From positions 188,693 to 252,692 of the forward strand of contig NZ_KE384473.1 in the NCBI RefSeq assembly GCF_000425905.1: a DNA stretch of 64,000 nt. The letters run 5' to 3'. The notes beneath the pieces are model-generated. The model saw only the letters and a list, made by a program, of their open reading frames with translations. It searched no databases and was not told the DNA's origin. The translations under genes were made by a program, and so were the position numbers. The stretch is from Lactobacillus psittaci DSM 15354. Lineage in GTDB: Bacteria; Bacillota; Bacilli; Lactobacillales; Lactobacillaceae. Below are positions 1-64,000 of this stretch, piece after piece (position 1 is the stretch's first letter; every line of letters starts with the position of its first letter).

Positions 1-58
1 CGTGAGTTTTAGAAGGTTGTTAAATCAGTAAGTTCAAAAATTTAAAGGAGAAAACAAT

Positions 59-148
59 ATGGAGTTAATAAGATATCTATTGATTTTAGGACTTAGCTAT
101 ATAGGTGTAACGCTATATTATTATATTAAAGACAAGCGTAAAAAATAG
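59..148 (+). CDS. 29-aa single-span membrane micropeptide (copy 1)
   Basis: The ATG is preceded at 8 nt by AAAGGAG (44-50). The product is one hydrophobic stretch (about residues 5-22) followed by the charged tail IKDKRKK, so it should sit in the membrane with a basic tail. A sister copy of identical length and tail lies at 1012-1101, and the DNA around the tail and stop is nearly the same in both. The stop codon sits in an A-run/T-run hairpin that could act as a weak terminator. The architecture (short, one span, charged C-terminus) recalls type I toxins of the Fst/Lpt group, but there is no clear residue match. Function unknown. It stands upstream of the small basic proteins at 257 and 493. 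Confidence 0.55.
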   Translation: MELIRYLLILGLSYIGVTLYYYIKDKRKK

Positions 149-256
149 CATTTTTTATTGTTAAAATAATGTATTTTGATTTATAAAGGGTTGTTAAATT
201 CATTAAAAGGTTTAACCTATAGATGGTTGGTATAAAGATTAAAAATGAGGTGTGCA

Positions 257-484
257 ATGGTATTAACTAATGCAGAAAAGCAGCGGCGCTACCGCGAAAG
301 GCTTAAGGCCAAGGCTGCTAAAGGTGATATAAAAGCAGTAGAATTAATTAGGCAGGACAAAAAAGCACAATATTTCAGAAGTGCAAAAAGTTTTATTAAA
401 AACCATGCGACTTTGGAACAGTTAACTGTTTTGCGTGAGATAATTTTGAATCGTGAAAAATATTTGAAAGAAAACAATAAATAG
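257..484 (+). CDS. Small basic protein, family A (75 aa)
   Basis: Function not recognised. The ATG at 257 is chosen because GAGGTG (247-252) lies 4 nt upstream; an in-frame ATG at 245 overlaps that ribosome site. The protein is very rich in Lys and Arg and looks all-helical. An N-terminal basic patch (KQRRYRERLKAKAAKGD) is followed by AKSFIKNHAT and a C-terminal helix LREIILNREK. Paralogues follow at 493-732 and 1187-1438, with a shorter relative at 2100-2291. The basic head plus helix suggests nucleic-acid or membrane-surface binding, but this is inference. The next gene begins 8 nt after the stop, so the two are probably co-transcribed. Confidence 0.65.
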   Translation: MVLTNAEKQRRYRERLKAKAAKGDIKAVELIRQDKKAQYFRSAKSFIKNHATLEQLTVLREIILNREKYLKENNK

Positions 485-492
485 GGAAATAA

Positions 493-732
493 ATGGTAAT
501 GGTTCAATCAAATTCTGAAGCAAGTAAAAGATATAGAAGTAATTTGAAAATCCGTGCGGCTGCTGGTGATAAACAAGCAATAGAACAACTTGAAAAAAAT
601 AGAAAAAATCAACTTTTTAGAAATGCAAAAAGCTTCATTAAAAATCATGCAACTATAGCACAAGCACGGGAAATTAGGGAGTTAACGTTAGAGCGCGAAA
701 GAGAGCTAAAAAATACAAAAGTAGACTATTAA
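493..732 (+). CDS. Small basic protein, family A (79 aa)
   Basis: Paralogue of the preceding gene. It shares the order basic head (RYRSNLKIRAAAGD), AKSFIKNHAT near the middle, and a C-terminal Glu/Arg-rich helix. The start is ATG at 493 behind AGGGA a few bases upstream; ATG at 499 is an alternative. The 8-nt gap to the upstream copy indicates an operon of two tandem duplicates that have diverged mainly in the first 15 residues. No terminator is obvious after it. No known domain is recognised and no function is proposed. Confidence 0.6.
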   Translation: MVMVQSNSEASKRYRSNLKIRAAAGDKQAIEQLEKNRKNQLFRNAKSFIKNHATIAQAREIRELTLERERELKNTKVDY

Positions 733-867
733 GTGGTTACAAGGTAAAGAAAAAGCTTATAGAAAGAGTTGTTTTTTTAATCAGTAAGCGAAAAAAAGAT
801 TGCTAATAAAGATAAGGCAGAATTTGGATGGTGCTATTACTGCGATTTTTGGGGGTGAGAAAATAAA

Positions 868-942
868 ATGAATATAATTATTGTAGCGTTATTAGTTTCG
901 ATGATTGCTTATGTTTTTTCATCAGATGAACATCATAAGTAG
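868..942 (+). CDS. 24-aa hydrophobic micropeptide
   Basis: A short frame starts at ATG 868 behind a strong GGGGGTGAG site (851-859). It codes for a hydrophobic segment (about residues 2-17) ending in SSDEHHK. It differs from the 29-aa peptides at 59 and 1012 but lies in the same array and has the same one-span plan. With only 24 codons, coding status rests on the ribosome site and on the neighbourhood. Function unknown. Confidence 0.4.
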   Translation: MNIIIVALLVSMIAYVFSSDEHHK

Positions 943-1011
943 CACTTGTTTGATTTAATAACGTGGATTTATAAGATTTATAAATTATCAAATAAGAATA
1001 AAGGTGAAAGT

Positions 1012-1101
1012 ATGGAATTAGTAAGATACTTAATCAGTTTATTTATCGCTACAATTCTAGTAAATGGATATTTTTATATTAAAGACAAGCGCAAAAAATA
1101 G
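1012..1101 (+). CDS. 29-aa single-span membrane micropeptide (copy 2)
   Basis: Starts at ATG 1012 behind AAGGTGA. It begins MELVRYL, carries one hydrophobic span and ends in the same IKDKRKK tail as the peptide at 59-148, with identical length (29 aa). A preserved length and tail over about 1 kb of duplicated DNA argues that the frame is real. The last codons and the TAG form the left arm and loop of a GCGC hairpin followed by T6, so the coding end and the transcript end coincide. Function unknown; it may be a type I toxin-like or signalling peptide. Confidence 0.55.
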   Translation: MELVRYLISLFIATILVNGYFYIKDKRKK

Positions 1102-1112
1102 CGCTTTTTTAT
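1087..1112 (+). terminator. Terminator overlapping the micropeptide stop codon
   Basis: AAGCGC (1087-1092) pairs with GCGCTT (1101-1106) across an A-rich loop and is followed by a T-run. The stop codon of the 29-aa peptide (1099-1101) lies in the loop and 3' arm. Confidence 0.6.
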
Positions 1113-1186
1113 TTCCTTCTATTAACTTAAAAATGTAGTTTTAAATATAGTAGAATTTATAATAAAAATATAGAGGTGAACAAAAA

Positions 1187-1438
1187 ATGACAGATTATAA
1201 GTTGAGCGAAGAAAAAAGAGAGTATTATAGAAGAAAACAAAGAGAATATAGAGAACGTCTTAAGAAAAAGGCAGAAACTGGAGATATGGCTGCAACTCGT
1301 CAAATCCAAAAAAGTAAAGAAAAGACAGGTTTTTATAAGGCGAAGAGTTATATTAAGACTAAGGCAACTGAAGAAGAGCTATCAATACTTCGGCAGGCAA
1401 TTCTTGATCGAGAAGCGCTCTTAAAGAAGGAAAAATAA
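1187..1438 (+). CDS. Small basic protein, family A (83 aa)
   Basis: Third full-length member of the small basic family. The ATG at 1187 follows AGAGGTGAA. The N-terminus is extended by YYRRKQREYRERLKKKAETGD, followed by YKAKSYIKTKAT (the family signature AKSFIKNHAT) and a helix ending in REALLKKEK. The pattern of helix, conserved GD, AKS-Y/F-IK and terminal R-E helix is constant across the copies while the flanks vary. Upstream lies a micropeptide (1012-1101) and downstream another (1490-1576), repeating the pairing seen at 59/257. Function not recognised. Confidence 0.65.
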   Translation: MTDYKLSEEKREYYRRKQREYRERLKKKAETGDMAATRQIQKSKEKTGFYKAKSYIKTKATEEELSILRQAILDREALLKKEK

Positions 1439-1489
1439 GTTCATCATGCCAAAATAATTTCACATCCGATAATGAATAGGAGTTAGAAT

Positions 1490-1576
1490 ATGAAAAAGTG
1501 GGAAGGGCCTTTTTATGTAATCTTATTTATTGTGGCTTACATATATATTCACATGAAAAACAAAAGAAAGAAGTAA
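1490..1576 (+). CDS. 28-aa single-span micropeptide (copy 3, diverged)
   Basis: ATG at 1490 follows AATAGGAGTTAGA. The peptide begins MKKWEGPF, has a hydrophobic span (about residues 8-21) and ends MKNKRKK, a tail close to the DKRKK tail of the other two copies. It lies 51 nt after a family A gene. The common plan across three loci supports it as a real but uncharacterised membrane peptide. Confidence 0.5.
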   Translation: MKKWEGPFYVILFIVAYIYIHMKNKRKK

Positions 1577-1671
1577 CAGGTAGCATATTATAGGCAAAAT
1601 ATTAGACTTAGTGGCGACTCCCTTAGGGTATCGTTATGTTTTCAAAAATCTAATTAGGAAAAATAGTATTT

Positions 1672-1707
1672 AAAATCATATTTCGATTTTTTGAAATATG
1701 ATTTTTT
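1672..1707. terminator. Terminator-like hairpin
   Basis: AAAATCATATTTC (1672-1684) pairs with GAAATATGATTTT (1693-1705) and T-runs flank it. It may end transcripts coming from the micropeptide/small-protein array. Confidence 0.55.
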
Positions 1708-2045
1708 AATACCCCAAAGCTTTAGATTTTGTAGTTAATTCTCTGAAAAAAGCATACAAATAACTTAATAATATCTATATATCTATAAAATAGTTAACGC
1801 CAATATACCTATAAAGCTATAGGAGGTACCAAAATTATATTTAACTCAAAAATCCTTGATATATCAGCAAAAAATTAAGCATCCTTACAAGAAATGTTCT
1901 TGTTTTTGCAAGTAATAATTTATATAATATGCTTGTGTGGAACCTATTTTCATAAAAATTATCACTGATAATTTTTATGCATATTAGCTACTACATATAA
2001 AGCGTATGTTGTTTCGCTTATCTCATACAATGAATGAAGTATGAC

Positions 2046-2087
2046 GATTCTGAAACTATTGGGAGTATAGATTAAGGTTTCAGAATC
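2046..2087. promoter_or_regulatory. 11-bp inverted repeat abutting a ribosome binding site
   Basis: GATTCTGAAAC (2046-2056) and GTTTCAGAATC (2077-2087) are perfect inverted copies separated by 20 nt. The right arm ends just before TGGGGGAG, the ribosome site of the gene at 2100. It could be an operator or an RNA hairpin controlling that gene. Confidence 0.5.
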
Positions 2088-2099
2088 TGGGGGAGTATT

Positions 2100-2291
2100 A
2101 TGGCTACTAGTGAAGCGCAAAAACGCGCAAATCGTAAATGGCGCTCTAAGAATAAGGAGAAACAGCAACTCTATAATCATCGATCAACTGCTAAGCGCTT
2201 TGTTAAAAGATATGCTAACATTGATGACTTAATTGAGCTAGAAAATCTTATTCATGAGCGTCGACAAGAATTAGAAGAAAAGACTAGTTAA
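2100..2291 (+). CDS. Small basic protein, short family A relative (63 aa)
   Basis: ATG at 2100 lies 5-6 nt after GGGGGAG. The protein is highly basic at the N-terminus (KRANRKWRSKNKEK), then has HRSTAKRFVKRYANIDDL, which lines up with the AKSFIKNHAT segment of the proteins at 257, 493 and 1187, and a final helix LIHERRQELEEK. It lacks the middle GD-x-x-A part of the longer members. It stands alone behind an 11-bp inverted repeat and ends in its own terminator, so it is probably an independently controlled gene. Function not recognised; DNA or RNA binding is a guess from charge. Confidence 0.65.
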   Translation: MATSEAQKRANRKWRSKNKEKQQLYNHRSTAKRFVKRYANIDDLIELENLIHERRQELEEKTS

Positions 2292-2312
2292 ACTAGCCTT
2301 TTCTTTTTTTTG
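2277..2312 (+). terminator. Rho-independent terminator
   Basis: AAAAGACTAGTT and AACTAGCCTTTT form a hairpin around the stop codon of the 63-aa gene and run into a long T-tract. Confidence 0.75.
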
Positions 2313-2427
2313 CACTTTTTTAGATAACAAAAACAAACAAAATGTTTATGAAAAGTAATTATAGCTATCAAATCATTGATATATAAGCAATAATAACCTG
2401 AGAATAAAAAGAATAGCAAATATGTGC

Positions 2428-2456
2428 TTGCAAAAATGAAAGCGCTTATATATAAT
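2428..2456 (+). promoter_or_regulatory. Promoter of the sugar PTS operon with a cre site in its spacer
   Basis: TTGCAA (2428-2433), a 17-bp spacer, then TATAAT (2451-2456). The spacer contains TGAAAGCGCTTATA (2437-2450), which fits the CcpA cre consensus at 13 of 14 positions. Bound CcpA would cover the polymerase site, so repression by preferred sugars is expected. Confidence 0.75.
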
Positions 2457-2462
2457 TAAGGT

Positions 2463-2505
2463 GAATCAAGTGAACAAAAAGTAACATAAATAAACAACTT
2501 GATTC
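2463..2505. promoter_or_regulatory. Candidate sugar-regulator operator
   Basis: An 8-bp inverted repeat (GAATCAAG 2463-2470, CTTGATTC 2498-2505) encloses ACAAAAAGTAACA (2474-2486). Nearly the same 13-mer occurs at 6166-6178 in front of the DeoR-type regulator gene. Its position just downstream of the -10 box suits a repressor site. Confidence 0.45.
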
Positions 2506-2528
2506 GTACGGAAAGGAGCTGCTAGACG

Positions 2529-3020
2529 ATGACTTTATTTGCATCAGATGCGATTTTTATTAGTGATAAGACTTCTCAAAAAGAAGTCTTGCAAGAAGTC
2601 TATGACAAGCTATTAGCAAGTGGCTATGTTAAAGGTGATTTCTTAAAGAATGTGCTAGAACGTGAAGCAAATTATCCGACTGGAATTGATACTTCACCAA
2701 TTTCAAGCGAGTTGCCAAACGTTGCAATTCCACATACTGAAGGCGAGTTTGTTAATACCCGCTTGATTGTGCCTGTTGCATTAGTTCATCCGATTAAGTT
2801 TCATAATATGATAGATCCTTCCCAAGAACTGGAGGTAAAATTCCTGTTCATGATTTTAAATAATGATCCTGAAGGGCAAGCTAATATTTTAGCTCAAATC
2901 ATGGACTTCTTATCTTCAACTCCAGTTGCAACATTAAATAAGTTGTTTAATCTCACTGACCCACGAGCTATTTATGACTTCCTCAGTGAGAACTTTAAAC
3001 AAAAGTTACAAACGGTGTAA
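2529..3020 (+). CDS. PTS sugar transporter IIA, galactitol type (163 aa)
   Basis: First gene of the operon. It is a soluble phosphocarrier that takes phosphate from HPr and passes it to IIB. The length and the NVAIPHTEGEF motif, with the phosphorylatable His at residue 69, fit the fructose/mannitol-type IIA domain as found in GatA-like proteins. ATG 2529 follows GGAAAGGAGC at about 10 nt. IIB and IIC follow directly on the same strand, completing one transporter. The companion lacD, lacA and lacB genes suggest galactose (or a related sugar delivered as the 6-phosphate) as substrate. Galactitol itself is less likely because no galactitol-1-phosphate dehydrogenase gene is present. Confidence 0.88.
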   Translation: MTLFASDAIFISDKTSQKEVLQEVYDKLLASGYVKGDFLKNVLEREANYPTGIDTSPISSELPNVAIPHTEGEFVNTRLIVPVALVHPIKFHNMIDPSQELEVKFLFMILNNDPEGQANILAQIMDFLSSTPVATLNKLFNLTDPRAIYDFLSENFKQKLQTV

Positions 3021-3042
3021 TTATTTTTAGGAGGTAGTTATT

Positions 3043-3357
3043 ATGCCAAAAGAAGTTCGTTTGTTAGCTGCATGTGGTGCCGGTGTTAACTCATCTCACC
3101 AAATTAAAGATGCGGTCGAGGAAGAAATGAAAAAGCGTGGTCACAATGTTCACTGCGATGCCGTGATGATTAAGGATGTTAACGAAGACATGCTTAATAA
3201 GTATGATGCATATTTGACAATTGCCAAAACTGACTTAGCATTCACTCCTAAGATTCCTTTAATTGAAGCTGGACCAATTCTTTATCGGATTCCAGCAATG
3301 GCACAGCCAGTATATGACAATATTGAAAAGGTTGTTAAAGAAGTGGAATCAAAGTAG
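3043..3357 (+). CDS. PTS sugar transporter IIB, galactitol type (104 aa)
   Basis: Small soluble IIB. The phospho-accepting Cys is at residue 11 in LLAACGAGVNSS, the usual CGxGxxSS pattern of the galactitol/lactose-like IIB fold. It receives phosphate from IIA and phosphorylates the sugar bound by IIC. ATG 3043 follows TAGGAGG. It lies 22 nt after IIA and 26 nt before IIC, all on one transcript. Confidence 0.9.
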   Translation: MPKEVRLLAACGAGVNSSHQIKDAVEEEMKKRGHNVHCDAVMIKDVNEDMLNKYDAYLTIAKTDLAFTPKIPLIEAGPILYRIPAMAQPVYDNIEKVVKEVESK

Positions 3358-3383
3358 TCCTACCGAGTTAGGAGGTTAGGAAA

Positions 3384-4802
3384 ATGAATGTTGTTATAGA
3401 TTTTGCCAACAGCGTCTTTAAACCATTAATTGATATGGGAGCTCCAACCATTATGTTGGTTGTCTTAACCTTAATTGCCTTGGTCTTTAGAGTTAAGTTT
3501 TCAAAGGCTGTTGAAGGTGGTATGAAATTAGCCATTGCCTTAACGGCGATTGGTAATGTTATGAACATGTTAACCAGTGCCTTTCAAGTACCAATGAAGC
3601 AATTCGTACTCCACACTGGAATTCACATGGATGTTCAAGATATGGGCTGGGCACCATTAGCTACTATTACTTGGGGTTCTCCATATACCTTGTTCTTCTT
3701 ATTAGTTTTAATTATTTTGAACGTTGTAATGTTAGTGATGAAGAAGACTAACACTTTGGACGTTGATATCTTCGATGTTTGGCACTTAGCTTTTGTCGGA
3801 TTATTCGCTCAATTCTGTGGTGCTCCTCTTTGGTTAGCTACTTTGTTAGTTTTGTTCATTGGTACTTTGAAGATTATCAACTCAGACTTAATGAAGCCTA
3901 CCTTTGATGATTTGCTTCAAACTTCTTCATCAAACCCTATGACTACTACTCACATGAACTACATGATGAACCCAATTATCATGGTCTTCAACAAGTTCTT
4001 TGATAAGTTCTTAAGTGGTCTTGATAAGTATGACTTTGACTCAGCTAAGTTAAATGAAAAGATTGGTTTCTGGGGCAGTAGATTTGCGATTGGTGTTTAC
4101 CTTGGGGTCTTTGTTTCATTGCTAGCTGGTACTAACTTTGCTACTGAAGATGGTTGGAAAGATATGTTCACCCTATCATTTGTAGCTGGATCATGTATTG
4201 AATTGTTCTCAGTAATTGGTTCATGGTTTATCGCTTCAGTTGAACCATTATCACAAGGTATTTCAAACTTTGCTACTAGCAAGTTTAAGGGACGTACTTT
4301 CAATGTTGGACTTGACTGGCCATTCATTGCAGGTCGTTCAGAAATTTGGGCAGCAGCTAACATTTTAGCTCCTATTATGATGATTGAGGCTATGTTCTTA
4401 CCAGGTAACAGAATTATGCCATTAGGTGGGATTATCGCCATGGGTGTAACTCCAGCTTTACTAGTTGTTACTCGCGGTAAGATTATCAGAATGATTATTA
4501 TTGGTACGATTGAATTACCTTTATTCCTTTGGGCAGGTACTTTGGTTGCCCCATTCGTAACCAGTGTTGCTCACCAAGTTGGTGCTAACATTCCAGCACA
4601 CACTTTAGTTTCTCACTCAACTATGGAAGGTCCTGTTGAAAAGTTCTTAGGTTACTTAGTTGGTAACGCTTGGAAGCAACAAGGCATGTTCATTCTCTAT
4701 GCTGTCTTAGCATTAGCTGCATATCTTTTAATCTTTATGTGGTACGCAAAAGAAATGAAGAAGCGTAACGCTGAATATGCAAAACAAGCTGCAAATAATT
4801 AG
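3384..4802 (+). CDS. PTS galactitol-type IIC permease (472 aa)
   Basis: Integral membrane channel of the PTS. It is long and hydrophobic with many predicted spans and a charged cytoplasmic tail (YAKEMKKRNAEYAKQ). Length and position after IIA and IIB match GatC-type EIIC. It binds and translocates the sugar for phosphorylation by IIB. The start follows GTTAGGAGG. The substrate is not readable from sequence; the neighbouring tagatose-6-phosphate genes favour a galactose-type sugar. The short 93-aa membrane gene that follows may be an accessory to this permease. Confidence 0.88.
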   Translation: MNVVIDFANSVFKPLIDMGAPTIMLVVLTLIALVFRVKFSKAVEGGMKLAIALTAIGNVMNMLTSAFQVPMKQFVLHTGIHMDVQDMGWAPLATITWGSPYTLFFLLVLIILNVVMLVMKKTNTLDVDIFDVWHLAFVGLFAQFCGAPLWLATLLVLFIGTLKIINSDLMKPTFDDLLQTSSSNPMTTTHMNYMMNPIIMVFNKFFDKFLSGLDKYDFDSAKLNEKIGFWGSRFAIGVYLGVFVSLLAGTNFATEDGWKDMFTLSFVAGSCIELFSVIGSWFIASVEPLSQGISNFATSKFKGRTFNVGLDWPFIAGRSEIWAAANILAPIMMIEAMFLPGNRIMPLGGIIAMGVTPALLVVTRGKIIRMIIIGTIELPLFLWAGTLVAPFVTSVAHQVGANIPAHTLVSHSTMEGPVEKFLGYLVGNAWKQQGMFILYAVLALAAYLLIFMWYAKEMKKRNAEYAKQAANN

Positions 4803-4819
4803 TTGGAAATAGGTGAATT

Positions 4820-5101
4820 ATGATGGCTAAAAAAATTATAGATAAAGAGCAAACTGAAAAGGCTGCAGCTGAAGAAAAGATTAGACGTAAACGGTTATTT
4901 AGATGGGCAGTTTTTGTAATTGTTATTAACGCTTTACAACTTATCTTTAGAATATGGCTAATCCAGGTTTTTGCCATGATTGGTACAGTCTATGCTTTAT
5001 ATCGGATGGTAGTTGTTGAAAATGTCAATAATCGCTTTTCAAGTAAATACTACGATTGGGCTGGCCAACCACTTAGTCGTCATAAGGCAAATAATCACTA
5101 A
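4820..5101 (+). CDS. Unknown 93-aa membrane protein in the sugar operon
   Basis: Not recognised. A charged N-terminal helix (KEQTEKAAAEEKIRRKR) is followed by two adjacent hydrophobic spans (about residues 28-45 and 48-65) and a polar C-terminal tail. ATG 4820 is followed at once by a second ATG, so the start may be either. It sits 17 nt after the IIC gene and 18 nt before lacD, so it is clearly part of the operon. It could help IIC assembly or be a transport accessory, but nothing in the sequence shows this. Confidence 0.7.
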   Translation: MMAKKIIDKEQTEKAAAEEKIRRKRLFRWAVFVIVINALQLIFRIWLIQVFAMIGTVYALYRMVVVENVNNRFSSKYYDWAGQPLSRHKANNH

Positions 5102-5119
5102 AGGAGATAAAAACTTAAA

Positions 5120-6118
5120 ATGGTTACAATCAATCCAGAAATTGCAAAACATTTAGACAATTTATCAAATGAAAATGGGGTTATCTCAGCTCTAGCAATT
5201 GACCAACGTGGCTCACTTAAGCGGATGCTTGCCGAAGCTGCAAATAAGCCGGCTGATGAAACTACGATTGTTGATTTCAAAAAAGCAATTAGTTCAATTT
5301 TGACACCTTATGCTTCAGGGATTTTAACTGATCCTGAATATGGCTTGCCAGCAACTAAGTTGCGTGACTCAAATTGTGGCTTACTCTTAGCTTATGAAAA
5401 GACAGGTTATGATACTACTGAACCTGGTAGAATGCCAGACTTAATTGAAAACCAATCAGGCTTACGGCTCAAAGAAGAGGGCGCTGATGGAATTAAGTTT
5501 TTAGTTTACTATGACCCAGATGAAGATCAAAAAGTGCTTGAAAAAAAGCACGCCTTCGTAGAAAGAGTCGGTGCTGAAGCTAAGGCTAATGACTTACCTT
5601 TGTTCTTAGAAGTTTTAACTTATGATGCAAATATGAGTGACGTCAAGAGCAAGGAATATGCCAAGGTAAAGCCACACAAGGTAATTGAAACCATGCGTGA
5701 ATTTTCAAAACCAAGATATAATGTTTCAGTTTTGAAAGTTGAAATGCCATTCAATATTAAATTTGTCGAAGGCTTTGGCGATGAAGTGGTTTACACCCAA
5801 GATGAAGCTAAGATGCTTTTGAAAGAACAATCTGAAGCAACTAACTTGCCATACATCTTCCTTTCAGCAGGTGTAACTAGTGATGAATTTATCGCTGAAA
5901 TTGAAATGGCTAATGAAGTTGGTGCTAAGTATAACGGCGTTCTTTGTGGTCGAGCAACTTGGAAGCCAAGCATTGAGCCATTTGCGGCAGAAGGTGAAGC
6001 AGTCGGCAAGAAGTGGTTAGAAGAACATGGCCGTGAGAATATTGAAAGATTGAACCGAGCTTTAACTGGAGCTAAGTCTTGGAAAGACAAGTTAAAGGTT
6101 GAAGCAGTATTGAATTAA
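5120..6118 (+). CDS. lacD: Tagatose 1,6-diphosphate aldolase LacD (332 aa)
   Basis: Splits tagatose 1,6-bisphosphate into dihydroxyacetone phosphate and glyceraldehyde 3-phosphate, the last step of the tagatose-6-phosphate pathway. It is a class I aldolase. LAIDQRGSLKRML near the N-terminus and LKVEMPF, with the probable Schiff-base Lys at residue 206, match LacD. Length is normal for the family. ATG 5120 follows AAAGGAG. It needs a tagatose-6-phosphate kinase (LacC) upstream in the pathway, and none is encoded here. Confidence 0.92.
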   Translation: MVTINPEIAKHLDNLSNENGVISALAIDQRGSLKRMLAEAANKPADETTIVDFKKAISSILTPYASGILTDPEYGLPATKLRDSNCGLLLAYEKTGYDTTEPGRMPDLIENQSGLRLKEEGADGIKFLVYYDPDEDQKVLEKKHAFVERVGAEAKANDLPLFLEVLTYDANMSDVKSKEYAKVKPHKVIETMREFSKPRYNVSVLKVEMPFNIKFVEGFGDEVVYTQDEAKMLLKEQSEATNLPYIFLSAGVTSDEFIAEIEMANEVGAKYNGVLCGRATWKPSIEPFAAEGEAVGKKWLEEHGRENIERLNRALTGAKSWKDKLKVEAVLN

Positions 6119-6125
6119 AGTTAAT

Positions 6126-6178
6126 TTGCATATTGGTGGTTAGGTGTAATAAAATGTTTTAACAAACAAAAACTAACA
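6126..6178 (+). promoter_or_regulatory. Promoter and candidate operator of the regulator gene
   Basis: TTGCAT (6126-6131), 18 bp, TAAAAT (6150-6155), followed by AACAAACAAAAACTAACA (6161-6178). The last 13 bases differ at one position from the box at 2474-2486 before the PTS operon, suggesting one regulator acts on both. Confidence 0.5.
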
Positions 6179-6198
6179 ATGAACGGAAGCTGAAGATA

Positions 6199-6954
6199 AT
6201 GATTAAACGTGAACGCTTAGAAACAATTATTCAAATCTTGAAACATAAGCAACTAGCAACTGTTGGTGAACTTGCTAGAGATATGCGTGTTTCGAAGATG
6301 ACGATTAGACGTGATTTAGATGAACTAAGCGCCGCAAATCAGATAATCCGGGTTCATGGTGGAGCTCGCTATGTTAATGATGCTTCTGCAATTGAAATTA
6401 ATTATGAAGAAAAACGAGAAATTCATATTGCTGAGAAAAAAGAAGTAGCCAAAAAAGCTGGGGCACTGATTGAAGATGGTTCAACGGTTTATGTTGGACC
6501 AGGAACAACATTAGAATTTATGGTAACTAATTTAAAACAAAGTCATTTGCGTATTGTAACAAATTCATTGCCTGTTTTTAATGCAGCAAGAGCTAATGTT
6601 AATAATTATGATTTAATTCTCATTGGAGGAGTTTATCGACGTAAGAGTGGAGCTTTTATTGGTGCCATAGCTAATAAAGATATTAGAGCTTTAACTTATG
6701 ATTGCTCTTTTGTTGGAGTTAATGGCTTAATCAATAGCAGTATGATGACTGCCAATATGGAAGAAGGCTTAACGCAGGCTGAAGCTATGAATCGATCAAA
6801 GAAACGGTTTGTTGTAACAGATAGATTTAAATTAAACAAGTCTGACTTTTATGATTTTTATAGTTTGCGTGATGTAGATCAATTGATTACAAATAAGGAT
6901 ATTTCACAAGCTGAAATTGATAAATATAGTCAATATACCAAGTTAAATATTTAG
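6199..6954 (+). CDS. DeoR/GlpR-family transcriptional regulator (251 aa)
   Basis: Probable repressor of the surrounding sugar genes. The N-terminal winged helix (about residues 1-58) has the family pattern [19 protein letters not shown]. The C-terminal DeoRC effector domain contains [10 protein letters not shown] and [13 protein letters not shown]. Family members of this type (LacR, AgaR, FruR) respond to sugar phosphates such as tagatose 6-phosphate. The gene lies between lacD and lacA and has its own promoter-like sequence with a candidate operator, so autoregulation is likely. The name lacR is plausible but unproven. Confidence 0.88.
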
Positions 6955-6968
6955 GAAGGATTATTCAA

Positions 6969-7397
6969 ATGAAAGTTGTGATTGGTAGCGACGAGAAGGG
7001 CTTTGCTCTCAAAGAGTTAGTCAAGAAATATTTGCAAAATCATAATTATGAAGTCGTGGATGTTACCCCAACTCCTGCAGAGGATTTTGTTGAATCAAGT
7101 TTAAAGGTTACTAAAGAAGTACTTGAAAATGGCGTTAAGAAAGCCATTATGTTTGATGAATATGGTGTTGGTAGTGCAATGGCTTCCAATAAAGTCAAGG
7201 GTATGGTAACAGCGAATGTTAACGAAGAAAGAACTGCTCATATGACTGCAATGCATAATGGTGCCAAAGCAATTAGTTTAGGTAGTGGAATTGTTGGTGA
7301 GCAACTTGCTTATTCAATTGTGCAACACTATTTGGATACTGATTATGCCGGTGGTAGACACCAAATTCGCTTAGATATGCTTGAAAAGATGATTTAG
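6969..7397 (+). CDS. lacA: Galactose-6-phosphate isomerase subunit LacA (142 aa)
   Basis: With LacB, interconverts galactose 6-phosphate and tagatose 6-phosphate. It belongs to the RpiB/LacA/LacB fold. It begins with [20 protein letters not shown] and ends with [14 protein letters not shown], as LacA does. As is usual for LacA, the catalytic Cys of the family is absent ([11 protein letters not shown] in its place); LacB supplies it. It starts 14 nt after the regulator gene and lies 15 nt before lacB. Confidence 0.92.
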
Positions 7398-7412
7398 GAA
7401 GGAAGCTTTGAA

Positions 7413-7988
7413 ATGTTTGCAAATGATCGTCCACAACCAGAATTTGTAGATCCTAAGATTGATAAACATACTGTTATTGCTTTGGGTAATGACCATATCG
7501 TAACTGATGTTAAGATGAAGATTAGTGACCACTTAAAGGCAGAAGGTTATCAAGTAATTGATGAAGGTACTCACGACTTTACTCGGACTCATTATCCAAT
7601 GTATGGTAAGCGCGTTGCTGAAGATGTAGCTGATGGCCGTGCTGATTTAGGTATTGTGTTATGTGGTACTGGGATTGGTATTTCAACTGCTGCCGATAAA
7701 AATGAAGGTGTTCGTGCTGCCATGGTTGGTGATGCAACTCAAGCAGAATATGCTAGAAGAGAATTAAATGCTAATATCTTAGGCTTTGGTGGTATTGTCT
7801 TAGGTCGTGATTTCATTTTTGACATCGTTGATTCCTTCTTAAATGCTAAGTATGAACCAAGTGAAGATAATAAGAAATTAATTGCTAAGATTGATCAAAT
7901 TGCCCAACCAAATCCTGATCAAAAAGATAACCAACACTTCTTTGATTGTGAAAATGAGAAGTGGGCTCAAGGCGTATATCACGACTAA
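7413..7988 (+). CDS. lacB: Galactose-6-phosphate isomerase subunit LacB (191 aa)
   Basis: Catalytic partner of Lac[34 protein letters not shown] and [10 protein letters not shown] (Cys at residue 84) match LacB, as does the C-terminal W-x-x-G-x-YHD ending. LacB is usually about 171 residues. The extra length is a 19-20 residue N-terminal extension ([19 protein letters not shown]) before the normal start of the fold. The ribosome site GGAAGGAAG sits correctly before ATG 7413 and no good internal start exists, so the extension appears real. Last gene of the sugar locus. Confidence 0.92.
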
Positions 7989-8012
7989 ATTAATAAAAAA
8001 ATGATTTTTTAC

Positions 8013-8041
8013 TTGCACTTTATCTGAAATTTTGCTTTAAT
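8013..8041 (+). promoter_or_regulatory. Promoter for the asnA T-box leader
   Basis: TTGCAC (8013-8018), 17 bp, TTTAAT (8036-8041), placed about 60 bases before the first T-box stem. Confidence 0.5.
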
Positions 8042-8095
8042 AAACTTAAATTAATAATAAGTAAATCTTAAAAGCAAAAAGACGAGTAAAAACAA

Positions 8096-8326
8096 TCATT
8101 CTAGCAGTGAGTCGGCAATTAGTGGAAAGTCGATAGACCCTGATAGTTTTGAAAAACACTTTTTAATGCTGCAGGTCGAATCAAGTAGGCTGTGCCGTAA
8201 TCCCCAACGTTATCTCGGGACAGATGTGATTGCATCTGAGTTTGAGTGGTCAGTAATGACAAGTTGGGTGGTACCGCGGAAAGAGCCTTTCGTCCCTTAG
8301 AAAAAAGGGATGGAGGGCTCTTTTTC
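8096..8326 (+). promoter_or_regulatory. T-box riboswitch (tRNA-Asn responsive)
   Basis: The leader carries the T-box core TGGGTGGTACCGCGG (8265-8279) followed by a terminator hairpin (8280-8325; GAGCC/GGCTC then T5). Stem I is closed by AGCAG (8103-8107) and CTGC near 8170. On its 3' side the specifier region reads GAAA-AAC-ACT, with AAC (Asn) at 8155-8157. Uncharged tRNA-Asn should favour antitermination and asnA expression. The specifier reading is by eye. Confidence 0.9.
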
Positions 8327-8359
8327 TGTTCCAAATTTTTAAATTTAAGGAGTATTCTT

Positions 8360-9367
8360 ATGAAGACAATTATTCCAGCAGGCTACTTACCTAAGCGCTC
8401 TATTCGGGAAACTGAAACTGCAATTCGTGACTTACGTGATATTTTTCAAGTTGAACTTGCAGAAAAATTAAATTTATTACGAGTTAGTGCACCTTTATTT
8501 GTTAAAAAAGATTCAGGATTTAATGATAACTTAAACGGGGTTGAACGCCCAGTTAGTTTTGAAACTAAACTTGAACCTGATACTGAAATTCAAATTGTTC
8601 ATTCATTAGCAAAATGGAAAAGATTTGCTTTGAAACGATATGGTTTTAAAATGCATGAAGGTCTCTTTACCAACATGAATGCTATTCGCCGTGATGAAGA
8701 TGTTGATAACTTGCATTCAATTTATGTTGATCAATGGGACTGGGAAAAAATTATTGCTAAGGATGAACGCAACGATGCTACTTTAGAAAAAGTAGTTAAG
8801 GAAGTTTATAGTGCAATTTTAGCAATGAGAGCAAAATTAGCAGAAAAATATGATAACTTATATGAATTCCCTGCTCAAGTACATTTTGTGACGAGTGAGG
8901 AATTAGAAAAGCGCTGGCCAGATTTAACTCCTAAAGAACGAGAAGACAAAATTTGTGAAGAATTTGGTGCAGTCTTTATTAAACACATTGGTGGAAAATT
9001 ACCAATTACGAAAAAGCCACATGACTTACGTGCACCTGACTATGATGATTGGACTTTAAACGGTGATTTGCTTTTCTGGAACCCAGTTTTGAAGTGTGCT
9101 TTTGAAGTATCTTCAATGGGAATTAGGGTTGATGAAGTTGCCTTGAAGAAACAACTTGAACTTACAGGGACAACAGACCGAGTAAAATTACCTTTCCATG
9201 AAATGTTAATGAAAGGTGAATTGCCATATACAATTGGTGGTGGTATTGGTCAATCTAGATTATGCATGCTTTTACTTAAAAAAGCTCATATCGGTGAGGT
9301 TCAAGCAAGTCAATGGCCAGAAGAAGTAGAAAAAGCTTGTGCTGAAGGTGGTATTACCTTACTCTAA
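8360..9367 (+). CDS. asnA: Aspartate--ammonia ligase AsnA (335 aa)
   Basis: Makes asparagine from aspartate, ammonia and ATP in the cytoplasm. It has a class II aminoacyl-tRNA-synthetase-like fold. The N-terminus begins with IIPAGYLPKRSIRETE, and the C-terminal GGGIGQSRLCMLLL contains the ATP-site Arg motif. The frame is open upstream into the T-box, but ATG 8360 is chosen because TTTAAGGAG lies 7 nt before it and it gives the family's usual length. Control is through the Asn T-box in the leader. Confidence 0.95.
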   Translation: MKTIIPAGYLPKRSIRETETAIRDLRDIFQVELAEKLNLLRVSAPLFVKKDSGFNDNLNGVERPVSFETKLEPDTEIQIVHSLAKWKRFALKRYGFKMHEGLFTNMNAIRRDEDVDNLHSIYVDQWDWEKIIAKDERNDATLEKVVKEVYSAILAMRAKLAEKYDNLYEFPAQVHFVTSEELEKRWPDLTPKEREDKICEEFGAVFIKHIGGKLPITKKPHDLRAPDYDDWTLNGDLLFWNPVLKCAFEVSSMGIRVDEVALKKQLELTGTTDRVKLPFHEMLMKGELPYTIGGGIGQSRLCMLLLKKAHIGEVQASQWPEEVEKACAEGGITLL

Positions 9368-9377
9368 GTTACTTTTT

Positions 9378-9386
9378 TGCTATAAT
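9378..9386 (+). promoter_or_regulatory. Extended -10 promoter element
   Basis: TGCTATAAT, an extended -10 sequence, lies 30 bp before the ATPase gene; no good -35 box is seen. Confidence 0.4.
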
Positions 9387-9415
9387 TAAGAAAAGATTAT
9401 GGCAAGGAGTATCTT

Positions 9416-11827
9416 ATGGATCAAAATGTAGATTATGATATCGGCTTAACCACTCCTGAAGTTGGTCAGCGAGTAAAAGATGGCCAAGTTAATATCACTA
9501 ATGACAACCAGTTTAAGTCAAATTGGCAAATAATTGCTGAAAATACCTTTACCTATTTCAATTTAATTTTTGCAATTTTGGCAGCATTGCTTGTTTTGGT
9601 TAATTCTTATCGAGATTTATCTTTTTTACCGGTGATTGTTGCTAATACAATTATCGGGATTGTCCAAGAAATTAGGGCTAAACACGTCTTGAGTAAATTG
9701 ACTGTAATGAATGAAACTAATGTCAGTGTCGTCCGTGATGGCCAGGTTCAAGATATTGCTATTCAAGATTTAGTTAAAGACGATGTTGTAATTTTGAAGG
9801 CAGGCGATCAAGTACCAGCAGATGCAAGAGTTTTATCTGGAGCTGCTCGAGTTAATGAAGCATTGTTAACAGGTGAAGCTGATGAAATTCAAAAATCAGC
9901 TGGTTCACAGCTCATGTCTGGTTCTTTTCTAGTTGCTGGTGAGGTATATGCGCAACTTGAAAAAGTCGGTGATGATTCTTACATTGCTAAGCTAACCCTT
10001 GAAGCTAAGGCGATGAAGAGTGTTGAACAAAGTGAAATGGTCCGTTCAATTAACCGAATTATCAAATGGGTTGGAATTATTATTATTCCATTAGGGTTGG
10101 CCTTGTTTGGTCAGAGCTATTTTTGGAATGGAAATGGTTTGACTGAAAGTGTTACTTCAATGGAAGCAGCAATTATTGGGATGATCCCCGAAGGGTTATA
10201 TTTACTAACTACGATTGCTTTAGCAATGGCAGCTACTCGTTTAGCCAGAAAAGAAGTTATGCTTCATAATATGAAGAGCGTCGAAACACTAGCTCGAGTA
10301 AATGTTTTATGTGTTGATAAAACGGGGACTATTACTGAGCCAGAAATGTCAGCCCAAAAAGCTGTTGCATCACATGGAATTAGTAAAGAACAGTTATATC
10401 AAGATTTAGCTGATTTTTGTGGGAATATGCCAGCTGAAAATGAAACAATGAAGGCGATTAGTAAGAAGTTCAAAACCTCCCTTTATAAAAAAGCAGTTAA
10501 TACTGTGCCTTTCACTTCAGTGACTAAATTTTCAGCAGTTAATTTTAATGACTATGCTTTAATTATCGGTGCTCCTGAAATGGTCTTAAGAACTCAATTC
10601 AAAGACTATACTTCAGAGTTTAAAGCATTTACGGAACAAGGTTATCGGGTGGTAGTTTTAGCGAAGTATCCTGATAACATTCAAACAGAAAGTCCTTTGA
10701 CTGAGCCAGTAGAAGTTATTGGCTATGTATTAATTAATAATCCAATTAGAAAAGAAGCACCTGATACTTTTAAGTATTTTGCTAATCAAGGTGTTGAAAT
10801 TAAGGTTATTAGTGGTGATAATCCAGTTACTGTCAGCAAGGTTGCCAGTGAGGCAAAGATCAAAAATGCTGATAAATATCTTGATTTATCAACATATAAT
10901 GGTGATTTTCGTGAGATTGTCGATAAATATACTGTTTTTGGACGTGTTAAGCCAGAGCAGAAGAAGGAACTAGTCTTAGCTTTGAAAGCTCATGGTAAGA
11001 CTGTGGCCATGACTGGGGATGGAGTTAACGATATTTTGGCAATGAAAGAAGCAGATTGTTCAATTGCCATGGCTTCTGGTAATGCGGCAGCGGTTCAGGC
11101 TTCACAAGTGGTATTACTTGATTCAAACTTTGCTAAAATGCCTGAAGTGGTTAATGAAGGTCGGCGGGTAGTTAATAATATTGAACGAAGTGCCAGTTTA
11201 TTCTTAGTTAAAAATATTTTCTCTTTCTTAATGGCAATTATTTCGTTACTTTTAACAATTAACTATCCGATTAGACCATCGCAAATCACTTTGATTAGTG
11301 CCTTTACGATTGGGATTCCTTCATTTTTACTTGCATTGGAAAGTAACTATAACTTAATTAGAGGCAACTTTATTGCTAACGTCTTATCTAAGTCAATTCC
11401 TGGCGGATTAACTGATGTTTTAGCAGTCTGGATTGTGATTGGTGCTAACATGGTCTTAAACCTTGATAAGCAAGATTTAGCTACAACTGCAACCATGGTT
11501 TTAGTAGCAGTGGGGTTGATGGTATTACATCATATTTCAGCACCACTTAATAATTTCAGATTAGGTGTCATGGTCATTTCATTCTTGTGTATTTTGGCTT
11601 CAATTGCGCTTTTCCACAATTTCTTTAACTTAACAATGATTTCAGGAAGATCCCTCTTCTTGCTAATTGTCTTGTTCTTTGCAGAATTATCAATTTTTCG
11701 CTGGATGTCTGCAATTGCTGATGGAGTGGCCGAAGCTGGAGCGATTTTAGTGCAACATGGGCGTGATACTACATTTGGTCAAGTTAAAGCGGCTTATCGC
11801 AAGGGCAAAAAAGCAAGTAAATGGTAG
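9416..11827 (+). CDS. Cation-translocating P-type ATPase (803 aa)
   Basis: Membrane pump driven by ATP. The order is canonical: early spans, actuator loop with LTGEAD (Thr near residue 152), phosphorylation site DKTGT (Asp 301), hinge MTGDGVND (about residue 535) and six C-terminal spans. No N-terminal heavy-metal CxxC domain and no P1-type CPC motif are present. The layout resembles the CtpE-like group, for which calcium uptake has been reported in mycobacteria; the ion is not readable here. ATG follows GCAAGGAG. The gene is monocistronic with a strong terminator. Confidence 0.88.
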   Translation: MDQNVDYDIGLTTPEVGQRVKDGQVNITNDNQFKSNWQIIAENTFTYFNLIFAILAALLVLVNSYRDLSFLPVIVANTIIGIVQEIRAKHVLSKLTVMNETNVSVVRDGQVQDIAIQDLVKDDVVILKAGDQVPADARVLSGAARVNEALLTGEADEIQKSAGSQLMSGSFLVAGEVYAQLEKVGDDSYIAKLTLEAKAMKSVEQSEMVRSINRIIKWVGIIIIPLGLALFGQSYFWNGNGLTESVTSMEAAIIGMIPEGLYLLTTIALAMAATRLARKEVMLHNMKSVETLARVNVLCVDKTGTITEPEMSAQKAVASHGISKEQLYQDLADFCGNMPAENETMKAISKKFKTSLYKKAVNTVPFTSVTKFSAVNFNDYALIIGAPEMVLRTQFKDYTSEFKAFTEQGYRVVVLAKYPDNIQTESPLTEPVEVIGYVLINNPIRKEAPDTFKYFANQGVEIKVISGDNPVTVSKVASEAKIKNADKYLDLSTYNGDFREIVDKYTVFGRVKPEQKKELVLALKAHGKTVAMTGDGVNDILAMKEADCSIAMASGNAAAVQASQVVLLDSNFAKMPEVVNEGRRVVNNIERSASLFLVKNIFSFLMAIISLLLTINYPIRPSQITLISAFTIGIPSFLLALESNYNLIRGNFIANVLSKSIPGGLTDVLAVWIVIGANMVLNLDKQDLATTATMVLVAVGLMVLHHISAPLNNFRLGVMVISFLCILASIALFHNFFNLTMISGRSLFLLIVLFFAELSIFRWMSAIADGVAEAGAILVQHGRDTTFGQVKAAYRKGKKASKW

Positions 11828-11832
11828 ATATT

Positions 11833-11863
11833 AAGAATCAAGCTCAGGCTTGATTCTTTTTTT
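11833..11863 (+). terminator. Rho-independent terminator
   Basis: AAGAATCAAGC (11833-11843) pairs with GCTTGATTCTT (11848-11858) and is followed by T5. Confidence 0.85.
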
Positions 11864-11935
11864 ATAAAGGGTATTGCAAACATCTGTTCTAATATGCTAA
11901 GATTATTTAGCAATATTTATTTTGGAGGAAAAGAT

Positions 11936-12553
11936 ATGTTACAAACACTTGCTAAATTTTCAGTTAGTCCTGAGTTCTATTTGCTATTTTTAACCGTTTT
12001 AGAATTTACTAGTAAGCCAGTAGAACTGGGGAAGAAGTTTTTCCCATTCGTTTTTGACTTGGCAATTTTGGTAGATTTTTTATGGCTTTTTGTTAAAAGT
12101 CCGTTAGTTAAAGATGTTGCCTTGGGCTTGTCATTATTGGTTTTTCTTTGGTGGTTTGTTAACACCTATAAGGCTCATAAAGCACTTACTTTAGTGCTTG
12201 GCTCAGTAGGAGTTATACTTTTAGCTTTAGATAACTTTATGCAAAGCGTTAAGACTTATCAAGGGATTAGCGGGACCATTGATCTTATTTGCGATGCCTT
12301 GGTAATCATTATGCTAATTTTAATCATTATGCTTGAAATGTACCGCAAATATTACTGGGACGAAGAACCTGATGTTAGAGTTGAAATTGAAGCGAATAAA
12401 GATGGTGAAGAATTAACTGCCGAAGAAGCTGAAGAGCTGAAAGATAGAGTAGCTAAGCAATTAAAGGATACGTTAACTAATGTTGAAGATGCAGATAGTA
12501 CGGAAATCAATATTAAAGTTAATAATGTAGAGGTCTTTCATTATAATGACTAA
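11936..12553 (+). CDS. Uncharacterised polytopic membrane protein (205 aa)
   Basis: Not recognised. Four to five hydrophobic segments fill about residues 10-140, followed by a soluble, strongly acidic C-terminal part (residues 145-205) with EELTAEEAEELKDRV and a final beta-like INIKVNNVEVFHYND. ATG 11936 is preferred to an in-frame ATG at 11894 because TTTGGAGGA lies 6 nt before it. It is monocistronic, ending at a bidirectional terminator shared with the convergent PTS operon. Confidence 0.75.
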   Translation: MLQTLAKFSVSPEFYLLFLTVLEFTSKPVELGKKFFPFVFDLAILVDFLWLFVKSPLVKDVALGLSLLVFLWWFVNTYKAHKALTLVLGSVGVILLALDNFMQSVKTYQGISGTIDLICDALVIIMLILIIMLEMYRKYYWDEEPDVRVEIEANKDGEELTAEEAEELKDRVAKQLKDTLTNVEDADSTEINIKVNNVEVFHYND

Positions 12554-12556
12554 AAC

Positions 12557-12590
12557 AAAAGCGATATGTCTTGCTCGACATATCGCTTTT
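12557..12590. terminator. Bidirectional terminator
   Basis: AAAAGCGATATGTC and GACATATCGCTTTT form a perfect 14-bp stem with flanking A- and T-runs, between converging genes. Confidence 0.88.
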
Positions 12591-12592
12591 AC

Positions 12593-13396
12593 TTAAGCAC
12601 CTAAAATATGGAAATAACTTAAAACAATTCCTAAAACTAAAACTAATAAAATTACTTTGGTTGATGTCATTTTCTTACGGCCTAATAACCAGTAAACAAA
12701 GGCAACTAATAAGACTGGGATTAATGAAGGCATAATTTGATTTAAAACAGTTTGTAACTTTAGAGTTACTTTACCTGCTTTGAAAACAAATGGAACGTGA
12801 GCCTTGATAACGGTGGGGATTAAGGCACCAACAACGGTAACCCCAAGTAAGATAGCTGAATCAGTGATGGCATTTAACTTTCCTTGAGCAGAGTCAATTA
12901 ACTTTTCACCTTGGTAGTAACCCATTGGCAAAATGGCAAAGCGGGCAAATAAGACGAAAATGTTAACCAAAAGCCAAATGATTGCACCTAAGGCATTACC
13001 CTTAAGTCCCATGTAAGCACCAATTGAACCGCAAATAGTAGGGATGATTACGCCAAAAATAGTATCACCTACGCCTGCCAATGGTCCCATCAAACCGGTC
13101 TTAATACCAGCAACTGTATCTTTTGCCTTGCTTCCTTGGTGAGCTTCAATTGCTAAATCCATCCCAATAATGAATGGACCAGTAAAGGCATTAGTATTGA
13201 AGAATTGTGAATGCATCTTCATCATATCGACTAATTCATCATTTTGATAGAAGCGTTTCAAAAATGGCAAGACAGTATATAAATATCCTGGAGCCATCAT
13301 TCTTTCATAATTCCAAGATAATTGACTAGACCAGAGCCAACGCCAATTAGCTCTAAATAAATCTTTTTTACTTAATTGATTTTCGTTAGTCTTCAT
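12593..13396 (-). CDS. PTS mannose-family IID (267 aa)
   Basis: Membrane-associated subunit of a mannose-class PTS permease. Features typical of IID are FRANWRWLWSSQLSWNYERM near the N-terminus, the Gly-rich GLMGPLAGVGDTIF and hydrophobic C-terminal spans. The start is set at 13396 (MKTNENQLSKK) because GCGGAGGG lies 6-7 nt upstream on the minus strand; the open frame extends 7 codons further. It overlaps the end of the IIC gene by 11 nt, indicating translational coupling. The sugar is unknown. Confidence 0.9.
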   Translation of the reverse strand: MKTNENQLSKKDLFRANWRWLWSSQLSWNYERMMAPGYLYTVLPFLKRFYQNDELVDMMKMHSQFFNTNAFTGPFIIGMDLAIEAHQGSKAKDTVAGIKTGLMGPLAGVGDTIFGVIIPTICGSIGAYMGLKGNALGAIIWLLVNIFVLFARFAILPMGYYQGEKLIDSAQGKLNAITDSAILLGVTVVGALIPTVIKAHVPFVFKAGKVTLKLQTVLNQIMPSLIPVLLVAFVYWLLGRKKMTSTKVILLVLVLGIVLSYFHILGA

Positions 13397-14168
13397 ATTC
13401 GCCCTCCGCATTTTCATAACTAGTTTGCTGATTGCTTACCTTAACTTCACTGGCTCTGCGGTAGTGCAAGATTGCAAGTGCACCACCAAGTAGGGCGACA
13501 CCAAGCATTGGTACCTTGAGGTAGGCAGCTGCTAAAAAACCAATAATTAAATATGAAATAAATTTTTTAGTTGGTAAATATCTAAGTAAAATCGCAATTC
13601 CGACAACCGGTAAAATGCCACCTGATACCTTTAAACCATCAGTTAGCCAACTAGGAACAATGCGCAAAATAGTTTTAACCACATCGTTACCAATAACTAA
13701 CAAAATGAAAACAGGAATTGCACGTGAAAAGCCCCAACTTAAGAACCCTAAAATTCCATTCCGAGCAACACCTTGCGTGTCATTTTTAAGAATTGCTTGA
13801 TCCATCTTGTGTTGAAAAATAGTGTTACAAAAACGTGCTAGAACATCAAGTTGCACCATTAATAAACCAACTGGAACAGCTAGTCCAATTGCAAATTGAA
13901 TACCTTTACCAGTTAAAACAGCATAAACAGTCCCAACAATAGCTCCGGACATAAAGTCAGGCATACTGGCGCCACCATATGTTGAGACACCTAAAACCAT
14001 TAATTGCAAAGTAGAACCAACAACTAAGCCTGTTTTGATGTCACCCATAATAATTCCGGAAATCATTCCAATTAAAAGGGGAGAGTTAATTGTATAAAGT
14101 GTTAATTGATCTAAAATTGCCCAAAAAGCAAGTAAAGTTAGTAAAATAATTTGCCACCAAGTTATCAT
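13386..14168 (-). CDS. PTS mannose-family IIC (260 aa)
   Basis: Polytopic membrane channel of the mannose-class permease. It starts MITWWQIILLTLLAF behind TAGGAGG. It contains the IIC pattern of Gly-rich segments (GMISGIIMGDIKTGLVVG, YGGASMPD) and a polar C-terminal tail. It pairs with the IID gene downstream and the fused IIAB gene upstream in one three-gene operon. The specificity (mannose/glucose, sorbose or amino sugar) cannot be read. Confidence 0.9.
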   Translation of the reverse strand: MITWWQIILLTLLAFWAILDQLTLYTINSPLLIGMISGIIMGDIKTGLVVGSTLQLMVLGVSTYGGASMPDFMSGAIVGTVYAVLTGKGIQFAIGLAVPVGLLMVQLDVLARFCNTIFQHKMDQAILKNDTQGVARNGILGFLSWGFSRAIPVFILLVIGNDVVKTILRIVPSWLTDGLKVSGGILPVVGIAILLRYLPTKKFISYLIIGFLAAAYLKVPMLGVALLGGALAILHYRRASEVKVSNQQTSYENAEGEYED

Positions 14169-14178
14169 ATGTATCCTC

Positions 14179-15087
14179 CTATTTGTCTAGTAATGGCATA
14201 AAGTCTTCAGCAGTTTCAGCTGGTACCATTTGGTGATAGAGTTTAAGACCATGTTGATCTAAGAACTTAAAAGCAGCTATATCTTCAGCGGTAACTGCTA
14301 CACTTTTAGCGACTTGACGTGATGAGTCTTTAGTTGACATATTACCAACATTAATTGCGGGCAAAGCAACGCCGTTTTCAACTAGTCTTTGTAAAACTAA
14401 TGGATTTTTTACTAAAATTAAGACCGTTTGGCCATGGTAGTTATTAGCTTTAATTCTTTTAGCAGCACCCTTACTGGTTAAAATACTTAAATGAATACCA
14501 TGAGGACACGCGGTTTTGAGAGCTGTTTTTTGAATGTTAGATTTAACTATATCATCATCAACAACCATCAAACGGGTTAATTTCAAGGCGTTGGTCCACA
14601 TTGTGGCAACCTGACCGTGAATTAAACGTTCATCAATTCTGACAAAGAATTTGGCTGGATTGTTATTGTTTGTTTCTATTTTTTTATTACTACTTGGTGT
14701 AGAGGTATTTTTGTCTAGATTAGGCGTTGACCCGAGCGCTCCAGAACTTGCTTGAACTTGATTAAAAGCTTCGTCAACTGGTGTTCCAGTGGCAAGAGCT
14801 AAAACAAGGGCAAAGGATAAACCTGCATAAATTCTAATTTCTGGATGTTTTGCCTGAAAGCGAATGGCACAATTACCAGGAGTGCCGCCTTTAAAATCAA
14901 CCAAGATTATTGGTGCACTATCAAAACTAGCATATGCGGTTTCAATTTCCGCTAAAAGATCGTCTTGGTTCATCGTCTGTTTGAATTCAACTGCCTTGAC
15001 CTGCTTTAGTGGTCCCAAAATCATTTGGCAACTTTCTAAAGTAGCCTTGGCATAGTTACCATGACTAATTAATAATAGGTTTTGCAT
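14179..15087 (-). CDS. PTS mannose-family IIAB fusion (302 aa)
   Basis: Cytoplasmic phosphocarrier with IIA (residues 1-115) and IIB (146-302) joined by a Ser/Asn-rich linker (about 116-145). The phospho-His are H9 in LLLISHGNY and H157 in RIDERLIHGQV. KGGTPGN is the conserved IIA loop. The start is taken at 15087 because TTTTGGAGATG precedes it; the frame runs 7 codons further upstream. Phosphate passes HPr to IIA to IIB to sugar in the IIC/IID permease. No regulator or catabolic gene accompanies the operon. Confidence 0.9.
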   Translation of the reverse strand: MQNLLLISHGNYAKATLESCQMILGPLKQVKAVEFKQTMNQDDLLAEIETAYASFDSAPIILVDFKGGTPGNCAIRFQAKHPEIRIYAGLSFALVLALATGTPVDEAFNQVQASSGALGSTPNLDKNTSTPSSNKKIETNNNNPAKFFVRIDERLIHGQVATMWTNALKLTRLMVVDDDIVKSNIQKTALKTACPHGIHLSILTSKGAAKRIKANNYHGQTVLILVKNPLVLQRLVENGVALPAINVGNMSTKDSSRQVAKSVAVTAEDIAAFKFLDQHGLKLYHQMVPAETAEDFMPLLDK

Positions 15088-15358
15088 ATTTTCATCTCCA
15101 AAATACATCTAGATTTGATTATATACTTTTGATTTTAAAAATAAACCAATTTTTTGAAAAGTGACATATAATTTGACTATATAGCAAAACTTAAAGATTA
15201 TACCAATTTACAAAAACACCTATATATCAATAATGTAATCGCTTTAGTGAATTGTAAACTTTATGAGATAAATTAGGACATTTTTTCTGACACTGGTAAA
15301 ATAAAAGATATAGTGTTTTTATAAAATTGAGAAAACAGAGTGAGGATATTATCAAATA
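15088..15358. promoter_or_regulatory. Divergent intergenic region with cre-like box
   Basis: TGTAATCGCTTTAG (15234-15247) fits the cre consensus except at its last two positions. For the plus-strand gene, CTGACA (15287-15292), 16 bp, TATAGT (15309-15314) form a promoter. The minus-strand promoter for the PTS is less clear. Confidence 0.5.
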
Positions 15359-16171
15359 ATGGATGAGAATGAGCTGATTTATAGTGCAAATGATTTATAT
15401 CAGGCTTTAACTGAAATTGGAATTCAGACTACAGACAGCATCTTGATTCAGGCTGATATTCAAGCATTTGGGATTATACCAGGCAAAGAGCAGTCAATCG
15501 TGACAGCTTTAAAAAAGGTTGTAGCTCAAGGAAATATTGTGTCACCCGCATTTTCTTTGCAATTGCAGGATCCAAGTGAACATTATGAAGCCGGTCTGGC
15601 TGATAAAATTAAAGCCCAGATGCCAGCGTATGATCCACAGTTAACTCCAGCTGGAGGGGCATCTGCCTTTAGTGAATATTTTAGAAGTCAGCCTAATACT
15701 AGTCGTGATAACCATCCCTTGTATTCGTTTGCCGCATGGGGAAAAGATAAAGAAAAAATTTGTACTGATCATAGTTATGACTTACCATTTGGTCAAACAG
15801 GAGTTTTAGGACGGCTATATGACTTAAATAGCAAAGTGGTTTTATTGGGTACCAATTTTGAAACTTGTGTTGCTATTCATTTTGCAGAGTCAGAAATTGG
15901 TCGTGAATTAGTGCAAGAGTCAGCACCAATTATGGTCGGGACAGAAAAACGCTGGATTAAGTTCAATAATGTAGAATTTGACAAATATGATGATTTTGAA
16001 GATTTAGGAACCCATTTTTTACAGGCATATCCAGTAAATATTGCCAACTTGCCAGCAGGACAAATTTTAGTCTTTAATTTACGTGATATTGTCAGTTTTG
16101 CCAGAGATTGGTTTGAACAAAAAGACCGTGCTCATCAACTAAATGCAGGGTGGAAGGGTCCAGTTGCTTAA
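15359..16171 (+). CDS. AAC(3)-family N-acetyltransferase-like protein (270 aa)
   Basis: Belongs to the aminoglycoside 3-N-acetyltransferase fold (Antibiotic_NAT, YokD type). Recognisable parts are TDSILIQADIQAFGIIPG near the N-terminus, SAFSEYFRSQP, the conserved RDNHPLYSFAAWG with the active-site-region His, and LGRLYDLNSKVVLLGTNFETC. The length is typical. Such chromosomal homologues in Firmicutes often have unknown acceptors, so antibiotic resistance should not be assumed. It is divergent from the mannose-type PTS. Confidence 0.82.
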   Translation: MDENELIYSANDLYQALTEIGIQTTDSILIQADIQAFGIIPGKEQSIVTALKKVVAQGNIVSPAFSLQLQDPSEHYEAGLADKIKAQMPAYDPQLTPAGGASAFSEYFRSQPNTSRDNHPLYSFAAWGKDKEKICTDHSYDLPFGQTGVLGRLYDLNSKVVLLGTNFETCVAIHFAESEIGRELVQESAPIMVGTEKRWIKFNNVEFDKYDDFEDLGTHFLQAYPVNIANLPAGQILVFNLRDIVSFARDWFEQKDRAHQLNAGWKGPVA

Positions 16172-16196
16172 ATTAATAATCAGAAGTGCTTATCTT

Positions 16197-16225
16197 TTGA
16201 CAAAGAAATCGCTTTCATATATTCT
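16197..16225 (+). promoter_or_regulatory. Promoter with embedded cre site for a micropeptide
   Basis: TTGACA (16197-16202), 17 bp, TATTCT (16220-16225). The spacer holds AGAAATCGCTTTCA (16204-16217), matching the cre consensus at 13 of 14 positions. Confidence 0.65.
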
Positions 16226-16257
16226 GAAAGTGGGAGTAAAGTAAAGGGGAGCACAGT

Positions 16258-16344
16258 ATGAATTTGGTTTATGTTTCTGCTTTTGTTGTTTTTGTTATGT
16301 TATGTGCGATTGCTTTTGTTTTAAAAGCAAAACCTAAGCAATAA
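16258..16344 (+). CDS. 28-aa single-span membrane micropeptide under its own promoter
   Basis: ATG 16258 lies 7 nt after AAGGGGAG. The peptide starts MNLVYVSAFVVF, has one long hydrophobic span (about residues 3-22) and a short basic tail KAKPKQ. It has a consensus promoter with a cre site in the spacer upstream and a strong hairpin terminator 1-2 nt downstream, so it is a complete transcription unit. It is not similar to the micropeptides at the left end apart from the one-span plan. Function unknown; it may be a catabolite-controlled membrane regulator peptide. Confidence 0.65.
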   Translation: MNLVYVSAFVVFVMLCAIAFVLKAKPKQ

Positions 16345-16380
16345 AAATAAGAGTCACCCAATAGGTGACTCTTATTTTTA
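16344..16380. terminator. Bidirectional terminator
   Basis: AAAATAAGAGTCACC and GGTGACTCTTATTTT form a 15-bp stem with a 5-nt loop between the micropeptide and the converging nucleoside hydrolase gene. Confidence 0.88.
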
Positions 16381-16391
16381 TATCTACTATC

Positions 16392-17330
16392 TTATTTTAA
16401 AACAGCTGATTTTGCTAATTCATCAAATTTTTTGAAGAAAGCGTCTTTATCTGCCTTTGTAACTAAAGTCATTGGATGACCATCTTCATCTTCAACCAAT
16501 CGTCCGCTAGCTTTACCTTCAGTAATCACTACACTCTTGGTCTTACGACTTTCAACTAGTTCAGGGTAAAGGGCAGATAAAGTGGTTAAGACGTCCCAAA
16601 GGTAGTATTGATTTCCTGGTTGGGATGAAAGAATTAAGCTGTATCCTTGTCCAATTAAGTCAAATGCTGGATAGCGTCTCAAGCTGGCAAAGTGTTGACG
16701 CAATTCATCATTTAGTGGAATCTCCTCGGTACTTTCAAGACCAACCATTTGAATATCGAGGTCACTTTCCCAAACACGGGCTACAGCTTCAGGATCCCAA
16801 AAGGCATTCCATTCTTGGGTCGTATCATAGTAAGGCACGAAAACATTGCCGTGACCATCAAGGGAACCGCCCATCCAGTATAATTTGTCAATTTTCTCAG
16901 ATAATTTAGGTTCATAATCAAGAGCTCGTGCTAAGTCAGTAATTGGACCAGTCATAATCAAAGTAGTTTTGTCATCTTGGGCCATAATTTTCTTAGCCAT
17001 ATCAATATGAGCTGGTACAGTTGCTTTTTTGGTTTTCATTGCTCCAAGCTCATTTAAAATTGGAAAGTTTGCAAAAGTAAAGGCACTTTCACGCCAAGCT
17101 TCAGGGAATTGATGGTGAGCTCTAGAGGTTGAATAAGCCACTTCTAAGTCATGATTATGTGTGTTAAAGCGGTCAATAATTCTCCGGCTAGCTTCACCAC
17201 TTCCTTCAATTGCACCATCACCATCAATTACACCAACACCAATCAAGTTAATGTCTGGTGCTTGTAAAAGCAAAAGTAAGGATACTAAATCGTCAGTATT
17301 ACCATCGTGGTTAAAATAAATATTCTTCAT
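16392..17330 (-). CDS. Nucleoside hydrolase (IUNH family, 312 aa)
   Basis: Hydrolyses nucleosides to base and ribose in salvage. The fold is recognised from the N-terminal calcium motif, LIMTGPITDLARAL, YWMGGSLDGHGNV and EWNAFWDPEA. The canonical DxDxGxDD appears here as NHDGNTDD: the first Asp is Asn, while the second and the DD pair are kept. That may alter metal binding or substrate. The start is ATG 17330 on the minus strand behind GAAAGG. It lies downstream of an amino-acid permease gene but is separated by a terminator. Confidence 0.85.
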   Translation of the reverse strand: MKNIYFNHDGNTDDLVSLLLLLQAPDINLIGVGVIDGDGAIEGSGEASRRIIDRFNTHNHDLEVAYSTSRAHHQFPEAWRESAFTFANFPILNELGAMKTKKATVPAHIDMAKKIMAQDDKTTLIMTGPITDLARALDYEPKLSEKIDKLYWMGGSLDGHGNVFVPYYDTTQEWNAFWDPEAVARVWESDLDIQMVGLESTEEIPLNDELRQHFASLRRYPAFDLIGQGYSLILSSQPGNQYYLWDVLTTLSALYPELVESRKTKSVVITEGKASGRLVEDEDGHPMTLVTKADKDAFFKKFDELAKSAVLK

Positions 17331-17350
17331 TTGTTAGACCTTTCTCATTA

Positions 17351-17392
17351 AAAAAGCTATCTCTACGGAATAATTATACCGAAAGATAGCTA
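17351..17392 (-). terminator. Terminator of the permease gene, with TATAAT in its loop
   Basis: On the minus strand AGCTATCT and AGATAGCT pair, followed by T6. The loop contains TATAATTA, a possible -10 box for the nucleoside hydrolase gene. Confidence 0.7.
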
Positions 17393-17407
17393 AAAACTGA
17401 ACAATTT

Positions 17408-18796
17408 TTAATAATTACTGTTTAAATGACTGTGTTTATATCCATATGTGAAGTAGAGAATTAATCCAATAATGAACCAAACAACAGCCATAATATAAAC
17501 ATCTAAATTAAGTTGGGTTAATAAGTATAAACAAATCAAACCAGAAATAATTGGTAAAACAGGATAACCTGGCATCTTGTAGCCATTATTTGGTAAATCT
17601 TTTCTTTTTCTAAGTAAAAGAACTCCAAATGAAGTCAAAGTGAAGGCTAATAAGGTACCGAAATTAACTAAACTAGTTAATTGATCAACAGAGAAAACAC
17701 CAGCTCCAAGACTGATAATTATGGCTACAAACCAAAGGCTGATTTGTGGAATTTTATTTTTTCCTGATAATTTTGCTAGTGAGTTAGGTAATAGCCCATC
17801 TCTAGCCATTGCATATACCAATCGTGAACTAGCGTAAATCATTGTTAACATCATTGTGGCCATTCCAACTAGGGCACCTAATGATAAAAGTTGTGCTAGC
17901 CAATTTTGGTGCACAAATTCTAAAGCAAAGGCTACTGGATTGGCTACATCAAGCTTAGTATAATGAACCATTCCAGTTAAAACAATTGAAACCCCCATGT
18001 AGAAGACACTGGCAATTAAAAGGGTACCGATAATCCCTAATGGCATATTACGTTGTGGATTTTTAACTTCAGCAGCCGAACTAGAAACGCAGTCGAAACC
18101 TAAAAAGGCAAAGAAAACGGTTGTCGCTCCTTTAATGACACCGTTAAATTTATATGGAATAAATGGGTGATAATTTTCAGGTTTGATGAAATTTAATCCC
18201 ATAATAATAAATGCCAAAATAATTGCAATTTTAAGCACAACGGCAAAGTTATTAACTTTAACTGAATCTTTCATTCCCCGTGAAAGAAGGAAGGTAATCA
18301 ATAAGACAACCAAGATAGCAATAATATCAACATAAGTTCCTTTAGCAGGGTTGAATGAGCTAACTAGATATTTAGGCAAAGTGATGTTAAAAGGTGCTAA
18401 AAATGATTGGAAATAACTTGACCAGCCAGCAGCCACAGCAGCAACTGATAACATATATTCCAAAATTAGGGCCCAACCTAAAATCCACCCAACTAATTCA
18501 CCATAGATAATATTTCCATATGAATAAGCACTACCAGCAACAGGTAAAGTAGAACTAAATTCAGCGTAGGCCATAGCAGAAAGTACACAGACTAAAGCTG
18601 CAATTAAGAAAGACAAAGTAACTGCAGGGCCAGCATAATTTGCAGCCACAGTTCCCGGTAAAATAAAAATACCAGTACCGATTACTGCACCAACACCCAT
18701 AGAAATTAAGTCTTTAGCAGTTAGTGTCTTCTTAAACGAATTATCATTAGCCAAATATTTTTCGATACTTTCCTTTCTGAGTAAATCTAAACTCAT
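17408..18796 (-). CDS. APC-family amino acid permease (462 aa)
   Basis: Secondary transporter with about 12 spans. The N-terminal KDLISMGVGAVIGTGIFILP is the conserved first-span motif, and GFDCVSSSAAEVKNPQRNMP marks the cationic-amino-acid/YfnA-like branch. A start at ATG 18796 (MSLDLLRKES) is chosen because GAGGTG lies 6 nt upstream; a GTG three codons earlier overlaps that site. It imports amino acids, substrate unproven. Monocistronic, with a terminator after it. Confidence 0.85.
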   Translation of the reverse strand: MSLDLLRKESIEKYLANDNSFKKTLTAKDLISMGVGAVIGTGIFILPGTVAANYAGPAVTLSFLIAALVCVLSAMAYAEFSSTLPVAGSAYSYGNIIYGELVGWILGWALILEYMLSVAAVAAGWSSYFQSFLAPFNITLPKYLVSSFNPAKGTYVDIIAILVVLLITFLLSRGMKDSVKVNNFAVVLKIAIILAFIIMGLNFIKPENYHPFIPYKFNGVIKGATTVFFAFLGFDCVSSSAAEVKNPQRNMPLGIIGTLLIASVFYMGVSIVLTGMVHYTKLDVANPVAFALEFVHQNWLAQLLSLGALVGMATMMLTMIYASSRLVYAMARDGLLPNSLAKLSGKNKIPQISLWFVAIIISLGAGVFSVDQLTSLVNFGTLLAFTLTSFGVLLLRKRKDLPNNGYKMPGYPVLPIISGLICLYLLTQLNLDVYIMAVVWFIIGLILYFTYGYKHSHLNSNY

Positions 18797-18881
18797 ATTT
18801 TTCACCTCAAAAAATATATTTGGACCATTATAGCATTTAATAACTTTTTAAGCTAGAGCTATAAAAGTTAATCTCTGCTTT

Positions 18882-19499
18882 TTAATTTTCTTTCTTAATT
18901 CTCTTTTTATACCAAAGAATCGCAAAATAAAGAAAAGCAATTATAATTACCCCTGCGCAAATCATAGCGTAGTCATCTACGATAGTCACCAAAAGGTGCC
19001 ATTTTTTTCCTAGATAAGCACCACATGCAGTTAAAATTAAATTCCAAATTAGTGAACCTAAGAAGGTAAAAATACTGAATCGAAGGAAGTTAATTTTACT
19101 GATACCAGCAGGGATTGAAACTAAGCTTCGAATAATCGGTACGAAACGACCATAAAAGACAGCTCCTTGACCACGTTTTTGAAACCAAGTAATTGTTTTG
19201 CTAACATCGTCAGCTTTAAAACCTAAAAATCGAAATAGTCTTGTTTGTACTAATTTTTTTAAGCGATTTTCATCAAGTAAGTAGCCAATATAATATAGAA
19301 CATATGCACCCAAAACACTTCCAATACTTGCTGCTAGAACCACTTGAAAAAGCGTTAGCTTTGAGTGCAGAGTTAAAAAGCCCGCAAAAGATAAAATTAC
19401 TTCTGATGGAATGGGTGGAAAGATGTTTTCAAAGGCAATTAGGAACAAGATTGCCCAAAAGCCATATTGGTTAATGATACTTAGCATCCAATCTATCAT
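18882..19499 (-). CDS. DedA-family membrane protein (205 aa)
   Basis: Polytopic inner-membrane protein of the DedA/SNARE-associated family. It shows ENIFPPIPSEVILSFAGF near the N-terminus and the family signature FYGRFVPIIRSLVSIPAGIS. Family members have been linked to lipid flipping (undecaprenyl phosphate, phosphatidylethanolamine) and to proton-dependent physiology. ATG 19499 follows AGGAGG. It is divergent from uvrC. Confidence 0.9.
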   Translation of the reverse strand: MIDWMLSIINQYGFWAILFLIAFENIFPPIPSEVILSFAGFLTLHSKLTLFQVVLAASIGSVLGAYVLYYIGYLLDENRLKKLVQTRLFRFLGFKADDVSKTITWFQKRGQGAVFYGRFVPIIRSLVSIPAGISKINFLRFSIFTFLGSLIWNLILTACGAYLGKKWHLLVTIVDDYAMICAGVIIIAFLYFAILWYKKRIKKEN

Positions 19500-19626
19500 A
19501 GTGCCTCCTAAATTATAATTAAATTATTTATTTTAATTATAAGAGAATTGATCAAGTCTTACCAATAATTTACTTTTTCATGCTAAGATAGTAAGCGGTA
19601 AAATGGATAGAAGTGGAAGTGATTAT

Positions 19627-21429
19627 TTGGCTAATGAGTTAATTGAAAATAAGTTAAGGCTATTACCAGAAAAACCAGGCTGTTACTTGATGAAAAATAT
19701 TAATGGAACTGTAATCTATGTTGGTAAGTCTAAAAACTTAAAAAATCGGGTTCGTTCTTATTTTAAAAGTAAGCAAGTAGGACGGCGGGCTGAATTAGTC
19801 AAAGAAATTGCAGATTTCGATATTATTACTGTTGGTTCAGATAAAGAATCATTTTTACTTGAAATCACTCTAATCAAAAAATATCAGCCTTATTACAATG
19901 TGCAACTAAAACAAGGTACAGGCTATCCATATATTGAAATTACCAATGAGAAAGATCCACAAACTAAATTAACCTCAATTGTGCGTAAAGATAAGGGCTA
20001 CTATTTTGGCCCATATCCCAATGTTTATGCGGCACAGGCCACTTTGAAATTTATTCAAAAAGTATGGCCTTTAAGACGTTGCAATGGACATCAAGGACGC
20101 CCCTGCCTTTATTATCATATGGGGCAATGTTTAGGTGCCTGTTTTAAAGAGGTGCCACGAAGTGAATACCTATCCCAGATTGAAAAGATTAAGCGCTTTT
20201 TAAATGGTGATATTGCGATGGCTAAGGCGGAATTAACAGAAAAAATGCAAGCAGCTAGTCAAGCGCTTGAATTTGAACGAGCAGCAGAACTTCGTGATCA
20301 ACTGCGTTATATAGAACAGACCGTCGAAAAACAAAGAATTATTTCAAACGATCATACGCAAAGAGATATTTTTAATTTTTATGTTGATAAATCTTGGATT
20401 AGTATCCAAATATTTTTCTTACGCCAAGCTAAGCTTTTGCGGCGGGAAACTAAGATGTTCCCTTTGACTGATATGGGGGACCCAATAAACGAATTCATAT
20501 CTTTTATTGTGCAATTTTATAACCAAAAAAATCGCATTCTGCCTAAGGAAGTCTTAGTACCAGCAGGTGTTGATGCAGAAAGCTTGAGTGAAGTTTTAAA
20601 AACCAAGGTTAAAACGCCGTTACGCGGGACTAAGCGTGACTTATTAAAAATGGCAAAAGATAATGCCAAGTTGAAACTGGATGAAAAATTCCGTTTGCTT
20701 GAACTCGGTAATCGTAAGACTAAAGGAGCCCAAGCTGAAATCTTTAAAGCACTCGGTTTGCCGTATGGCTCAATTATTGAAAGCTTTGACCACTCTCACA
20801 TTCAAGGGACGGATCCCGTATCTGCCTGTGTAGTCTTTAAAGATGGAGAAGCCTTTAAAACTGCTTACCGCAAATATAAATTAAAAGGTGAAGTAGAGCA
20901 TCAAAATGGGGCTGATGAAGTTGGCAATACTCGTGAAGTAGTTCGTCGGCGTTATAGTCGTATGCTCAAAGAGCATAGCCGGTTACCTGATTTGATTTTA
21001 ATGGATGGTGGACAAATTCAAGTTGACGCATGTTTAGATGTTTTGAGAAATGAATTAAATTGCGATATTCCCGTTGCTGGGATGGTTAAAGATAATCATC
21101 ACCATACTAATCACTTGATTTTTGGTGATCCACCTAATGGTGAGCCGTTAAGATTAATTCCAATGGATCCAAAATCTGAAGGCTTTTATTTGATGACGCG
21201 AATTCAAGACGAAGTTCACCGCTTTGCAATTACCTTTCACCGCAAGACTCATGCTAAAAATTCTCTAGCAAGTAAACTTGATGGAATTAAGGGAATTGGT
21301 CCTAAGAGTCGCAATAAGCTCTTGAAAGAATTTGGTTCTTTAAAGAAGATTAAAGAAGCTTCAGTTGAACAATTACAAGCAGCTGGTTTGACTTTACCCC
21401 AAGCTCAGGCGGTAAAACTTACCTTATAA
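19627..21429 (+). CDS. uvrC: Excinuclease ABC subunit UvrC
   Basis: Nucleotide-excision repair nuclease. Domains in order: GIY-YIG nuclease at the N-terminus (KPGCYLMKNINGTVIYVGKS), UVR domain (QALEFERAAELRDQLRYIE), RNase H-like nuclease (ESFDHSHIQGTDPVSACVVF) and a C-terminal helix-hairpin-helix (GIKGIGPKSRNKLLKEFG). The TTG at 19627 (MANELIENKLRLLPEKPG) is preferred because GGAAG lies 7 nt before it. An in-frame ATG at 19603 would add 8 residues but has only a weak ribosome site. It gives a 600-aa protein, normal for lactobacilli. Confidence 0.93.
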   Translation: MANELIENKLRLLPEKPGCYLMKNINGTVIYVGKSKNLKNRVRSYFKSKQVGRRAELVKEIADFDIITVGSDKESFLLEITLIKKYQPYYNVQLKQGTGYPYIEITNEKDPQTKLTSIVRKDKGYYFGPYPNVYAAQATLKFIQKVWPLRRCNGHQGRPCLYYHMGQCLGACFKEVPRSEYLSQIEKIKRFLNGDIAMAKAELTEKMQAASQALEFERAAELRDQLRYIEQTVEKQRIISNDHTQRDIFNFYVDKSWISIQIFFLRQAKLLRRETKMFPLTDMGDPINEFISFIVQFYNQKNRILPKEVLVPAGVDAESLSEVLKTKVKTPLRGTKRDLLKMAKDNAKLKLDEKFRLLELGNRKTKGAQAEIFKALGLPYGSIIESFDHSHIQGTDPVSACVVFKDGEAFKTAYRKYKLKGEVEHQNGADEVGNTREVVRRRYSRMLKEHSRLPDLILMDGGQIQVDACLDVLRNELNCDIPVAGMVKDNHHHTNHLIFGDPPNGEPLRLIPMDPKSEGFYLMTRIQDEVHRFAITFHRKTHAKNSLASKLDGIKGIGPKSRNKLLKEFGSLKKIKEASVEQLQAAGLTLPQAQAVKLTL

Positions 21430-21510
21430 TAAATATCTTGATTTTATAGATAAAAAGTTAGTTTTTGTATGATAAAATTAAACAGTTAATGAGATAGAAG
21501 GAGATAAATT

Positions 21511-22812
21511 ATGCCAACTTTTGTTGACCAAACTAAAATTGAAGTCCAGGCTGGTAAGGGCGGAGACGGCATGGTTGCTTTTCGTCATGAAAAGTATGTG
21601 CCAAATGGTGGACCTGCTGGTGGTGATGGCGGCCGTGGCGGTAGTATCATCTTTGTTGCTGATGCCGGCTTGAGAACTTTAATGGATTTTAGATATCGTA
21701 GAAAGTTTAAAGCTCAATCTGGTGAAAATGGTCGAATTAAGTCTCAATATGGTAAAGCTGCTAAAGATTTATATTTAAAAGTTCCAGTTGGGACGGTTGT
21801 TTCAGACTTTTTTACTGGGGAAGTTTTAGGTGATATGACCGAAAAAGGCCAAGAATTAGTTGTTGCTAAAGGTGGCCGTGGCGGTCGCGGTAATATTCAC
21901 TTTGCTAATAGTGTGAATACTGCTCCTGAAATTGCTGAAAATGGTGAACCTGGAGAATTTAGAACTTTGAAGCTGGAATTAAAGGTCTTAGCAGATGTCG
22001 GTTTAGTAGGTTTTCCATCAGTAGGTAAGTCGACTTTGCTTTCTGTTGTTACTAAGGCGAAGCCTAAGATTGCAGCTTATGAATTTACCACTTTAACACC
22101 CAACTTAGGGATGGTAGTTTTAAAAGATGGTCGTGACTTTTCAATGGCCGACTTACCAGGACTAATTGAAGGTGCTAGTCAGGGTGTTGGACTTGGAATT
22201 CAGTTCTTACGTCATGTTGAAAGAACTAAAGTAATCTTGCATTTAATTTCAATGGATCCCAATAATGGTCGTGATCCAGTTGAAGACTATAAGATTATCA
22301 AGCACGAACTTGCTAATTACACAGCTGACTTAACTAAGAAGAAAGAAATTATCGTTGCTTCTCAAATGGATATTCCTGGTAGTGACGAAAAATTAGCTAA
22401 ATTAAAGGCAGGCCTTGCTGAATTAGGCATTGATGAGCCAATTTTTGAAATTTCTAGTGTAACTCATCAAGGGCTAGAACCATTGATGGTTAAGGCTTGT
22501 GACTTAGTAGCTGAAGTTGAAGCAAGTCAAGAAGTAGCTGAAGAAGCACAAACTGAAACTAAGAATTACGAATTTAAACCTGAAGAAGAGCCAATCTTTA
22601 CAGTAGAACGCGTTGGTGAACATGAATTTGTTGTTAGTGGTCAAAAGATTGAAAGAATCGTTCAGATGATCAACTTAGATCACCATGATGGAATTATGTT
22701 ATTAGCTAGAAAGCTTAAGAACCTTGGAGTGGATGATGCCTTAAGAGCTAAGGGGGCTGTTGATGGTGATGATGTAACCATCGGTAACTTCTCATTTGAA
22801 TTTGTACAATAA
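21511..22812 (+). CDS. obgE: GTPase ObgE/CgtA (433 aa)
   Basis: Ribosome-associated GTPase needed for large-subunit maturation and stress signalling. It has the Gly-rich Obg fold ([19 protein letters not shown]), a G domain with [11 protein letters not shown] and DLPGLIEGA, and a C-terminal OCT domain ([15 protein letters not shown]). ATG follows AGAAGGAG. Downstream genes follow closely, starting with the acyltransferase. Confidence 0.97.
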
Positions 22813-22829
22813 AGGGTGTAGATTTTGCC

Positions 22830-24740
22830 ATGAAAACGGGGAATCGTTTTATTAAGGGATATTCCGGATTAAGAGCTTTAGCGGTATTAGGGGTTATTTT
22901 GTATCACTTAGACCCTAATACATATATCGGTGGGTATTTGGGAGTTCCCATCTTTTTAGTCCTTTCCGGATATTTAGTAACTGACCATATTTTGGCAAGT
23001 TACGATGAATTGGGATTTTATGATAATCAACGTTTCTACCTAGGGAGACTTAAAAAGTTATACCCTCAGTTGATTACCGTTTTAGCTGGTAGCGGCGCCT
23101 ATATGTTGCTATTTCAGCAAAATTTGTTAGCTAAGTTTAATCAAATTGTGATAGCTAACTTACTTAATTTTTATAACTTTTGGCAGATTAGTAATGGGCA
23201 AAGCTATTTTGAACGCTTCGCTGGAAATGAGTCGCCATTTACGCATTTGTGGACTATGTCAATTGAAGGCCAATTTTATATTGTCTGGCCGCTTTTGATG
23301 TACTTTTTAGTAAAATTATTTAGACGTAGAAAAGGAATTTTTTGGTTTTTCACTGTCTTGACTCTTTTGTCTGCATTAGAAATGGCACTTTTATATCAGC
23401 CAGGTGTTGATACAAGTCGCATTTATTATGGAACTGATACTCGCTTTTTCTCATTAGGAATTGGTGCAATGTTGGCTTGTTGCTGGCCAATTAAACATTT
23501 AAAGGTTGATATCAGTAAGCATGATGGGCATTTGCTTGATGCAGTGGGAGCTTTGGCTTTTTTGGGAATGATTTTCCTCTTCTTTACTAAGTGGATGGAT
23601 CCACAGACGTCATTTCCATACCGTGGTGGGATGCTCTTTTTCTCCGTTTTTACAGCTATATTAGTTGCCATTATTGCTCATCCTGGCAGTCACTGGAATC
23701 AAATCTTCACTAATCGAGTTTTTGATTGGATTGGTAGTCGTAGTTACGGAATTTATCTGTACCAATTTCCAGTAATGATTTTCTTTGAAAATAAGTTTAC
23801 TGACATGGCTAACCATGCTGCTTTATATCATTTGATTGAAGTAATTATTATTCTGCTAATTGCTGAATTGACTTATCGACTAGTTGAGCGGCCATTTGCC
23901 AAAATTAATCTCGAAAAGGTTTATGATTTTAAGGAAAAATTGATGAAAGAAAATAGCTTTGCTCTAAAGATTATTAGTGCAGTTATGACTTTGATTTTAA
24001 TTTTAAGTGTGATTGCCTTTATTAAGTCTCCACAGATAAAGGCACCAGACCCTAACAAGTCACAATTGGCACAAACAATTAAGAAAAATCGTCAAAAGCA
24101 AGTGCGTGATAATAAAAAATTGGCAGCTGAATTTAAGAAAGGGAAAACTTCAGAATCAACTGCTAAGGCAGAAGCAGAAGCTAAAAAGGCAGCTAAGACT
24201 AAACCAGTAAACCGTGAATTTGAAAAATACGATATTAGTCAAGTTGACTTGCAATTAGCCCAAAAAGTGCGTGTAACTGCAGTTGGTGATTCAGTTATGG
24301 CAGGTGCAAGTGATGCCTTAAAGCAATTAATGCCACATGCCTTAATTGATGCTGCTGTTTCAAGACAAATGGTGCCAACAATAGGTATTTTTCAAAATTA
24401 TACTAATCAGGGAGCTTTAGCTGATAATGTGTTAGTGGGGTTAGGAACTAATGGTCCATTTTCAATGGGCGATGTTGATCGATTAATGAGCATTATTGGC
24501 AAAAAGCGTCATGTCTTCTGGATTAGCGTTAAGGTACCACGTCCATGGCAAAATCAAGTTAATGATTTGTTGAAACAAGCTGCTGATAAATATTCAAATT
24601 TAACGATTATCAACTGGTATGATTATAGTAAGGACCATGATAGCTGGTTTTACAAGGATCAAACCCACCCAACTTTATCAGGAGCTAAGTATTATAGTGC
24701 ATATGTAACCAAACAAATAGTTAAAAATAGTAAGTTTTAA
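22830..24740 (+). CDS. OatA-type acyltransferase (636 aa)
   Basis: Likely O-acetylates a cell-wall polymer such as peptidoglycan MurNAc. An N-terminal acyltransferase-3 membrane domain (about residues 1-380; YSGLRALAVLGVILYHLDP) is followed by a charged Lys/Ala-rich linker and an extracytoplasmic SGNH domain. That domain carries the nucleophile motif GDSVMAG and the DxxH pair in DQTHPTLSGAKYYS. The architecture is that of OatA and its relatives. ATG 22830 is preceded by AAGGGTG at some distance. It sits 18 nt after obgE. Confidence 0.85.
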   Translation: MKTGNRFIKGYSGLRALAVLGVILYHLDPNTYIGGYLGVPIFLVLSGYLVTDHILASYDELGFYDNQRFYLGRLKKLYPQLITVLAGSGAYMLLFQQNLLAKFNQIVIANLLNFYNFWQISNGQSYFERFAGNESPFTHLWTMSIEGQFYIVWPLLMYFLVKLFRRRKGIFWFFTVLTLLSALEMALLYQPGVDTSRIYYGTDTRFFSLGIGAMLACCWPIKHLKVDISKHDGHLLDAVGALAFLGMIFLFFTKWMDPQTSFPYRGGMLFFSVFTAILVAIIAHPGSHWNQIFTNRVFDWIGSRSYGIYLYQFPVMIFFENKFTDMANHAALYHLIEVIIILLIAELTYRLVERPFAKINLEKVYDFKEKLMKENSFALKIISAVMTLILILSVIAFIKSPQIKAPDPNKSQLAQTIKKNRQKQVRDNKKLAAEFKKGKTSESTAKAEAEAKKAAKTKPVNREFEKYDISQVDLQLAQKVRVTAVGDSVMAGASDALKQLMPHALIDAAVSRQMVPTIGIFQNYTNQGALADNVLVGLGTNGPFSMGDVDRLMSIIGKKRHVFWISVKVPRPWQNQVNDLLKQAADKYSNLTIINWYDYSKDHDSWFYKDQTHPTLSGAKYYSAYVTKQIVKNSKF

Positions 24741-24758
24741 GATAGGTGTGAAATATTA

Positions 24759-25688
24759 ATGGAAATTCAATTTTTAGGTACAGGGGCTGGCCAGCCATCA
24801 AAGCAGCGCAATGTCTCAAGTTTGGCATTGAAGCTACTGGATGAATTAAATGAAGTCTGGCTATTTGATGTTGGAGAAGCTACACAACATCAAATATTAA
24901 AAACCAATATTCGCCCTCGAAAAATTACCAAAATTTTCATTTCACACAATCATGGGGATCATATTTTTGGTTTACCAGGTTTACTTTCAACCCGTTCTTT
25001 TCAAGGCGATGTTGGCCCATTAACAATTTATGGCCCAGCAGGTTTAGAACAATTTGTACGCACCAGTCTTAGAATTTCAAAAACTAAGATTAGTTATCCG
25101 ATTCACTTTATTGAGTTAACAGAATCTGGTGTAGTTTTTGAAAATAAGGAATTTAAAGTAACTTGTGATAAACTTGATCACCGTGTTCCTTGCTTTGGCT
25201 ACCGGGTAGAAGAAAAATCACGTCCTGGTGAGTTATTAATGGATAAGCTAGCTCCGTATCATTTACCTAATGGCCCAATTTTGGGTGAGCTTAAGGCTGG
25301 AAAAGTGGTAAAGTTAGAAGATGGAACGGAACTAAATGGAAAAGATTTTTTAGGACCGGAAAAGAAGGGACGAATCGTCACAATTATTTACGATACTCGT
25401 GCAACTGATGCAATTAGAAAATTAGCCCAAAATGCTGATGTTCTGATTCATGAAGCAACTTTTAATGGTAATGAAAGTAAGATGGCAAGAGCATATTATC
25501 ATTCAACTGCCGATCAAGCTGCCAGAGTTGCAAAGGATTGTGGGGTAAAGACTTTATATCTAACTCATGTTTCTGCTCGTTATTTAGGAGCTAAAGCTTT
25601 TGAAATGCAAAAACAAGCTCGTAAAATTTTCCCAAATACTTTTTTAGTTAATGATTTTGATGATTTTGATATTCCGTTGAGAGGTTAA
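24759..25688 (+). CDS. rnz: Ribonuclease Z (309 aa)
   Basis: Endonuclease for tRNA 3' ends, a metallo-beta-lactamase fold. It starts [19 protein letters not shown] and has the metal motif [13 protein letters not shown]. Further His/Asp ligands lie in [15 protein letters not shown] and LTHVSARY. The length is normal. It is followed 3 nt later by an SDR gene, so they are co-transcribed. Confidence 0.96.
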
Positions 25689-25691
25689 ATT

Positions 25692-26486
25692 ATGAGTGAT
25701 TCATTACGTGATAAGGTTGTTGTTGTAACTGGTGCATCAAGTGGAATTGGCCGGTCGGTTGCTTTACAAGCAGCAGAACGGGGTGCAAATTTAATTTTGC
25801 TTGCTCGCAGAGAAGAAAAGTTGCTTGAAGTAGCTGCTGAAGCTAAAGAATTATCCGGCAGTGAAGTTATAGTTTTACCAACAGATATGGGTAGAGCTGA
25901 TCAAATTGAAGCTAGTTTTAAACAAATTATTCAAAAAGTTAAACATATTGACTTTTTAGTAAATGCTGCAGGTTTTGGCGATTTTGAAAACTTCTTGGAT
26001 CAAAATCCTCAACTTGTGACCAATATGTTCCAAGTAAATGTTTTAGGCTTGATGTACTTCACCCGTTTGATTGCCAGAATCATGATTGACCAAAATCACG
26101 GGCAAGTAATTAACATTGGTTCAATTGCCGGTAAGATTCCAACAACTAAGTCTGCCGCTTATAGTGCAAGTAAAGCAGCTGTAATTCAATTTTCAAACGT
26201 TTTACGTTTAGAACTTAGTCCATTTAATGTTAAAGTGATGACAGTTAATCCAGGTCCTGTTTATACTAACTTCTTCAATCGAGCAGATAAGACGGGGAAT
26301 TATGTTCAAAATGTTCAAGCCTTCATGCTTGACCCTGATGATGTTGCCTGGCAAATTGTACACTACTTCGGCAGTAATAAGCGCGAATTAAACTTGCCAA
26401 TCAGCTTAGCAATTTTTGCTAAGTTATATAATCTTTGTCCAACAATTGGAGATTATCTTTCACTAATTTTTGGTTCAAAGAAATAA
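25692..26486 (+). CDS. Short-chain dehydrogenase/reductase (264 aa)
   Basis: NAD(P)-dependent oxidoreductase of the classical SDR type (DltE/YqjQ-like length). The Rossmann motif VVVTGASSGIGRSVA is followed by NAAGF, the catalytic Ser in NIGSIAG and YSASK (Tyr and Lys). The substrate is unknown. It starts 3 nt after rnz; this pair is frequent in Gram-positive genomes. Confidence 0.92.
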   Translation: MSDSLRDKVVVVTGASSGIGRSVALQAAERGANLILLARREEKLLEVAAEAKELSGSEVIVLPTDMGRADQIEASFKQIIQKVKHIDFLVNAAGFGDFENFLDQNPQLVTNMFQVNVLGLMYFTRLIARIMIDQNHGQVINIGSIAGKIPTTKSAAYSASKAAVIQFSNVLRLELSPFNVKVMTVNPGPVYTNFFNRADKTGNYVQNVQAFMLDPDDVAWQIVHYFGSNKRELNLPISLAIFAKLYNLCPTIGDYLSLIFGSKK

Positions 26487-26512
26487 AAAGTAGCGGAAGG
26501 TAGGATTGAGGA

Positions 26513-26767
26513 ATGAATAAACAGAAAAACTTAGTTTTAGGTTTAGCAATTAGTATATTAGTAATTGTTTTTGTCTTATTAAATACAGAACCAGTTACGA
26601 TTAATTTTTTAATTTTTAAACCTAAATTACCACTAATTGTAGTCTTAGTTTTAATGGCTTTTTTAGGAGCCTTAATTTCATGGCTATTAGGGGTCTTTAA
26701 TGATAGAGAAGCACGCAAGAAGTTTCCTTTTTTTAATAAAAAATCTGACAAGAAACTCGGCGAATAA
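26513..26767 (+). CDS. LapA-domain small membrane protein (84 aa)
   Basis: Two hydrophobic spans (about residues 7-26 and 39-62) separated by a short loop with FVLLNTEPVTINFLIF, the usual signature of the LapA/DUF1049 family, and a basic C-terminal tail. A role in envelope or lipopolysaccharide-related assembly is known only for Gram-negative relatives; in lactobacilli the function is open. It starts 26 nt after the SDR gene. Confidence 0.75.
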   Translation: MNKQKNLVLGLAISILVIVFVLLNTEPVTINFLIFKPKLPLIVVLVLMAFLGALISWLLGVFNDREARKKFPFFNKKSDKKLGE

Positions 26768-26816
26768 ACTTGATTTATAACTCATCTAATAGTATGATTG
26801 TAATACGTGAGTAACG

Positions 26817-26842
26817 AAGTCTGATTCTAATTAGACTTTTTC
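26817..26842 (+). terminator. Weak terminator upstream of rpmF
   Basis: AAGTCT pairs with AGACTT and is followed by T-residues, separating the rnz-SDR-LapA unit from rpmF. Confidence 0.45.
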
Positions 26843-26874
26843 AGTCTCAAACTACAAAAAAGGAGATTTAACGA

Positions 26875-27057
26875 ATGGCAGTTCCTGCAAGAAAAACTTC
26901 AAAACAAAAGAAACGTTCACGTCGTGGTCATATTAAGTTAACTGTACCTGCAATGCACTATGATGCAACTACAGGTGAATACCGCTTAAGCCACCGTGTT
27001 TCACCAAACGGCTACTACAAGGGTCGTCAAGTTGTTAAGAAGAGCAACAACGACTAA
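26875..27057 (+). CDS. rpmF: 50S ribosomal protein L32 (60 aa)
   Basis: Begins [19 protein letters not shown], the L32 signature, with the C-terminal YKGRQVVKK. The zinc-binding Cys of some L32 proteins are absent, so this is the C-minus form. ATG follows AAAAGGAG. It ends in a strong terminator. The yceD gene that often precedes rpmF is not here. Confidence 0.97.
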
Positions 27058-27065
27058 TCTATTTG

Positions 27066-27098
27066 AAAGACACCTGTTTTTCGGTGTCTTTTTTTTTA
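27066..27098 (+). terminator. rpmF terminator
   Basis: AAAGACACC and GGTGTCTTT form the stem, followed by a long T-run. Confidence 0.88.
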
Positions 27099-27128
27099 CA
27101 AAAAATCTATTCAATGAGGGATTACATA

Positions 27129-28694
27129 ATGAAACTTGTTTTTTTGCATACTAGTGATACCCACGGTTTTATGCTTCCAACCGATTATCAAGATAAGGGT
27201 GATTATTCTGCACCAATAAGTTTAAGTCGCGTTTCAACTGTCATTAAGGCTAAAAGAAAAGAATGGGGCAATGAGCGTGTGATTGTAACGGATGCAGGTG
27301 ACTGTTTACAAGGGTCACCATTGGCTAGTTATTGTCATGCTGGACAAGATTTTAGTCGTTTAGATAGTTTTACTGCCTGCTATAACGAAATAGGTTATGA
27401 TGGTCGTTGTTTAGGAAATCATGATTTTAATTTCGGTCTTGACTATCTTAAACATTATATTGCAGGTAATAAGGCAGATTTTGTTAATGATAATATTTTA
27501 GATGAGAGTACCGAAAAGCCTGCTTTTGGACAGGAATTTAAGATTGTTGAACGTGAAGGCGTAAAAGTAGGTTTATTAGGAATTACCACGCAATATGTTC
27601 CTCATTGGGAACCCCAGGAACACATTAAGGGCTTGAAATTTGTTTCAGCTTTTGATCAAATAAAAAAACTTGCGCCTAAACTTAAAAAGCAAGTTGATTT
27701 GTTAGCAGTCATGTATCATGGTGGTTTTGAAAGTGACCTTGAAACTGGAGAACCAACAGAACCACATACTGGTGAAAATGAAGGCTACAAGATTTTAAAA
27801 GAAATTCCAGAAGTTGATATTTTCTTGACCGGACACCAGCATCGCCGCTTGAATACAATTGTTGATAATAAGCCAATTGTGCAACCAGGTTATCGCGGTG
27901 AATGTGTGGCAGAAATTGTCATGGACCTTGATAAAGATGGCAATCAAGTTAAGGTAAAAGATATCAAAACTGCTTTGATTGATACGGCTGACTATGAACC
28001 TGATCAAGCCATTATTGACCATATCAAGGAAGTTGATGAAGGAACACAAAAATGGCTTGATCAACCAATTGCCAACTTATCTGAACCTGCTCCAATCAAT
28101 AATGCCTTTGAAGGGCGAATTAAAGGAGCGCCATTTATTAACCTTTTGCAACAAATGCAAATTTACTTTACTGGAGCAGATATTTCAGCTACTGCTGTAA
28201 TGAGTGAAAAGGCACGTGGGTTTACCAGCAAGACAGTAACTTTGAGACAAGTAATTTTAAATTATCCATATGCTAACCAGTTATGTAAGGTTAAATTAAC
28301 AGGTAAGGATTTGAAGGAAATTCTAGAGCATACTGCTACTTTCTTAGAAAAAGATGCTGAAGGCAACTTACACTTTATTGATCGCTACATTAAGCCTAAG
28401 CCACAACTTTACCATTTTGATGTCTTCTATCCATTACACTATGAAGTTGATGTTTCAAAGCCACATGGTCATCGCGTTGTGAAGCTAGAATTAAATGGTA
28501 AGCCAATTGAAGATGATAAGATTTATCATTTAGCTGTTAATAACTATCGGGCAATGGGCGGTGGTTTTTACCCAGCATATTCAATGGATAAAATTGAAAT
28601 GATGCTTGATAAAGATTATGTACAAATGTTTACTGAATACCTCAGTAGCGGTACGGTTAAGGTTGATACCAAGCCAAATTATAAGTTTTATTAG
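27129..28694 (+). CDS. Metallophosphatase, UshA/5'-nucleotidase type (521 aa)
   Basis: Hydrolyses nucleotides or cyclic nucleotides. The N-terminal metallophosphatase domain carries SDTHG, DAGDCLQGSP, GNHDFNFG, MYHGGFE and GHQHRR. A C-terminal 5'-nucleotidase domain follows (about residues 330-510, with FYPAYSMD). No signal peptide is seen, so it is likely cytoplasmic, unlike secreted UshA. ATG 27129 is used; the frame extends into the rpmF terminator region without a better start. GAGGG precedes it. Confidence 0.88.
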   Translation: MKLVFLHTSDTHGFMLPTDYQDKGDYSAPISLSRVSTVIKAKRKEWGNERVIVTDAGDCLQGSPLASYCHAGQDFSRLDSFTACYNEIGYDGRCLGNHDFNFGLDYLKHYIAGNKADFVNDNILDESTEKPAFGQEFKIVEREGVKVGLLGITTQYVPHWEPQEHIKGLKFVSAFDQIKKLAPKLKKQVDLLAVMYHGGFESDLETGEPTEPHTGENEGYKILKEIPEVDIFLTGHQHRRLNTIVDNKPIVQPGYRGECVAEIVMDLDKDGNQVKVKDIKTALIDTADYEPDQAIIDHIKEVDEGTQKWLDQPIANLSEPAPINNAFEGRIKGAPFINLLQQMQIYFTGADISATAVMSEKARGFTSKTVTLRQVILNYPYANQLCKVKLTGKDLKEILEHTATFLEKDAEGNLHFIDRYIKPKPQLYHFDVFYPLHYEVDVSKPHGHRVVKLELNGKPIEDDKIYHLAVNNYRAMGGGFYPAYSMDKIEMMLDKDYVQMFTEYLSSGTVKVDTKPNYKFY

Positions 28695-28697
28695 TAA

Positions 28698-28730
28698 AGA
28701 AAAAAGCCACTTCAATAGTGGCTTTTTCTT
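28698..28730. terminator. Terminator after the phosphatase gene
   Basis: AAAAAGCCAC and GTGGCTTTTT form a 10-bp stem between the phosphatase gene and the converging DUF2929 gene; it can serve both strands. Confidence 0.85.
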
Positions 28731-28752
28731 ATGCGATTTTTATTTAAATTAA

Positions 28753-28956
28753 TTAAAATAATTTACTGTATTTACTCTTATCTTTATGACTTTTTGCAGT
28801 AATGAAAGGAATAATCACTGCAAATAATAAACCAAAGGCAACGCCAACTCTAATTGATTGAACGGGATTAAACGCTGTTTGCGTTAATGCAGCCGCAATA
28901 AAGCCGGTGATTAACATGAAAATTGTGCTCCAAAAAGCAGTAATAATATATCTCAT
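28753..28956 (-). CDS. DUF2929-family membrane protein (67 aa)
   Basis: Small protein with two hydrophobic spans and a Lys/Ser-rich tail. The start MRYIITAFWSTIFMLITGF and its place upstream of dnaE fit the YjzD/DUF2929 family. ATG 28956 is chosen because GAAGGAGAAG precedes it; the frame runs 11 codons further. Function unknown. Confidence 0.7.
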   Translation of the reverse strand: MRYIITAFWSTIFMLITGFIAAALTQTAFNPVQSIRVGVAFGLLFAVIIPFITAKSHKDKSKYSKLF

Positions 28957-29027
28957 AGCTTCTCCTTCTTTCGTTTTGAATTTTAACAAATTTTGGCTCC
29001 TCTTACAAGAAAAGACTGACTGGCTTT

Positions 29028-29036
29028 TGTTATACT
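29028..29036 (+). promoter_or_regulatory. Extended -10 promoter of dnaE
   Basis: TGTTATACT, a good extended -10 element 25 bp before dnaE. Confidence 0.5.
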
Positions 29037-29060
29037 AGAAATAAATGGAGGATAAAAAAG

Positions 29061-32000
29061 ATGCAAGTAGCTGGTTTACAAACTCTTAGTTCATATTCAT
29101 TATTGCAAAGCCCGATTAAAATCAACCAATTAGTCAAAGATGCTCAAGAAAAAGGTTATGACAGCATAGCTTTAACTGATATTAATGTCACGTATGGCTT
29201 GGTAGATTTTTATTTAGCAGCCAAAAAGCAGGGAATTAAGCCCTTGCTCGGTATGACAATTCGGATTAACGGCTTAATTGATCCGGCAAAAAAATACGAT
29301 TTACTTACCATTGCTAAAAATCAGCAGGGCTATCAAAATATTTTGCGCTTATCAAGCGCCATTAACTTAATCACAGAAAATGGTCAAAATGATAAAGTCT
29401 TAACTTTAAAACAGCTTGATAAATATTTGAGTCATCAGTTCTTTATTGTTCCGGCCAATGACCGAAGCGAATTGCGGTCATTATCTGAAACAAGTCCCAA
29501 TTTAGCTAGCGACTTTGTACGAGAAATAAGTAACCTGATTCCTTCAACTAGTAGTTTGTATTTGGGAGTTTATGGTGCCAAAGGGCAGACTTATCTTGAT
29601 TTCGTGTCAAGTATGGCTAAACAATTTAACTTACCATTAGTTGCAACTGAAGATGTGCGTTATCTTAATCCGCAAGATCAATTTTTGACGAAGACATTAG
29701 GAGCAATTGCTAATAATGTCAAATTGCATCCATTAGTTGAATTAGCTCAAGAAAGAGGGTCGCACTATTTACGTTCAAGTACCGAATTAAGTGTGTCATA
29801 CCGCAATTTAAATTTAGAAACTGCCTTGTTTAATGCAGCTAAAATTGCTACTGAAGCCAATAGTGAAGTCGAATTTGTTCAACCTCAGTTACCCAAGTAT
29901 CATCAGGATAAATTTGCAAGTTCTCAAGCTTACTTGCGTCATCTAGCTGAAATTGGCCTAGCTAGTCGTTTTAAGTCTGGAAAAATCCCCCAGCCGTATC
30001 AAGAGCGCCTTGATTACGAGTTAAAGGTTATTAACGAAATGGGCTTTGATGATTACTTCTTAATTGTCTGGGATGTTATTAATTATGCACATTCAGTTGA
30101 TATTACTACGGGTCCAGGGAGAGGGTCGGCCGCTGGATCACTTGTTGCTTATAGTTTGCGTATTACTGAAGTTGACCCACTAAGATATCATTTGCTCTTT
30201 GAAAGATTTCTAAATCCATCAAGAAAGCAAATGCCCGATATTGACTTGGATATTCCAGATAATCGGCGTGATGAAGTGATTAAGTATATGTTTACAAAGT
30301 ATGGGATGGATCACGCTGCGCAAATTCTAACTTTTGGTACTTTAGCAGCAAAACAAGCAATTCGAGACTGTGGTCGAGTCTTTGGCCTAGCTAAGACCCA
30401 AATCGATAAGTGGACTAGGGCCATTCCATTTAAGAAGACAAAAATCACCTTGCAAGAAGCTTACCAAGAATCAGAAAAGATGCGACTCTTAGTCAATGCT
30501 ACGGAAGTTAATAAGTTGATGTTTAAGACGGCTTTAGCTTTAGAAGATTTGCCACGCCACTATTCAATTCACGCCGCTGGTTTAGTTATTTCTGATAAAT
30601 CAATTGCTAAAATTTCTGGTTTACAAGCTGGTGTCAATGAAATTCCAGTTACTCAACAAACAAAAAAGCATGTTGAAGAATTAGGATTATTAAAGATTGA
30701 CTTTTTGGGTTTGCGTAATTTAACAATTTTAGGTAATACTTTAAAGATTTTATCCCAAGACGGAATAAAGCTAGATCCTAAGTTAATCAATTTGCAAGAT
30801 ACTAAAACTTTGGCTTTATTCCAAGCAGGCGAAACTGACGCAATTTTTCAATTTGAATCTGCCGGCATTCAAGGTGTTTTACGTCGACTACATCCAGATG
30901 ATTTTGAAGACGTAGTTGCAGTCAACGCCTTGTATCGTCCAGGTCCAATTAAAAATATTGACCACTTTATTAATCGTAAGCTGGGGAAAGAACCAGTTAC
31001 TTATCCTGATTCAAGTCTTGAAGCAATTTTAAAACCTACTTATGGGATTTTGGTTTACCAAGAACAAGTTATGCAAACAGCCCAAATTTTAGCTGGTTTT
31101 AGTCTAGGTGAAGCCGATAACTTGCGTCGGGCGATGAGCAAAAAAGATCAGGCAGTTATTGAAAAAGAACGGAGTAAGTTTATCAGTGGGGCAATTGAAA
31201 AGGGCCATAGTAAGCAGCAGGCTGAAATTATTTATAACTATATTGAACAGTTTGCAAATTATGGCTTTAACCGTTCTCATGCCGTTGCCTACTCAAAGGT
31301 AGCCTTTTGGCTAGCCTATTTGAAAGTGCATTTTCCTGCTGCTTTTTACACGGCTTTATTAAATTCCAACCTCGCTAACCGTGAAAAATTAGCTGAATAT
31401 ATTCGCCAAGCTCAAAAATATGGTGTTAAAGTCCATCATCCTGATATTAACCAGAGTCAAGTTGATTTTACCTTACAAAAAGGTGAATTATGGACGGGAC
31501 TTAAGGCAATTAAAGGCGTCAGAATCGACTTTTTAAGAAATATTGTTGCAAATAGACCATATAAATCATTAGTCGATTTTTTAAGAAAAATTGATACTAA
31601 GTTTTTGAACGCACAGGCTATTTGTGCCTTAATCAAGGGAGGCTGTTTTGATAAAATCGATGCTAACCGAAGTGAACTACTCTATAATTGTGAAGATATC
31701 GTTGAAAATGTGAAATTCACTGGCCAAAATATTACACTTTCTGAAGGCTTAGGTGGCATTCGGATGGTTGAAAAAGAAGCGCCAACCAAGAGCCAAAAAG
31801 CAGAAATGGAAGAAGAGGTTTTGGGCTTTTCAACAACGCAAACAGCTTTAGTTGCAGTTCAAAAATATGCTAAACGGTTTAATACTAGGGACTTAACGAG
31901 TTATCAAGTTAATGAAACTGGGATAAGCGTCGGTAGATTAATTAAACTAAAGCAAATTCGTACCAAAAAAGGCGATACTATGGCCTTTGCACAATTTACT

Positions 32001-32177
32001 GATGCAATATCAACTATTGAAGTAACAATATTCCCTGGAGTATATAAAAAGTTTGCGGAAATTTTAAAAGAAGGACAGATTTATTTGTTAGGTTTGCGGA
32101 CTACAAATGACCGTTATGATGCTAGCAAGGTTCAATATTTCCTTACCAATTTAAAACAAGTGAATTTCAAAGAATAA
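29061..32177 (+). CDS. dnaE: DNA polymerase III subunit alpha DnaE (1038 aa)
   Basis: Replicative polymerase of the DnaE type that works with PolC in Firmicutes. The palm contains GPGRGSAAGSLVAY and MPDIDLDIPDNRRDEV with catalytic Asp residues, YRPGPIKNIDHF lies in the fingers, and a C-terminal OB domain follows (TMAFAQFTDAISTIEVTIF). The N-terminal PHP domain is degenerate: the usual HLHxHSxYSLLDG reads LQTLSSYSLLQ and TDHG reads TDIN, so its metal site is lost. ATG follows TGGAGG. It precedes pfkA. Confidence 0.95.
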   Translation: MQVAGLQTLSSYSLLQSPIKINQLVKDAQEKGYDSIALTDINVTYGLVDFYLAAKKQGIKPLLGMTIRINGLIDPAKKYDLLTIAKNQQGYQNILRLSSAINLITENGQNDKVLTLKQLDKYLSHQFFIVPANDRSELRSLSETSPNLASDFVREISNLIPSTSSLYLGVYGAKGQTYLDFVSSMAKQFNLPLVATEDVRYLNPQDQFLTKTLGAIANNVKLHPLVELAQERGSHYLRSSTELSVSYRNLNLETALFNAAKIATEANSEVEFVQPQLPKYHQDKFASSQAYLRHLAEIGLASRFKSGKIPQPYQERLDYELKVINEMGFDDYFLIVWDVINYAHSVDITTGPGRGSAAGSLVAYSLRITEVDPLRYHLLFERFLNPSRKQMPDIDLDIPDNRRDEVIKYMFTKYGMDHAAQILTFGTLAAKQAIRDCGRVFGLAKTQIDKWTRAIPFKKTKITLQEAYQESEKMRLLVNATEVNKLMFKTALALEDLPRHYSIHAAGLVISDKSIAKISGLQAGVNEIPVTQQTKKHVEELGLLKIDFLGLRNLTILGNTLKILSQDGIKLDPKLINLQDTKTLALFQAGETDAIFQFESAGIQGVLRRLHPDDFEDVVAVNALYRPGPIKNIDHFINRKLGKEPVTYPDSSLEAILKPTYGILVYQEQVMQTAQILAGFSLGEADNLRRAMSKKDQAVIEKERSKFISGAIEKGHSKQQAEIIYNYIEQFANYGFNRSHAVAYSKVAFWLAYLKVHFPAAFYTALLNSNLANREKLAEYIRQAQKYGVKVHHPDINQSQVDFTLQKGELWTGLKAIKGVRIDFLRNIVANRPYKSLVDFLRKIDTKFLNAQAICALIKGGCFDKIDANRSELLYNCEDIVENVKFTGQNITLSEGLGGIRMVEKEAPTKSQKAEMEEEVLGFSTTQTALVAVQKYAKRFNTRDLTSYQVNETGISVGRLIKLKQIRTKKGDTMAFAQFTDAISTIEVTIFPGVYKKFAEILKEGQIYLLGLRTTNDRYDASKVQYFLTNLKQVNFKE

Positions 32178-32211
32178 AATCAAATTAATAAAATCACAAT
32201 ATAACAAGGAA

Positions 32212-32225
32212 TGGTAACGCTAACA
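32212..32225 (+). promoter_or_regulatory. cre-like site upstream of pfkA
   Basis: TGGTAACGCTAACA matches the cre consensus at 12 of 14 positions and lies about 120 bp before pfkA. CcpA activates related glycolytic operons from upstream cre sites, so activation is possible. Confidence 0.5.
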
Positions 32226-32345
32226 ATGTGTAAAATGTAAAAGAAATTGATTTTAGGCCACTTTTTTAAAGACTTTGAGGCAAAAAAATGGTAGTATTTA
32301 AGTGATGTGAGAAATTACACATAATAATCATGATGGGGTGAATTC

Positions 32346-33305
32346 ATGAAACGGATTGGTATTTTAACTAGTGGTGGGGATGCACCTGGTATGAATGCTG
32401 CTGTCCGTGCTGTAGCAAGAACTGCAATGGCAAATGGCATTGAAGTTTTTGGTATTCGTTACGGATTCGCAGGTCTTGTGGCAGGCGACATTTTCCCATT
32501 GACATCTGATTCAGTTGCCAATGTTTTAACCCGTGGTGGTACTTTCCTGTACACAGCTCGTTATCCTGAGTTTGCACAAGAAGAAGGTCAACTTCGCGGT
32601 ATTGAACAATTGAAGAAGCATGGAATCGAAGCCTTAGTTGTTATTGGTGGTGACGGTTCATATCATGGTGCCTTGGCCTTGACTAAGAGAGGATTTAACT
32701 CAATCGGTCTTCCAGGTACTATTGATAATGATATTCCATTCACTGATTTAACTATCGGTTTTGATACAGCTTGCACAACTGCTGCTGATGCAATTGATAA
32801 AATCAGAGATACTGCAAGTAGTCACCAACGTGTCTTCGTAATTAACGTTATGGGACGTAATTGTGGTGACATTGCCATGCGTGTCGGTGTGGCAAGTGGC
32901 GCTGATGCAATCGTTATTCCGGAAAAGCCTTATAGCATTGAAGCAATTGCTGATAAGCTTAAGAAGAGCTTTGCCAATGGTAAAGACCACGGTATTGTAA
33001 TCGTTGCAGAAGGTGTTATGACTTCAGATGAGTTCTTGAAGGAACTACTTAAGTATGGTGACTTTGATGCTCGTACTGAAGTTTTAGGTCACATGCAACG
33101 TGGTGGTGAACCAACAGTTAGCGATCGTGTCTTGGCCAGCAAGATGGGTGCCTACGCTGTTAAGCTCTTAATGGAAGGTAAGGGTGGATTAGCTGTAGGT
33201 ATTGAAGATAACCACTTGTGTACCCACGATATTGTTGATTTATTTGATTCCCACCACGTCGGTGATTACTCATTGCTTGCAATGAATGATGATTTGTCAC
33301 GGTAA
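32346..33305 (+). CDS. pfkA: 6-phosphofructokinase (319 aa)
   Basis: ATP-dependent phosphorylation of fructose 6-phosphate. [26 protein letters not shown] and LPGTIDNDI (catalytic Asp) are all present and the length is normal. ATG follows GGGGTGAA. It lies 33 nt before pyk, the arrangement known from Lactobacillus delbrueckii. Codon use is that of a highly expressed gene. Because the window has no lacC, this enzyme could also phosphorylate tagatose 6-phosphate, but that is untested. Confidence 0.97.
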
Positions 33306-33337
33306 ATTTTGTTTTTGTAAATAGGAGAGTTTTTTAA

Positions 33338-35107
33338 ATGAAGAAAACTAAGATTGTTAGTACTTTAGGTCCTGCTTCAAACGATTTGGAAACTATCATT
33401 AAGTTAATTGAAGCTGGTGCGAACGTTTTCCGTTTTAACTTCTCACACGGTGATCACGAAGAACACCTTTCACGTATGAAGTTAGTTAGAGAAGCTGAAA
33501 AGAAGACCGGCAAGTTAGTTGGTATTATGCTTGACACTAAGGGTGCTGAAATCAGAACTACTGAACAAGAAGAAGGCAAGTTCACTATTCACACTGGTGA
33601 AACTATGCGTATTTCTATGGATGCTACCAAGAAGGGTAACAAGGACAAGATTTACGTAACTTACCCAGGTCTTTACGATGATACTCACGTTGGTGGTCAC
33701 GTATTAATTGATGATGGTAAGGTTGACTTATTAATTACTGAAAAAGATGAAGCTAACAAGGAATTAGTAACCAAGGCTCAAAACACTGGTTTAATTGGTT
33801 CTAAGAAGGGTGTTAACGCACCAGGTGTTGAAATTCGTCTTCCAGGTATTACTGAAAAGGATACTGACGACATTAACTTCGGTTTACAACACGGTATTAA
33901 CTTCATTTCTGCTTCATTTGTACGTAAGGCACAAGACGTATTAGACATTCGTCAATTATGTGAAAACGCTGGTCAAGACCACGTTAAGATCTTCCCTAAG
34001 ATTGAATCACAAGAAGGTATCGACAACATTGACTCAATCCTTCAAGTTTCTGACGGTTTAATGGTTGCTCGTGGTGACATGGGTGTTGAAATCCCATTCA
34101 TGAACGTACCATTCGTACAAAAGACTTTGATCAAGAAGGCAAACGCATTAGGTAAGCCAGTTATTACTGCTACTCAAATGCTTGACTCAATGCAAGAAAA
34201 CCCACGTCCAACTCGTGCCGAAGTAACTGACGTTGCTAACGCTGTTTTAGATGGTACTGACGCAACTATGCTTTCAGGTGAATCAGCAAACGGTTTATAC
34301 CCAGTACAATCTGTACAAGCAATGCACGACATTGACGTACGTACTGAAAAGCAAATTGCTGAACGTAACACTTTAGCACTTCAAAGATTTGAAGAATACC
34401 AAGGCTCAAACGTAACTGAAGCTATTGGTGAATCAGTTGTAAGAACTGCTGAAGAATTAGGTGTTAAGACTATCATTACTGCAACCCAATCAGGTTACAC
34501 TGCAAGAATGATTTCTAAGTACCGTCCAAACGCAGATATCGTTGCTTTGACTTTCGATGAAAAGATCCAACACTCACTTGGTATCGTTTGGGGTGTACAA
34601 CCACTCTTAACTGAAAAGCCTAAGTCAACTGATGACATGTTTGAAAAGGCAGCTAAGCTTGCTAAAGAAAACGGCTTTGTTAAGGATGGCGACTTAGTAA
34701 TTATCGTTGCTGGTGTTCCAGTTGGTGAATCAGGTACTACTAACTTGATGAAGCTTGAACTTATCGGCTCAAAGCTTGTTAAGGGTCTTGGTGTAGGTTC
34801 ACAATCAGTTATCGGTAAGGCTGTTGTTGCAAACAGCGCTGAAGAAGCAAACAACAAAGTTCAAGATGGTGACATCTTAGTTGCTAAGGTAACTGACAAG
34901 GATTACTTACCTGCAATCAAGAAGGCAAGTGGTTTAGTTGTTGAAGCTTCAGGTTTAACTTCACACGCTGCAGTTGTTGGTCTTTCATTAGGTATTCCAG
35001 TTGTTGTTGGTGCTACTGACGCAACTGACAAGATTGCTGACAACACTACTATTACTGTAGATGCACGTCGTGGTGCTGTATACCAAGGCGAAGCTGCTAA
35101 CTTATAA
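33338..35107 (+). CDS. pyk: Pyruvate kinase (589 aa)
   Basis: Makes pyruvate and ATP from phosphoenolpyruvate. The barrel holds KIVSTLGPASND, FRFNFSHGDHEEH, ARGDMGVEIP and ATQMLDSM. The protein carries the extra C-terminal PEP-utiliser-like domain (about residues 485-589; SGLTSHAAVVG) found in Bacillus and Lactobacillus enzymes. It is strongly codon-biased. Second gene of the pfkA-pyk operon; a terminator follows. Confidence 0.97.
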   Translation: MKKTKIVSTLGPASNDLETIIKLIEAGANVFRFNFSHGDHEEHLSRMKLVREAEKKTGKLVGIMLDTKGAEIRTTEQEEGKFTIHTGETMRISMDATKKGNKDKIYVTYPGLYDDTHVGGHVLIDDGKVDLLITEKDEANKELVTKAQNTGLIGSKKGVNAPGVEIRLPGITEKDTDDINFGLQHGINFISASFVRKAQDVLDIRQLCENAGQDHVKIFPKIESQEGIDNIDSILQVSDGLMVARGDMGVEIPFMNVPFVQKTLIKKANALGKPVITATQMLDSMQENPRPTRAEVTDVANAVLDGTDATMLSGESANGLYPVQSVQAMHDIDVRTEKQIAERNTLALQRFEEYQGSNVTEAIGESVVRTAEELGVKTIITATQSGYTARMISKYRPNADIVALTFDEKIQHSLGIVWGVQPLLTEKPKSTDDMFEKAAKLAKENGFVKDGDLVIIVAGVPVGESGTTNLMKLELIGSKLVKGLGVGSQSVIGKAVVANSAEEANNKVQDGDILVAKVTDKDYLPAIKKASGLVVEASGLTSHAAVVGLSLGIPVVVGATDATDKIADNTTITVDARRGAVYQGEAANL

Positions 35108-35135
35108 GATTAAAATTTAAAATCTTTTAGCACTA

Positions 35136-35170
35136 TAAAAGTGGTCTGTTTAGACAGGCCACTTTTATTT
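35136..35170 (+). terminator. pyk terminator
   Basis: AAAAGTGGTCTGT and ACAGGCCACTTTT form a long stem followed by T-rich sequence. Confidence 0.85.
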
Positions 35171-35225
35171 TTGCTTAAAATTCCTTATACTATAGGAGAT
35201 AGACATTTATGGAAGGAGGCCTTTG

Positions 35226-36104
35226 ATGCTAGGAACAGTTCAACGTGGAAAAGTAATTGATATGAATGATGAAGCTTATTTTGTTCAAATTGATGGTGTA
35301 ACTTATGAATTAAAGAAACTTGAAGTTACCCAAGATACTTTCCCTAAGCTGGGAGAGCAAGTACAGGGCTTTATTTACGAAAATCAACACCACAAAAAAG
35401 AAATGACCCAGTTTTATCCTTTTGCCATGCCAGATCAATTTGGTTGGAGCAAGGTTACCGAAGTTCGGCGTGATTTAGGGGTCTTTGTTGATATTGGCTT
35501 ACCTGATAAAGATGTTGTAATTTCACTTGATGATTTACCGCTTGATAAGAATTTATGGCCTAAGATTGGTGACCGTTTATTAGTACAATTAGAAACTGAT
35601 CACAAGGAACGGATTTGGGCTAAGATGGCTGACGAAAATGTTTTTGTACAGCTAGCTTCAACTTTCCCAGCAGGAATGAAAAACCAAAACGTCTTTGCGA
35701 CAGTTTATGCTGTCCGCCAAGTGGGAGCCTTTGTCATTACTAGCGACTTTTATTTAGGTTTTATTCACCATTCTGAGATGATGACCCCACTACGCTTGGG
35801 TGAGCAAGTTAAGGCCAGAGTTATCGGGCAAAGTAAGTATGGCCACTTAAATTTAAGTGTCACACCAAGGGCTTTTGAAGAAATTGATGATGATAGTCAA
35901 ATGATTTTAGTCTCATTAAGACGTGAAGCCAGCAAGACTTTGCCATTTTACGATAAAAGTGATGCAATCGATATCAAGAATCACTTTGGCATTTCTAAGT
36001 CTGCTTTTAAGCGAGCTCTAGGTCGTTTGTTAAAGCAAAAATTGATTATTGAAGATAAAGATGCTGGAACCATCTCCTTGGTTGAAAATGATGAAGCAGA
36101 ATAA
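35226..36104 (+). CDS. CvfB-family S1-like RNA-binding protein (292 aa)
   Basis: Homologue of the regulator CvfB (conserved virulence factor B). Several S1-like barrels (about residues 1-60, 65-130, 140-210; WSKVTEVRRDLGVFVDIGL) are followed by a C-terminal winged helix (DIKNHFGISKSAFKRALGRL). ATG 35226 is chosen behind GGAAGGAGG; a TTG one codon earlier is also in frame. It overlaps the xerD start. Confidence 0.88.
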   Translation: MLGTVQRGKVIDMNDEAYFVQIDGVTYELKKLEVTQDTFPKLGEQVQGFIYENQHHKKEMTQFYPFAMPDQFGWSKVTEVRRDLGVFVDIGLPDKDVVISLDDLPLDKNLWPKIGDRLLVQLETDHKERIWAKMADENVFVQLASTFPAGMKNQNVFATVYAVRQVGAFVITSDFYLGFIHHSEMMTPLRLGEQVKARVIGQSKYGHLNLSVTPRAFEEIDDDSQMILVSLRREASKTLPFYDKSDAIDIKNHFGISKSAFKRALGRLLKQKLIIEDKDAGTISLVENDEAE

Positions 36105-36993
36105 TTTAGATCAATTAGCGGACTATCTGCGTTTTTGTGAACTTGAAAAAGGACTTAGTCAAAATTCAATCAGTTCATATCGCATCGACTTAAAACAATT
36201 TTGCGACTATCTTGATCACGAAAAGATTAGCACCTGGCCAACAGATGCAGTGATAATTGATTCATTTTTAGCACAGCAACGTGATTTAGGCAAAAAGGCT
36301 AGCTCACTCAGTCGTATGATTTCAAGTTTACGAAAGTTTTATCAATATTTGGTGCGTCATGATTTGCTTGAAAAAGATCCGATGGTTCAAATTGACCCAC
36401 CAAAAAAAGAAAAACATCTGCCAATTGCTTTAAGTCAAGCAGAAGTAACTACCTTGTTACAAATGCCTGATACTGATAAGCCATTAGGAGTGCGGGACCG
36501 TGCAATGCTTGAAACATTATATGCAACTGGAATGAGAGTTAGCGAGTTAATCAAGCTAAAAGAAAGTGACTTACATGAAGATTTACAAATTATCCGCGTT
36601 TTGGGTAAGGGGAACAAAGAGCGCTTAGTTCCAATTACTAGTTATGCTTTAAAATGGATTAAGCAATATCAGAGTTCGGTTCGCAATCCACAAATATTAA
36701 AAGCTGGTCAAAATAGTGAAGCCTTGTTTTTAAATGCTCGAGCTAAGCCTATGACTAGACAAGCAGTTTGGCAAATGATAAAAATTTATGCTCGAAAGGC
36801 TAAAATTGATAAAGATATTACCCCGCACACTTTACGTCATACTTTTGCGACGCATTTACTTGAAAACGGAGCTGACTTACGAGTAGTGCAAGAACTGTTA
36901 GGCCATAGCGATATTTCTACAACGCAAATTTATACCAATTTATCACAAAAACATATTTTTGACGTATATAAGAAGAGTCATCCACGGGTTTAA
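36091..36993 (+). CDS. xerD: Tyrosine recombinase XerD (300 aa)
   Basis: Resolves chromosome dimers at dif, usually with XerC or XerS partners. The N-terminal SAM-like core-binding domain (LADYLRFCELEKGLSQNS) is followed by a catalytic domain with Arg in TGMRVSELIKL, HTLRHTFATHLLENG, GHSDISTTQIYTNL and the Tyr nucleophile in IYTNL. ATG 36091, or the adjacent ATG 36088, lies within the end of the cvfB-like gene, so translation is probably coupled; the longer open frame to 36049 gives an atypical N-terminus. Confidence 0.93.
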   Translation: MKQNNLDQLADYLRFCELEKGLSQNSISSYRIDLKQFCDYLDHEKISTWPTDAVIIDSFLAQQRDLGKKASSLSRMISSLRKFYQYLVRHDLLEKDPMVQIDPPKKEKHLPIALSQAEVTTLLQMPDTDKPLGVRDRAMLETLYATGMRVSELIKLKESDLHEDLQIIRVLGKGNKERLVPITSYALKWIKQYQSSVRNPQILKAGQNSEALFLNARAKPMTRQAVWQMIKIYARKAKIDKDITPHTLRHTFATHLLENGADLRVVQELLGHSDISTTQIYTNLSQKHIFDVYKKSHPRV

Positions 36994-36994
36994 G

Positions 36995-37342
36995 ATGTTA
37001 GTTACATATAAAAAAGATTACGAAAAAATTGCAATGGGCTTGTTATCATTTTTGCCCGATTTAAAAAATCTAGATAACTTAAAAGAAGAAATGCGGCTTT
37101 ATGATGAAGATTGTGAGTTTAAACTCTATCTTTATCGAGAAAATAGTTCTGATTTTATTGGAGTTGTTGGGATTCAAGTTTTACCTGATTTCATTATGAT
37201 TCGCTATTTGTCACTGGCACCAGGTTTTAGATCACAAAAAACGCAAGAGCAAGTTTTACAAAATCTGCAAGAAGAATACCCAGATAAAAAGCTGACGGCT
37301 CTACCTAAATACAATTATTTATTTAAAAAGGATGAGAACTAG
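36995..37342 (+). CDS. RibT-like GNAT-family protein (115 aa)
   Basis: Small acetyltransferase-like protein. MLVTYKKDYEKIAMGLLSF and the central FIGVVGIQVLPDFIMIRYLSL resemble RibT, which in Bacillus lies between the riboflavin genes and scpA; the same linkage to scpA holds here. ATG 36995 starts 2 nt after the xerD stop. The acceptor is unknown. Its stop codon overlaps the GTG start of scpA by one base. Confidence 0.75.
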   Translation: MLVTYKKDYEKIAMGLLSFLPDLKNLDNLKEEMRLYDEDCEFKLYLYRENSSDFIGVVGIQVLPDFIMIRYLSLAPGFRSQKTQEQVLQNLQEEYPDKKLTALPKYNYLFKKDEN

Positions 37343-38067
37343 TGACTGAAAACTTAAAAGTTGAGTTGCCTAACTTTGAAGGCCCATTAGACTTGTTATT
37401 ACACTTAATTCGTTCACAAAAAATTGATATTTATGATATTCCGATTGCCCAAATTACGCAGCAATATCTGGATTACTTGCAAAAAATGAAAGAGTTAAAT
37501 TTGAAACTTGCTGGTGAATATTTCGTCATGGCCTCAACCTTGCTCAGAATTAAGTCACAGTACTTACTTCCTAAAAATGATTTTGTTCCAGTCGAAGAAG
37601 TAGCAGAAGACCCACGGCAAGAGCTGGTTGATCAGTTAGTGCAATACTCAGTCTTTAAAAAAGTCTCGGCTTATTTCAAAGAGCGTAATGACCAAGTACC
37701 GATTACACTAGCAAAAGAGCCGAGCGTTGCTAATGATAAAAAGGTCTCCCCCTTGCCTTATGGCGAAATTAGTGCAACTGAACTTGCCAATACTTTTTCT
37801 TTGCTTATTAGGCGTTTTAAGTTGCGTCGACCACAAGCAGCAACAGTTAACGTCAAATATTCAACGGTTAAAGAAATGACAAGCTTTTTAGAAAATAAAT
37901 TTACTGCCCAAAAGCAGGTAAGCTTTTTTGAATGTATGAAAGAAATCAAGCTCTTAGATGATGTGATTTCTTTGTTTTTGGCAGTCTTAGAGCTAGCTAA
38001 AAATAAAAAATTAAAGGTGCGCCAAGGACGTAGTTTTGGCGATTTAGAGTTAGAAAGAGTTGATTAA
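37342..38067 (+). CDS. scpA: Segregation and condensation protein A ScpA (241 aa)
   Basis: Kleisin subunit of the SMC condensin complex. The N-terminus [27 protein letters not shown] is in substance the kleisin signature (only part quoted: [12 protein letters not shown]), and a C-terminal winged helix follows. The start is GTG 37342 within TAGTG, behind AAGGATGAG. It overlaps scpB, showing a tight operon. Confidence 0.95.
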
Positions 38068-38068
38068 G

Positions 38069-38677
38069 TTGGCAACTAAACTTGCCGAATTACAAGGACT
38101 GTTATACGTTGCAGGAGACAATGGGATTTTATCCCAAGATTTGTGTCAAATGCTTGAAATTGAACCGGCAGCCCTCAGAGAATTAGCTAAAAAATTAACT
38201 GCTAAGTTAGCAGAAGACGAAGATAGTGGCTTGCAATTGACTTTTTTGAAGGATTGCTATAAGTTAACAACTTCTTACCGTGTAGCTAAGACAGTGGAAC
38301 GTTATTTTCAAAAAGATATTAGTAAGAGTCTAAGTCAATCGGCACTTGAGATTTTGGCAATTATTGCTTATAAGCAGCCAATTACGAGGGTTGAAATTGA
38401 CGATATACGCGGAGTAAATTCATCAGGAGCCTTGCAAACCTTAATTTGGCGCGGCCTAGTTGAAAGTAAGGGTAAAAAAGATGTTGCGGGACATCCTAAT
38501 TTATATGTAACAACTGATTACTTCTTGCAATATTTTGGTTATACCAGTTTGGCAGATTTACCAGTGATTGAAGACTTTGAAGCTGATAATATTGATCAAA
38601 ATGGTCAAGTTGATCTGTTTGAAAGTCGCGGTAGTGAAGACCAATATCAAGAAATGATTTCTAAGGAGGAGCAGTAA
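38069..38677 (+). CDS. scpB: Segregation and condensation protein B ScpB
   Basis: Partner of ScpA in chromosome condensation. Two winged helices are present, with the signature [20 protein letters not shown] and [18 protein letters not shown]. The start is uncertain: TTG 38069 gives [13 protein letters not shown] (202 aa), the expected N-terminus, while TTG 38060 adds three residues and overlaps scpA. The C-terminal tail is acidic. Confidence 0.93.
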
Positions 38678-39390
38678 TGGCAGAACGCTTACAAAAGTTA
38701 ATCGCAGAAGCAGGGATTGCTTCAAGAAGAAAGGCCGAGGGCTTAATTACAGCTGGCCACGTTAGTGTTAATGGCCGTTTAGTCACTGAATTAGGGACCA
38801 AGGTTGAACGCGGAACTAGTATCGAAGTTGATGGTGTGCCAATTCAAAAAGAAAGAAAGCACACTTACTTGCTTTATAAACCACGGGGCGTTATTTCCAG
38901 TGTGAAAGATGACAAGGGCAGAAAGACCGTTGTCGACTTTTTTGAAGAATTGCCTTACCGACTTTACCCAGTTGGTCGGCTGGACTACGATACTAGTGGA
39001 TTAATCTTAATTACTAATGATGGAGAGCTGGCTAATAAGTTGATGCACCCACGACATATGGTTGATAAGGTATACGTTGCCAAAATTAAAGGGATGCTGA
39101 CACCAGAAGAAATTCATAGTTTAAAGCATGGAGTAAGAATTGATGGTCGTAAGTCAGCTCCTGCGAAGGTTAAGATTATTAGCACTAACCGTGAAAAGAA
39201 TACTTCAATTGTGCAATTAACCATCCATGAAGGGCATTACCACCAAGTAAAGCGCATGTTCAAGGCTGTTGGACACCTAGTTGATAAGTTATCTCGTGAA
39301 CGTTATGCCTTCTTAACCTTGCAATCCCTTACATCTGGACAGTATCGCGAATTAACGCGTGAAGAAGTTGCAAAATTAAAAAGTATGTAG
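38677..39390 (+). CDS. rluB: 23S rRNA pseudouridine synthase, RluB family (237 aa)
   Basis: Modifies uridine in 23S rRNA. The N-terminal S4 domain (RLQKLIAEAGIASRRKAEGL) is followed by the RsuA/RluB catalytic domain with the active Asp in VGRLDYDTSGLILI and HEGHYHQVKRMF. ATG 38677 overlaps the scpB stop (TAATG), behind AAGGAGGAG. Last gene of the scpAB unit. Confidence 0.95.
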   Translation: MAERLQKLIAEAGIASRRKAEGLITAGHVSVNGRLVTELGTKVERGTSIEVDGVPIQKERKHTYLLYKPRGVISSVKDDKGRKTVVDFFEELPYRLYPVGRLDYDTSGLILITNDGELANKLMHPRHMVDKVYVAKIKGMLTPEEIHSLKHGVRIDGRKSAPAKVKIISTNREKNTSIVQLTIHEGHYHQVKRMFKAVGHLVDKLSRERYAFLTLQSLTSGQYRELTREEVAKLKSM

Positions 39391-39396
39391 TATATT
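39368..39396 (+). promoter_or_regulatory. Promoter of the ribU transcript
   Basis: TTGCAA (39368-39373), 17 bp, TATATT (39391-39396). The -35 box lies in the end of rluB. Confidence 0.55.
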
Positions 39397-39423
39397 AAAT
39401 TTGAAATTATTAATAAGGAAAAC

Positions 39424-39598
39424 GTCTTCAAGGCAGGGTGAAAATCCCGACCGGCTGTTTGAGTCAGCAACCCACTTATGTGGCTGAACCTAAAGGTACC
39501 GATAGTTATAGTCTAGATGAAAGAAGACAGATTTAGTAAAGATACTACATTCAGATATTTCTCTATTAGGTCTGCCGCTTGGGGCGCAGACCTTTTTA
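39424..39598 (+). promoter_or_regulatory. FMN riboswitch (RFN element) with terminator
   Basis: The aptamer is closed by GTCTTC (39424-39429) and GAAGAC (39523-39528). It contains the conserved AAGGCAGGGTGAAAATCCCG and GACCGGC segments. A downstream terminator (39568-39598; AGGTCTGC/GCAGACCT plus T-run) ends the transcript when FMN is bound. Confidence 0.93.
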
Positions 39599-39613
39599 TT
39601 TGGAGGAATTTTT

Positions 39614-40186
39614 ATGACACATGCAAGAAGTAGTTTAGGTAAGACACTGGCATCAGTGATGATTGCGGTAATTGCGTTTATCGTTATGAAGTTTGAATTT
39701 CCATTAATTCCAGCATTTCCATTTTTAAAGATGGACTTTTCAGATGCTGTTTTGTTAATTGGGACTGTCTTATTTGGACCGATTGCTGGTGTTGCTATGG
39801 CTTTCATCAAGGTTTTTATCAGTTTAGCCATGAGTGGCTTCAACATTATTTCCTTAGTTGGTCAAATTGCGGCTTTTGTTGCCAGTGTATTTTATGTTTT
39901 GCCAATTTACTTTATTACTAAAAAAGATCCTGAAAAGTTTTTAACCCAAGTTTTGGCAGTGGTAGTGGCAACTATTTCATTAACTGTAATTATGTCAATC
40001 GCAAATGTTGCACTTTTAATGCCAATGTATGCTAAGTTTGCTAACTTTAACTTCCCACCAACTTATATTCTCTATGGAGTAGTTCCATTTAACATCTTAA
40101 AGGGAATCATTAACGGAATTTTAGCAGTAGTTGTGATTAAGTTGGTCTTACCACAATTAGAAAATTTTGTTTCAAAGAGATTTTGA
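39614..40186 (+). CDS. ribU: Riboflavin ECF transporter S component RibU (190 aa)
   Basis: Substrate-binding membrane subunit that captures riboflavin and works with the shared ECF module (EcfA, EcfA', EcfT), which is not in this window. About six hydrophobic spans are seen. FPFLKMDFSDAVLLIGTVLFG is in the family's N-terminal region (quoted in part: FLKMDFSDA), together with KGIINGILA. ATG follows TGGAGGAA. The FMN riboswitch directly upstream confirms the substrate. Confidence 0.93.
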   Translation: MTHARSSLGKTLASVMIAVIAFIVMKFEFPLIPAFPFLKMDFSDAVLLIGTVLFGPIAGVAMAFIKVFISLAMSGFNIISLVGQIAAFVASVFYVLPIYFITKKDPEKFLTQVLAVVVATISLTVIMSIANVALLMPMYAKFANFNFPPTYILYGVVPFNILKGIINGILAVVVIKLVLPQLENFVSKRF

Positions 40187-40197
40187 TATTTCAAGAT

Positions 40198-40233
40198 TTT
40201 AAGAGCTTTCTTTTTAAGAAGGCTCTTTTTTCG
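40198..40233 (+). terminator. ribU terminator
   Basis: AGAGCTTTCTT pairs with AAGAAGGCTCT and is followed by T6. Confidence 0.82.
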
Positions 40234-40294
40234 TCTTTTAAAATTTCTAGCTTATGATAAAATGAGTAGACGAAAGCAATTGGAAGGGGACTCT

Positions 40295-40837
40295 ATGAAG
40301 AATTCAGAACCTAAAGGGCCATACGAACATTTTAAACGCCCAAACGCACCAAGAGCAGGTAAGAAGCCTAGTCTCATTAGTTTTAATTATCATAAATTAG
40401 CAATTATTTTGATTGTGGTTTTAATTGCTTGTGTACCTGTCTACTTATTTTTAAATAATCAAAGTAAACAGGATGCTTCTTTAGCCACTCCAGAAAAAGT
40501 AACTTCATCTACTGAGTCAAGTTCAAGTAGTAGTTCAAAATCAGTTAAAAAAGCCAGCACAAGTAGTAAAAAGACTCAAGTTAGTCAATCTAGTCAAGTA
40601 AATAATGTTAGTCAAAGTAGCAAGACTAATACTACTAACACTACTAATAACACCACAAATAATGCCACTACTAGTTCAGCATCTACGAAGTCAAGCTCAA
40701 GTTATACTGTTAAATCTGGTGATACTCTCTCAGAAATTGCAAATTCACATAATATGACAGTTTCCCAATTACAAGAGTTGAATAATTTGACTTCTTCAGA
40801 TTCAATTCAAGCTGGACAAGTCTTGAAGTTAAAATAA
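40295..40837 (+). CDS. LysM-domain membrane-anchored protein (180 aa)
   Basis: Likely binds peptidoglycan at the cell surface. A short cytoplasmic head is followed by one span (about residues 34-51; [18 protein letters not shown]), a long Ser/Thr/Asn-rich linker (about 58-135) and a C-terminal LysM domain ([18 protein letters not shown]). No catalytic domain is present. ATG 40295 is chosen because TTGGAAGGGGA precedes it; the frame begins 11 codons earlier. Confidence 0.9.
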
Positions 40838-40851
40838 TTGGAAAGGAAAAT

Positions 40852-40873
40852 AGAGACCTGAGTCTCTTTTTTG
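40852..40873 (+). terminator. Terminator-like hairpin just before cmk
   Basis: AGAGAC and GTCTCT pair around CTGA and are followed by T6. Only 10-11 bases separate the T-run from the cmk start codon. Confidence 0.6.
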
Positions 40874-40883
40874 TTGTGATAAT

Positions 40884-41549
40884 ATGCAAGTTGCAATTGA
40901 TGGACCAGCCTCAGCTGGAAAAAGTACCGTAGCGAAAATAGTCGCTAATAAACTTAACTTTATTTATATTGATACTGGTGCAATGTATCGAGCTTGTACC
41001 TTAATTGCTAAAGAAAATGGTATTGATTATGGGGATGAAAGCAAAATTTTAACCGCAATTGATCAAAATCCAATTGAATTGAAGTCAGTTGATGGTGCTC
41101 AAAAAGTTTTTGTGGCTGATAAAGATGTATCTTTAGCAATTAGAACACCGGAAATTACTGCTAACGTCTCACAAGTTAGTGCCTTGCCTGGTGTACGTGA
41201 AAAAATGGTTAGTCTGCAACGTCATATGGCGGGTAAGACTGATGTTATTATGGATGGACGTGATATCGGTACAACTGTCTTGCCAAATGCAGAAGTTAAG
41301 ATTTTCTTAGTTGCTAGTGCCCATTCAAGGGCGCAAAGACGGTTACTTGATTATGCTGAAAAGGGCATTCATGAAGATTTAGCTAAAATTGAGCATGATA
41401 TTGAAGTCCGTGACTATAAGGATTCGCACCGGAAGATTTCACCACTTAAAAAGGCTGCCGATGCGATTGAATTGGATACTACCAATATGACAATTGAAGA
41501 AGTTACGGCAGCTATTATGGCTAAAATATTAGAAAAAAGAGCCAAATAG
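40884..41549 (+). CDS. cmk: Cytidylate kinase (221 aa)
   Basis: Phosphorylates CMP and dCMP. It starts MQVAIDGPASAGKSTVAK with the P-loop, then YIDTGAMYRACTL, DGRDIGTTVLPNAEVK and SAHSRAQRR. The length fits the family. The N-terminus cannot be shortened, yet there is no ribosome site in the 11 bases between the hairpin T-run and ATG; AAAGGA lies before the hairpin. It is followed by rpsA, as in many Firmicutes. Confidence 0.95.
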   Translation: MQVAIDGPASAGKSTVAKIVANKLNFIYIDTGAMYRACTLIAKENGIDYGDESKILTAIDQNPIELKSVDGAQKVFVADKDVSLAIRTPEITANVSQVSALPGVREKMVSLQRHMAGKTDVIMDGRDIGTTVLPNAEVKIFLVASAHSRAQRRLLDYAEKGIHEDLAKIEHDIEVRDYKDSHRKISPLKKAADAIELDTTNMTIEEVTAAIMAKILEKRAK

Positions 41550-41643
41550 AAAACTTTTTAGATAAATTTTGAAAAAAAGAGCCGAAAAGGTGGAAAAATA
41601 TCATGGTTTCATTTAAAATTATACATGATATTGGGAGGTATTT

Positions 41644-42852
41644 ATGTCAGATAACAGTAATCAATTTTTAGATGCTTTAAAAGAAATGCAAGGCGTTGAA
41701 GTTGGAAACATTGTAGACGTTGAAGTTTTAAGTGTTGAAGACGGCCAAATTGCAGTTGGTGTTCAAAATGCAGGTGTTGAAGGTGTAATCACTCGTCGTG
41801 AATTTACTAATGATCGTAACGCAGATCTCCACGACTTGGTTAAACCAGGTGATACTTTCAAGGCTTTAGTATTGAGAAGAGCCGGTGGCGATAAGGAAAA
41901 CGGTGAATTCTTCTTCTCCGTAACTCGCCTTAAGGAAAGAGAAGCATTCGACAAGTTACAAAAAGACTTTGAAGCAGGCAATGCTATCGAAGGTACTGTA
42001 ACTAATGCAGTTCGTGGTGGTTTAATCGTTGATGTTGGTACTAGAGGTTTCTTACCAGCTTCACTTATTTCTAACCACTTTGTTTCAGATCTTAAGCCTT
42101 ACATTGGTAAGAGCATTAAGGTTAAGATCACTGAAATTGATCCTAACAAGAACCGCTTAATCCTTTCACACAAGGAATTAATCGAAGAAGAACGTGAAGA
42201 AGCATTCGAAACTGTTGCTTCACAACTTGTTGCTGGTGACATCGTTGAAGGTAAGGTTTCTCGTTTGACTAACTTTGGTGCCTTTGTTGATGTTGGTGGT
42301 GTTGACGGTTTAGTTCACATTTCAGAAATTTCATACAAGCATATTGACAAGCCAAGCGATGTATTGAAGGCTGGTCAAGATGTTAAGGTTAAGGTCATCG
42401 GTATCGATGATGATAGACACCGCATCTCCCTTTCAATCAAGCAAACTGAACCATCACCATTTGAACAAGCTACTAGTGAATTAGCTGAAGGTGATGTTGT
42501 TGAAGGTGAAGTTAAGTCATTAACTTCATTCGGTGCTTTTGTTGAAGTTGCTGACGGAATCCAAGGTTTGGTTCACGTTTCAGAAATTTCAAACAAGCGT
42601 GTTGAAAAGCCTAGCGATGTATTAAAGGTTGGCGACAAGGTTAAGGTTAAGGTATTGAACATTAACAACGACGAAAGAAGAATTTCTCTTTCAATCAAGC
42701 AAGCCAACCCAGCAGCTGAAGGCGAAGAAAGTCGTCCACGTCGTAATGCTTCACGCAACGACTCAGCAGCTAAGAAGTACATGAGCGACAACAACGATAA
42801 TGGTTTTGCTCTTGGCGACATCATTGGTGACCAATTGAAAGACCGTCAATAA
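41644..42852 (+). CDS. rpsA: 30S ribosomal protein S1 homologue (402 aa)
   Basis: RNA-binding protein with four S1 barrels (about residues 15-90, 105-170, 190-260 and 275-345). Repeats three and four contain VSRLTNFGAFVDVGGVDGL and VKSLTSFGAFVEVADGIQG. Shorter than the six-domain E. coli S1, as is usual in low-GC Gram-positives. A basic, Arg-rich C-terminal tail follows. Strong codon bias. ATG follows GGGAGGT. Confidence 0.95.
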   Translation: MSDNSNQFLDALKEMQGVEVGNIVDVEVLSVEDGQIAVGVQNAGVEGVITRREFTNDRNADLHDLVKPGDTFKALVLRRAGGDKENGEFFFSVTRLKEREAFDKLQKDFEAGNAIEGTVTNAVRGGLIVDVGTRGFLPASLISNHFVSDLKPYIGKSIKVKITEIDPNKNRLILSHKELIEEEREEAFETVASQLVAGDIVEGKVSRLTNFGAFVDVGGVDGLVHISEISYKHIDKPSDVLKAGQDVKVKVIGIDDDRHRISLSIKQTEPSPFEQATSELAEGDVVEGEVKSLTSFGAFVEVADGIQGLVHVSEISNKRVEKPSDVLKVGDKVKVKVLNINNDERRISLSIKQANPAAEGEESRPRRNASRNDSAAKKYMSDNNDNGFALGDIIGDQLKDRQ

Positions 42853-42857
42853 TGATG

Positions 42858-42886
42858 AAAAAAGCCGACTATGTCGGTTTTTTTTA
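42858..42886 (+). terminator. rpsA terminator
   Basis: AAAAAGCCGAC and GTCGGTTTTT form a short stem with a T-run. Confidence 0.8.
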
Positions 42887-42912
42887 TATCCAGATTTAGA
42901 AAGGGTGATTAG

Positions 42913-44223
42913 ATGGTTTTACCAACTGTTGCGATTGTCGGACAACCTAATGTTGGAAAGTCAACTTTATTTAACCGTATTATTAATCAAAGGCTAGCTA
43001 TTGTTGAAGACCGTCCAGGTGTGACGCGTGACCGAAATTATGCTAAAGCAAGTTGGTTAGGACACGACTTTAACGTGATTGACACTGGTGGTATCACATG
43101 GGAAGGTGGCCGAATCGAAGACGAAATCCGGGCACAAGCTGATATTGCTATGGAAGAAAGTGACGTTATTGTTATGGTTACTAGCGTGGCTTTGCATTTA
43201 ACTGATTTGGATGAGCGGATTGCCCAAATGCTTTATCGTGCTGACAAACCAGTTTTATTAGCAGTTAATAAGGCAGATAATCCGGAACAAAGAGCTGATA
43301 TTTATGAATTTTATAGTTTAGGCTTGGGAGATCCAATTCCAATTTCTTCATCTCATGGTACTGGGATTGGTGATTTGTTAGATGCTGTTGTCGAAAACTT
43401 CCCCCCAGAAAGTGATAACAAAGATAGCGATGAGATTGCTTTTAGTGTAATTGGTCGTCCTAATGTTGGTAAGTCTTCAATTATTAACGCCTTACTTGGT
43501 GAAAACCGGGTAATTGTTGCTAATGAAGAAGGTACTACTAGGGATGCCATTGATACGCCATTTTCTACAGAAGATGGTACCCACTTTAAGATGATTGATA
43601 CTGCCGGAATTAGACGCCGGGGTAAGGTGTATGAAAAGACTGAAAAATACTCTGTTTTGCGGGCTTTGAGCGCTATTCAGCGAAGTGATGTCGTTTTACT
43701 AGTTCTTGATGCAAGTACTGGAATTCGTGAGCAAGATAAGCACGTTGCTGGTTATGCCCATGATGAAGGTAAGGGTGTCATTATTGTTGTTAACAAGTGG
43801 GATTTGCCTAAAAAGGACTCTAATTCAGCTAAGGACTTTACTGCTGTTATTAGAAATGAATTCCAATACCTTGATTATGCACCGGTAATTTTTGTTTCTG
43901 CTAAAACGCATCAGAACTTGAATCAATTGCCAAAATTAATCAAAGAAGTTAACTACAATCAAAGCCAAAGAATTCAATCTAGTGTCTTGAATGATATGCT
44001 TTTAGAAGCTTCAAAATTAGTTCCAGCTCCATTAATTAAGGGAAAACGGCTACGGGTATACTACATGACACAAGTGGCAACCACACCACCTACTTTTGTG
44101 GTCTTTGTCAATGATCCAGAATTGATGCACTTTTCATATAAACGTTTCTTGATTAACCAACTACGTGATAACTTCAATTTCACTGGAACGCCAATCAAGA
44201 TTCTGCCTAGAAAGCGAAAATAA
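42913..44223 (+). CDS. der: Ribosome biogenesis GTPase Der (436 aa)
   Basis: Double GTPase required for 50S assembly. G1 motifs [11 protein letters not shown] and [11 protein letters not shown] start the two G domains (about residues 5-160 and 175-345). DTGGI and [10 protein letters not shown] are the switch II regions, and a KH-like domain follows to the end (KILPRKRK). ATG follows AAAGGGTG. It is followed by hup. Confidence 0.97.
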
Positions 44224-44287
44224 CAAGTTAGTTTTTTGTGGTTTCTATTTGTATCTAGCAAGTAGACATATTTTGACAATTTTTATA

Positions 44288-44313
44288 AAAAACCTTGTTA
44301 TGATAAGGTTTTT
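44288..44313 (+). terminator. der terminator with an extended -10 box in its loop
   Basis: AAAAACCTT (44288-44296) pairs with AAGGTTTTT (44305-44313). The loop region holds TGTTATGAT, an extended -10 sequence, 20 bp after a perfect TTGACA (44273-44278). Confidence 0.6.
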
Positions 44314-44337
44314 GTGCTATTTTTAATTTCAGGAACA

Positions 44338-44421
44338 ATGATTAGTAGTAAATCATTCTTTCTAATTTCTTTTTTTGAGGAATTAAGTCTGAACTCTTTT
44401 GAGTTTAAGCTTAGGAGGTGA
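44338..44421 (+). CDS. Candidate 27-aa leader peptide upstream of hup
   Basis: ATG 44338 stands 4 nt after AGGA. The frame reads [13 protein letters not shown] then a Glu/Leu/Phe-rich end, and its TGA (44419-44421) lies within AGGAGGTGA, the ribosome site of hup. Translation of the leader would place ribosomes over the hup start. It may be a chance frame in an A+T-rich leader. Confidence 0.25.
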
Positions 44422-44426
44422 AAATT

Positions 44427-44702
44427 ATGGCAAACAAAGCAGAATTAGTAGCAGAAGTTGCTTCAAAGACTAAGCTTACTAAGAAGGATGTTGCAGCAAC
44501 TGTTGACGCAGTTTTCGCATCAATCCAAGAAGAACTTGCTAAGGGTGAAAAGGTTCAATTAATCGGCTTTGGTACTTTCGAAGTACGTAACCGTGCAGCT
44601 CGTAAGGGTCGTAACCCACAAACTGGTGTTGAAATCGAAATCCCTGCAAGCAAGGTTCCAGCATTTAAGCCAGGTAAGGCTCTTAAGGATGCTGTTAAGT
44701 AA
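44427..44702 (+). CDS. hup: HU-family DNA-binding protein (91 aa)
   Basis: Nucleoid protein that bends DNA as a dimer. [39 protein letters not shown] (the beta-arm) and the terminal [12 protein letters not shown] match HU. ATG 44427 is used (GGAGG at 5-10 nt); a GTG three codons upstream is inside that site. Codon use is strongly biased. It has a long leader with hairpins and its own terminator. Confidence 0.97.
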
Positions 44703-44707
44703 TCTTA

Positions 44708-44747
44708 CTAAAAGAAGTTCCAGGTTCTGTACCTGGGCTTTTTTTAT
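44708..44747 (+). terminator. hup terminator
   Basis: CCAGGT and ACCTGG form the stem core, extended by AAG/CTT, followed by T7. Confidence 0.82.
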
Positions 44748-44773
44748 AACTCAAGAAATTAAGAGGAGAGCAG

Positions 44774-46021
44774 ATGTCTTATTCAGAAAAATTACTTGAT
44801 GCAATAGAAAATCATGATTTTTCACAAACAAATATTTTATTAAAACAAGCATTAGATCAGGATGAGCCTGAAATTTTAGCTTCACTTGCTGATAACTTAA
44901 CTGATATGGGCTTTACTGACTACAGTAAGGATGTCTATCGCGCCTTAATTGCTAAATATCCCGAAGAAGATTTGTTTAAGGTTTACTTGGCTGAAATCTT
45001 ATTAAATGATGGTAGTGAAGACGATGCCTTAAGCTTGCTCTATGATATTAGTCCTGATAGCGATGCTTACCTAGATAGCTTATTGGTACAAGCTGATTAC
45101 TACCAATCAATGGGCTTAATTGAGACTGCGGAAGCTAAATTAAAGGCTGCCCACGAATTAGCACCAGATGAAGACGCAATTATCTTTGGCCTAGCTGAAT
45201 TAGCATACTCAGCTGGTAAAAATGAACTTGCCTTAGCACATTACCAAGACTTGATTAAGCGACAAGATTATTTTGGCGAAGTTAACTTAAATGAAAGAAT
45301 TATTGCCTGCTTAGCTAAACTTGGACGTTATGAAGAAGCTAGTGACATGATTCTTGCTAAAGGAGATAGCTTAATCGATATTGATGCCCGCTATCAAGCA
45401 GGACTTGTGTTATTAAGTACTGGCAAATTCAAAAAAGCAATTGAATACTTGCAAGGCGTACTTGAACAGGCACCAGATTATGTCAATGCTTATCCATTAT
45501 TAGCCCAAGCATACGAAGAAAATGGTGACGATGAATTAGCACTTGAAACTGCACAAAAAGGATTGACTTATAATGAATATGATGAAACCTTATATGCACT
45601 TTTGGGTCGCGTTGCCAGCAAGCTAGGTAAGTATGACTTAGCTGAAGAAATGCTCGTTAAGGGCTTGAAATACGCTCCAGATAACAATGATTTACGTATT
45701 CAGTTATCTAACCTTTACCTTTACCTCAAAAAAGATCAGGAAAACTTGGACTTGTTTGCGGATACTGACGATGAAAATCTTGAACCACAAGCAAGATGGA
45801 ATATTGCAGTCTCACTTTATCGCTTAGAAGACTATGACAAGTCACGTCAAGAATTCTTATTGGCTTACCCTAACTTCCAAACTAACCCTGACTTTTTGAA
45901 AGATATGATTTATCTCTTTATTGCTCAGGGAGAAAATGATGTCCTCAAGGATTTATTAGACAAATATCTCGCTATTAATCCAACAGATGAAGAAATGGTA
46001 GAATTGCGAGAGCAACTATAA
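44774..46021 (+). CDS. TPR-repeat protein, YpiA-like (415 aa)
   Basis: All-helical scaffold of tandem tetratricopeptide repeats (about residues 30-400), with alternating patterns such as YVNAYPLLAQAYEENGDDEL and ALLGRVASKLGKYDLAEEM. No catalytic motif, signal peptide or membrane span is seen. A similar TPR gene lies near hup in other low-GC Gram-positives. It is acidic overall. The role, probably protein-protein contacts, is unknown. ATG follows AGAGGAGAG. Confidence 0.88.
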   Translation: MSYSEKLLDAIENHDFSQTNILLKQALDQDEPEILASLADNLTDMGFTDYSKDVYRALIAKYPEEDLFKVYLAEILLNDGSEDDALSLLYDISPDSDAYLDSLLVQADYYQSMGLIETAEAKLKAAHELAPDEDAIIFGLAELAYSAGKNELALAHYQDLIKRQDYFGEVNLNERIIACLAKLGRYEEASDMILAKGDSLIDIDARYQAGLVLLSTGKFKKAIEYLQGVLEQAPDYVNAYPLLAQAYEENGDDELALETAQKGLTYNEYDETLYALLGRVASKLGKYDLAEEMLVKGLKYAPDNNDLRIQLSNLYLYLKKDQENLDLFADTDDENLEPQARWNIAVSLYRLEDYDKSRQEFLLAYPNFQTNPDFLKDMIYLFIAQGENDVLKDLLDKYLAINPTDEEMVELREQL

Positions 46022-46068
46022 CTCCACATAATATAGATGTAATTCCTATATGTGGAGTTATTTTTTTG
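46019..46068 (+). terminator. Terminator after the TPR gene
   Basis: AACTCCACATA and TATGTGGAGTT form an 11-bp stem followed by T7. Confidence 0.85.
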
Positions 46069-46077
46069 TGTTATAAT
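46069..46077 (+). promoter_or_regulatory. Extended -10 promoter of the first giant adhesin
   Basis: TGTTATAAT immediately follows the terminator T-run of the upstream gene, about 60 bp before the adhesin start. No good -35 box is seen. Confidence 0.5.
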
Positions 46078-46136
46078 ACTACAGTTACTAGCGTATGCTT
46101 AACGTTTTACTTAGATTGAAAGGATAGTTAACTTAA

Positions 46137-49100
46137 ATGAGAGTTTCTAAAAATAATTTGAAACACCGGTTAGATCAAGAAGCTAATCGTGTTCAACATT
46201 TTAGTATTAGAAAATTAAGTATAGGAGCAGCTTCTGTTTTATTATCAACATCACTATATTTGGGAGTTAATAGTGGTCATATGGTAAAAGCAGATACTAC
46301 TTCTGAATCTTCAACAGAACAAAGTGGCTCAGGTAGTTCAACTACTTCTGATACCCAAGATACAAACGCATCATCTACCGAAGTGAGTTCAAGTGATAAG
46401 GCAGTGGCTACTACAAGTTCACAAGTAGCAACTAATTCAGATAGTGCTGAAAAGGTAAGTACAGATAGTGCCACTCAAAGCGCAAACGAAAAGACTACTG
46501 AAAAGTCAAATGCAAGTGCAACTACATCTACTTTAGACGTATCAAGCTCAAAAAACACTACTAATTCAGCTTCAACTTTAGCTGATAGCAAGGTTGCAAA
46601 TACTAATGCATTAGAATCAAATGATGCGGCTTTTACAGCTGATAAAACTACCATTGGTAATGATGGAACAAGCAAGGGTATTACTTTAAGCTTAAATCTT
46701 ACTGCTAAAGCCGGAGATGTAATTACAATCAAGATTCCAAAAAGTAGTGCTTACAAAATAGGTACTGACGACTTTGAATCCTTAAATGGTACCGGTACCA
46801 CCACTTTTGATGATAGCAGTGATTCCGGCTACTATATAATTACTGATAAAATCACTCAAGATGGAGCACAATTTACGCAACGAATTAATTTGTCACCATT
46901 AAGTAACTTTACTGGACAACCATTGAATGGTAACAAAGCAATAAATCCAATTACTGATGTTGGTACTAAAGAGTTACAAGCTTCATTGACAATTGTGGAT
47001 AAAAATGGGGTTCAAATTGGATCAAAGACTATTAACTACCAATCCATCATTAGTCCACAAATGCATCCATCATTTTCTCGTAAGCCTACTTCTACTGGAG
47101 TACCATCAGTTTTGCCAAAGACAAATTACACTTACTACTTAAAAGTTGGTGAAGTTAACGGGCTTCAAGATAGTACTACTGCTCAATCTACGTTAATTAA
47201 TTCAGCCGTTAACTATGGGGCAACCATTACAATTCCAGTTCCAGAGGGATTTGTCTTAGATCAAACTGCTACTAATGATAAGAATAACTTTGCTGATGGC
47301 ACAACTATCACTCAAAGTGGTAATGTGATTACAATTACAGTACCAAAGGGTGCAGGTAATCAACATTTCCAAAGTACAAATCCGGATGGATATGCCATTG
47401 TAGGTTACTATAATGTGGATCAACCTGAAGAAGATACTACCATCAAGGCATCAGGAGATATTACTATTACTCAAAAAGTTGATGCTAATGGTACTTTACT
47501 TACTTCAAGCTTACCAGCATGGACAGAAACTATTCGTGGTGCTAAGAATACAAGTGTATATGGTGACTTTGGCTCTTCAGCAGCTTCTAATTCAACTTCT
47601 GGGGAATTGTTAATTGATGGTGATCCAGGAAGAATCGCTAGCTTTGGCTTTACCAATAATACTGCCATTGCCTTAAGTAAAGCTGAATTTACTATTAAGA
47701 TGGCTGATGGCCTTTTGACTACGTCAATTGCAACTCCAGCTAAGTCAGCTGATTTAGAAGGCTTAACTAGCTACACTTATACCGCAACCTACACTGATGG
47801 CACTACTTCAACTGGTAGTGTAGACGCAGGTGGTACAGTTACAGCTGAAAATGGCAAATATATCAGTCAAATTGTCTTTAATCCTAATTATGTTCCTGCA
47901 GGTGCAAATGCTCAGGCATCATATTATGATACTAATAAGCTTCAGTTTGTCGCTTATGGTACTGTGAGCACAAAATATAAAAACGGAACAGTAACTAAGG
48001 CAGGAGATAAGTTAGTTTCATCTATTACTGTTACTAGTCCAGAAATCAAGAATAAAGATAATGCCCAAGTTTTTAATACAAGTGCTGCTACTAACGTTTT
48101 AATTGATCAATCTGGTTTAACTACAAGTAACAACTTCTATTTATATCAGAATAACCAAAAAGCTTCATCAAATGCTGGTTTTGTAGCAACTTATAATTCT
48201 GGTGCTTCCAAGACTGTTAACTATGCCAAAAACCCTATTATTTATTATGTCTTGCCAGAAGGGACCATATTTAATGGGACTCTTAAGAATGTTCAGGGTA
48301 ATCCAAAATTCTCTACTTTTTGGGTAGGAAACCAGCAAGTCATTAAATTTGACTATACTGGAACTAACTTTAAGTACGATACTACTCAGACCACTAACTG
48401 GGCTTACCTTTCAATCTTACCTACTGTAACTAGTGGTACTTATCCAATTGTTGCATATATGACTACCAGCACAGGGATGAATTCAACAAGTAATCCAGCT
48501 GTATCTACTATCCAAGGCTTCAATAGTGCCTTTACTGAAGGTAATGTTGACAATACTTACCAAATTGGTAAGCAAACTTGGACAATTAACTTAGCTAGTG
48601 AAATTTATCCTGCTGGTCTTGCTAAAGGAAATAAGGATACTAACTATTCAAGTACTGGTACTTCTGATGATAAGGGAAGTACTGAATTAAATTACGAAGT
48701 TGAAGTAGTCAATGGTACTAAGGATGCCCAATCTGCAACAGCAACAGATGTCAACCTTTATGTCAACTTGCCAACCGAAGTCAACTTTAAGTTAACTGGT
48801 CCTATTAGTAGTAACAACAATGGTGAAACTATTCTCTACAGTACTACTGCAGTTACTTTGGGAACTTCTACTCAGCCAGATACAAGTAATTGGCTAACAG
48901 CTGATCAAGTGACTGATTGGTCAACAATTAAAGCTTTTGCAATCAAGATTCCTAAGATTAGTGCTAATAGTAACAGTGGTTTGTATAAAGTTACTGGTAT
49001 TGATTCTAACTTAGCTGCTGATGCAGGTAAGACCGCATACCTTGAATTTGAAAGTTATCACGGAAATGATGATGTACCATCTGTTGTTCAAAAGGGCGCA

Positions 49101-52100
49101 GATTCATTTGCTCCTGCAATTACTATTTCAGGCACTTCAACTATCAAGACTGCACTTAAATATACTGATGCTGATGGTCAAACTCATACTGTAAACTTGA
49201 ACTACACTAAGCAATACCAAGATAATTCATCAACTATGAGTTATAGCGATTTCCCAAGTGCAATTTCTGGTTTCAGTAGTGAAGACCAAGCTACTATCAA
49301 TGCTTTAATTGCTAAGGGCTACAAGTTTGTTCCATTAAGTGATACTAATAACACTATCTTGGATAACGGTGGTAAAACTTGGCAATCTGATTCGACTAAT
49401 AATCCAGATGGCAGTGCAGCTTGGGGTAGTCAAGTTAAGTACTACTTCGATGGTGATACTGTAGTTTACAAATTAGAACACAATACAGTTGATGTAACAC
49501 CAAACGATGGTAAATCTTCAACTGACAAGATTCCAAATTCAGAAAAGAACTATCCTGATGGTGTTACTAACCAGGACTTAACTAAGACTGTTACTCGTAC
49601 GATTAATATCTACGATAAAGATGGCAAGACTATTGTTAATACCATTAAGCAAGATGTTAAGTTCAAGAGAACTGCCCACATTGATGCCGTAACTGGTAAG
49701 ATTACTGGCTACAGTGACTACTCAAGCTTTGATGACAACAATGGTCAATATAGTGAACAAAGCTTTGATACACCAGCAGGTTACACAAGTCACGTTACCT
49801 ACACCAACTTGAAGTCAACTGAAGATGGTGTTACTGCAGTTAAGAGTGAATCAGCTTTGGTTAACAAAGTGCCAACTGATGAAACTGTTGATGTCACTTT
49901 TACACCAAATAAGGAAAGTGTAAATGTTAGATATGAAACTGCTGATGGTAAGACATTAGCTGACTCAGATACCTTAACTGGTGATTACGGAACTAACTAC
50001 ACCACCAGTGCAAAGCCAGTTAAAGGTTATACTTTAAAGACAACTCCAGCTAATGCTACTGGCACTTACAGCACAAAGAATGATGATGTTGTTTACATTT
50101 ACGCACCAGATACTGAAACAGTAAATGTTAAGTACGTAGATGCAAACGGCAAGGAAATAGCATTATCAGACAGTAAGAGCGGTGACTACGGTACCACTTA
50201 CACTACCAGTGCGAAGACTATTGACGGTTACCACTTAACTAATACTCCATCAAATGCCACTGGAACTTTCACCACTACTAACGATGACGTTGTTTATACT
50301 TACGCTCCAGATAAGCAACAAATCACCATTGTTGTTACTGACAGTTCAACTGGTGAAAAGGTTAATGTGTCAATTCCAACTGACGTTGCAACTACCACAT
50401 TTACTGGTGACTCTAATAGTGATGTTCCATCTAACGTAACTACTAATGTTGACAAGGTTAAGGAATACTTGAAGTCTAAGGGCTACACAGTTCCTGAAAC
50501 TATCACAATTCCTACTACCTTTGACAGTACTCCAAATGGCACTTCAGAGACTGATGCTAACCCGCAAACAATTACTATCGAAGTTGGTCATAACCACACA
50601 GCAACTGACAAGACTATCACTAAGACCATTACTTACAAGACTGATGAAGGTGATAGTGTTGCAGATAACTACACTCAATCAGTAACTATTCATAAGGACA
50701 CTGATGATGTAACTGGTAATTCAACTTACACTGTTGATGGCAAGACTCTTGAAAATGGTAAAACTACTTTAGGTTCACAAAGCTTGCCTTCAAAACCTGG
50801 TTACTACGCTTCAACAGTTCCAGAAGGAGCAACTAGTGATTCAACTGTAAGTTTTGATTCCGACAATGTAAATGTAAACGTAGTTTACAAAAAGCTTGGT
50901 AAGATCATTCCAGTTGACGAAAAGGGTAACCCAATCCCAGGAGCAGATACTCCAACTTATAGCAACAACAGTGATGATCCAACAAAGGCTGGTGATACAA
51001 CTACACCGACAGTTCCAGGTTACACAGCAAGTAAGACTACTGTTCCTGGTAGTGAAATCACTAACCCGGGTGAAGATACTAAGGTAACTTATACTGCAAA
51101 TCCTCAAACTATCACTATCAAGTACGTTGATGATGACAACAAGGGCGCGCAAGTAGGCACTGACCAATCAGTACCTGGTAAGACTGGTGAAACAGTAACT
51201 CCAACTTACACTATTCCAGAAGGCTACGATTACGTATCTGGTAAAGTTGATAGTCACACTATGACTGCTGACGATAATACTGTTATTACCGTTCACTTGA
51301 AGCACCATCACACTACAGCTGACAAGAAAATCACTAAGACCATCACTTACAAGACAGATGAAGGTGATAGTGTTGCACCAGATTACACTCAATCAGTAAC
51401 TATTCATAAGGACACTGATGACGTAACTGGCAAGCCAACTTACACTGTCGATGGTAAGACTCTTGAAAATGGTCAAACTACTTTAGGTTCACAAAGCTTG
51501 CCTTCCAAAGATGGCTACTACGCTGCAAATGTTCCAGAAGGCGCAACTAGTGACTCAACTGTAAGTTTTGATTCCGACAATGTGAATGTAAACGTAGTTT
51601 ACAAAAAGCTTGGTAAGATTATCCCAGTTGACGAAAGTGGCAACCCAATCCCAGGAGCAGACACTCCAACTTACAACAACAGTGATGATCCAACTAAGCC
51701 TGGTGATACTACCACACCAACAGTACCGGGTTACACCGCAAGTAAGACAACTGTTCCAAGTAGTGATATCACTAACCCTGGTGACAATACACCGGTAACT
51801 TACACACCAAATACTCAAACTATTAAGGTGGTTGTAACTGATTCAACTACTGGCAAGACAATTACTGTCGATGTTCCAACTAGCTTTAACGGCAAGAGTG
51901 ACGAAAAGGTCGGTACAGATGTTACTGATGGTGTCCAAAATGTTGTTAATACTTTGAAGAAGCTTGGTTACACAATCACTAATCAAGGTGAAACTCCAAC
52001 TAGTTTTGACCACAGTCAAAATGAAAGTGCAGATTCTGACAATAACCCTCAAGTAATTAACATCACTGTTGGTCATAACCACACAGCAACTGACAAGACT

Positions 52101-55100
52101 ATCACTAAGACCATTACTTACAAGACTGATGAAGGTGATAGTGTTGCAGATAACTACACTCAATCAGTAACTATTCATAAGGACACTGATGATGCAACTG
52201 GCACTTCAACTTACTCAGTCGATGGCAAGACTCTTGAAAATGGTACTACTACTTTAGGTTCACAAAGCTTACCTTCAAAGGCAGGTTACTTTGCAGCAAC
52301 AGTTCAAGAAGGAGCAACTAGTGATTCAACTGTAAGTTTTGATTCCGACAATGTAAATGTAAACGTAGTTTACAAAAAGCTTGGTAAGATCATTCCAGTT
52401 GACGAAAAGGGTAACCCAATCCCAGGAGCAGATACTCCAACTTATAGCAACAACAGTGATGATCCAACAAAGGCTGGTGATACAACTACACCGACAGTTC
52501 CAGGTTACACAGCAAGTAAGACTACTGTTCCTGGTAGTGAAATCACTAACCCAGGTGAAGATACTAAGGTAACTTACACTGCAAATCCTAAGACCACTAA
52601 CATTGTCTTCAAGGATCAAGACAATAACAATGAAGTGGTTAAGACTGTTCCAGTAGATGGTCATACTTCAGAAACTGTTAATGTTGATGGAACTAAGACC
52701 ACTATTCCTGATGGTTACGAATTAGTTCCTGGCAATACTGTTCCACCTACTATTACTTTTGCTGGTGGAAATGAAACAACTCCAGATACAGTTGTTTACC
52801 TCAAGCACAAGACAACAACAGTTACACCAGATACTGATACCACTAAGACTTTGCCAGATAATCCAAAGAAGAATTATCCAACTACTGAAGTTTTAACTAA
52901 GACAGTTACTAGAACAATCAACGTTCACAACACTGATGGCTCTGTAACTACTGAACCTCAACAAGTTAAGTTCACTAGAACTGCAACAGTTGATGAAGTA
53001 ACAGGTGAAGTAACTAACTACAGCGATTGGACTGTTGATACTAGTGATAGCAAGCCTTCAGAATTTGAAGCATACAACTACACAACTCCATCTGGTTACA
53101 CTAGCAAGGTTGCTTACAACACTACTGAAGACAAGGCTCAAGCTGGTAATGGTACTGTTGCTAAGGCCGACGCAAGCATTACAACTGATGGTAAGACCAC
53201 TCCAGTTGAAGGTGGAACCGTTGATGTATACTTCGTTCCTGAAAAGCAAACTATTACTGTTACTGTAACTGATCAAGATGGAAATCCTGTTGTAATTCCA
53301 ACTGATATTCCAACAATCTTTAACGGAACTACTAACAGTGAGGTTGGTACTGATGTAACTGATGGTGTAACTAACATCACTACTTACTTAACTCAGCACG
53401 GTTATGAAGTAACTAAGCAATCAGAAACACCAAAGAACTTTGATGATACTGATAACACTGGTAAAGATAGTGATCAAACTCCACAAAATATCTCAATCAC
53501 TGTAAAGCACAAGACTGTGGATGTAACACCTGACAAGCCAAAGACAACTACTGATAACTTGCCAGATAACCCTGATACTAAGTACCCATCAGGCGTAACT
53601 GAAACTGACCTTAACAAGACAATCACTAGAACTATTGTCGAAGTAGATCCTGTAACTGGTGAAAAGAAGACAGTTGCCACTCAACCAGTACACTACACTA
53701 GAACTGCAACAGTTGACGAAGTAACTGGCAAGGTAATTTACACTGACTGGGCTACAACTGATAAGTGGGATGCATACACTCCAACTAACAAGCCTGGTTA
53801 CACACCAAGTCAAGACAAGGTTGACGAATCAACACCATCAGTTGATGATTCAGACCAAACCGTAACTATTACTTACAGTGCAAACCCAACCAATACTACT
53901 GTTGTCTTCGTTGATGATAATGATGGTGGTAAGACTGTTAAGACAGTTACAGTTAACGGTACAACTGGTGGAACTACACCACTTTCAGATGATGAACAAA
54001 AGATTCCAGATGGTTATGAATTAGTTCCAGGTAACACCGTACCAACTGAAATTAAGTTCAATAATGATGGTAGTCAAACACCAAGTACGACTGTTCACTT
54101 GAAGCACAAGACTACAACAGTAACTCCAGACAGTCCTAAGACTACCAACGACACCTTACCAGACAACCCTGACAAGAAGTATCCATCAGGTGTATCTGAA
54201 ACAGACCTTAACAAGACAATCACTAGAACAATTGTCGAGGTTGATCCATTAACTGGTGAACATAAGACTGTAGCAACTCAAACTGTTAAGTACACTAGAA
54301 CTGCAACAGTTGATGAAGTAAACGGCAAGGTAATTTACACTGACTGGGCTACAACTGACAACACTTGGCCAGAATACACTGCAAGTAAGAAGACTTTCTT
54401 CACTCCGTCTCAAGAAAAGGTATCTAGTCAAGAAGTTCCAGTAACTGGTACAGATACTACTGTAACTATCACTTACACCTTGAACCCAGATGGTGATCCA
54501 AGCTTTAACTTCTTCTTCTACGATGGTGGAGATTCTAGTGAAAAGCCAATCATCAGCGGTAAGATTCCAGTTAAGGTTGTTGATGGTAAGGTTGTAATTG
54601 ATACTGACAAGATTAAGACCATGATTCCAAAGGGTTATGAACTTATTCCTGGCAAGACAATTCCAACTGATCCGGCTAGTCTAGAAAAGACTTCAGATGG
54701 TACTTATAAGTTGCCAATTCCACTTCAACACAAGACTGTGGATGTAACACCAGACAAGCCTGCCAAACCTGGTGACAAGTTACCTGATAACCCAGATAAG
54801 ACATACCCAGATGGTGTTGAAACTACTAAGACAGTTACTAGAACAATCAACGTTCACAAGCCAGACGGCACTACTGAAACTACTAAACAAACAGTAACTT
54901 TCACTAGAACTGTGACTGTTGATGAAGTAACTGGCAAGGTTGTTAAGACTACCGACTGGACTTCAACTAACCCAGATTACCCAGAATACACTGTACCGGC
55001 TGTTGACGGCTACACTCCAAGTCAAACTACAGTTGAAAAGGTAACACCAAAAGCTTCTGACAATGATTCAACTGTTGACGTAACATACACTGGCAACGTT

Positions 55101-55949
55101 CAAACTATCAAGGTAGTTGTAACTGACAAGACTACTGGTAAGGAAGTTACTGTTGATGTACCAACTACTTTCGACGGCACAAGTGATAGCAAGACTGGTA
55201 AAGATGTTACTGACGGTGTTGAAAAGATTAAGGATTACTTGAAAAAGAAGGGTTACTCAGTCCCAGACAAGATTGATATTCCATCTACTTTTGACCACAG
55301 TCAAAACAAGGACTCAAAGACTGACGATCACCCTCAAGTAATTAACATTAGCGTGGATCACACTTACTCATCTTCAACTGAAAGTAAGACTGTCACTAGA
55401 ACCATTAAGGTTGTTACTCCAGATGGCAAGACTACAGAAACAAAACAAACTGTAACTTATACCAGAACAGTAACTACTGATAATGTAACTGGTCAATCAA
55501 CTACAACTAACTGGTCAACAACTGATAAGTGGAGTAGTTTCACCACACCAACTATTCCTGGCTACACACCTAGCCAAAGTAAGGTTGATGAAAAGACTCC
55601 AGCTGTTGATGACAAGGATGAAACTATTACCATCACTTACACTAAGAATGCTAGTCCAGTTAACCCAGTTAAGCCGGTTAACCCAGTTAAGCCAAATAAG
55701 CCAACTGATAAGGACAAGTCAAATAAACATCAGACAAATAACAAACAAGTTGTTCCTAACAACTCTGGTAAGTCAGACGTAAAGGTTACTAAGAAGACTA
55801 ACGCAAATAGCGGAAGTAGAAAGTTAGCTAACCAAGATAAATTACCTCAAACAGGTAATAAGGCCGAAGCACTTACCGGTTTAGGGCTAGCTGGTTTAGC
55901 ATTAGCTGGCTTGTTAATGTTTGGTGCTAAGAAGCGTAAGGATGACTAA
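46137..55949 (+). CDS. Giant YSIRK/LPQTG mucin-binding-type surface protein (3270 aa)
   Basis: Sortase-anchored adhesin, likely to bind mucus or host glycans. The YSIRK-type signal (FSIRKLSIGAASVLLSTSLY) is followed by a cleavage region near VKA (residue 52). Next come a Ser/Thr-rich stretch to about 165, a large N-terminal region (to about 1110), two MucBP repeats (about 1260-1324 and 1327-1391; DYGTTYTTSAK) and then many Mub B2-like repeats to about 3165. A Pro/Lys/Asn wall-spanning stretch precedes LPQTG (from residue 3236), a hydrophobic span and the tail KKRKDD. Three repeat units are nearly identical at DNA level. ATG follows AAAGGAT. No frameshift seen. Confidence 0.95.
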   Translation: MRVSKNNLKHRLDQEANRVQHFSIRKLSIGAASVLLSTSLYLGVNSGHMVKADTTSESSTEQSGSGSSTTSDTQDTNASSTEVSSSDKAVATTSSQVATNSDSAEKVSTDSATQSANEKTTEKSNASATTSTLDVSSSKNTTNSASTLADSKVANTNALESNDAAFTADKTTIGNDGTSKGITLSLNLTAKAGDVITIKIPKSSAYKIGTDDFESLNGTGTTTFDDSSDSGYYIITDKITQDGAQFTQRINLSPLSNFTGQPLNGNKAINPITDVGTKELQASLTIVDKNGVQIGSKTINYQSIISPQMHPSFSRKPTSTGVPSVLPKTNYTYYLKVGEVNGLQDSTTAQSTLINSAVNYGATITIPVPEGFVLDQTATNDKNNFADGTTITQSGNVITITVPKGAGNQHFQSTNPDGYAIVGYYNVDQPEEDTTIKASGDITITQKVDANGTLLTSSLPAWTETIRGAKNTSVYGDFGSSAASNSTSGELLIDGDPGRIASFGFTNNTAIALSKAEFTIKMADGLLTTSIATPAKSADLEGLTSYTYTATYTDGTTSTGSVDAGGTVTAENGKYISQIVFNPNYVPAGANAQASYYDTNKLQFVAYGTVSTKYKNGTVTKAGDKLVSSITVTSPEIKNKDNAQVFNTSAATNVLIDQSGLTTSNNFYLYQNNQKASSNAGFVATYNSGASKTVNYAKNPIIYYVLPEGTIFNGTLKNVQGNPKFSTFWVGNQQVIKFDYTGTNFKYDTTQTTNWAYLSILPTVTSGTYPIVAYMTTSTGMNSTSNPAVSTIQGFNSAFTEGNVDNTYQIGKQTWTINLASEIYPAGLAKGNKDTNYSSTGTSDDKGSTELNYEVEVVNGTKDAQSATATDVNLYVNLPTEVNFKLTGPISSNNNGETILYSTTAVTLGTSTQPDTSNWLTADQVTDWSTIKAFAIKIPKISANSNSGLYKVTGIDSNLAADAGKTAYLEFESYHGNDDVPSVVQKGADSFAPAITISGTSTIKTALKYTDADGQTHTVNLNYTKQYQDNSSTMSYSDFPSAISGFSSEDQATINALIAKGYKFVPLSDTNNTILDNGGKTWQSDSTNNPDGSAAWGSQVKYYFDGDTVVYKLEHNTVDVTPNDGKSSTDKIPNSEKNYPDGVTNQDLTKTVTRTINIYDKDGKTIVNTIKQDVKFKRTAHIDAVTGKITGYSDYSSFDDNNGQYSEQSFDTPAGYTSHVTYTNLKSTEDGVTAVKSESALVNKVPTDETVDVTFTPNKESVNVRYETADGKTLADSDTLTGDYGTNYTTSAKPVKGYTLKTTPANATGTYSTKNDDVVYIYAPDTETVNVKYVDANGKEIALSDSKSGDYGTTYTTSAKTIDGYHLTNTPSNATGTFTTTNDDVVYTYAPDKQQITIVVTDSSTGEKVNVSIPTDVATTTFTGDSNSDVPSNVTTNVDKVKEYLKSKGYTVPETITIPTTFDSTPNGTSETDANPQTITIEVGHNHTATDKTITKTITYKTDEGDSVADNYTQSVTIHKDTDDVTGNSTYTVDGKTLENGKTTLGSQSLPSKPGYYASTVPEGATSDSTVSFDSDNVNVNVVYKKLGKIIPVDEKGNPIPGADTPTYSNNSDDPTKAGDTTTPTVPGYTASKTTVPGSEITNPGEDTKVTYTANPQTITIKYVDDDNKGAQVGTDQSVPGKTGETVTPTYTIPEGYDYVSGKVDSHTMTADDNTVITVHLKHHHTTADKKITKTITYKTDEGDSVAPDYTQSVTIHKDTDDVTGKPTYTVDGKTLENGQTTLGSQSLPSKDGYYAANVPEGATSDSTVSFDSDNVNVNVVYKKLGKIIPVDESGNPIPGADTPTYNNSDDPTKPGDTTTPTVPGYTASKTTVPSSDITNPGDNTPVTYTPNTQTIKVVVTDSTTGKTITVDVPTSFNGKSDEKVGTDVTDGVQNVVNTLKKLGYTITNQGETPTSFDHSQNESADSDNNPQVINITVGHNHTATDKTITKTITYKTDEGDSVADNYTQSVTIHKDTDDATGTSTYSVDGKTLENGTTTLGSQSLPSKAGYFAATVQEGATSDSTVSFDSDNVNVNVVYKKLGKIIPVDEKGNPIPGADTPTYSNNSDDPTKAGDTTTPTVPGYTASKTTVPGSEITNPGEDTKVTYTANPKTTNIVFKDQDNNNEVVKTVPVDGHTSETVNVDGTKTTIPDGYELVPGNTVPPTITFAGGNETTPDTVVYLKHKTTTVTPDTDTTKTLPDNPKKNYPTTEVLTKTVTRTINVHNTDGSVTTEPQQVKFTRTATVDEVTGEVTNYSDWTVDTSDSKPSEFEAYNYTTPSGYTSKVAYNTTEDKAQAGNGTVAKADASITTDGKTTPVEGGTVDVYFVPEKQTITVTVTDQDGNPVVIPTDIPTIFNGTTNSEVGTDVTDGVTNITTYLTQHGYEVTKQSETPKNFDDTDNTGKDSDQTPQNISITVKHKTVDVTPDKPKTTTDNLPDNPDTKYPSGVTETDLNKTITRTIVEVDPVTGEKKTVATQPVHYTRTATVDEVTGKVIYTDWATTDKWDAYTPTNKPGYTPSQDKVDESTPSVDDSDQTVTITYSANPTNTTVVFVDDNDGGKTVKTVTVNGTTGGTTPLSDDEQKIPDGYELVPGNTVPTEIKFNNDGSQTPSTTVHLKHKTTTVTPDSPKTTNDTLPDNPDKKYPSGVSETDLNKTITRTIVEVDPLTGEHKTVATQTVKYTRTATVDEVNGKVIYTDWATTDNTWPEYTASKKTFFTPSQEKVSSQEVPVTGTDTTVTITYTLNPDGDPSFNFFFYDGGDSSEKPIISGKIPVKVVDGKVVIDTDKIKTMIPKGYELIPGKTIPTDPASLEKTSDGTYKLPIPLQHKTVDVTPDKPAKPGDKLPDNPDKTYPDGVETTKTVTRTINVHKPDGTTETTKQTVTFTRTVTVDEVTGKVVKTTDWTSTNPDYPEYTVPAVDGYTPSQTTVEKVTPKASDNDSTVDVTYTGNVQTIKVVVTDKTTGKEVTVDVPTTFDGTSDSKTGKDVTDGVEKIKDYLKKKGYSVPDKIDIPSTFDHSQNKDSKTDDHPQVINISVDHTYSSSTESKTVTRTIKVVTPDGKTTETKQTVTYTRTVTTDNVTGQSTTTNWSTTDKWSSFTTPTIPGYTPSQSKVDEKTPAVDDKDETITITYTKNASPVNPVKPVNPVKPNKPTDKDKSNKHQTNNKQVVPNNSGKSDVKVTKKTNANSGSRKLANQDKLPQTGNKAEALTGLGLAGLALAGLLMFGAKKRKDD
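50583..51103 (+). repeat. Adhesin repeat unit, copy 1
   Basis: In-gene repeat coding for the TKTITYKTDEGDSV and LGKIIPVDEKGNPIPGADT modules. The first 127 bp are identical to copy 3 at 1485 bp distance, and the last 280 bp differ from it at about two positions. Confidence 0.85.
51297..51814 (+). repeat. Adhesin repeat unit, copy 2
   Basis: Offset 714 bp from copy 1, with more substitutions and one codon deleted in the NNSDDPTK segment. Confidence 0.8.
52068..52588 (+). repeat. Adhesin repeat unit, copy 3
   Basis: Nearly identical to copy 1 in its first and last parts; the middle has diverged. Confidence 0.85.
53505..55090 (+). repeat. Adhesin B2-like repeats, second set
   Basis: Three units spaced about 600 bp, starting near 53505, 54102 and 54726. 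Each begins with HKT followed by VTPD-x-P and contains LPDNPD, TRTI and TATVDEV or TVTVDEV segments. Less uniform than the set at 50.6-52.6 kb. Confidence 0.75.
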
Positions 55950-56383
55950 TTAAATATTCAAATGAAAAAGACTCGAAGAAATTCGAGCCTTTTTTTCTTG
56001 GATATTTTTCAAAAAAATAAAAAAATATTTGGATGATTAAATTAGATAATTTTTTAGAAGGTGTTATTTAATAAAACTCGAAAATTCATAAAATGTTCGA
56101 AAAAGCAAGCGCGATTAGATAAAAAAGAATACAAGTTAAAATATTAAACCTTGTTATCTCAACACTTTTGGATGGTCAGAAAATGTTACATATTTTTTTG
56201 TGCAATTATGAATAAAATAACATTTTCTTGAATTAGTAATTTGCCCATAAAATTAAAAAAATTTTTTTGAATATATTTTGTTATTTATAGTTTTTATTAA
56301 ACATATTCATATTAAAAGTATTACAATAATATTGTATGGATATCATTATCCTTATATAGGTTTTGATCTTAGGAGGTTTAAAT
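55950..56383 (+). other. 434-bp A+T-rich intergenic region between the adhesins
   Basis: No gene is supported. It holds the terminator of the first adhesin and, 48 bp before the second, TACAAT-AAT-ATTGTA (56322-56336), a small dyad that may be an operator or part of the promoter. The rest is very A+T-rich with no readable signal. Confidence 0.6.
55965..55996 (+). terminator. Terminator of the first adhesin
   Basis: AAAAAGACTCGAA and TTCGAGCCTTTTT form the stem with a T-run. Confidence 0.88.
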
Positions 56384-59300
56384 ATGGGGGTATCCAAAAA
56401 TAATTTTAGAAATAAAATGGAACAGTCATCACGACAGGTTCAACACTTTGGGTTCCGTAAGTTCTCAATTGGGTTGACCTCTGTTGTTTTGTCTACTTCC
56501 TTATATTTTGGTATGGGTTCAGGAGCTGCTCAAGCTACTACAACCCAAAATGGTGTAACTGAAGGGGAGCAATCTTCTGAAGTAACATCAAGTTCTAGCA
56601 CAGATTCGGCTCGAGCCGAACTGAGCAAGAAAATTATTAATGAAAAAGCTGACAAGACAGATTTACAAAAGCTTTATGATGAAATCATTAAGAGTGAAGT
56701 AAAAGATCAATTGGCTTCACAATTAACTTCGGTAAAATCTATTCTTGAAAATGATAGCGCTTCACAAGCGGAAGTTGATACTGCTTTAGCTAACTTAAAG
56801 CAAGCTTATGTCAAGGCTTTGAGCGATAATGCAAAGAAGCAAGAACAAGCAACTAAGGCTAGTGAAGCAGGAGCTACTAACACTGAAAATAGTGCTAAGC
56901 AAGCAACTCAAGCTCAAACTACTAGCATCTCAGTTGCTGATACTGGCACTAAAGTTGCAAAGCCAACTACCTTAGTTTCAACAACTGGTGAAATGAAGGT
57001 CGTTGACAATTCTGGTGCTGAAGTAACCAAATTAGAAGTGGCTAATAATGGTGATAGATCTGGCAAGATTAATCCATTTGTAAGTTTGACAGCTACCGAT
57101 GCAAATACAGATAGTAATCAAGCTACTGGTACTGATCAAAATCAGCAACAAGCTCAAAACGGCTCAAACGCTTTAACTGCTACTGAAAGTGCAACTACCA
57201 CTAATGATCAAGGTATTCAAACTTCATCTGTTGAATTCACTAACGATGATAAGGGTACCCAGGTTATGTCTGGTCCTGTTTTGCTTGATACTTCTATTGG
57301 TAAGAACACTGCAGGTTCACAAGAATTTAAAAATAATTCTCATAACGATGTTTTTGTCAAAGTTACTATGACAGGTAAGCAGGGAGACAAGGTTGTCATT
57401 ACTGCCCATAGAGCGGTTGGTACAGAAATCCAAACAGATCGTGCAGCCTTACCACCTGCAATTTCACTTTCAAGTGAAAAGAAGCTAGAAGATGGTGGTA
57501 TTGAGCTTACTTATACATTCTCTCAAAATACTTCTGGTGCAGTTTATTTGGAAATTCTAAACCAAGCAATGCACAGTTCTGGTATGCGTGATTTTACTTC
57601 AGATGATTTAGGTACTACAAATCACACAATTGAAGTAACTAGAAATGGTGTCAAAGAAACAACTGCAACTTATCAAGTAAAGATTAATGAAACAATTGGT
57701 ACGCAACTTTCACCATATCGTGGTGAAGATCTTGAAGCAGCAGATCAACGTATTCCACTTGCACCTAACCATGATGCAATTTTCCACATCATTGCACGTG
57801 ATCAAGTTGGGATTATGACCAATGATGGCTCTAGTTCATATAACAAGGTTTATGCTGGAACTAACTATGGTGCTACCATTAGAATTCCAACTCCAGATCA
57901 CTTTGTCTTAAATCAAGCAGCTTCAATGAACTTGAACCACTTTACTAATGGTGAAACTATCACCCAAGAAGGTGGAATGGGTGGCGATATCGTTATTACC
58001 ATTCCAAAGGGAGCGGGAATTAATAGTACTTCTTCTGACAAAGAATCTTATGGCTTTGTCGGTCAATTTAAGTATTCAGATAGTGATGCTCCTGAGACCA
58101 ATACTGTGGTTTGGGCAAAACAAAAGCCAACTTATACCAAGATAATTGATGATAAAGGCACAACTATCAGTAGTAATGATAATGATGGTCAATATATTTG
58201 GTACTTTAGTGACAAAATCTTAGGTAAAAAGGAAAAGGCTGCAGCTGACGAAGCACAAAAGCGTATCGATCAAGCAATTAAAGACGGAAAAACTCCTGAC
58301 CAACAAGATCAATCTACTGTTGATCAAACATTAGGTACTGTTACTACTTCTGGTGAAGCAAAGCGTGCAAATGACCAAGTATATCCAGGTAAGGAAACCG
58401 ATGATTACTTAGGTAAATTTGATGTTAAAACCAATGTGGGTACTCCATTTGGTGATAGTACAGCTCATATTACTATGACCTTTACCCCAAATGAAAATGT
58501 TTACCGTATCACCACGCCAGAAAGTCCAGCTTACAATTCAACTGGTGCATCAACTTATAGCTATGAAATCACCCGTGCTGATGGTACTAAGCAAACTGGT
58601 ACAGTTAAGGCCGGAGAAGATATTGTTAACCAATCTAAATCAGGTATTACTTCAATTAAGGTGACCCCAGATTACTTTGGTGATAGTGTAGATACTTCTA
58701 AGGGTCGTTCATTTGAATACTATGGTAAGGTTGTTGGTGCTAATGATGATGGTTATACACCAACTCATACCGGTGACACTTTAACTTCCAATATTAGTTT
58801 TGATGGTACTGGAAATGGTGATAACTTCAAGTCATTTTCTTCAGCTGTTACTCAAACTGCCGTAGGAACTATTGGAGGAGTTCAGGTTGTTTCACCTACA
58901 TGGGTTGGGACACCTGGTAAAATCACTGTTTCAGCTGAATTAGGATTTAATAATACTGGATCCACAAAAGCAAATTCTGGTATTCTTCATGAACCAACTA
59001 TTTACTATGTTTTGCCAGATGATGTTAGTTATCAATCAGTTTCGATGTCTGGTGGTACGGTTCAGAATACTGGAGTAGAAATTACCAATGCAGCAGGTGA
59101 AAAAACTACTGTATATCCAAAGATTTCAACTTTCACTAGTTCTGATGGTAAGATGGTCCTTAAGGTTGATTACAAGGGAACTGGAGCTGATTATAACTTC
59201 GAACAACCAGAAGGTAAGCGATTGCAAGCTTGGTTTACACCTTCATTAGGGATTAAAAACGGCACATATAAGATTCCTATATACATTAGTACAAATTCTG

Positions 59301-62300
59301 ACATCGACACAGTCCTTGATCCTAAGGCAGATGATATGGCAACTAAGTTAGGAATCAGCGGACAGCCTCTTTATTATGTAGGTACACAAAATTTTGCTAT
59401 TGCAATGGGGGATGCCTTAACTCAAAGTAGTGGTAGTGCAATCTTTGACGATCCATTCCAGATTAAAACGAACGTTTCTAAGACTGATTCTAGAGTTAAA
59501 GCTTTAGTCGATCAAAACAAGCCAATTCCAATGAAGTTCTCATTTGAGGCAACTAACTATAAGCAAAGTTCACTTAAGAATGTTCGTGCTGTTATTAACG
59601 TTCCTAAGGAAGGTGATAGTCTAGACGATAAATTCGACTTTGATTTAACTGGTCCAATTACTGTCCCTTCTGGCTTATCTGGAGTAAAGGTTCTATATTC
59701 AAATGATGAATTTGATTTAAAGAACCAGGATGCAATAAATAATATTAACTTAAGTAACTTTACTGAAAATCCAACTGATTGGTCTAAAGTTCGTTCAATT
59801 TATATTGAAATTCCAGAGGTAGGACAAGGACAAGGCTCCGGTAAATTTATTATTAATGGTCAAAATTCAAACTATAATTTCTATGGTGGCCAAGACATTC
59901 TGGGAAGCAGTATTGTTGCCGATGGGTTGAAGCCATTAGTAGTTAATACGGAGTCTGTAGGTACAGCTACTGTTTCTGCTTCAATTGCAGAAAAATTCCC
60001 GGTAACTGTTAAGACTGGCGTTCAATTCCCAGAAACAGATGGTCAGAATAAAGATTATCCAGACTTTGATTTGAGCCAAACTAAGGAATTCGATGAATAT
60101 GCAGGAGCAGGTTTCTCTAACTCTGATTTCCCAGATGAATGGGCCTTAGATGCAGTTAACCCAGCAACTCATGAAACTATCAAGTCAGAAAATTATGCCG
60201 TTGCTAAGAAGCTTTTATTTGCAAAACGTTATTCAAGTGATCCATATGTTCAAGTTGACTGGCCAGTTACATCTGTTCGAAATACTTACAATGAGTACAA
60301 GGTTGTCTACGTCTTAAAGAAGATGAATGTTACTGGTGCCATCAAGTATGTTGATGATGACAACAATGGTAATGTTGTAACTGAACAAGACTTCACACAA
60401 GCACCAGGTTCAGATGTAACAGTAACACCTGAAAACACACCAAACTCATCATTCTATAAACTTGCCGACGGAAGCAACAGCCCAATTCCAACTAGTTTCA
60501 AGGCTTCAACTGGTGACCAAGTAATTCACTTGAAGCACAAACACTCAACTAAGGATGTAGCTGTAACTAGAACAATCACAGTAAATTACCCAGATGGTAA
60601 AGTTCCAACTAACCTTACTGCTGATACTGATGGCGTTACTACCACTACTAACGGTAATACTGTAATCCGTACTTACACTACTCACTTTACTAAGGATACT
60701 GACTTAGTAACTAAGAACGAAACTTATTCTTCAGCTACTGGTGCTGTTAACTGGCCAGCAGCAAGCGAAGGCAACAGTGATATCATCCCAAGTATTGATG
60801 GCTATTACACTAATATTACTGGTGATACCGGTTCAACTATTAATGCTGAAACTCCAACTTACAATACTAAGAACGAAAACTACACTGTTAACTACGTCAA
60901 GAATGCAACTATTCAAATTCAAGCTTGGGATGTCCACAATGGTGGTAAGACTGCTATTAACTTAACTGGTTTAACTACTACTGTTTCTGGTAAGCAAAAT
61001 GATGCAGTTCCAGCAAGTTTGAATTCTGATATTGAAACAATTAAGAATGCTTTAATTGCTAAGGGTTACAAGTTTGTAAATAACTCAAGCATTCCAACTA
61101 GCTTTACTTCAGCTGGTCAAGTTGTTGACTTAAACTTCGATCACAACACTAAGGATTACCATCCAAATGATCCTGATTTACCAACTGATCCAGCAACTCA
61201 TAAGCCAGTTGTCTTAACTGCTACTGCAACTCGTAAGATTGTTATTAACTATCCAAATGCTACTGATGCAGCTAAGTTTGCAGGCCGTGCAGGTGTTACT
61301 GTTAACGGTAAGTCACTTGTTTGGACTCAAACTGTACAATCAACTAGAAATGCCACTAAGGACTTAGTAACTGGCGATATTACTTATGACCAACACTGGA
61401 CTGTACAAGGTACCGGTGCTTTGGCTGGTCTTACTTACAAGACTGACGACTTATTACCATATATCCAAGGTTATGATCCAAATCCTGAAACTGTAACTAG
61501 TCAAACGATTAATGACGATACAGTTAACAAGGACTTTGGTACCATCAACATTGACTACAATGCTGTTAAAGGTGACGGCAAGGTTGTCTTCTACGATGCT
61601 GACAAGAACAATGAAGTCGTTAAGACTGTTTATGTTCACGCTCTAGAAGGTGATACTTACAACTTAACAGATGGTGAAAAGGCTATCCCTGAAAACTATG
61701 CCTTAAAGTCAGGCAGCACTGTCCCTGATTCAGTAACAATTAAGACTGGTAGCGACAACATTACTCAAGTTTACCTAGTTCATCAAACTCAACACGTTGA
61801 TACTGTTAAGGATGTTGTCAGAAATATTCACGTAACTGAACCTAATGGCTCAACTCACGTTGATACTGACAAGGTAACCTTCCATGTTTCATATGACCTT
61901 GATAAGGTTACTCAAGAACACAAGAATGAAACAGTTGCTGAACCAAGCTTAACCTTTGCTGACAAGGCAAGTGCATATCCAGAACATAAAGATGGATACA
62001 CCAGAAGCGTAACCCCAGGTGACGGTTTAGGTGCTAAGACTGTAACTTCAAGTGACTCAAGCTTCGACGTATACGTCAACTATGCTGCTGATGATCAAGT
62101 AATTGAGGTTCAAGCCTTTGACCGTGACAATCTCGATAAGAGTGGTCAACCAACTACAATTGCTATCCCAGCCTCAGTTATTAAGACTTTAACTGGTAAG
62201 AGTGGAACAACAGTTGACAGTTCTCAACTTCAAGGCGTAATTGATGGTATTAAGGATTACCTTGAAAAGAATGGTTATAAGTTTAGTGATATTGGTACTG

Positions 62301-64000
62301 AACCAAAGAACTTTGATACTGATTCTTCATTTACCCAAACTGTTGCTGTTTACTTCAAGCATGCAACTACACCAATTGATGGTGATAACATCCCTAAGGA
62401 TGCAACTGGCGTAACTCCAGACCAATTCCAAAAGACTGTTAAGAGAACTATTACTCTTAATGACCCAATTTCAGGCACTAAGACCATTTCTCAAGATTTC
62501 ACTGTAACTAGAACTGGTAATTATGATCCAGTTAGCCACAAGGTAACTAGTTGGAACGAATGGAAAGGTACAAGTACAACCTTCACTGTTCCAGAAATTA
62601 AAGGTTACACTGCAAGTTACACTGACAACATCAACGGTGATGGCAATGCTAATGTGGTTCCTGCATATGTTGTTAACACTAAGACTGATCCACAAGATCA
62701 AAACATTACTGTTAAATATGTTGGTCAAGATGCTAGCCAAAATATTGTTTACAAAGACGGCTCTACTGTAATCGGTACTATTCCACTTAAGGGCAAAGTT
62801 GGCGAAACTCAACAAATTGGTGAAACTATTAGTAGTAGTGTTCCATCTGGTTACCAAATTATTCCAGGTACAATTATTCCTGATAACACAACCTTAAAGG
62901 ACACTAATCCTGATATTGTTATCCCAGTTCAAAGAATTGCTACTAAGATTACCGGTGGTCAAGACACTGATACTGATACTAAGTACAACTTGTCAAAGAC
63001 TGTTCATCGTCAAATTACCTTTAACAAGCCAAAGGGTGGTTCAAGTATTACCCAAGATGTAACTTATGTCAGAGATGTAACTATTTCACCAGCTACTCAT
63101 GATGCTAGTGGTGCTGAAATCCCTGAAAAGCGGACTTACTCTGACTGGAGACTTAAGGATGGTTCAGATCCTTACTTTGGCGATAAAGCAATTGATCAAG
63201 TTGATGGTTATGTAACTTCAATTGATGGCAAAGAAACTACGGTTGTTCCAAGTGCCCCAGTAACATTTGGCACTGATGCTGACAAGACTCCACAAGATGC
63301 AAGTCCTGTTGAAGTTGATTACACTGCAGTTGAAACTATCGATAAAGTTGAAGAAGGCACAAATATTAAGAAGCCGGATGGCAGTGGCAACTTAGAAAAT
63401 AGTGACTTAAACGACACTGTTGTACGTAAGATTTATGAAACTGCTCCAGGTCAAACCACGCCAACTTTGGTTCAGACTCAAACAGTTAACGTTAAACGTA
63501 CTGCTATGGTTGATCCAATTACTAAAACTGTAATTGGCTTCACTGACTGGGTCCCAGCTGATGAAAACAACAAGACTCTTGAAGCTTACACTCCAACTGC
63601 TCATGCTGGGTACACTCCTTCAGTTGCTCAAGTTGATGCTAAAGTTGTTGATGCAAAGACTCCACACTTAATTGAAGTATACATTTCATACAACAACCAG
63701 GCTCAAAAGCAAGTAATTAGCTATGTTGATAAGGATAATGGCAACAAGGTAGTACGTACTCAAACTATTACTGGTGTAACTGATGGTGGTAACGTAACTG
63801 AAAACTTAGAAATCCCTTCAGGTTATGAACTTGATTCCTCTAAGCCAGCAGTTAACGTAACTCTTGATACTACTAAAGGTACTGTAACTTCACAATTTGG
63901 TAATGCCACCGGTACAATCTATGTTAAGGCTAGTCAAGATACTTACACTAAGGACAATGTACCAGAAAACTTACGTGATCAAGTAGTTAAGGAAGTTACT
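56384..64000 (+). CDS. Second giant YSIRK Mub-type surface protein (5' part, 2539 codons)
   Basis: The frame is open from ATG 56384 (behind TAGGAGG) to the last base, so the gene is cut by the window edge and no anchor motif is visible. The signal contains FGFRKFSIGLTSVVLSTSLY and a likely cleavage after AQA (residue 51). Residues 60-170 form a helical, charged coiled-coil-like part. A long N-terminal region of about 1100 residues follows, partly like that of the first adhesin (TIRIPTPDHFVLNQ; ITIPKGAG in relatives). From about residue 1313, Mub B2-like repeats follow (KYVDDDNNGNVV, HLKHKH, TRTITV). Probably a duplicated, diverged partner of the first adhesin. Confidence 0.93.
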   Translation, partial: MGVSKNNFRNKMEQSSRQVQHFGFRKFSIGLTSVVLSTSLYFGMGSGAAQATTTQNGVTEGEQSSEVTSSSSTDSARAELSKKIINEKADKTDLQKLYDEIIKSEVKDQLASQLTSVKSILENDSASQAEVDTALANLKQAYVKALSDNAKKQEQATKASEAGATNTENSAKQATQAQTTSISVADTGTKVAKPTTLVSTTGEMKVVDNSGAEVTKLEVANNGDRSGKINPFVSLTATDANTDSNQATGTDQNQQQAQNGSNALTATESATTTNDQGIQTSSVEFTNDDKGTQVMSGPVLLDTSIGKNTAGSQEFKNNSHNDVFVKVTMTGKQGDKVVITAHRAVGTEIQTDRAALPPAISLSSEKKLEDGGIELTYTFSQNTSGAVYLEILNQAMHSSGMRDFTSDDLGTTNHTIEVTRNGVKETTATYQVKINETIGTQLSPYRGEDLEAADQRIPLAPNHDAIFHIIARDQVGIMTNDGSSSYNKVYAGTNYGATIRIPTPDHFVLNQAASMNLNHFTNGETITQEGGMGGDIVITIPKGAGINSTSSDKESYGFVGQFKYSDSDAPETNTVVWAKQKPTYTKIIDDKGTTISSNDNDGQYIWYFSDKILGKKEKAAADEAQKRIDQAIKDGKTPDQQDQSTVDQTLGTVTTSGEAKRANDQVYPGKETDDYLGKFDVKTNVGTPFGDSTAHITMTFTPNENVYRITTPESPAYNSTGASTYSYEITRADGTKQTGTVKAGEDIVNQSKSGITSIKVTPDYFGDSVDTSKGRSFEYYGKVVGANDDGYTPTHTGDTLTSNISFDGTGNGDNFKSFSSAVTQTAVGTIGGVQVVSPTWVGTPGKITVSAELGFNNTGSTKANSGILHEPTIYYVLPDDVSYQSVSMSGGTVQNTGVEITNAAGEKTTVYPKISTFTSSDGKMVLKVDYKGTGADYNFEQPEGKRLQAWFTPSLGIKNGTYKIPIYISTNSDIDTVLDPKADDMATKLGISGQPLYYVGTQNFAIAMGDALTQSSGSAIFDDPFQIKTNVSKTDSRVKALVDQNKPIPMKFSFEATNYKQSSLKNVRAVINVPKEGDSLDDKFDFDLTGPITVPSGLSGVKVLYSNDEFDLKNQDAINNINLSNFTENPTDWSKVRSIYIEIPEVGQGQGSGKFIINGQNSNYNFYGGQDILGSSIVADGLKPLVVNTESVGTATVSASIAEKFPVTVKTGVQFPETDGQNKDYPDFDLSQTKEFDEYAGAGFSNSDFPDEWALDAVNPATHETIKSENYAVAKKLLFAKRYSSDPYVQVDWPVTSVRNTYNEYKVVYVLKKMNVTGAIKYVDDDNNGNVVTEQDFTQAPGSDVTVTPENTPNSSFYKLADGSNSPIPTSFKASTGDQVIHLKHKHSTKDVAVTRTITVNYPDGKVPTNLTADTDGVTTTTNGNTVIRTYTTHFTKDTDLVTKNETYSSATGAVNWPAASEGNSDIIPSIDGYYTNITGDTGSTINAETPTYNTKNENYTVNYVKNATIQIQAWDVHNGGKTAINLTGLTTTVSGKQNDAVPASLNSDIETIKNALIAKGYKFVNNSSIPTSFTSAGQVVDLNFDHNTKDYHPNDPDLPTDPATHKPVVLTATATRKIVINYPNATDAAKFAGRAGVTVNGKSLVWTQTVQSTRNATKDLVTGDITYDQHWTVQGTGALAGLTYKTDDLLPYIQGYDPNPETVTSQTINDDTVNKDFGTINIDYNAVKGDGKVVFYDADKNNEVVKTVYVHALEGDTYNLTDGEKAIPENYALKSGSTVPDSVTIKTGSDNITQVYLVHQTQHVDTVKDVVRNIHVTEPNGSTHVDTDKVTFHVSYDLDKVTQEHKNETVAEPSLTFADKASAYPEHKDGYTRSVTPGDGLGAKTVTSSDSSFDVYVNYAADDQVIEVQAFDRDNLDKSGQPTTIAIPASVIKTLTGKSGTTVDSSQLQGVIDGIKDYLEKNGYKFSDIGTEPKNFDTDSSFTQTVAVYFKHATTPIDGDNIPKDATGVTPDQFQKTVKRTITLNDPISGTKTISQDFTVTRTGNYDPVSHKVTSWNEWKGTSTTFTVPEIKGYTASYTDNINGDGNANVVPAYVVNTKTDPQDQNITVKYVGQDASQNIVYKDGSTVIGTIPLKGKVGETQQIGETISSSVPSGYQIIPGTIIPDNTTLKDTNPDIVIPVQRIATKITGGQDTDTDTKYNLSKTVHRQITFNKPKGGSSITQDVTYVRDVTISPATHDASGAEIPEKRTYSDWRLKDGSDPYFGDKAIDQVDGYVTSIDGKETTVVPSAPVTFGTDADKTPQDASPVEVDYTAVETIDKVEEGTNIKKPDGSGNLENSDLNDTVVRKIYETAPGQTTPTLVQTQTVNVKRTAMVDPITKTVIGFTDWVPADENNKTLEAYTPTAHAGYTPSVAQVDAKVVDAKTPHLIEVYISYNNQAQKQVISYVDKDNGNKVVRTQTITGVTDGGNVTENLEIPSGYELDSSKPAVNVTLDTTKGTVTSQFGNATGTIYVKASQDTYTKDNVPENLRDQVVKEVT

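Follow-up and report, generated by a model that had tools for sequence, protein, structure and literature searches.

What do the very small genes that follow the last repeat of a Lactobacillus psittaci CRISPR array represent, and do they belong to that array? The stretch analysed, referred to below as the window, comprises 64,000 nucleotides of the DSM 15354 genome, and its start is the tail end of a type II-A array of a Lactobacillus CRISPR-Cas9 locus. The terminal repeat lies at 6–41 on the plus strand, and 34 of its 36 bases are identical to the array's first repeat, which has also been read, upstream of the window and after csn2. The upstream array, the main context of these genes, lies outside the window, as do cas9-cas1-cas2-csn2 on the same contig, confirmed by Pfam.

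A cassette of small genes after the terminal repeat

The cassette consists of four basic proteins (B1–B4) and four micropeptides (M1–M4), all on the plus strand, and is followed by a PTS operon; the names of the genes on both sides have been confirmed by Pfam. The genes of the cassette are real. An initial sequence-only reading described an alternation of basic and membrane genes, and the two kinds are indeed interleaved, but the alternation is loose since the order is M1 B1 B2 M4 M2 B3 M3, with B1 and B2 adjacent and B4 standing after a gap of 523 bases. Only 17 bases separate the terminal repeat from the start of M1, which is too short for a promoter of its own, so that translation of M1 probably relies on the 3′ end of the array transcript or on a promoter in the last repeat–spacer unit. 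A promoter scan found no plus-strand promoter-like site in the window before 1122, and such sites occur in the region at the level of shuffled sequences (12 versus 12.9). Among the literature matches listed, none deals with small genes after a type II-A array.

Basic proteins of a phage family

B1 (257–484, with an earlier in-frame ATG at 245), B2 (493–732, predicted to form two helices), B3 (1187–1438), and B4 (2100–2291) encode proteins of 63–83 amino acids. Their proposed membership in one family has been borne out, as all four match phrog_2277 (E 6e-11, 2.6e-4, 3.6e-5, and 8.9e-21, respectively), a phage family of unknown function. B4 is a canonical 63-residue member, while B1–B3 represent a long form with an insertion of about 14 residues; a search with B2 finds B1 and B3 at 50 and 38 percent identity and B4 just at E 0.35. 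The presence of four copies together, three of them in the rare long form, distinguishes the cassette from PHROG 2277 genes elsewhere. Synonymous and non-synonymous differences (pS/pN), 0.95/0.21 for B4 against its relative in a related genome (G022) and 0.73/0.36 for B1 against B2, suggest constraint at the protein level.

The statement that no known family could be recognised does not hold, given that a profile search reveals both PHROG 2277 and the C-terminal domain of an anti-CRISPR protein. The family profile matches residues 90–141, the C-terminal 52, of AcrIIA32 from Streptococcus uberis (PDB 8ye6 chain B, entered as “A32”) at E 1.4e-15; B4 alone reaches E 2.8e-5, and B1 alone gives no match. 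The family alignment covers these residues alone, so B1–B4 lack the N-terminal part (1–89), the stretch that AcrIIA32 and its unfused homologue have in common; they further differ from AcrIIA32 in their location in a host genome after a CRISPR array and, for B1–B3, in the insertion. PMC8934645 implies that the C-terminal part is the fused “Aca13”, and the fused and split forms taken together with this source suggest that B1–B4 may belong to the Aca13 sequence family. According to Song et al., AcrIIA32.1 without Aca13 inhibits about equally well, and therefore the C-terminal domain need not act on Cas9. PMC9765179 gives Aca13 as devoid of an HTH. No Pfam domain was found at E 0.01 in any of 20 family members, and no HTH was recognisable.

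Phage genomes show the same domain in several settings. In phage Javan213, it has a gene to itself, which is immediately followed by that for an unfused homologue of the N-terminal part of AcrIIA32; in phage P5641, it lies three genes after AcrIIA6; and in several phages, PHROG 2277 is found between the lysin and attP or the integrase. The long form is rare: among 397 Lactobacillaceae genomes, strong matches are confined to the L. psittaci genome and one prophage-like locus, where the relative lies about 4 kb away from each of the two terminase genes. Neither B3 nor the long-form alignment revealed a relative in viral contigs, the alignment found none in genome contigs either, and B2 matched nothing in phages and plasmids. 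The one viral-contig locus matched by B4 was judged false by eye, the match being to a basic stretch in a protein that resembles endonuclease VII. Foldseek gave 0 matches with the predicted B2 model. Pfam, NCBIfam, and PADLOC do not place the basic proteins credibly in any family: the resemblance of B2 to sigma factors (two NCBIfam models, E 5.2e-4 and 0.0035, the former scoring 19.7 bits where the cut-off is 204), that of B1 to elongation factor P (E 0.0068), and two PADLOC models hit by one member each (E 0.024 and 0.033) are all sub-threshold and were rejected. No literature naming phrog_2277 was found.

The family is common, occurring in 171 of the 397 Lactobacillaceae genomes, nearly always without micropeptides. 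A general linkage of PHROG 2277 to CRISPR was considered and dropped. Only one of 20 other loci in the genus lies near CRISPR, the genus sample containing a single CRISPR-linked locus with two basic-family genes (G046); by eye, and among the matches listed, one family genome (G232) has a basic gene near CRISPR, and about 60 matches in genomes with Cas1 include one within 10 kb, close to the roughly 0.5 expected by chance according to a rough hand estimate.

Micropeptides and their tie to the array

M1 (59–148) and M2 (1012–1101), of 29 amino acids each, and M3 (1490–1576), of 28, are three related micropeptides with a predicted single span and a basic tail. The fourth hydrophobic peptide, M4 (868–942, 24 amino acids), has a strong ribosome site, bears no obvious likeness to M1–M3, and has no match in Pfam or in phages. 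The frames noticed in the initial reading are thus all present, and a filter requiring a ribosome site, a hydrophobic span, and a basic tail picks just M1–M3 on both strands of the window, the hydrophobicity cut-off of 12, at which M1 alone passed, having then been eased to 11. None of 1000 plus-strand Markov sequences of the region yielded any peptide passing this filter. In loci surrounding basic-protein relatives, it found 2 micropeptides in 356,485 bases, and in control loci, 1 in 387,701 bases, which is M3 itself seen via an overlapping locus.

The K-x-K-R-K-K tail is common to M1 and M3; four of its codons differ synonymously between the two genes, which also end in different stop codons. 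The pS/pN values for M1 and M2 (0.57/0.26, on 29 codons) again suggest protein-level constraint. With their single span and basic tail, the micropeptides look like membrane-active peptides or toxins.

Across the 397 Lactobacillaceae genomes, a sample matching that used for the basic family in size and composition, a micropeptide profile matches below E 1e-10 in two genomes only, with five copies in total: three in L. psittaci (E 3.6e-14 to 3.9e-12) and two in G022 (7.8e-14 and 8.7e-14), the next-best match being at 0.0028. Both genomes are among the 171 with the basic family. The evidence on the micropeptides therefore comes from two related genomes, that is, from one line of descent. The closest relative of M3 is the G022 copy. 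M1 and a G022 micropeptide find no match in phages, nor M3 in plasmids. A scan for small frames detected such peptides in none of 18 other CRISPR trailers, a result of limited weight because the scan overlooked the basic gene known from G232, which has a weak ribosome site; this point is carried by the profile searches.

All five strong copies directly follow an array, which for G022 is read from contig ends, as contig C20 ends and contig C11 begins within the same CRISPR repeat. The downstream flank in G022 contains a PEP synthase-type gene (Pfam) and not the PTS operon, so that with the repeat the same and the flank different, the micropeptides are linked to the array and not to the flank. 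In place of the basic proteins, they are accompanied there by an HTH-looking and a HicB-like protein, the basic gene of G022 being located elsewhere in the genome. A promoter-like site (9/12) lies at 33–61 of the G022 locus, after the repeat and ahead of the first peptide, such sites being no commoner there than in shuffled sequences. On the available sequences, the micropeptides are the rarer part of the cassette and form a small family tied to the array in the genomes searched.

These distributions do not agree with a conserved module of a membrane peptide and a basic partner, as had been proposed: micropeptides are present in 2 of 171 family genomes, and those of G022 have no basic gene beside them. 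Among the findings named beforehand as telling against the proposal, basic proteins without micropeptides are indeed seen; the micropeptide frames, on the other hand, are conserved beyond the duplicated DNA, with a relative in another species at E 8.5e-8, so that half of what was named has been found. The idea of an undescribed system keeps its footing in the unusual arrangement, for which no description was found, but loses part of it in that the basic proteins belong to a known phage family.

Competing explanations and significance

The results suggest one of two things, a so far undescribed CRISPR accessory or phage cargo that has been well preserved. Our tentative preference, quite possible though short of probable, is that small genes of phage type form a cassette at the leader-distal end of the type II-A array and are maintained there by selection, the micropeptides being tied to the array. 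The likeliest role of the helical, Aca13-type basic proteins would be binding to nucleic acid or to a Cas9 complex and modulation of the expression of neighbouring genes; some phages carry genes of this family beside anti-CRISPR genes. These very occurrences, in two phages, also fit a passive origin, in which the remains of a phage anti-CRISPR and associated-gene region recombined into the CRISPR end, serving no CRISPR role, with the micropeptides as phage-type orphans. The position of PHROG 2277 between the lysin and attP or the integrase in several phages, the long-form relative in a prophage-like locus, and the spread of the family, mostly away from CRISPR in the cases compared, make such passenger genes a serious though somewhat doubtful possibility. 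It is opposed by the open frames with their ribosome sites and signs of constraint, by the phage and plasmid searches that failed to find micropeptides, and by the retention of the latter at the same spot in G022 with other neighbours.

A toxin-like membrane peptide after a repeat also calls to mind regulation by Cas9 itself, in which a guide resembling a crRNA, accompanied by a degenerate repeat, would direct Cas9 to repress the micropeptides, and an anti-CRISPR would free them. According to PMC9458426 and PMC12737573, CreTA and CrePA have crRNA-like antitoxins, CreTA with degenerate repeats, and in Francisella, Cas9 represses a gene through the degenerate repeat of scaRNA. The cassette resembles CreTA and CrePA in having small toxin-like genes by CRISPR repeats, with possible degenerate repeats nearby. 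A weak candidate at 174–210 on the plus strand, with the core GGTTGTTAAAT, forms a pairing of -21.2 kcal/mol with the tracrRNA anti-repeat and is suggestive only, because its local score is at about the 95th percentile of the null; another weak one, at 750–797 on the same strand, reaches the 99th percentile. In G022, a decayed repeat after the micropeptides (1430–1465) is significant, scoring 20 against a maximum of 17 in 500 nulls. However, the two window repeats provide no seed of at least 8 bases matching the locus, and the single guide match of the G022 repeat, 9 bases long, is to a terminator motif, the test for a CreA-type guide being negative for all three; of the guide before the terminal repeat, five bases are readable. 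The toxin cases named in these sources use Cascade-type effectors, whereas here the system is type II-A with several membrane micropeptides and no guide–promoter match where readable. Such regulation is thus unlikely.

Fixed pairs of a membrane peptide toxin and a basic antitoxin or immunity protein would account for the interleaving and duplication in one genome, but the pairing is conserved in neither direction and the phage family has a different known context, which makes them highly improbable.

Fst and TxpA/BsrG are single-span type I toxins silenced by antisense RNA. M1–M3 share with them length, one hydrophobic span, and a charged tail, and a hairpin that is terminator-like in both directions covers the M2 stop codon (1087–1106, z-score -1.5), with similar DNA after M1 and after a G022 micropeptide; the region has 5 terminator-like sites versus 0.9 in shuffles. 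In contrast to these toxins, the micropeptides are array-tied and match no RNA family: Rfam returned three chance-level matches for the window region, far under gathering scores, and one tRNA and nothing else for locus L158. With promoter-like sites at shuffle level as well, antisense control of the type I kind is hardly probable at all. An 11-bp perfect inverted repeat with a 20-base loop lies just 5′ of the B4 ribosome site (2046–2087, plus strand, z-score -1.8). Repeats of this type are not general in the PHROG 2277 family, and autoregulation via upstream inverted repeats was set aside as unconvincing (arms of at least 9 in 6 of 97 stretches versus 2.5 percent in Markov sequences).

To return to the preferred array-tied cassette, one decidedly unlikely extension of it is an alarm operon, the equivalent of CrePA in a type II-A system but with peptides as the toxins. 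The M peptides would occupy the final cistrons of the array transcript, the terminal repeat serving as a leader bound and cut by tracrRNA, RNase III, and Cas9; a phage disabling Cas9, for example by an anti-CRISPR with an Aca13-type partner of which the host has acquired a copy, would leave an unprocessed or derepressed transcript to be translated, with putative cell arrest.

Should the cassette prove to act together with the CRISPR locus, the CRISPR accessories would gain protein-coding genes expressed from the tail of a type II-A array, and the unexplained Aca13/PHROG 2277 family could be put to the test on the host side. Even if it is only cargo, it connects a phage family widespread in lactic acid bacteria with an anti-CRISPR protein of solved structure, a link that makes the function of the family directly testable.

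CRISPR locus and gene order of the cassette

The window starts inside contig 1 of its genome, and upstream of it lie the type II-A genes cas9 (1390 aa), cas1, cas2, and csn2 (Pfam-confirmed), followed by the first repeat; a tracrRNA-like anti-repeat is located between cas9 and cas1. The terminal repeat (window 6–41) matches the first one at 34 of 36 bases. The micropeptide frame M1 starts 17 bases 3′ of it, a gap that bears a GGAG ribosome site and leaves no room for an M1 promoter; a promoter scan, weak as such scans are, listed no plus-strand site before 1122. All eight frames described in the sequence-only reading at 59–2291 are present on the plus strand in the order M1 (59), B1 (257), B2 (493), M4 (868), M2 (1012), B3 (1187), M3 (1490), a gap, and B4 (2100), where M1–M3 are related single-span micropeptides (29, 29, and 28 aa), M4 is an unrelated 24-aa hydrophobic peptide, and B1–B4 are small basic proteins. 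Substitution counts suggest constraint for B4, B1/B2, and M1/M2 (the last on 29 codons). An 11-bp perfect inverted repeat at 2046–2087 ahead of B4 is a possible operator or RNA hairpin.

The best scores of possible decayed repeats in the window, 16 and 15, correspond to about the 99th and 95th null percentiles. The one at 174–210 is the region's best partner for the tracrRNA anti-repeat at −21.2 kcal/mol, to be read against random 40-mers with a 1 percent point of −18.7 and a minimum of −26.1, uncorrected for the number of places scanned. From 2529 onward, the cassette is followed by a galactitol-type PTS and aldolase operon (EIIA, EIIC-GAT, and DeoC/LacD aldolase by Pfam). Much further downstream there are two consecutive giant frames, 46137–55949 (3270 aa) and 56363–64000 (at least 2546 aa, running past the window), whose size suggests adhesins.

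Micropeptides and the sister genome

The M1–M3 frames are not due to chance. They alone in the window pass a joint filter for a ribosome site, a membrane span, and a basic tail, the span threshold having been relaxed to 11 when an initial pass at 12 had recovered only M1, while 1000 Markov sequences of the region yielded no peptide through the same filter. An earlier, different filter recovered M1 and M3. The tail these two share is encoded with four synonymous codon differences and another stop codon.

csn2 is present in 24 genus genomes, and 20 of the 23 others were taken for comparison, three being omitted. Among these 20 loci, the closest by cas genes is that of G022, a related species (Cas1 92, Cas9 70, and Csn2 77 percent). 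Between the two species (loci L006, 2275–8528, and L045), Cas1 and Cas2 are 92–94 percent identical, Cas9 70, and Csn2 77, which may reflect a mosaic locus or uneven constraint. The cas contig of G022 terminates 30 bases into the same repeat as in the window array, and a second contig (L158) starts within that repeat; hence, the two ends probably flank one array. Behind it, L158 encodes three micropeptides with ribosome sites (91–198, 272–349, and 383–484) ending in RDER, NNRKK, and NKRKK, in this order; no basic protein is found in this tail. A promoter-like site (9/12) separates the repeat from the first peptide here (33–61), which is not the case in the window; such sites number 6 in this stretch versus 9.8 in shuffles. 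At 559–1187, beside the micropeptides, there are an 89-aa helix-turn-helix-looking protein with no Pfam match and a HicB-like protein (PF15919, E 6e-8). They are followed by a decayed repeat (1430–1465, 28/36 bases), which is significant (local score 20 versus a maximum of 17 in 500 null sequences), with terminator-like hairpins alongside (near 1389–1465) and a PEP synthase-type gene past it.

In 397 Lactobacillaceae genomes, a five-copy profile gives E < 1e-10 for three copies in the window genome and two in G022, and all five strong copies are directly behind the array; seven further genomes fall below 0.01, the best at 0.0028. A three-sequence profile over 75 genus genomes is better than 0.001 in the same two only (G022 8.5e-8). 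Phages gave no match to M1 or to one G022 peptide, nor did plasmids to M3. Trailers of 17 of the 20 genus arrays (three contigs were too short) and of G232 contain some small frames, a few with a hydrophobic stretch and none with a basic tail, in a scan insensitive enough to miss the known basic gene of G232. In the genomes searched, the micropeptide family is limited to two species and, within them, to the tail of one type II-A array; no report of it was found in the literature searched.

The basic proteins and AcrIIA32

B1–B4 belong to one family, as the sequence-only reading held: all four match phage family phrog_2277. They share a core around R/K-S-x-A-K/R-S/R-F-I, B1–B3 carrying an insertion of about 14 residues, and a single-sequence model of B2 predicts two helices, 7–23 and 27–75 (mean pLDDT 84.8, pTM 0.48). 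At E up to 0.01, members occur in 30 of 75 genus genomes; at E up to 0.001, they occur in 171 of 397 Lactobacillaceae genomes, spanning 28 of 40 genera. Phage members are placed between the lysin gene and attP or the integrase gene in phiadh, phiJB, Listeria B025 (antisense to the annotated genes), and YMC-2011 (unannotated), or else in replication and accessory regions. The long form of B1–B3 has one further strong match in 397 genomes, in a prophage-like locus (G018 contig 33) with both terminase genes about 4 to 7 kb off; small-gene cassettes at 960–2640 of this locus (L043) are also prophage-like, several led by the same segment around TTGACAATCCGTTATAACGGAT.

A 20-member family profile matches residues 90–141 of PDB 8ye6 chain B, named A32 (E 1.4e-15); B4 as a single query does so at 2.8e-5, and B1 gives no match to 8ye6. 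From its name and from PMC13089141, which places AcrIIA32 among solved Cas9 complexes and in contact with the sgRNA nexus, A32 is taken as the Cas9 inhibitor AcrIIA32. In phage 700P1 (S. uberis), a longer listed frame includes one of 141 aa with the AcrIIA32 make-up. Javan213 (S. equinus) encodes the domain on its own, in a 63-aa gene immediately 5′ of a 95-aa homologue of residues 1–89 (43 percent). According to Song et al., Aca13 is fused to AcrIIA32 and not to AcrIIA32.1, with similar inhibition by both (PMC8934645). Based on these fused and split forms, the basic proteins most likely represent the Aca13 family. P5641 carries a member three genes 3′ of AcrIIA6 (183 aa; E 4.8e-115 to solved AcrIIA6). 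In phage Javan617 (L110, 382–744), a 120-aa protein begins with the AcrIIA32-C domain and continues with a different C-terminal part; it is possibly a further anti-CRISPR candidate.

In contrast to the micropeptides, the basic family is bound to CRISPR only loosely. At one of the 20 other genus loci (G046, L044), members at 4158–4358 and 16446–16643 flank the type II-A locus, one shortly 5′ of cas9 and one some kilobases 3′ of csn2 and the array; in the family sample, by eye among the rows listed, a G232 member lies directly behind a type II-A array (L103, 8290–8472). Such co-location is near chance expectation, so the linkage is no rule. A lone B4 relative of G022 (68 percent in the family alignment; L025, 1504–1692) is located off the CRISPR contigs, between a nitroreductase-family gene and asnA.

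Readings of the cassette

The sequence-only proposal of a fixed pair of membrane peptide and basic protein does not hold, because each partner occurs without the other and neither depends on it. Another reading is that these are toxin genes under CRISPR control. Such genes are known in CreTA and CrePA, and in Francisella, scaRNA directs Cas9 to repress a gene via a degenerate repeat, as described in PMC9458426 and PMC12737573; the locus anatomy is consistent with these precedents, but a guide test on the decayed repeats came out negative. Passenger cargo is a strong rival. What the analysis establishes is the position of the cassette, the families of its genes, hints of constraint, and, within the genomes searched, the restriction of the micropeptides to this array. 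In the leading reading, the micropeptides would be expressed via the array transcript and inserted in the membrane, and the basic proteins would bind nucleic acid or Cas9. The bold reading of the CRISPR tail as an alarm operon is quite improbable. As judged by the profile match, a known family of small basic proteins is now linked to a solved anti-CRISPR.
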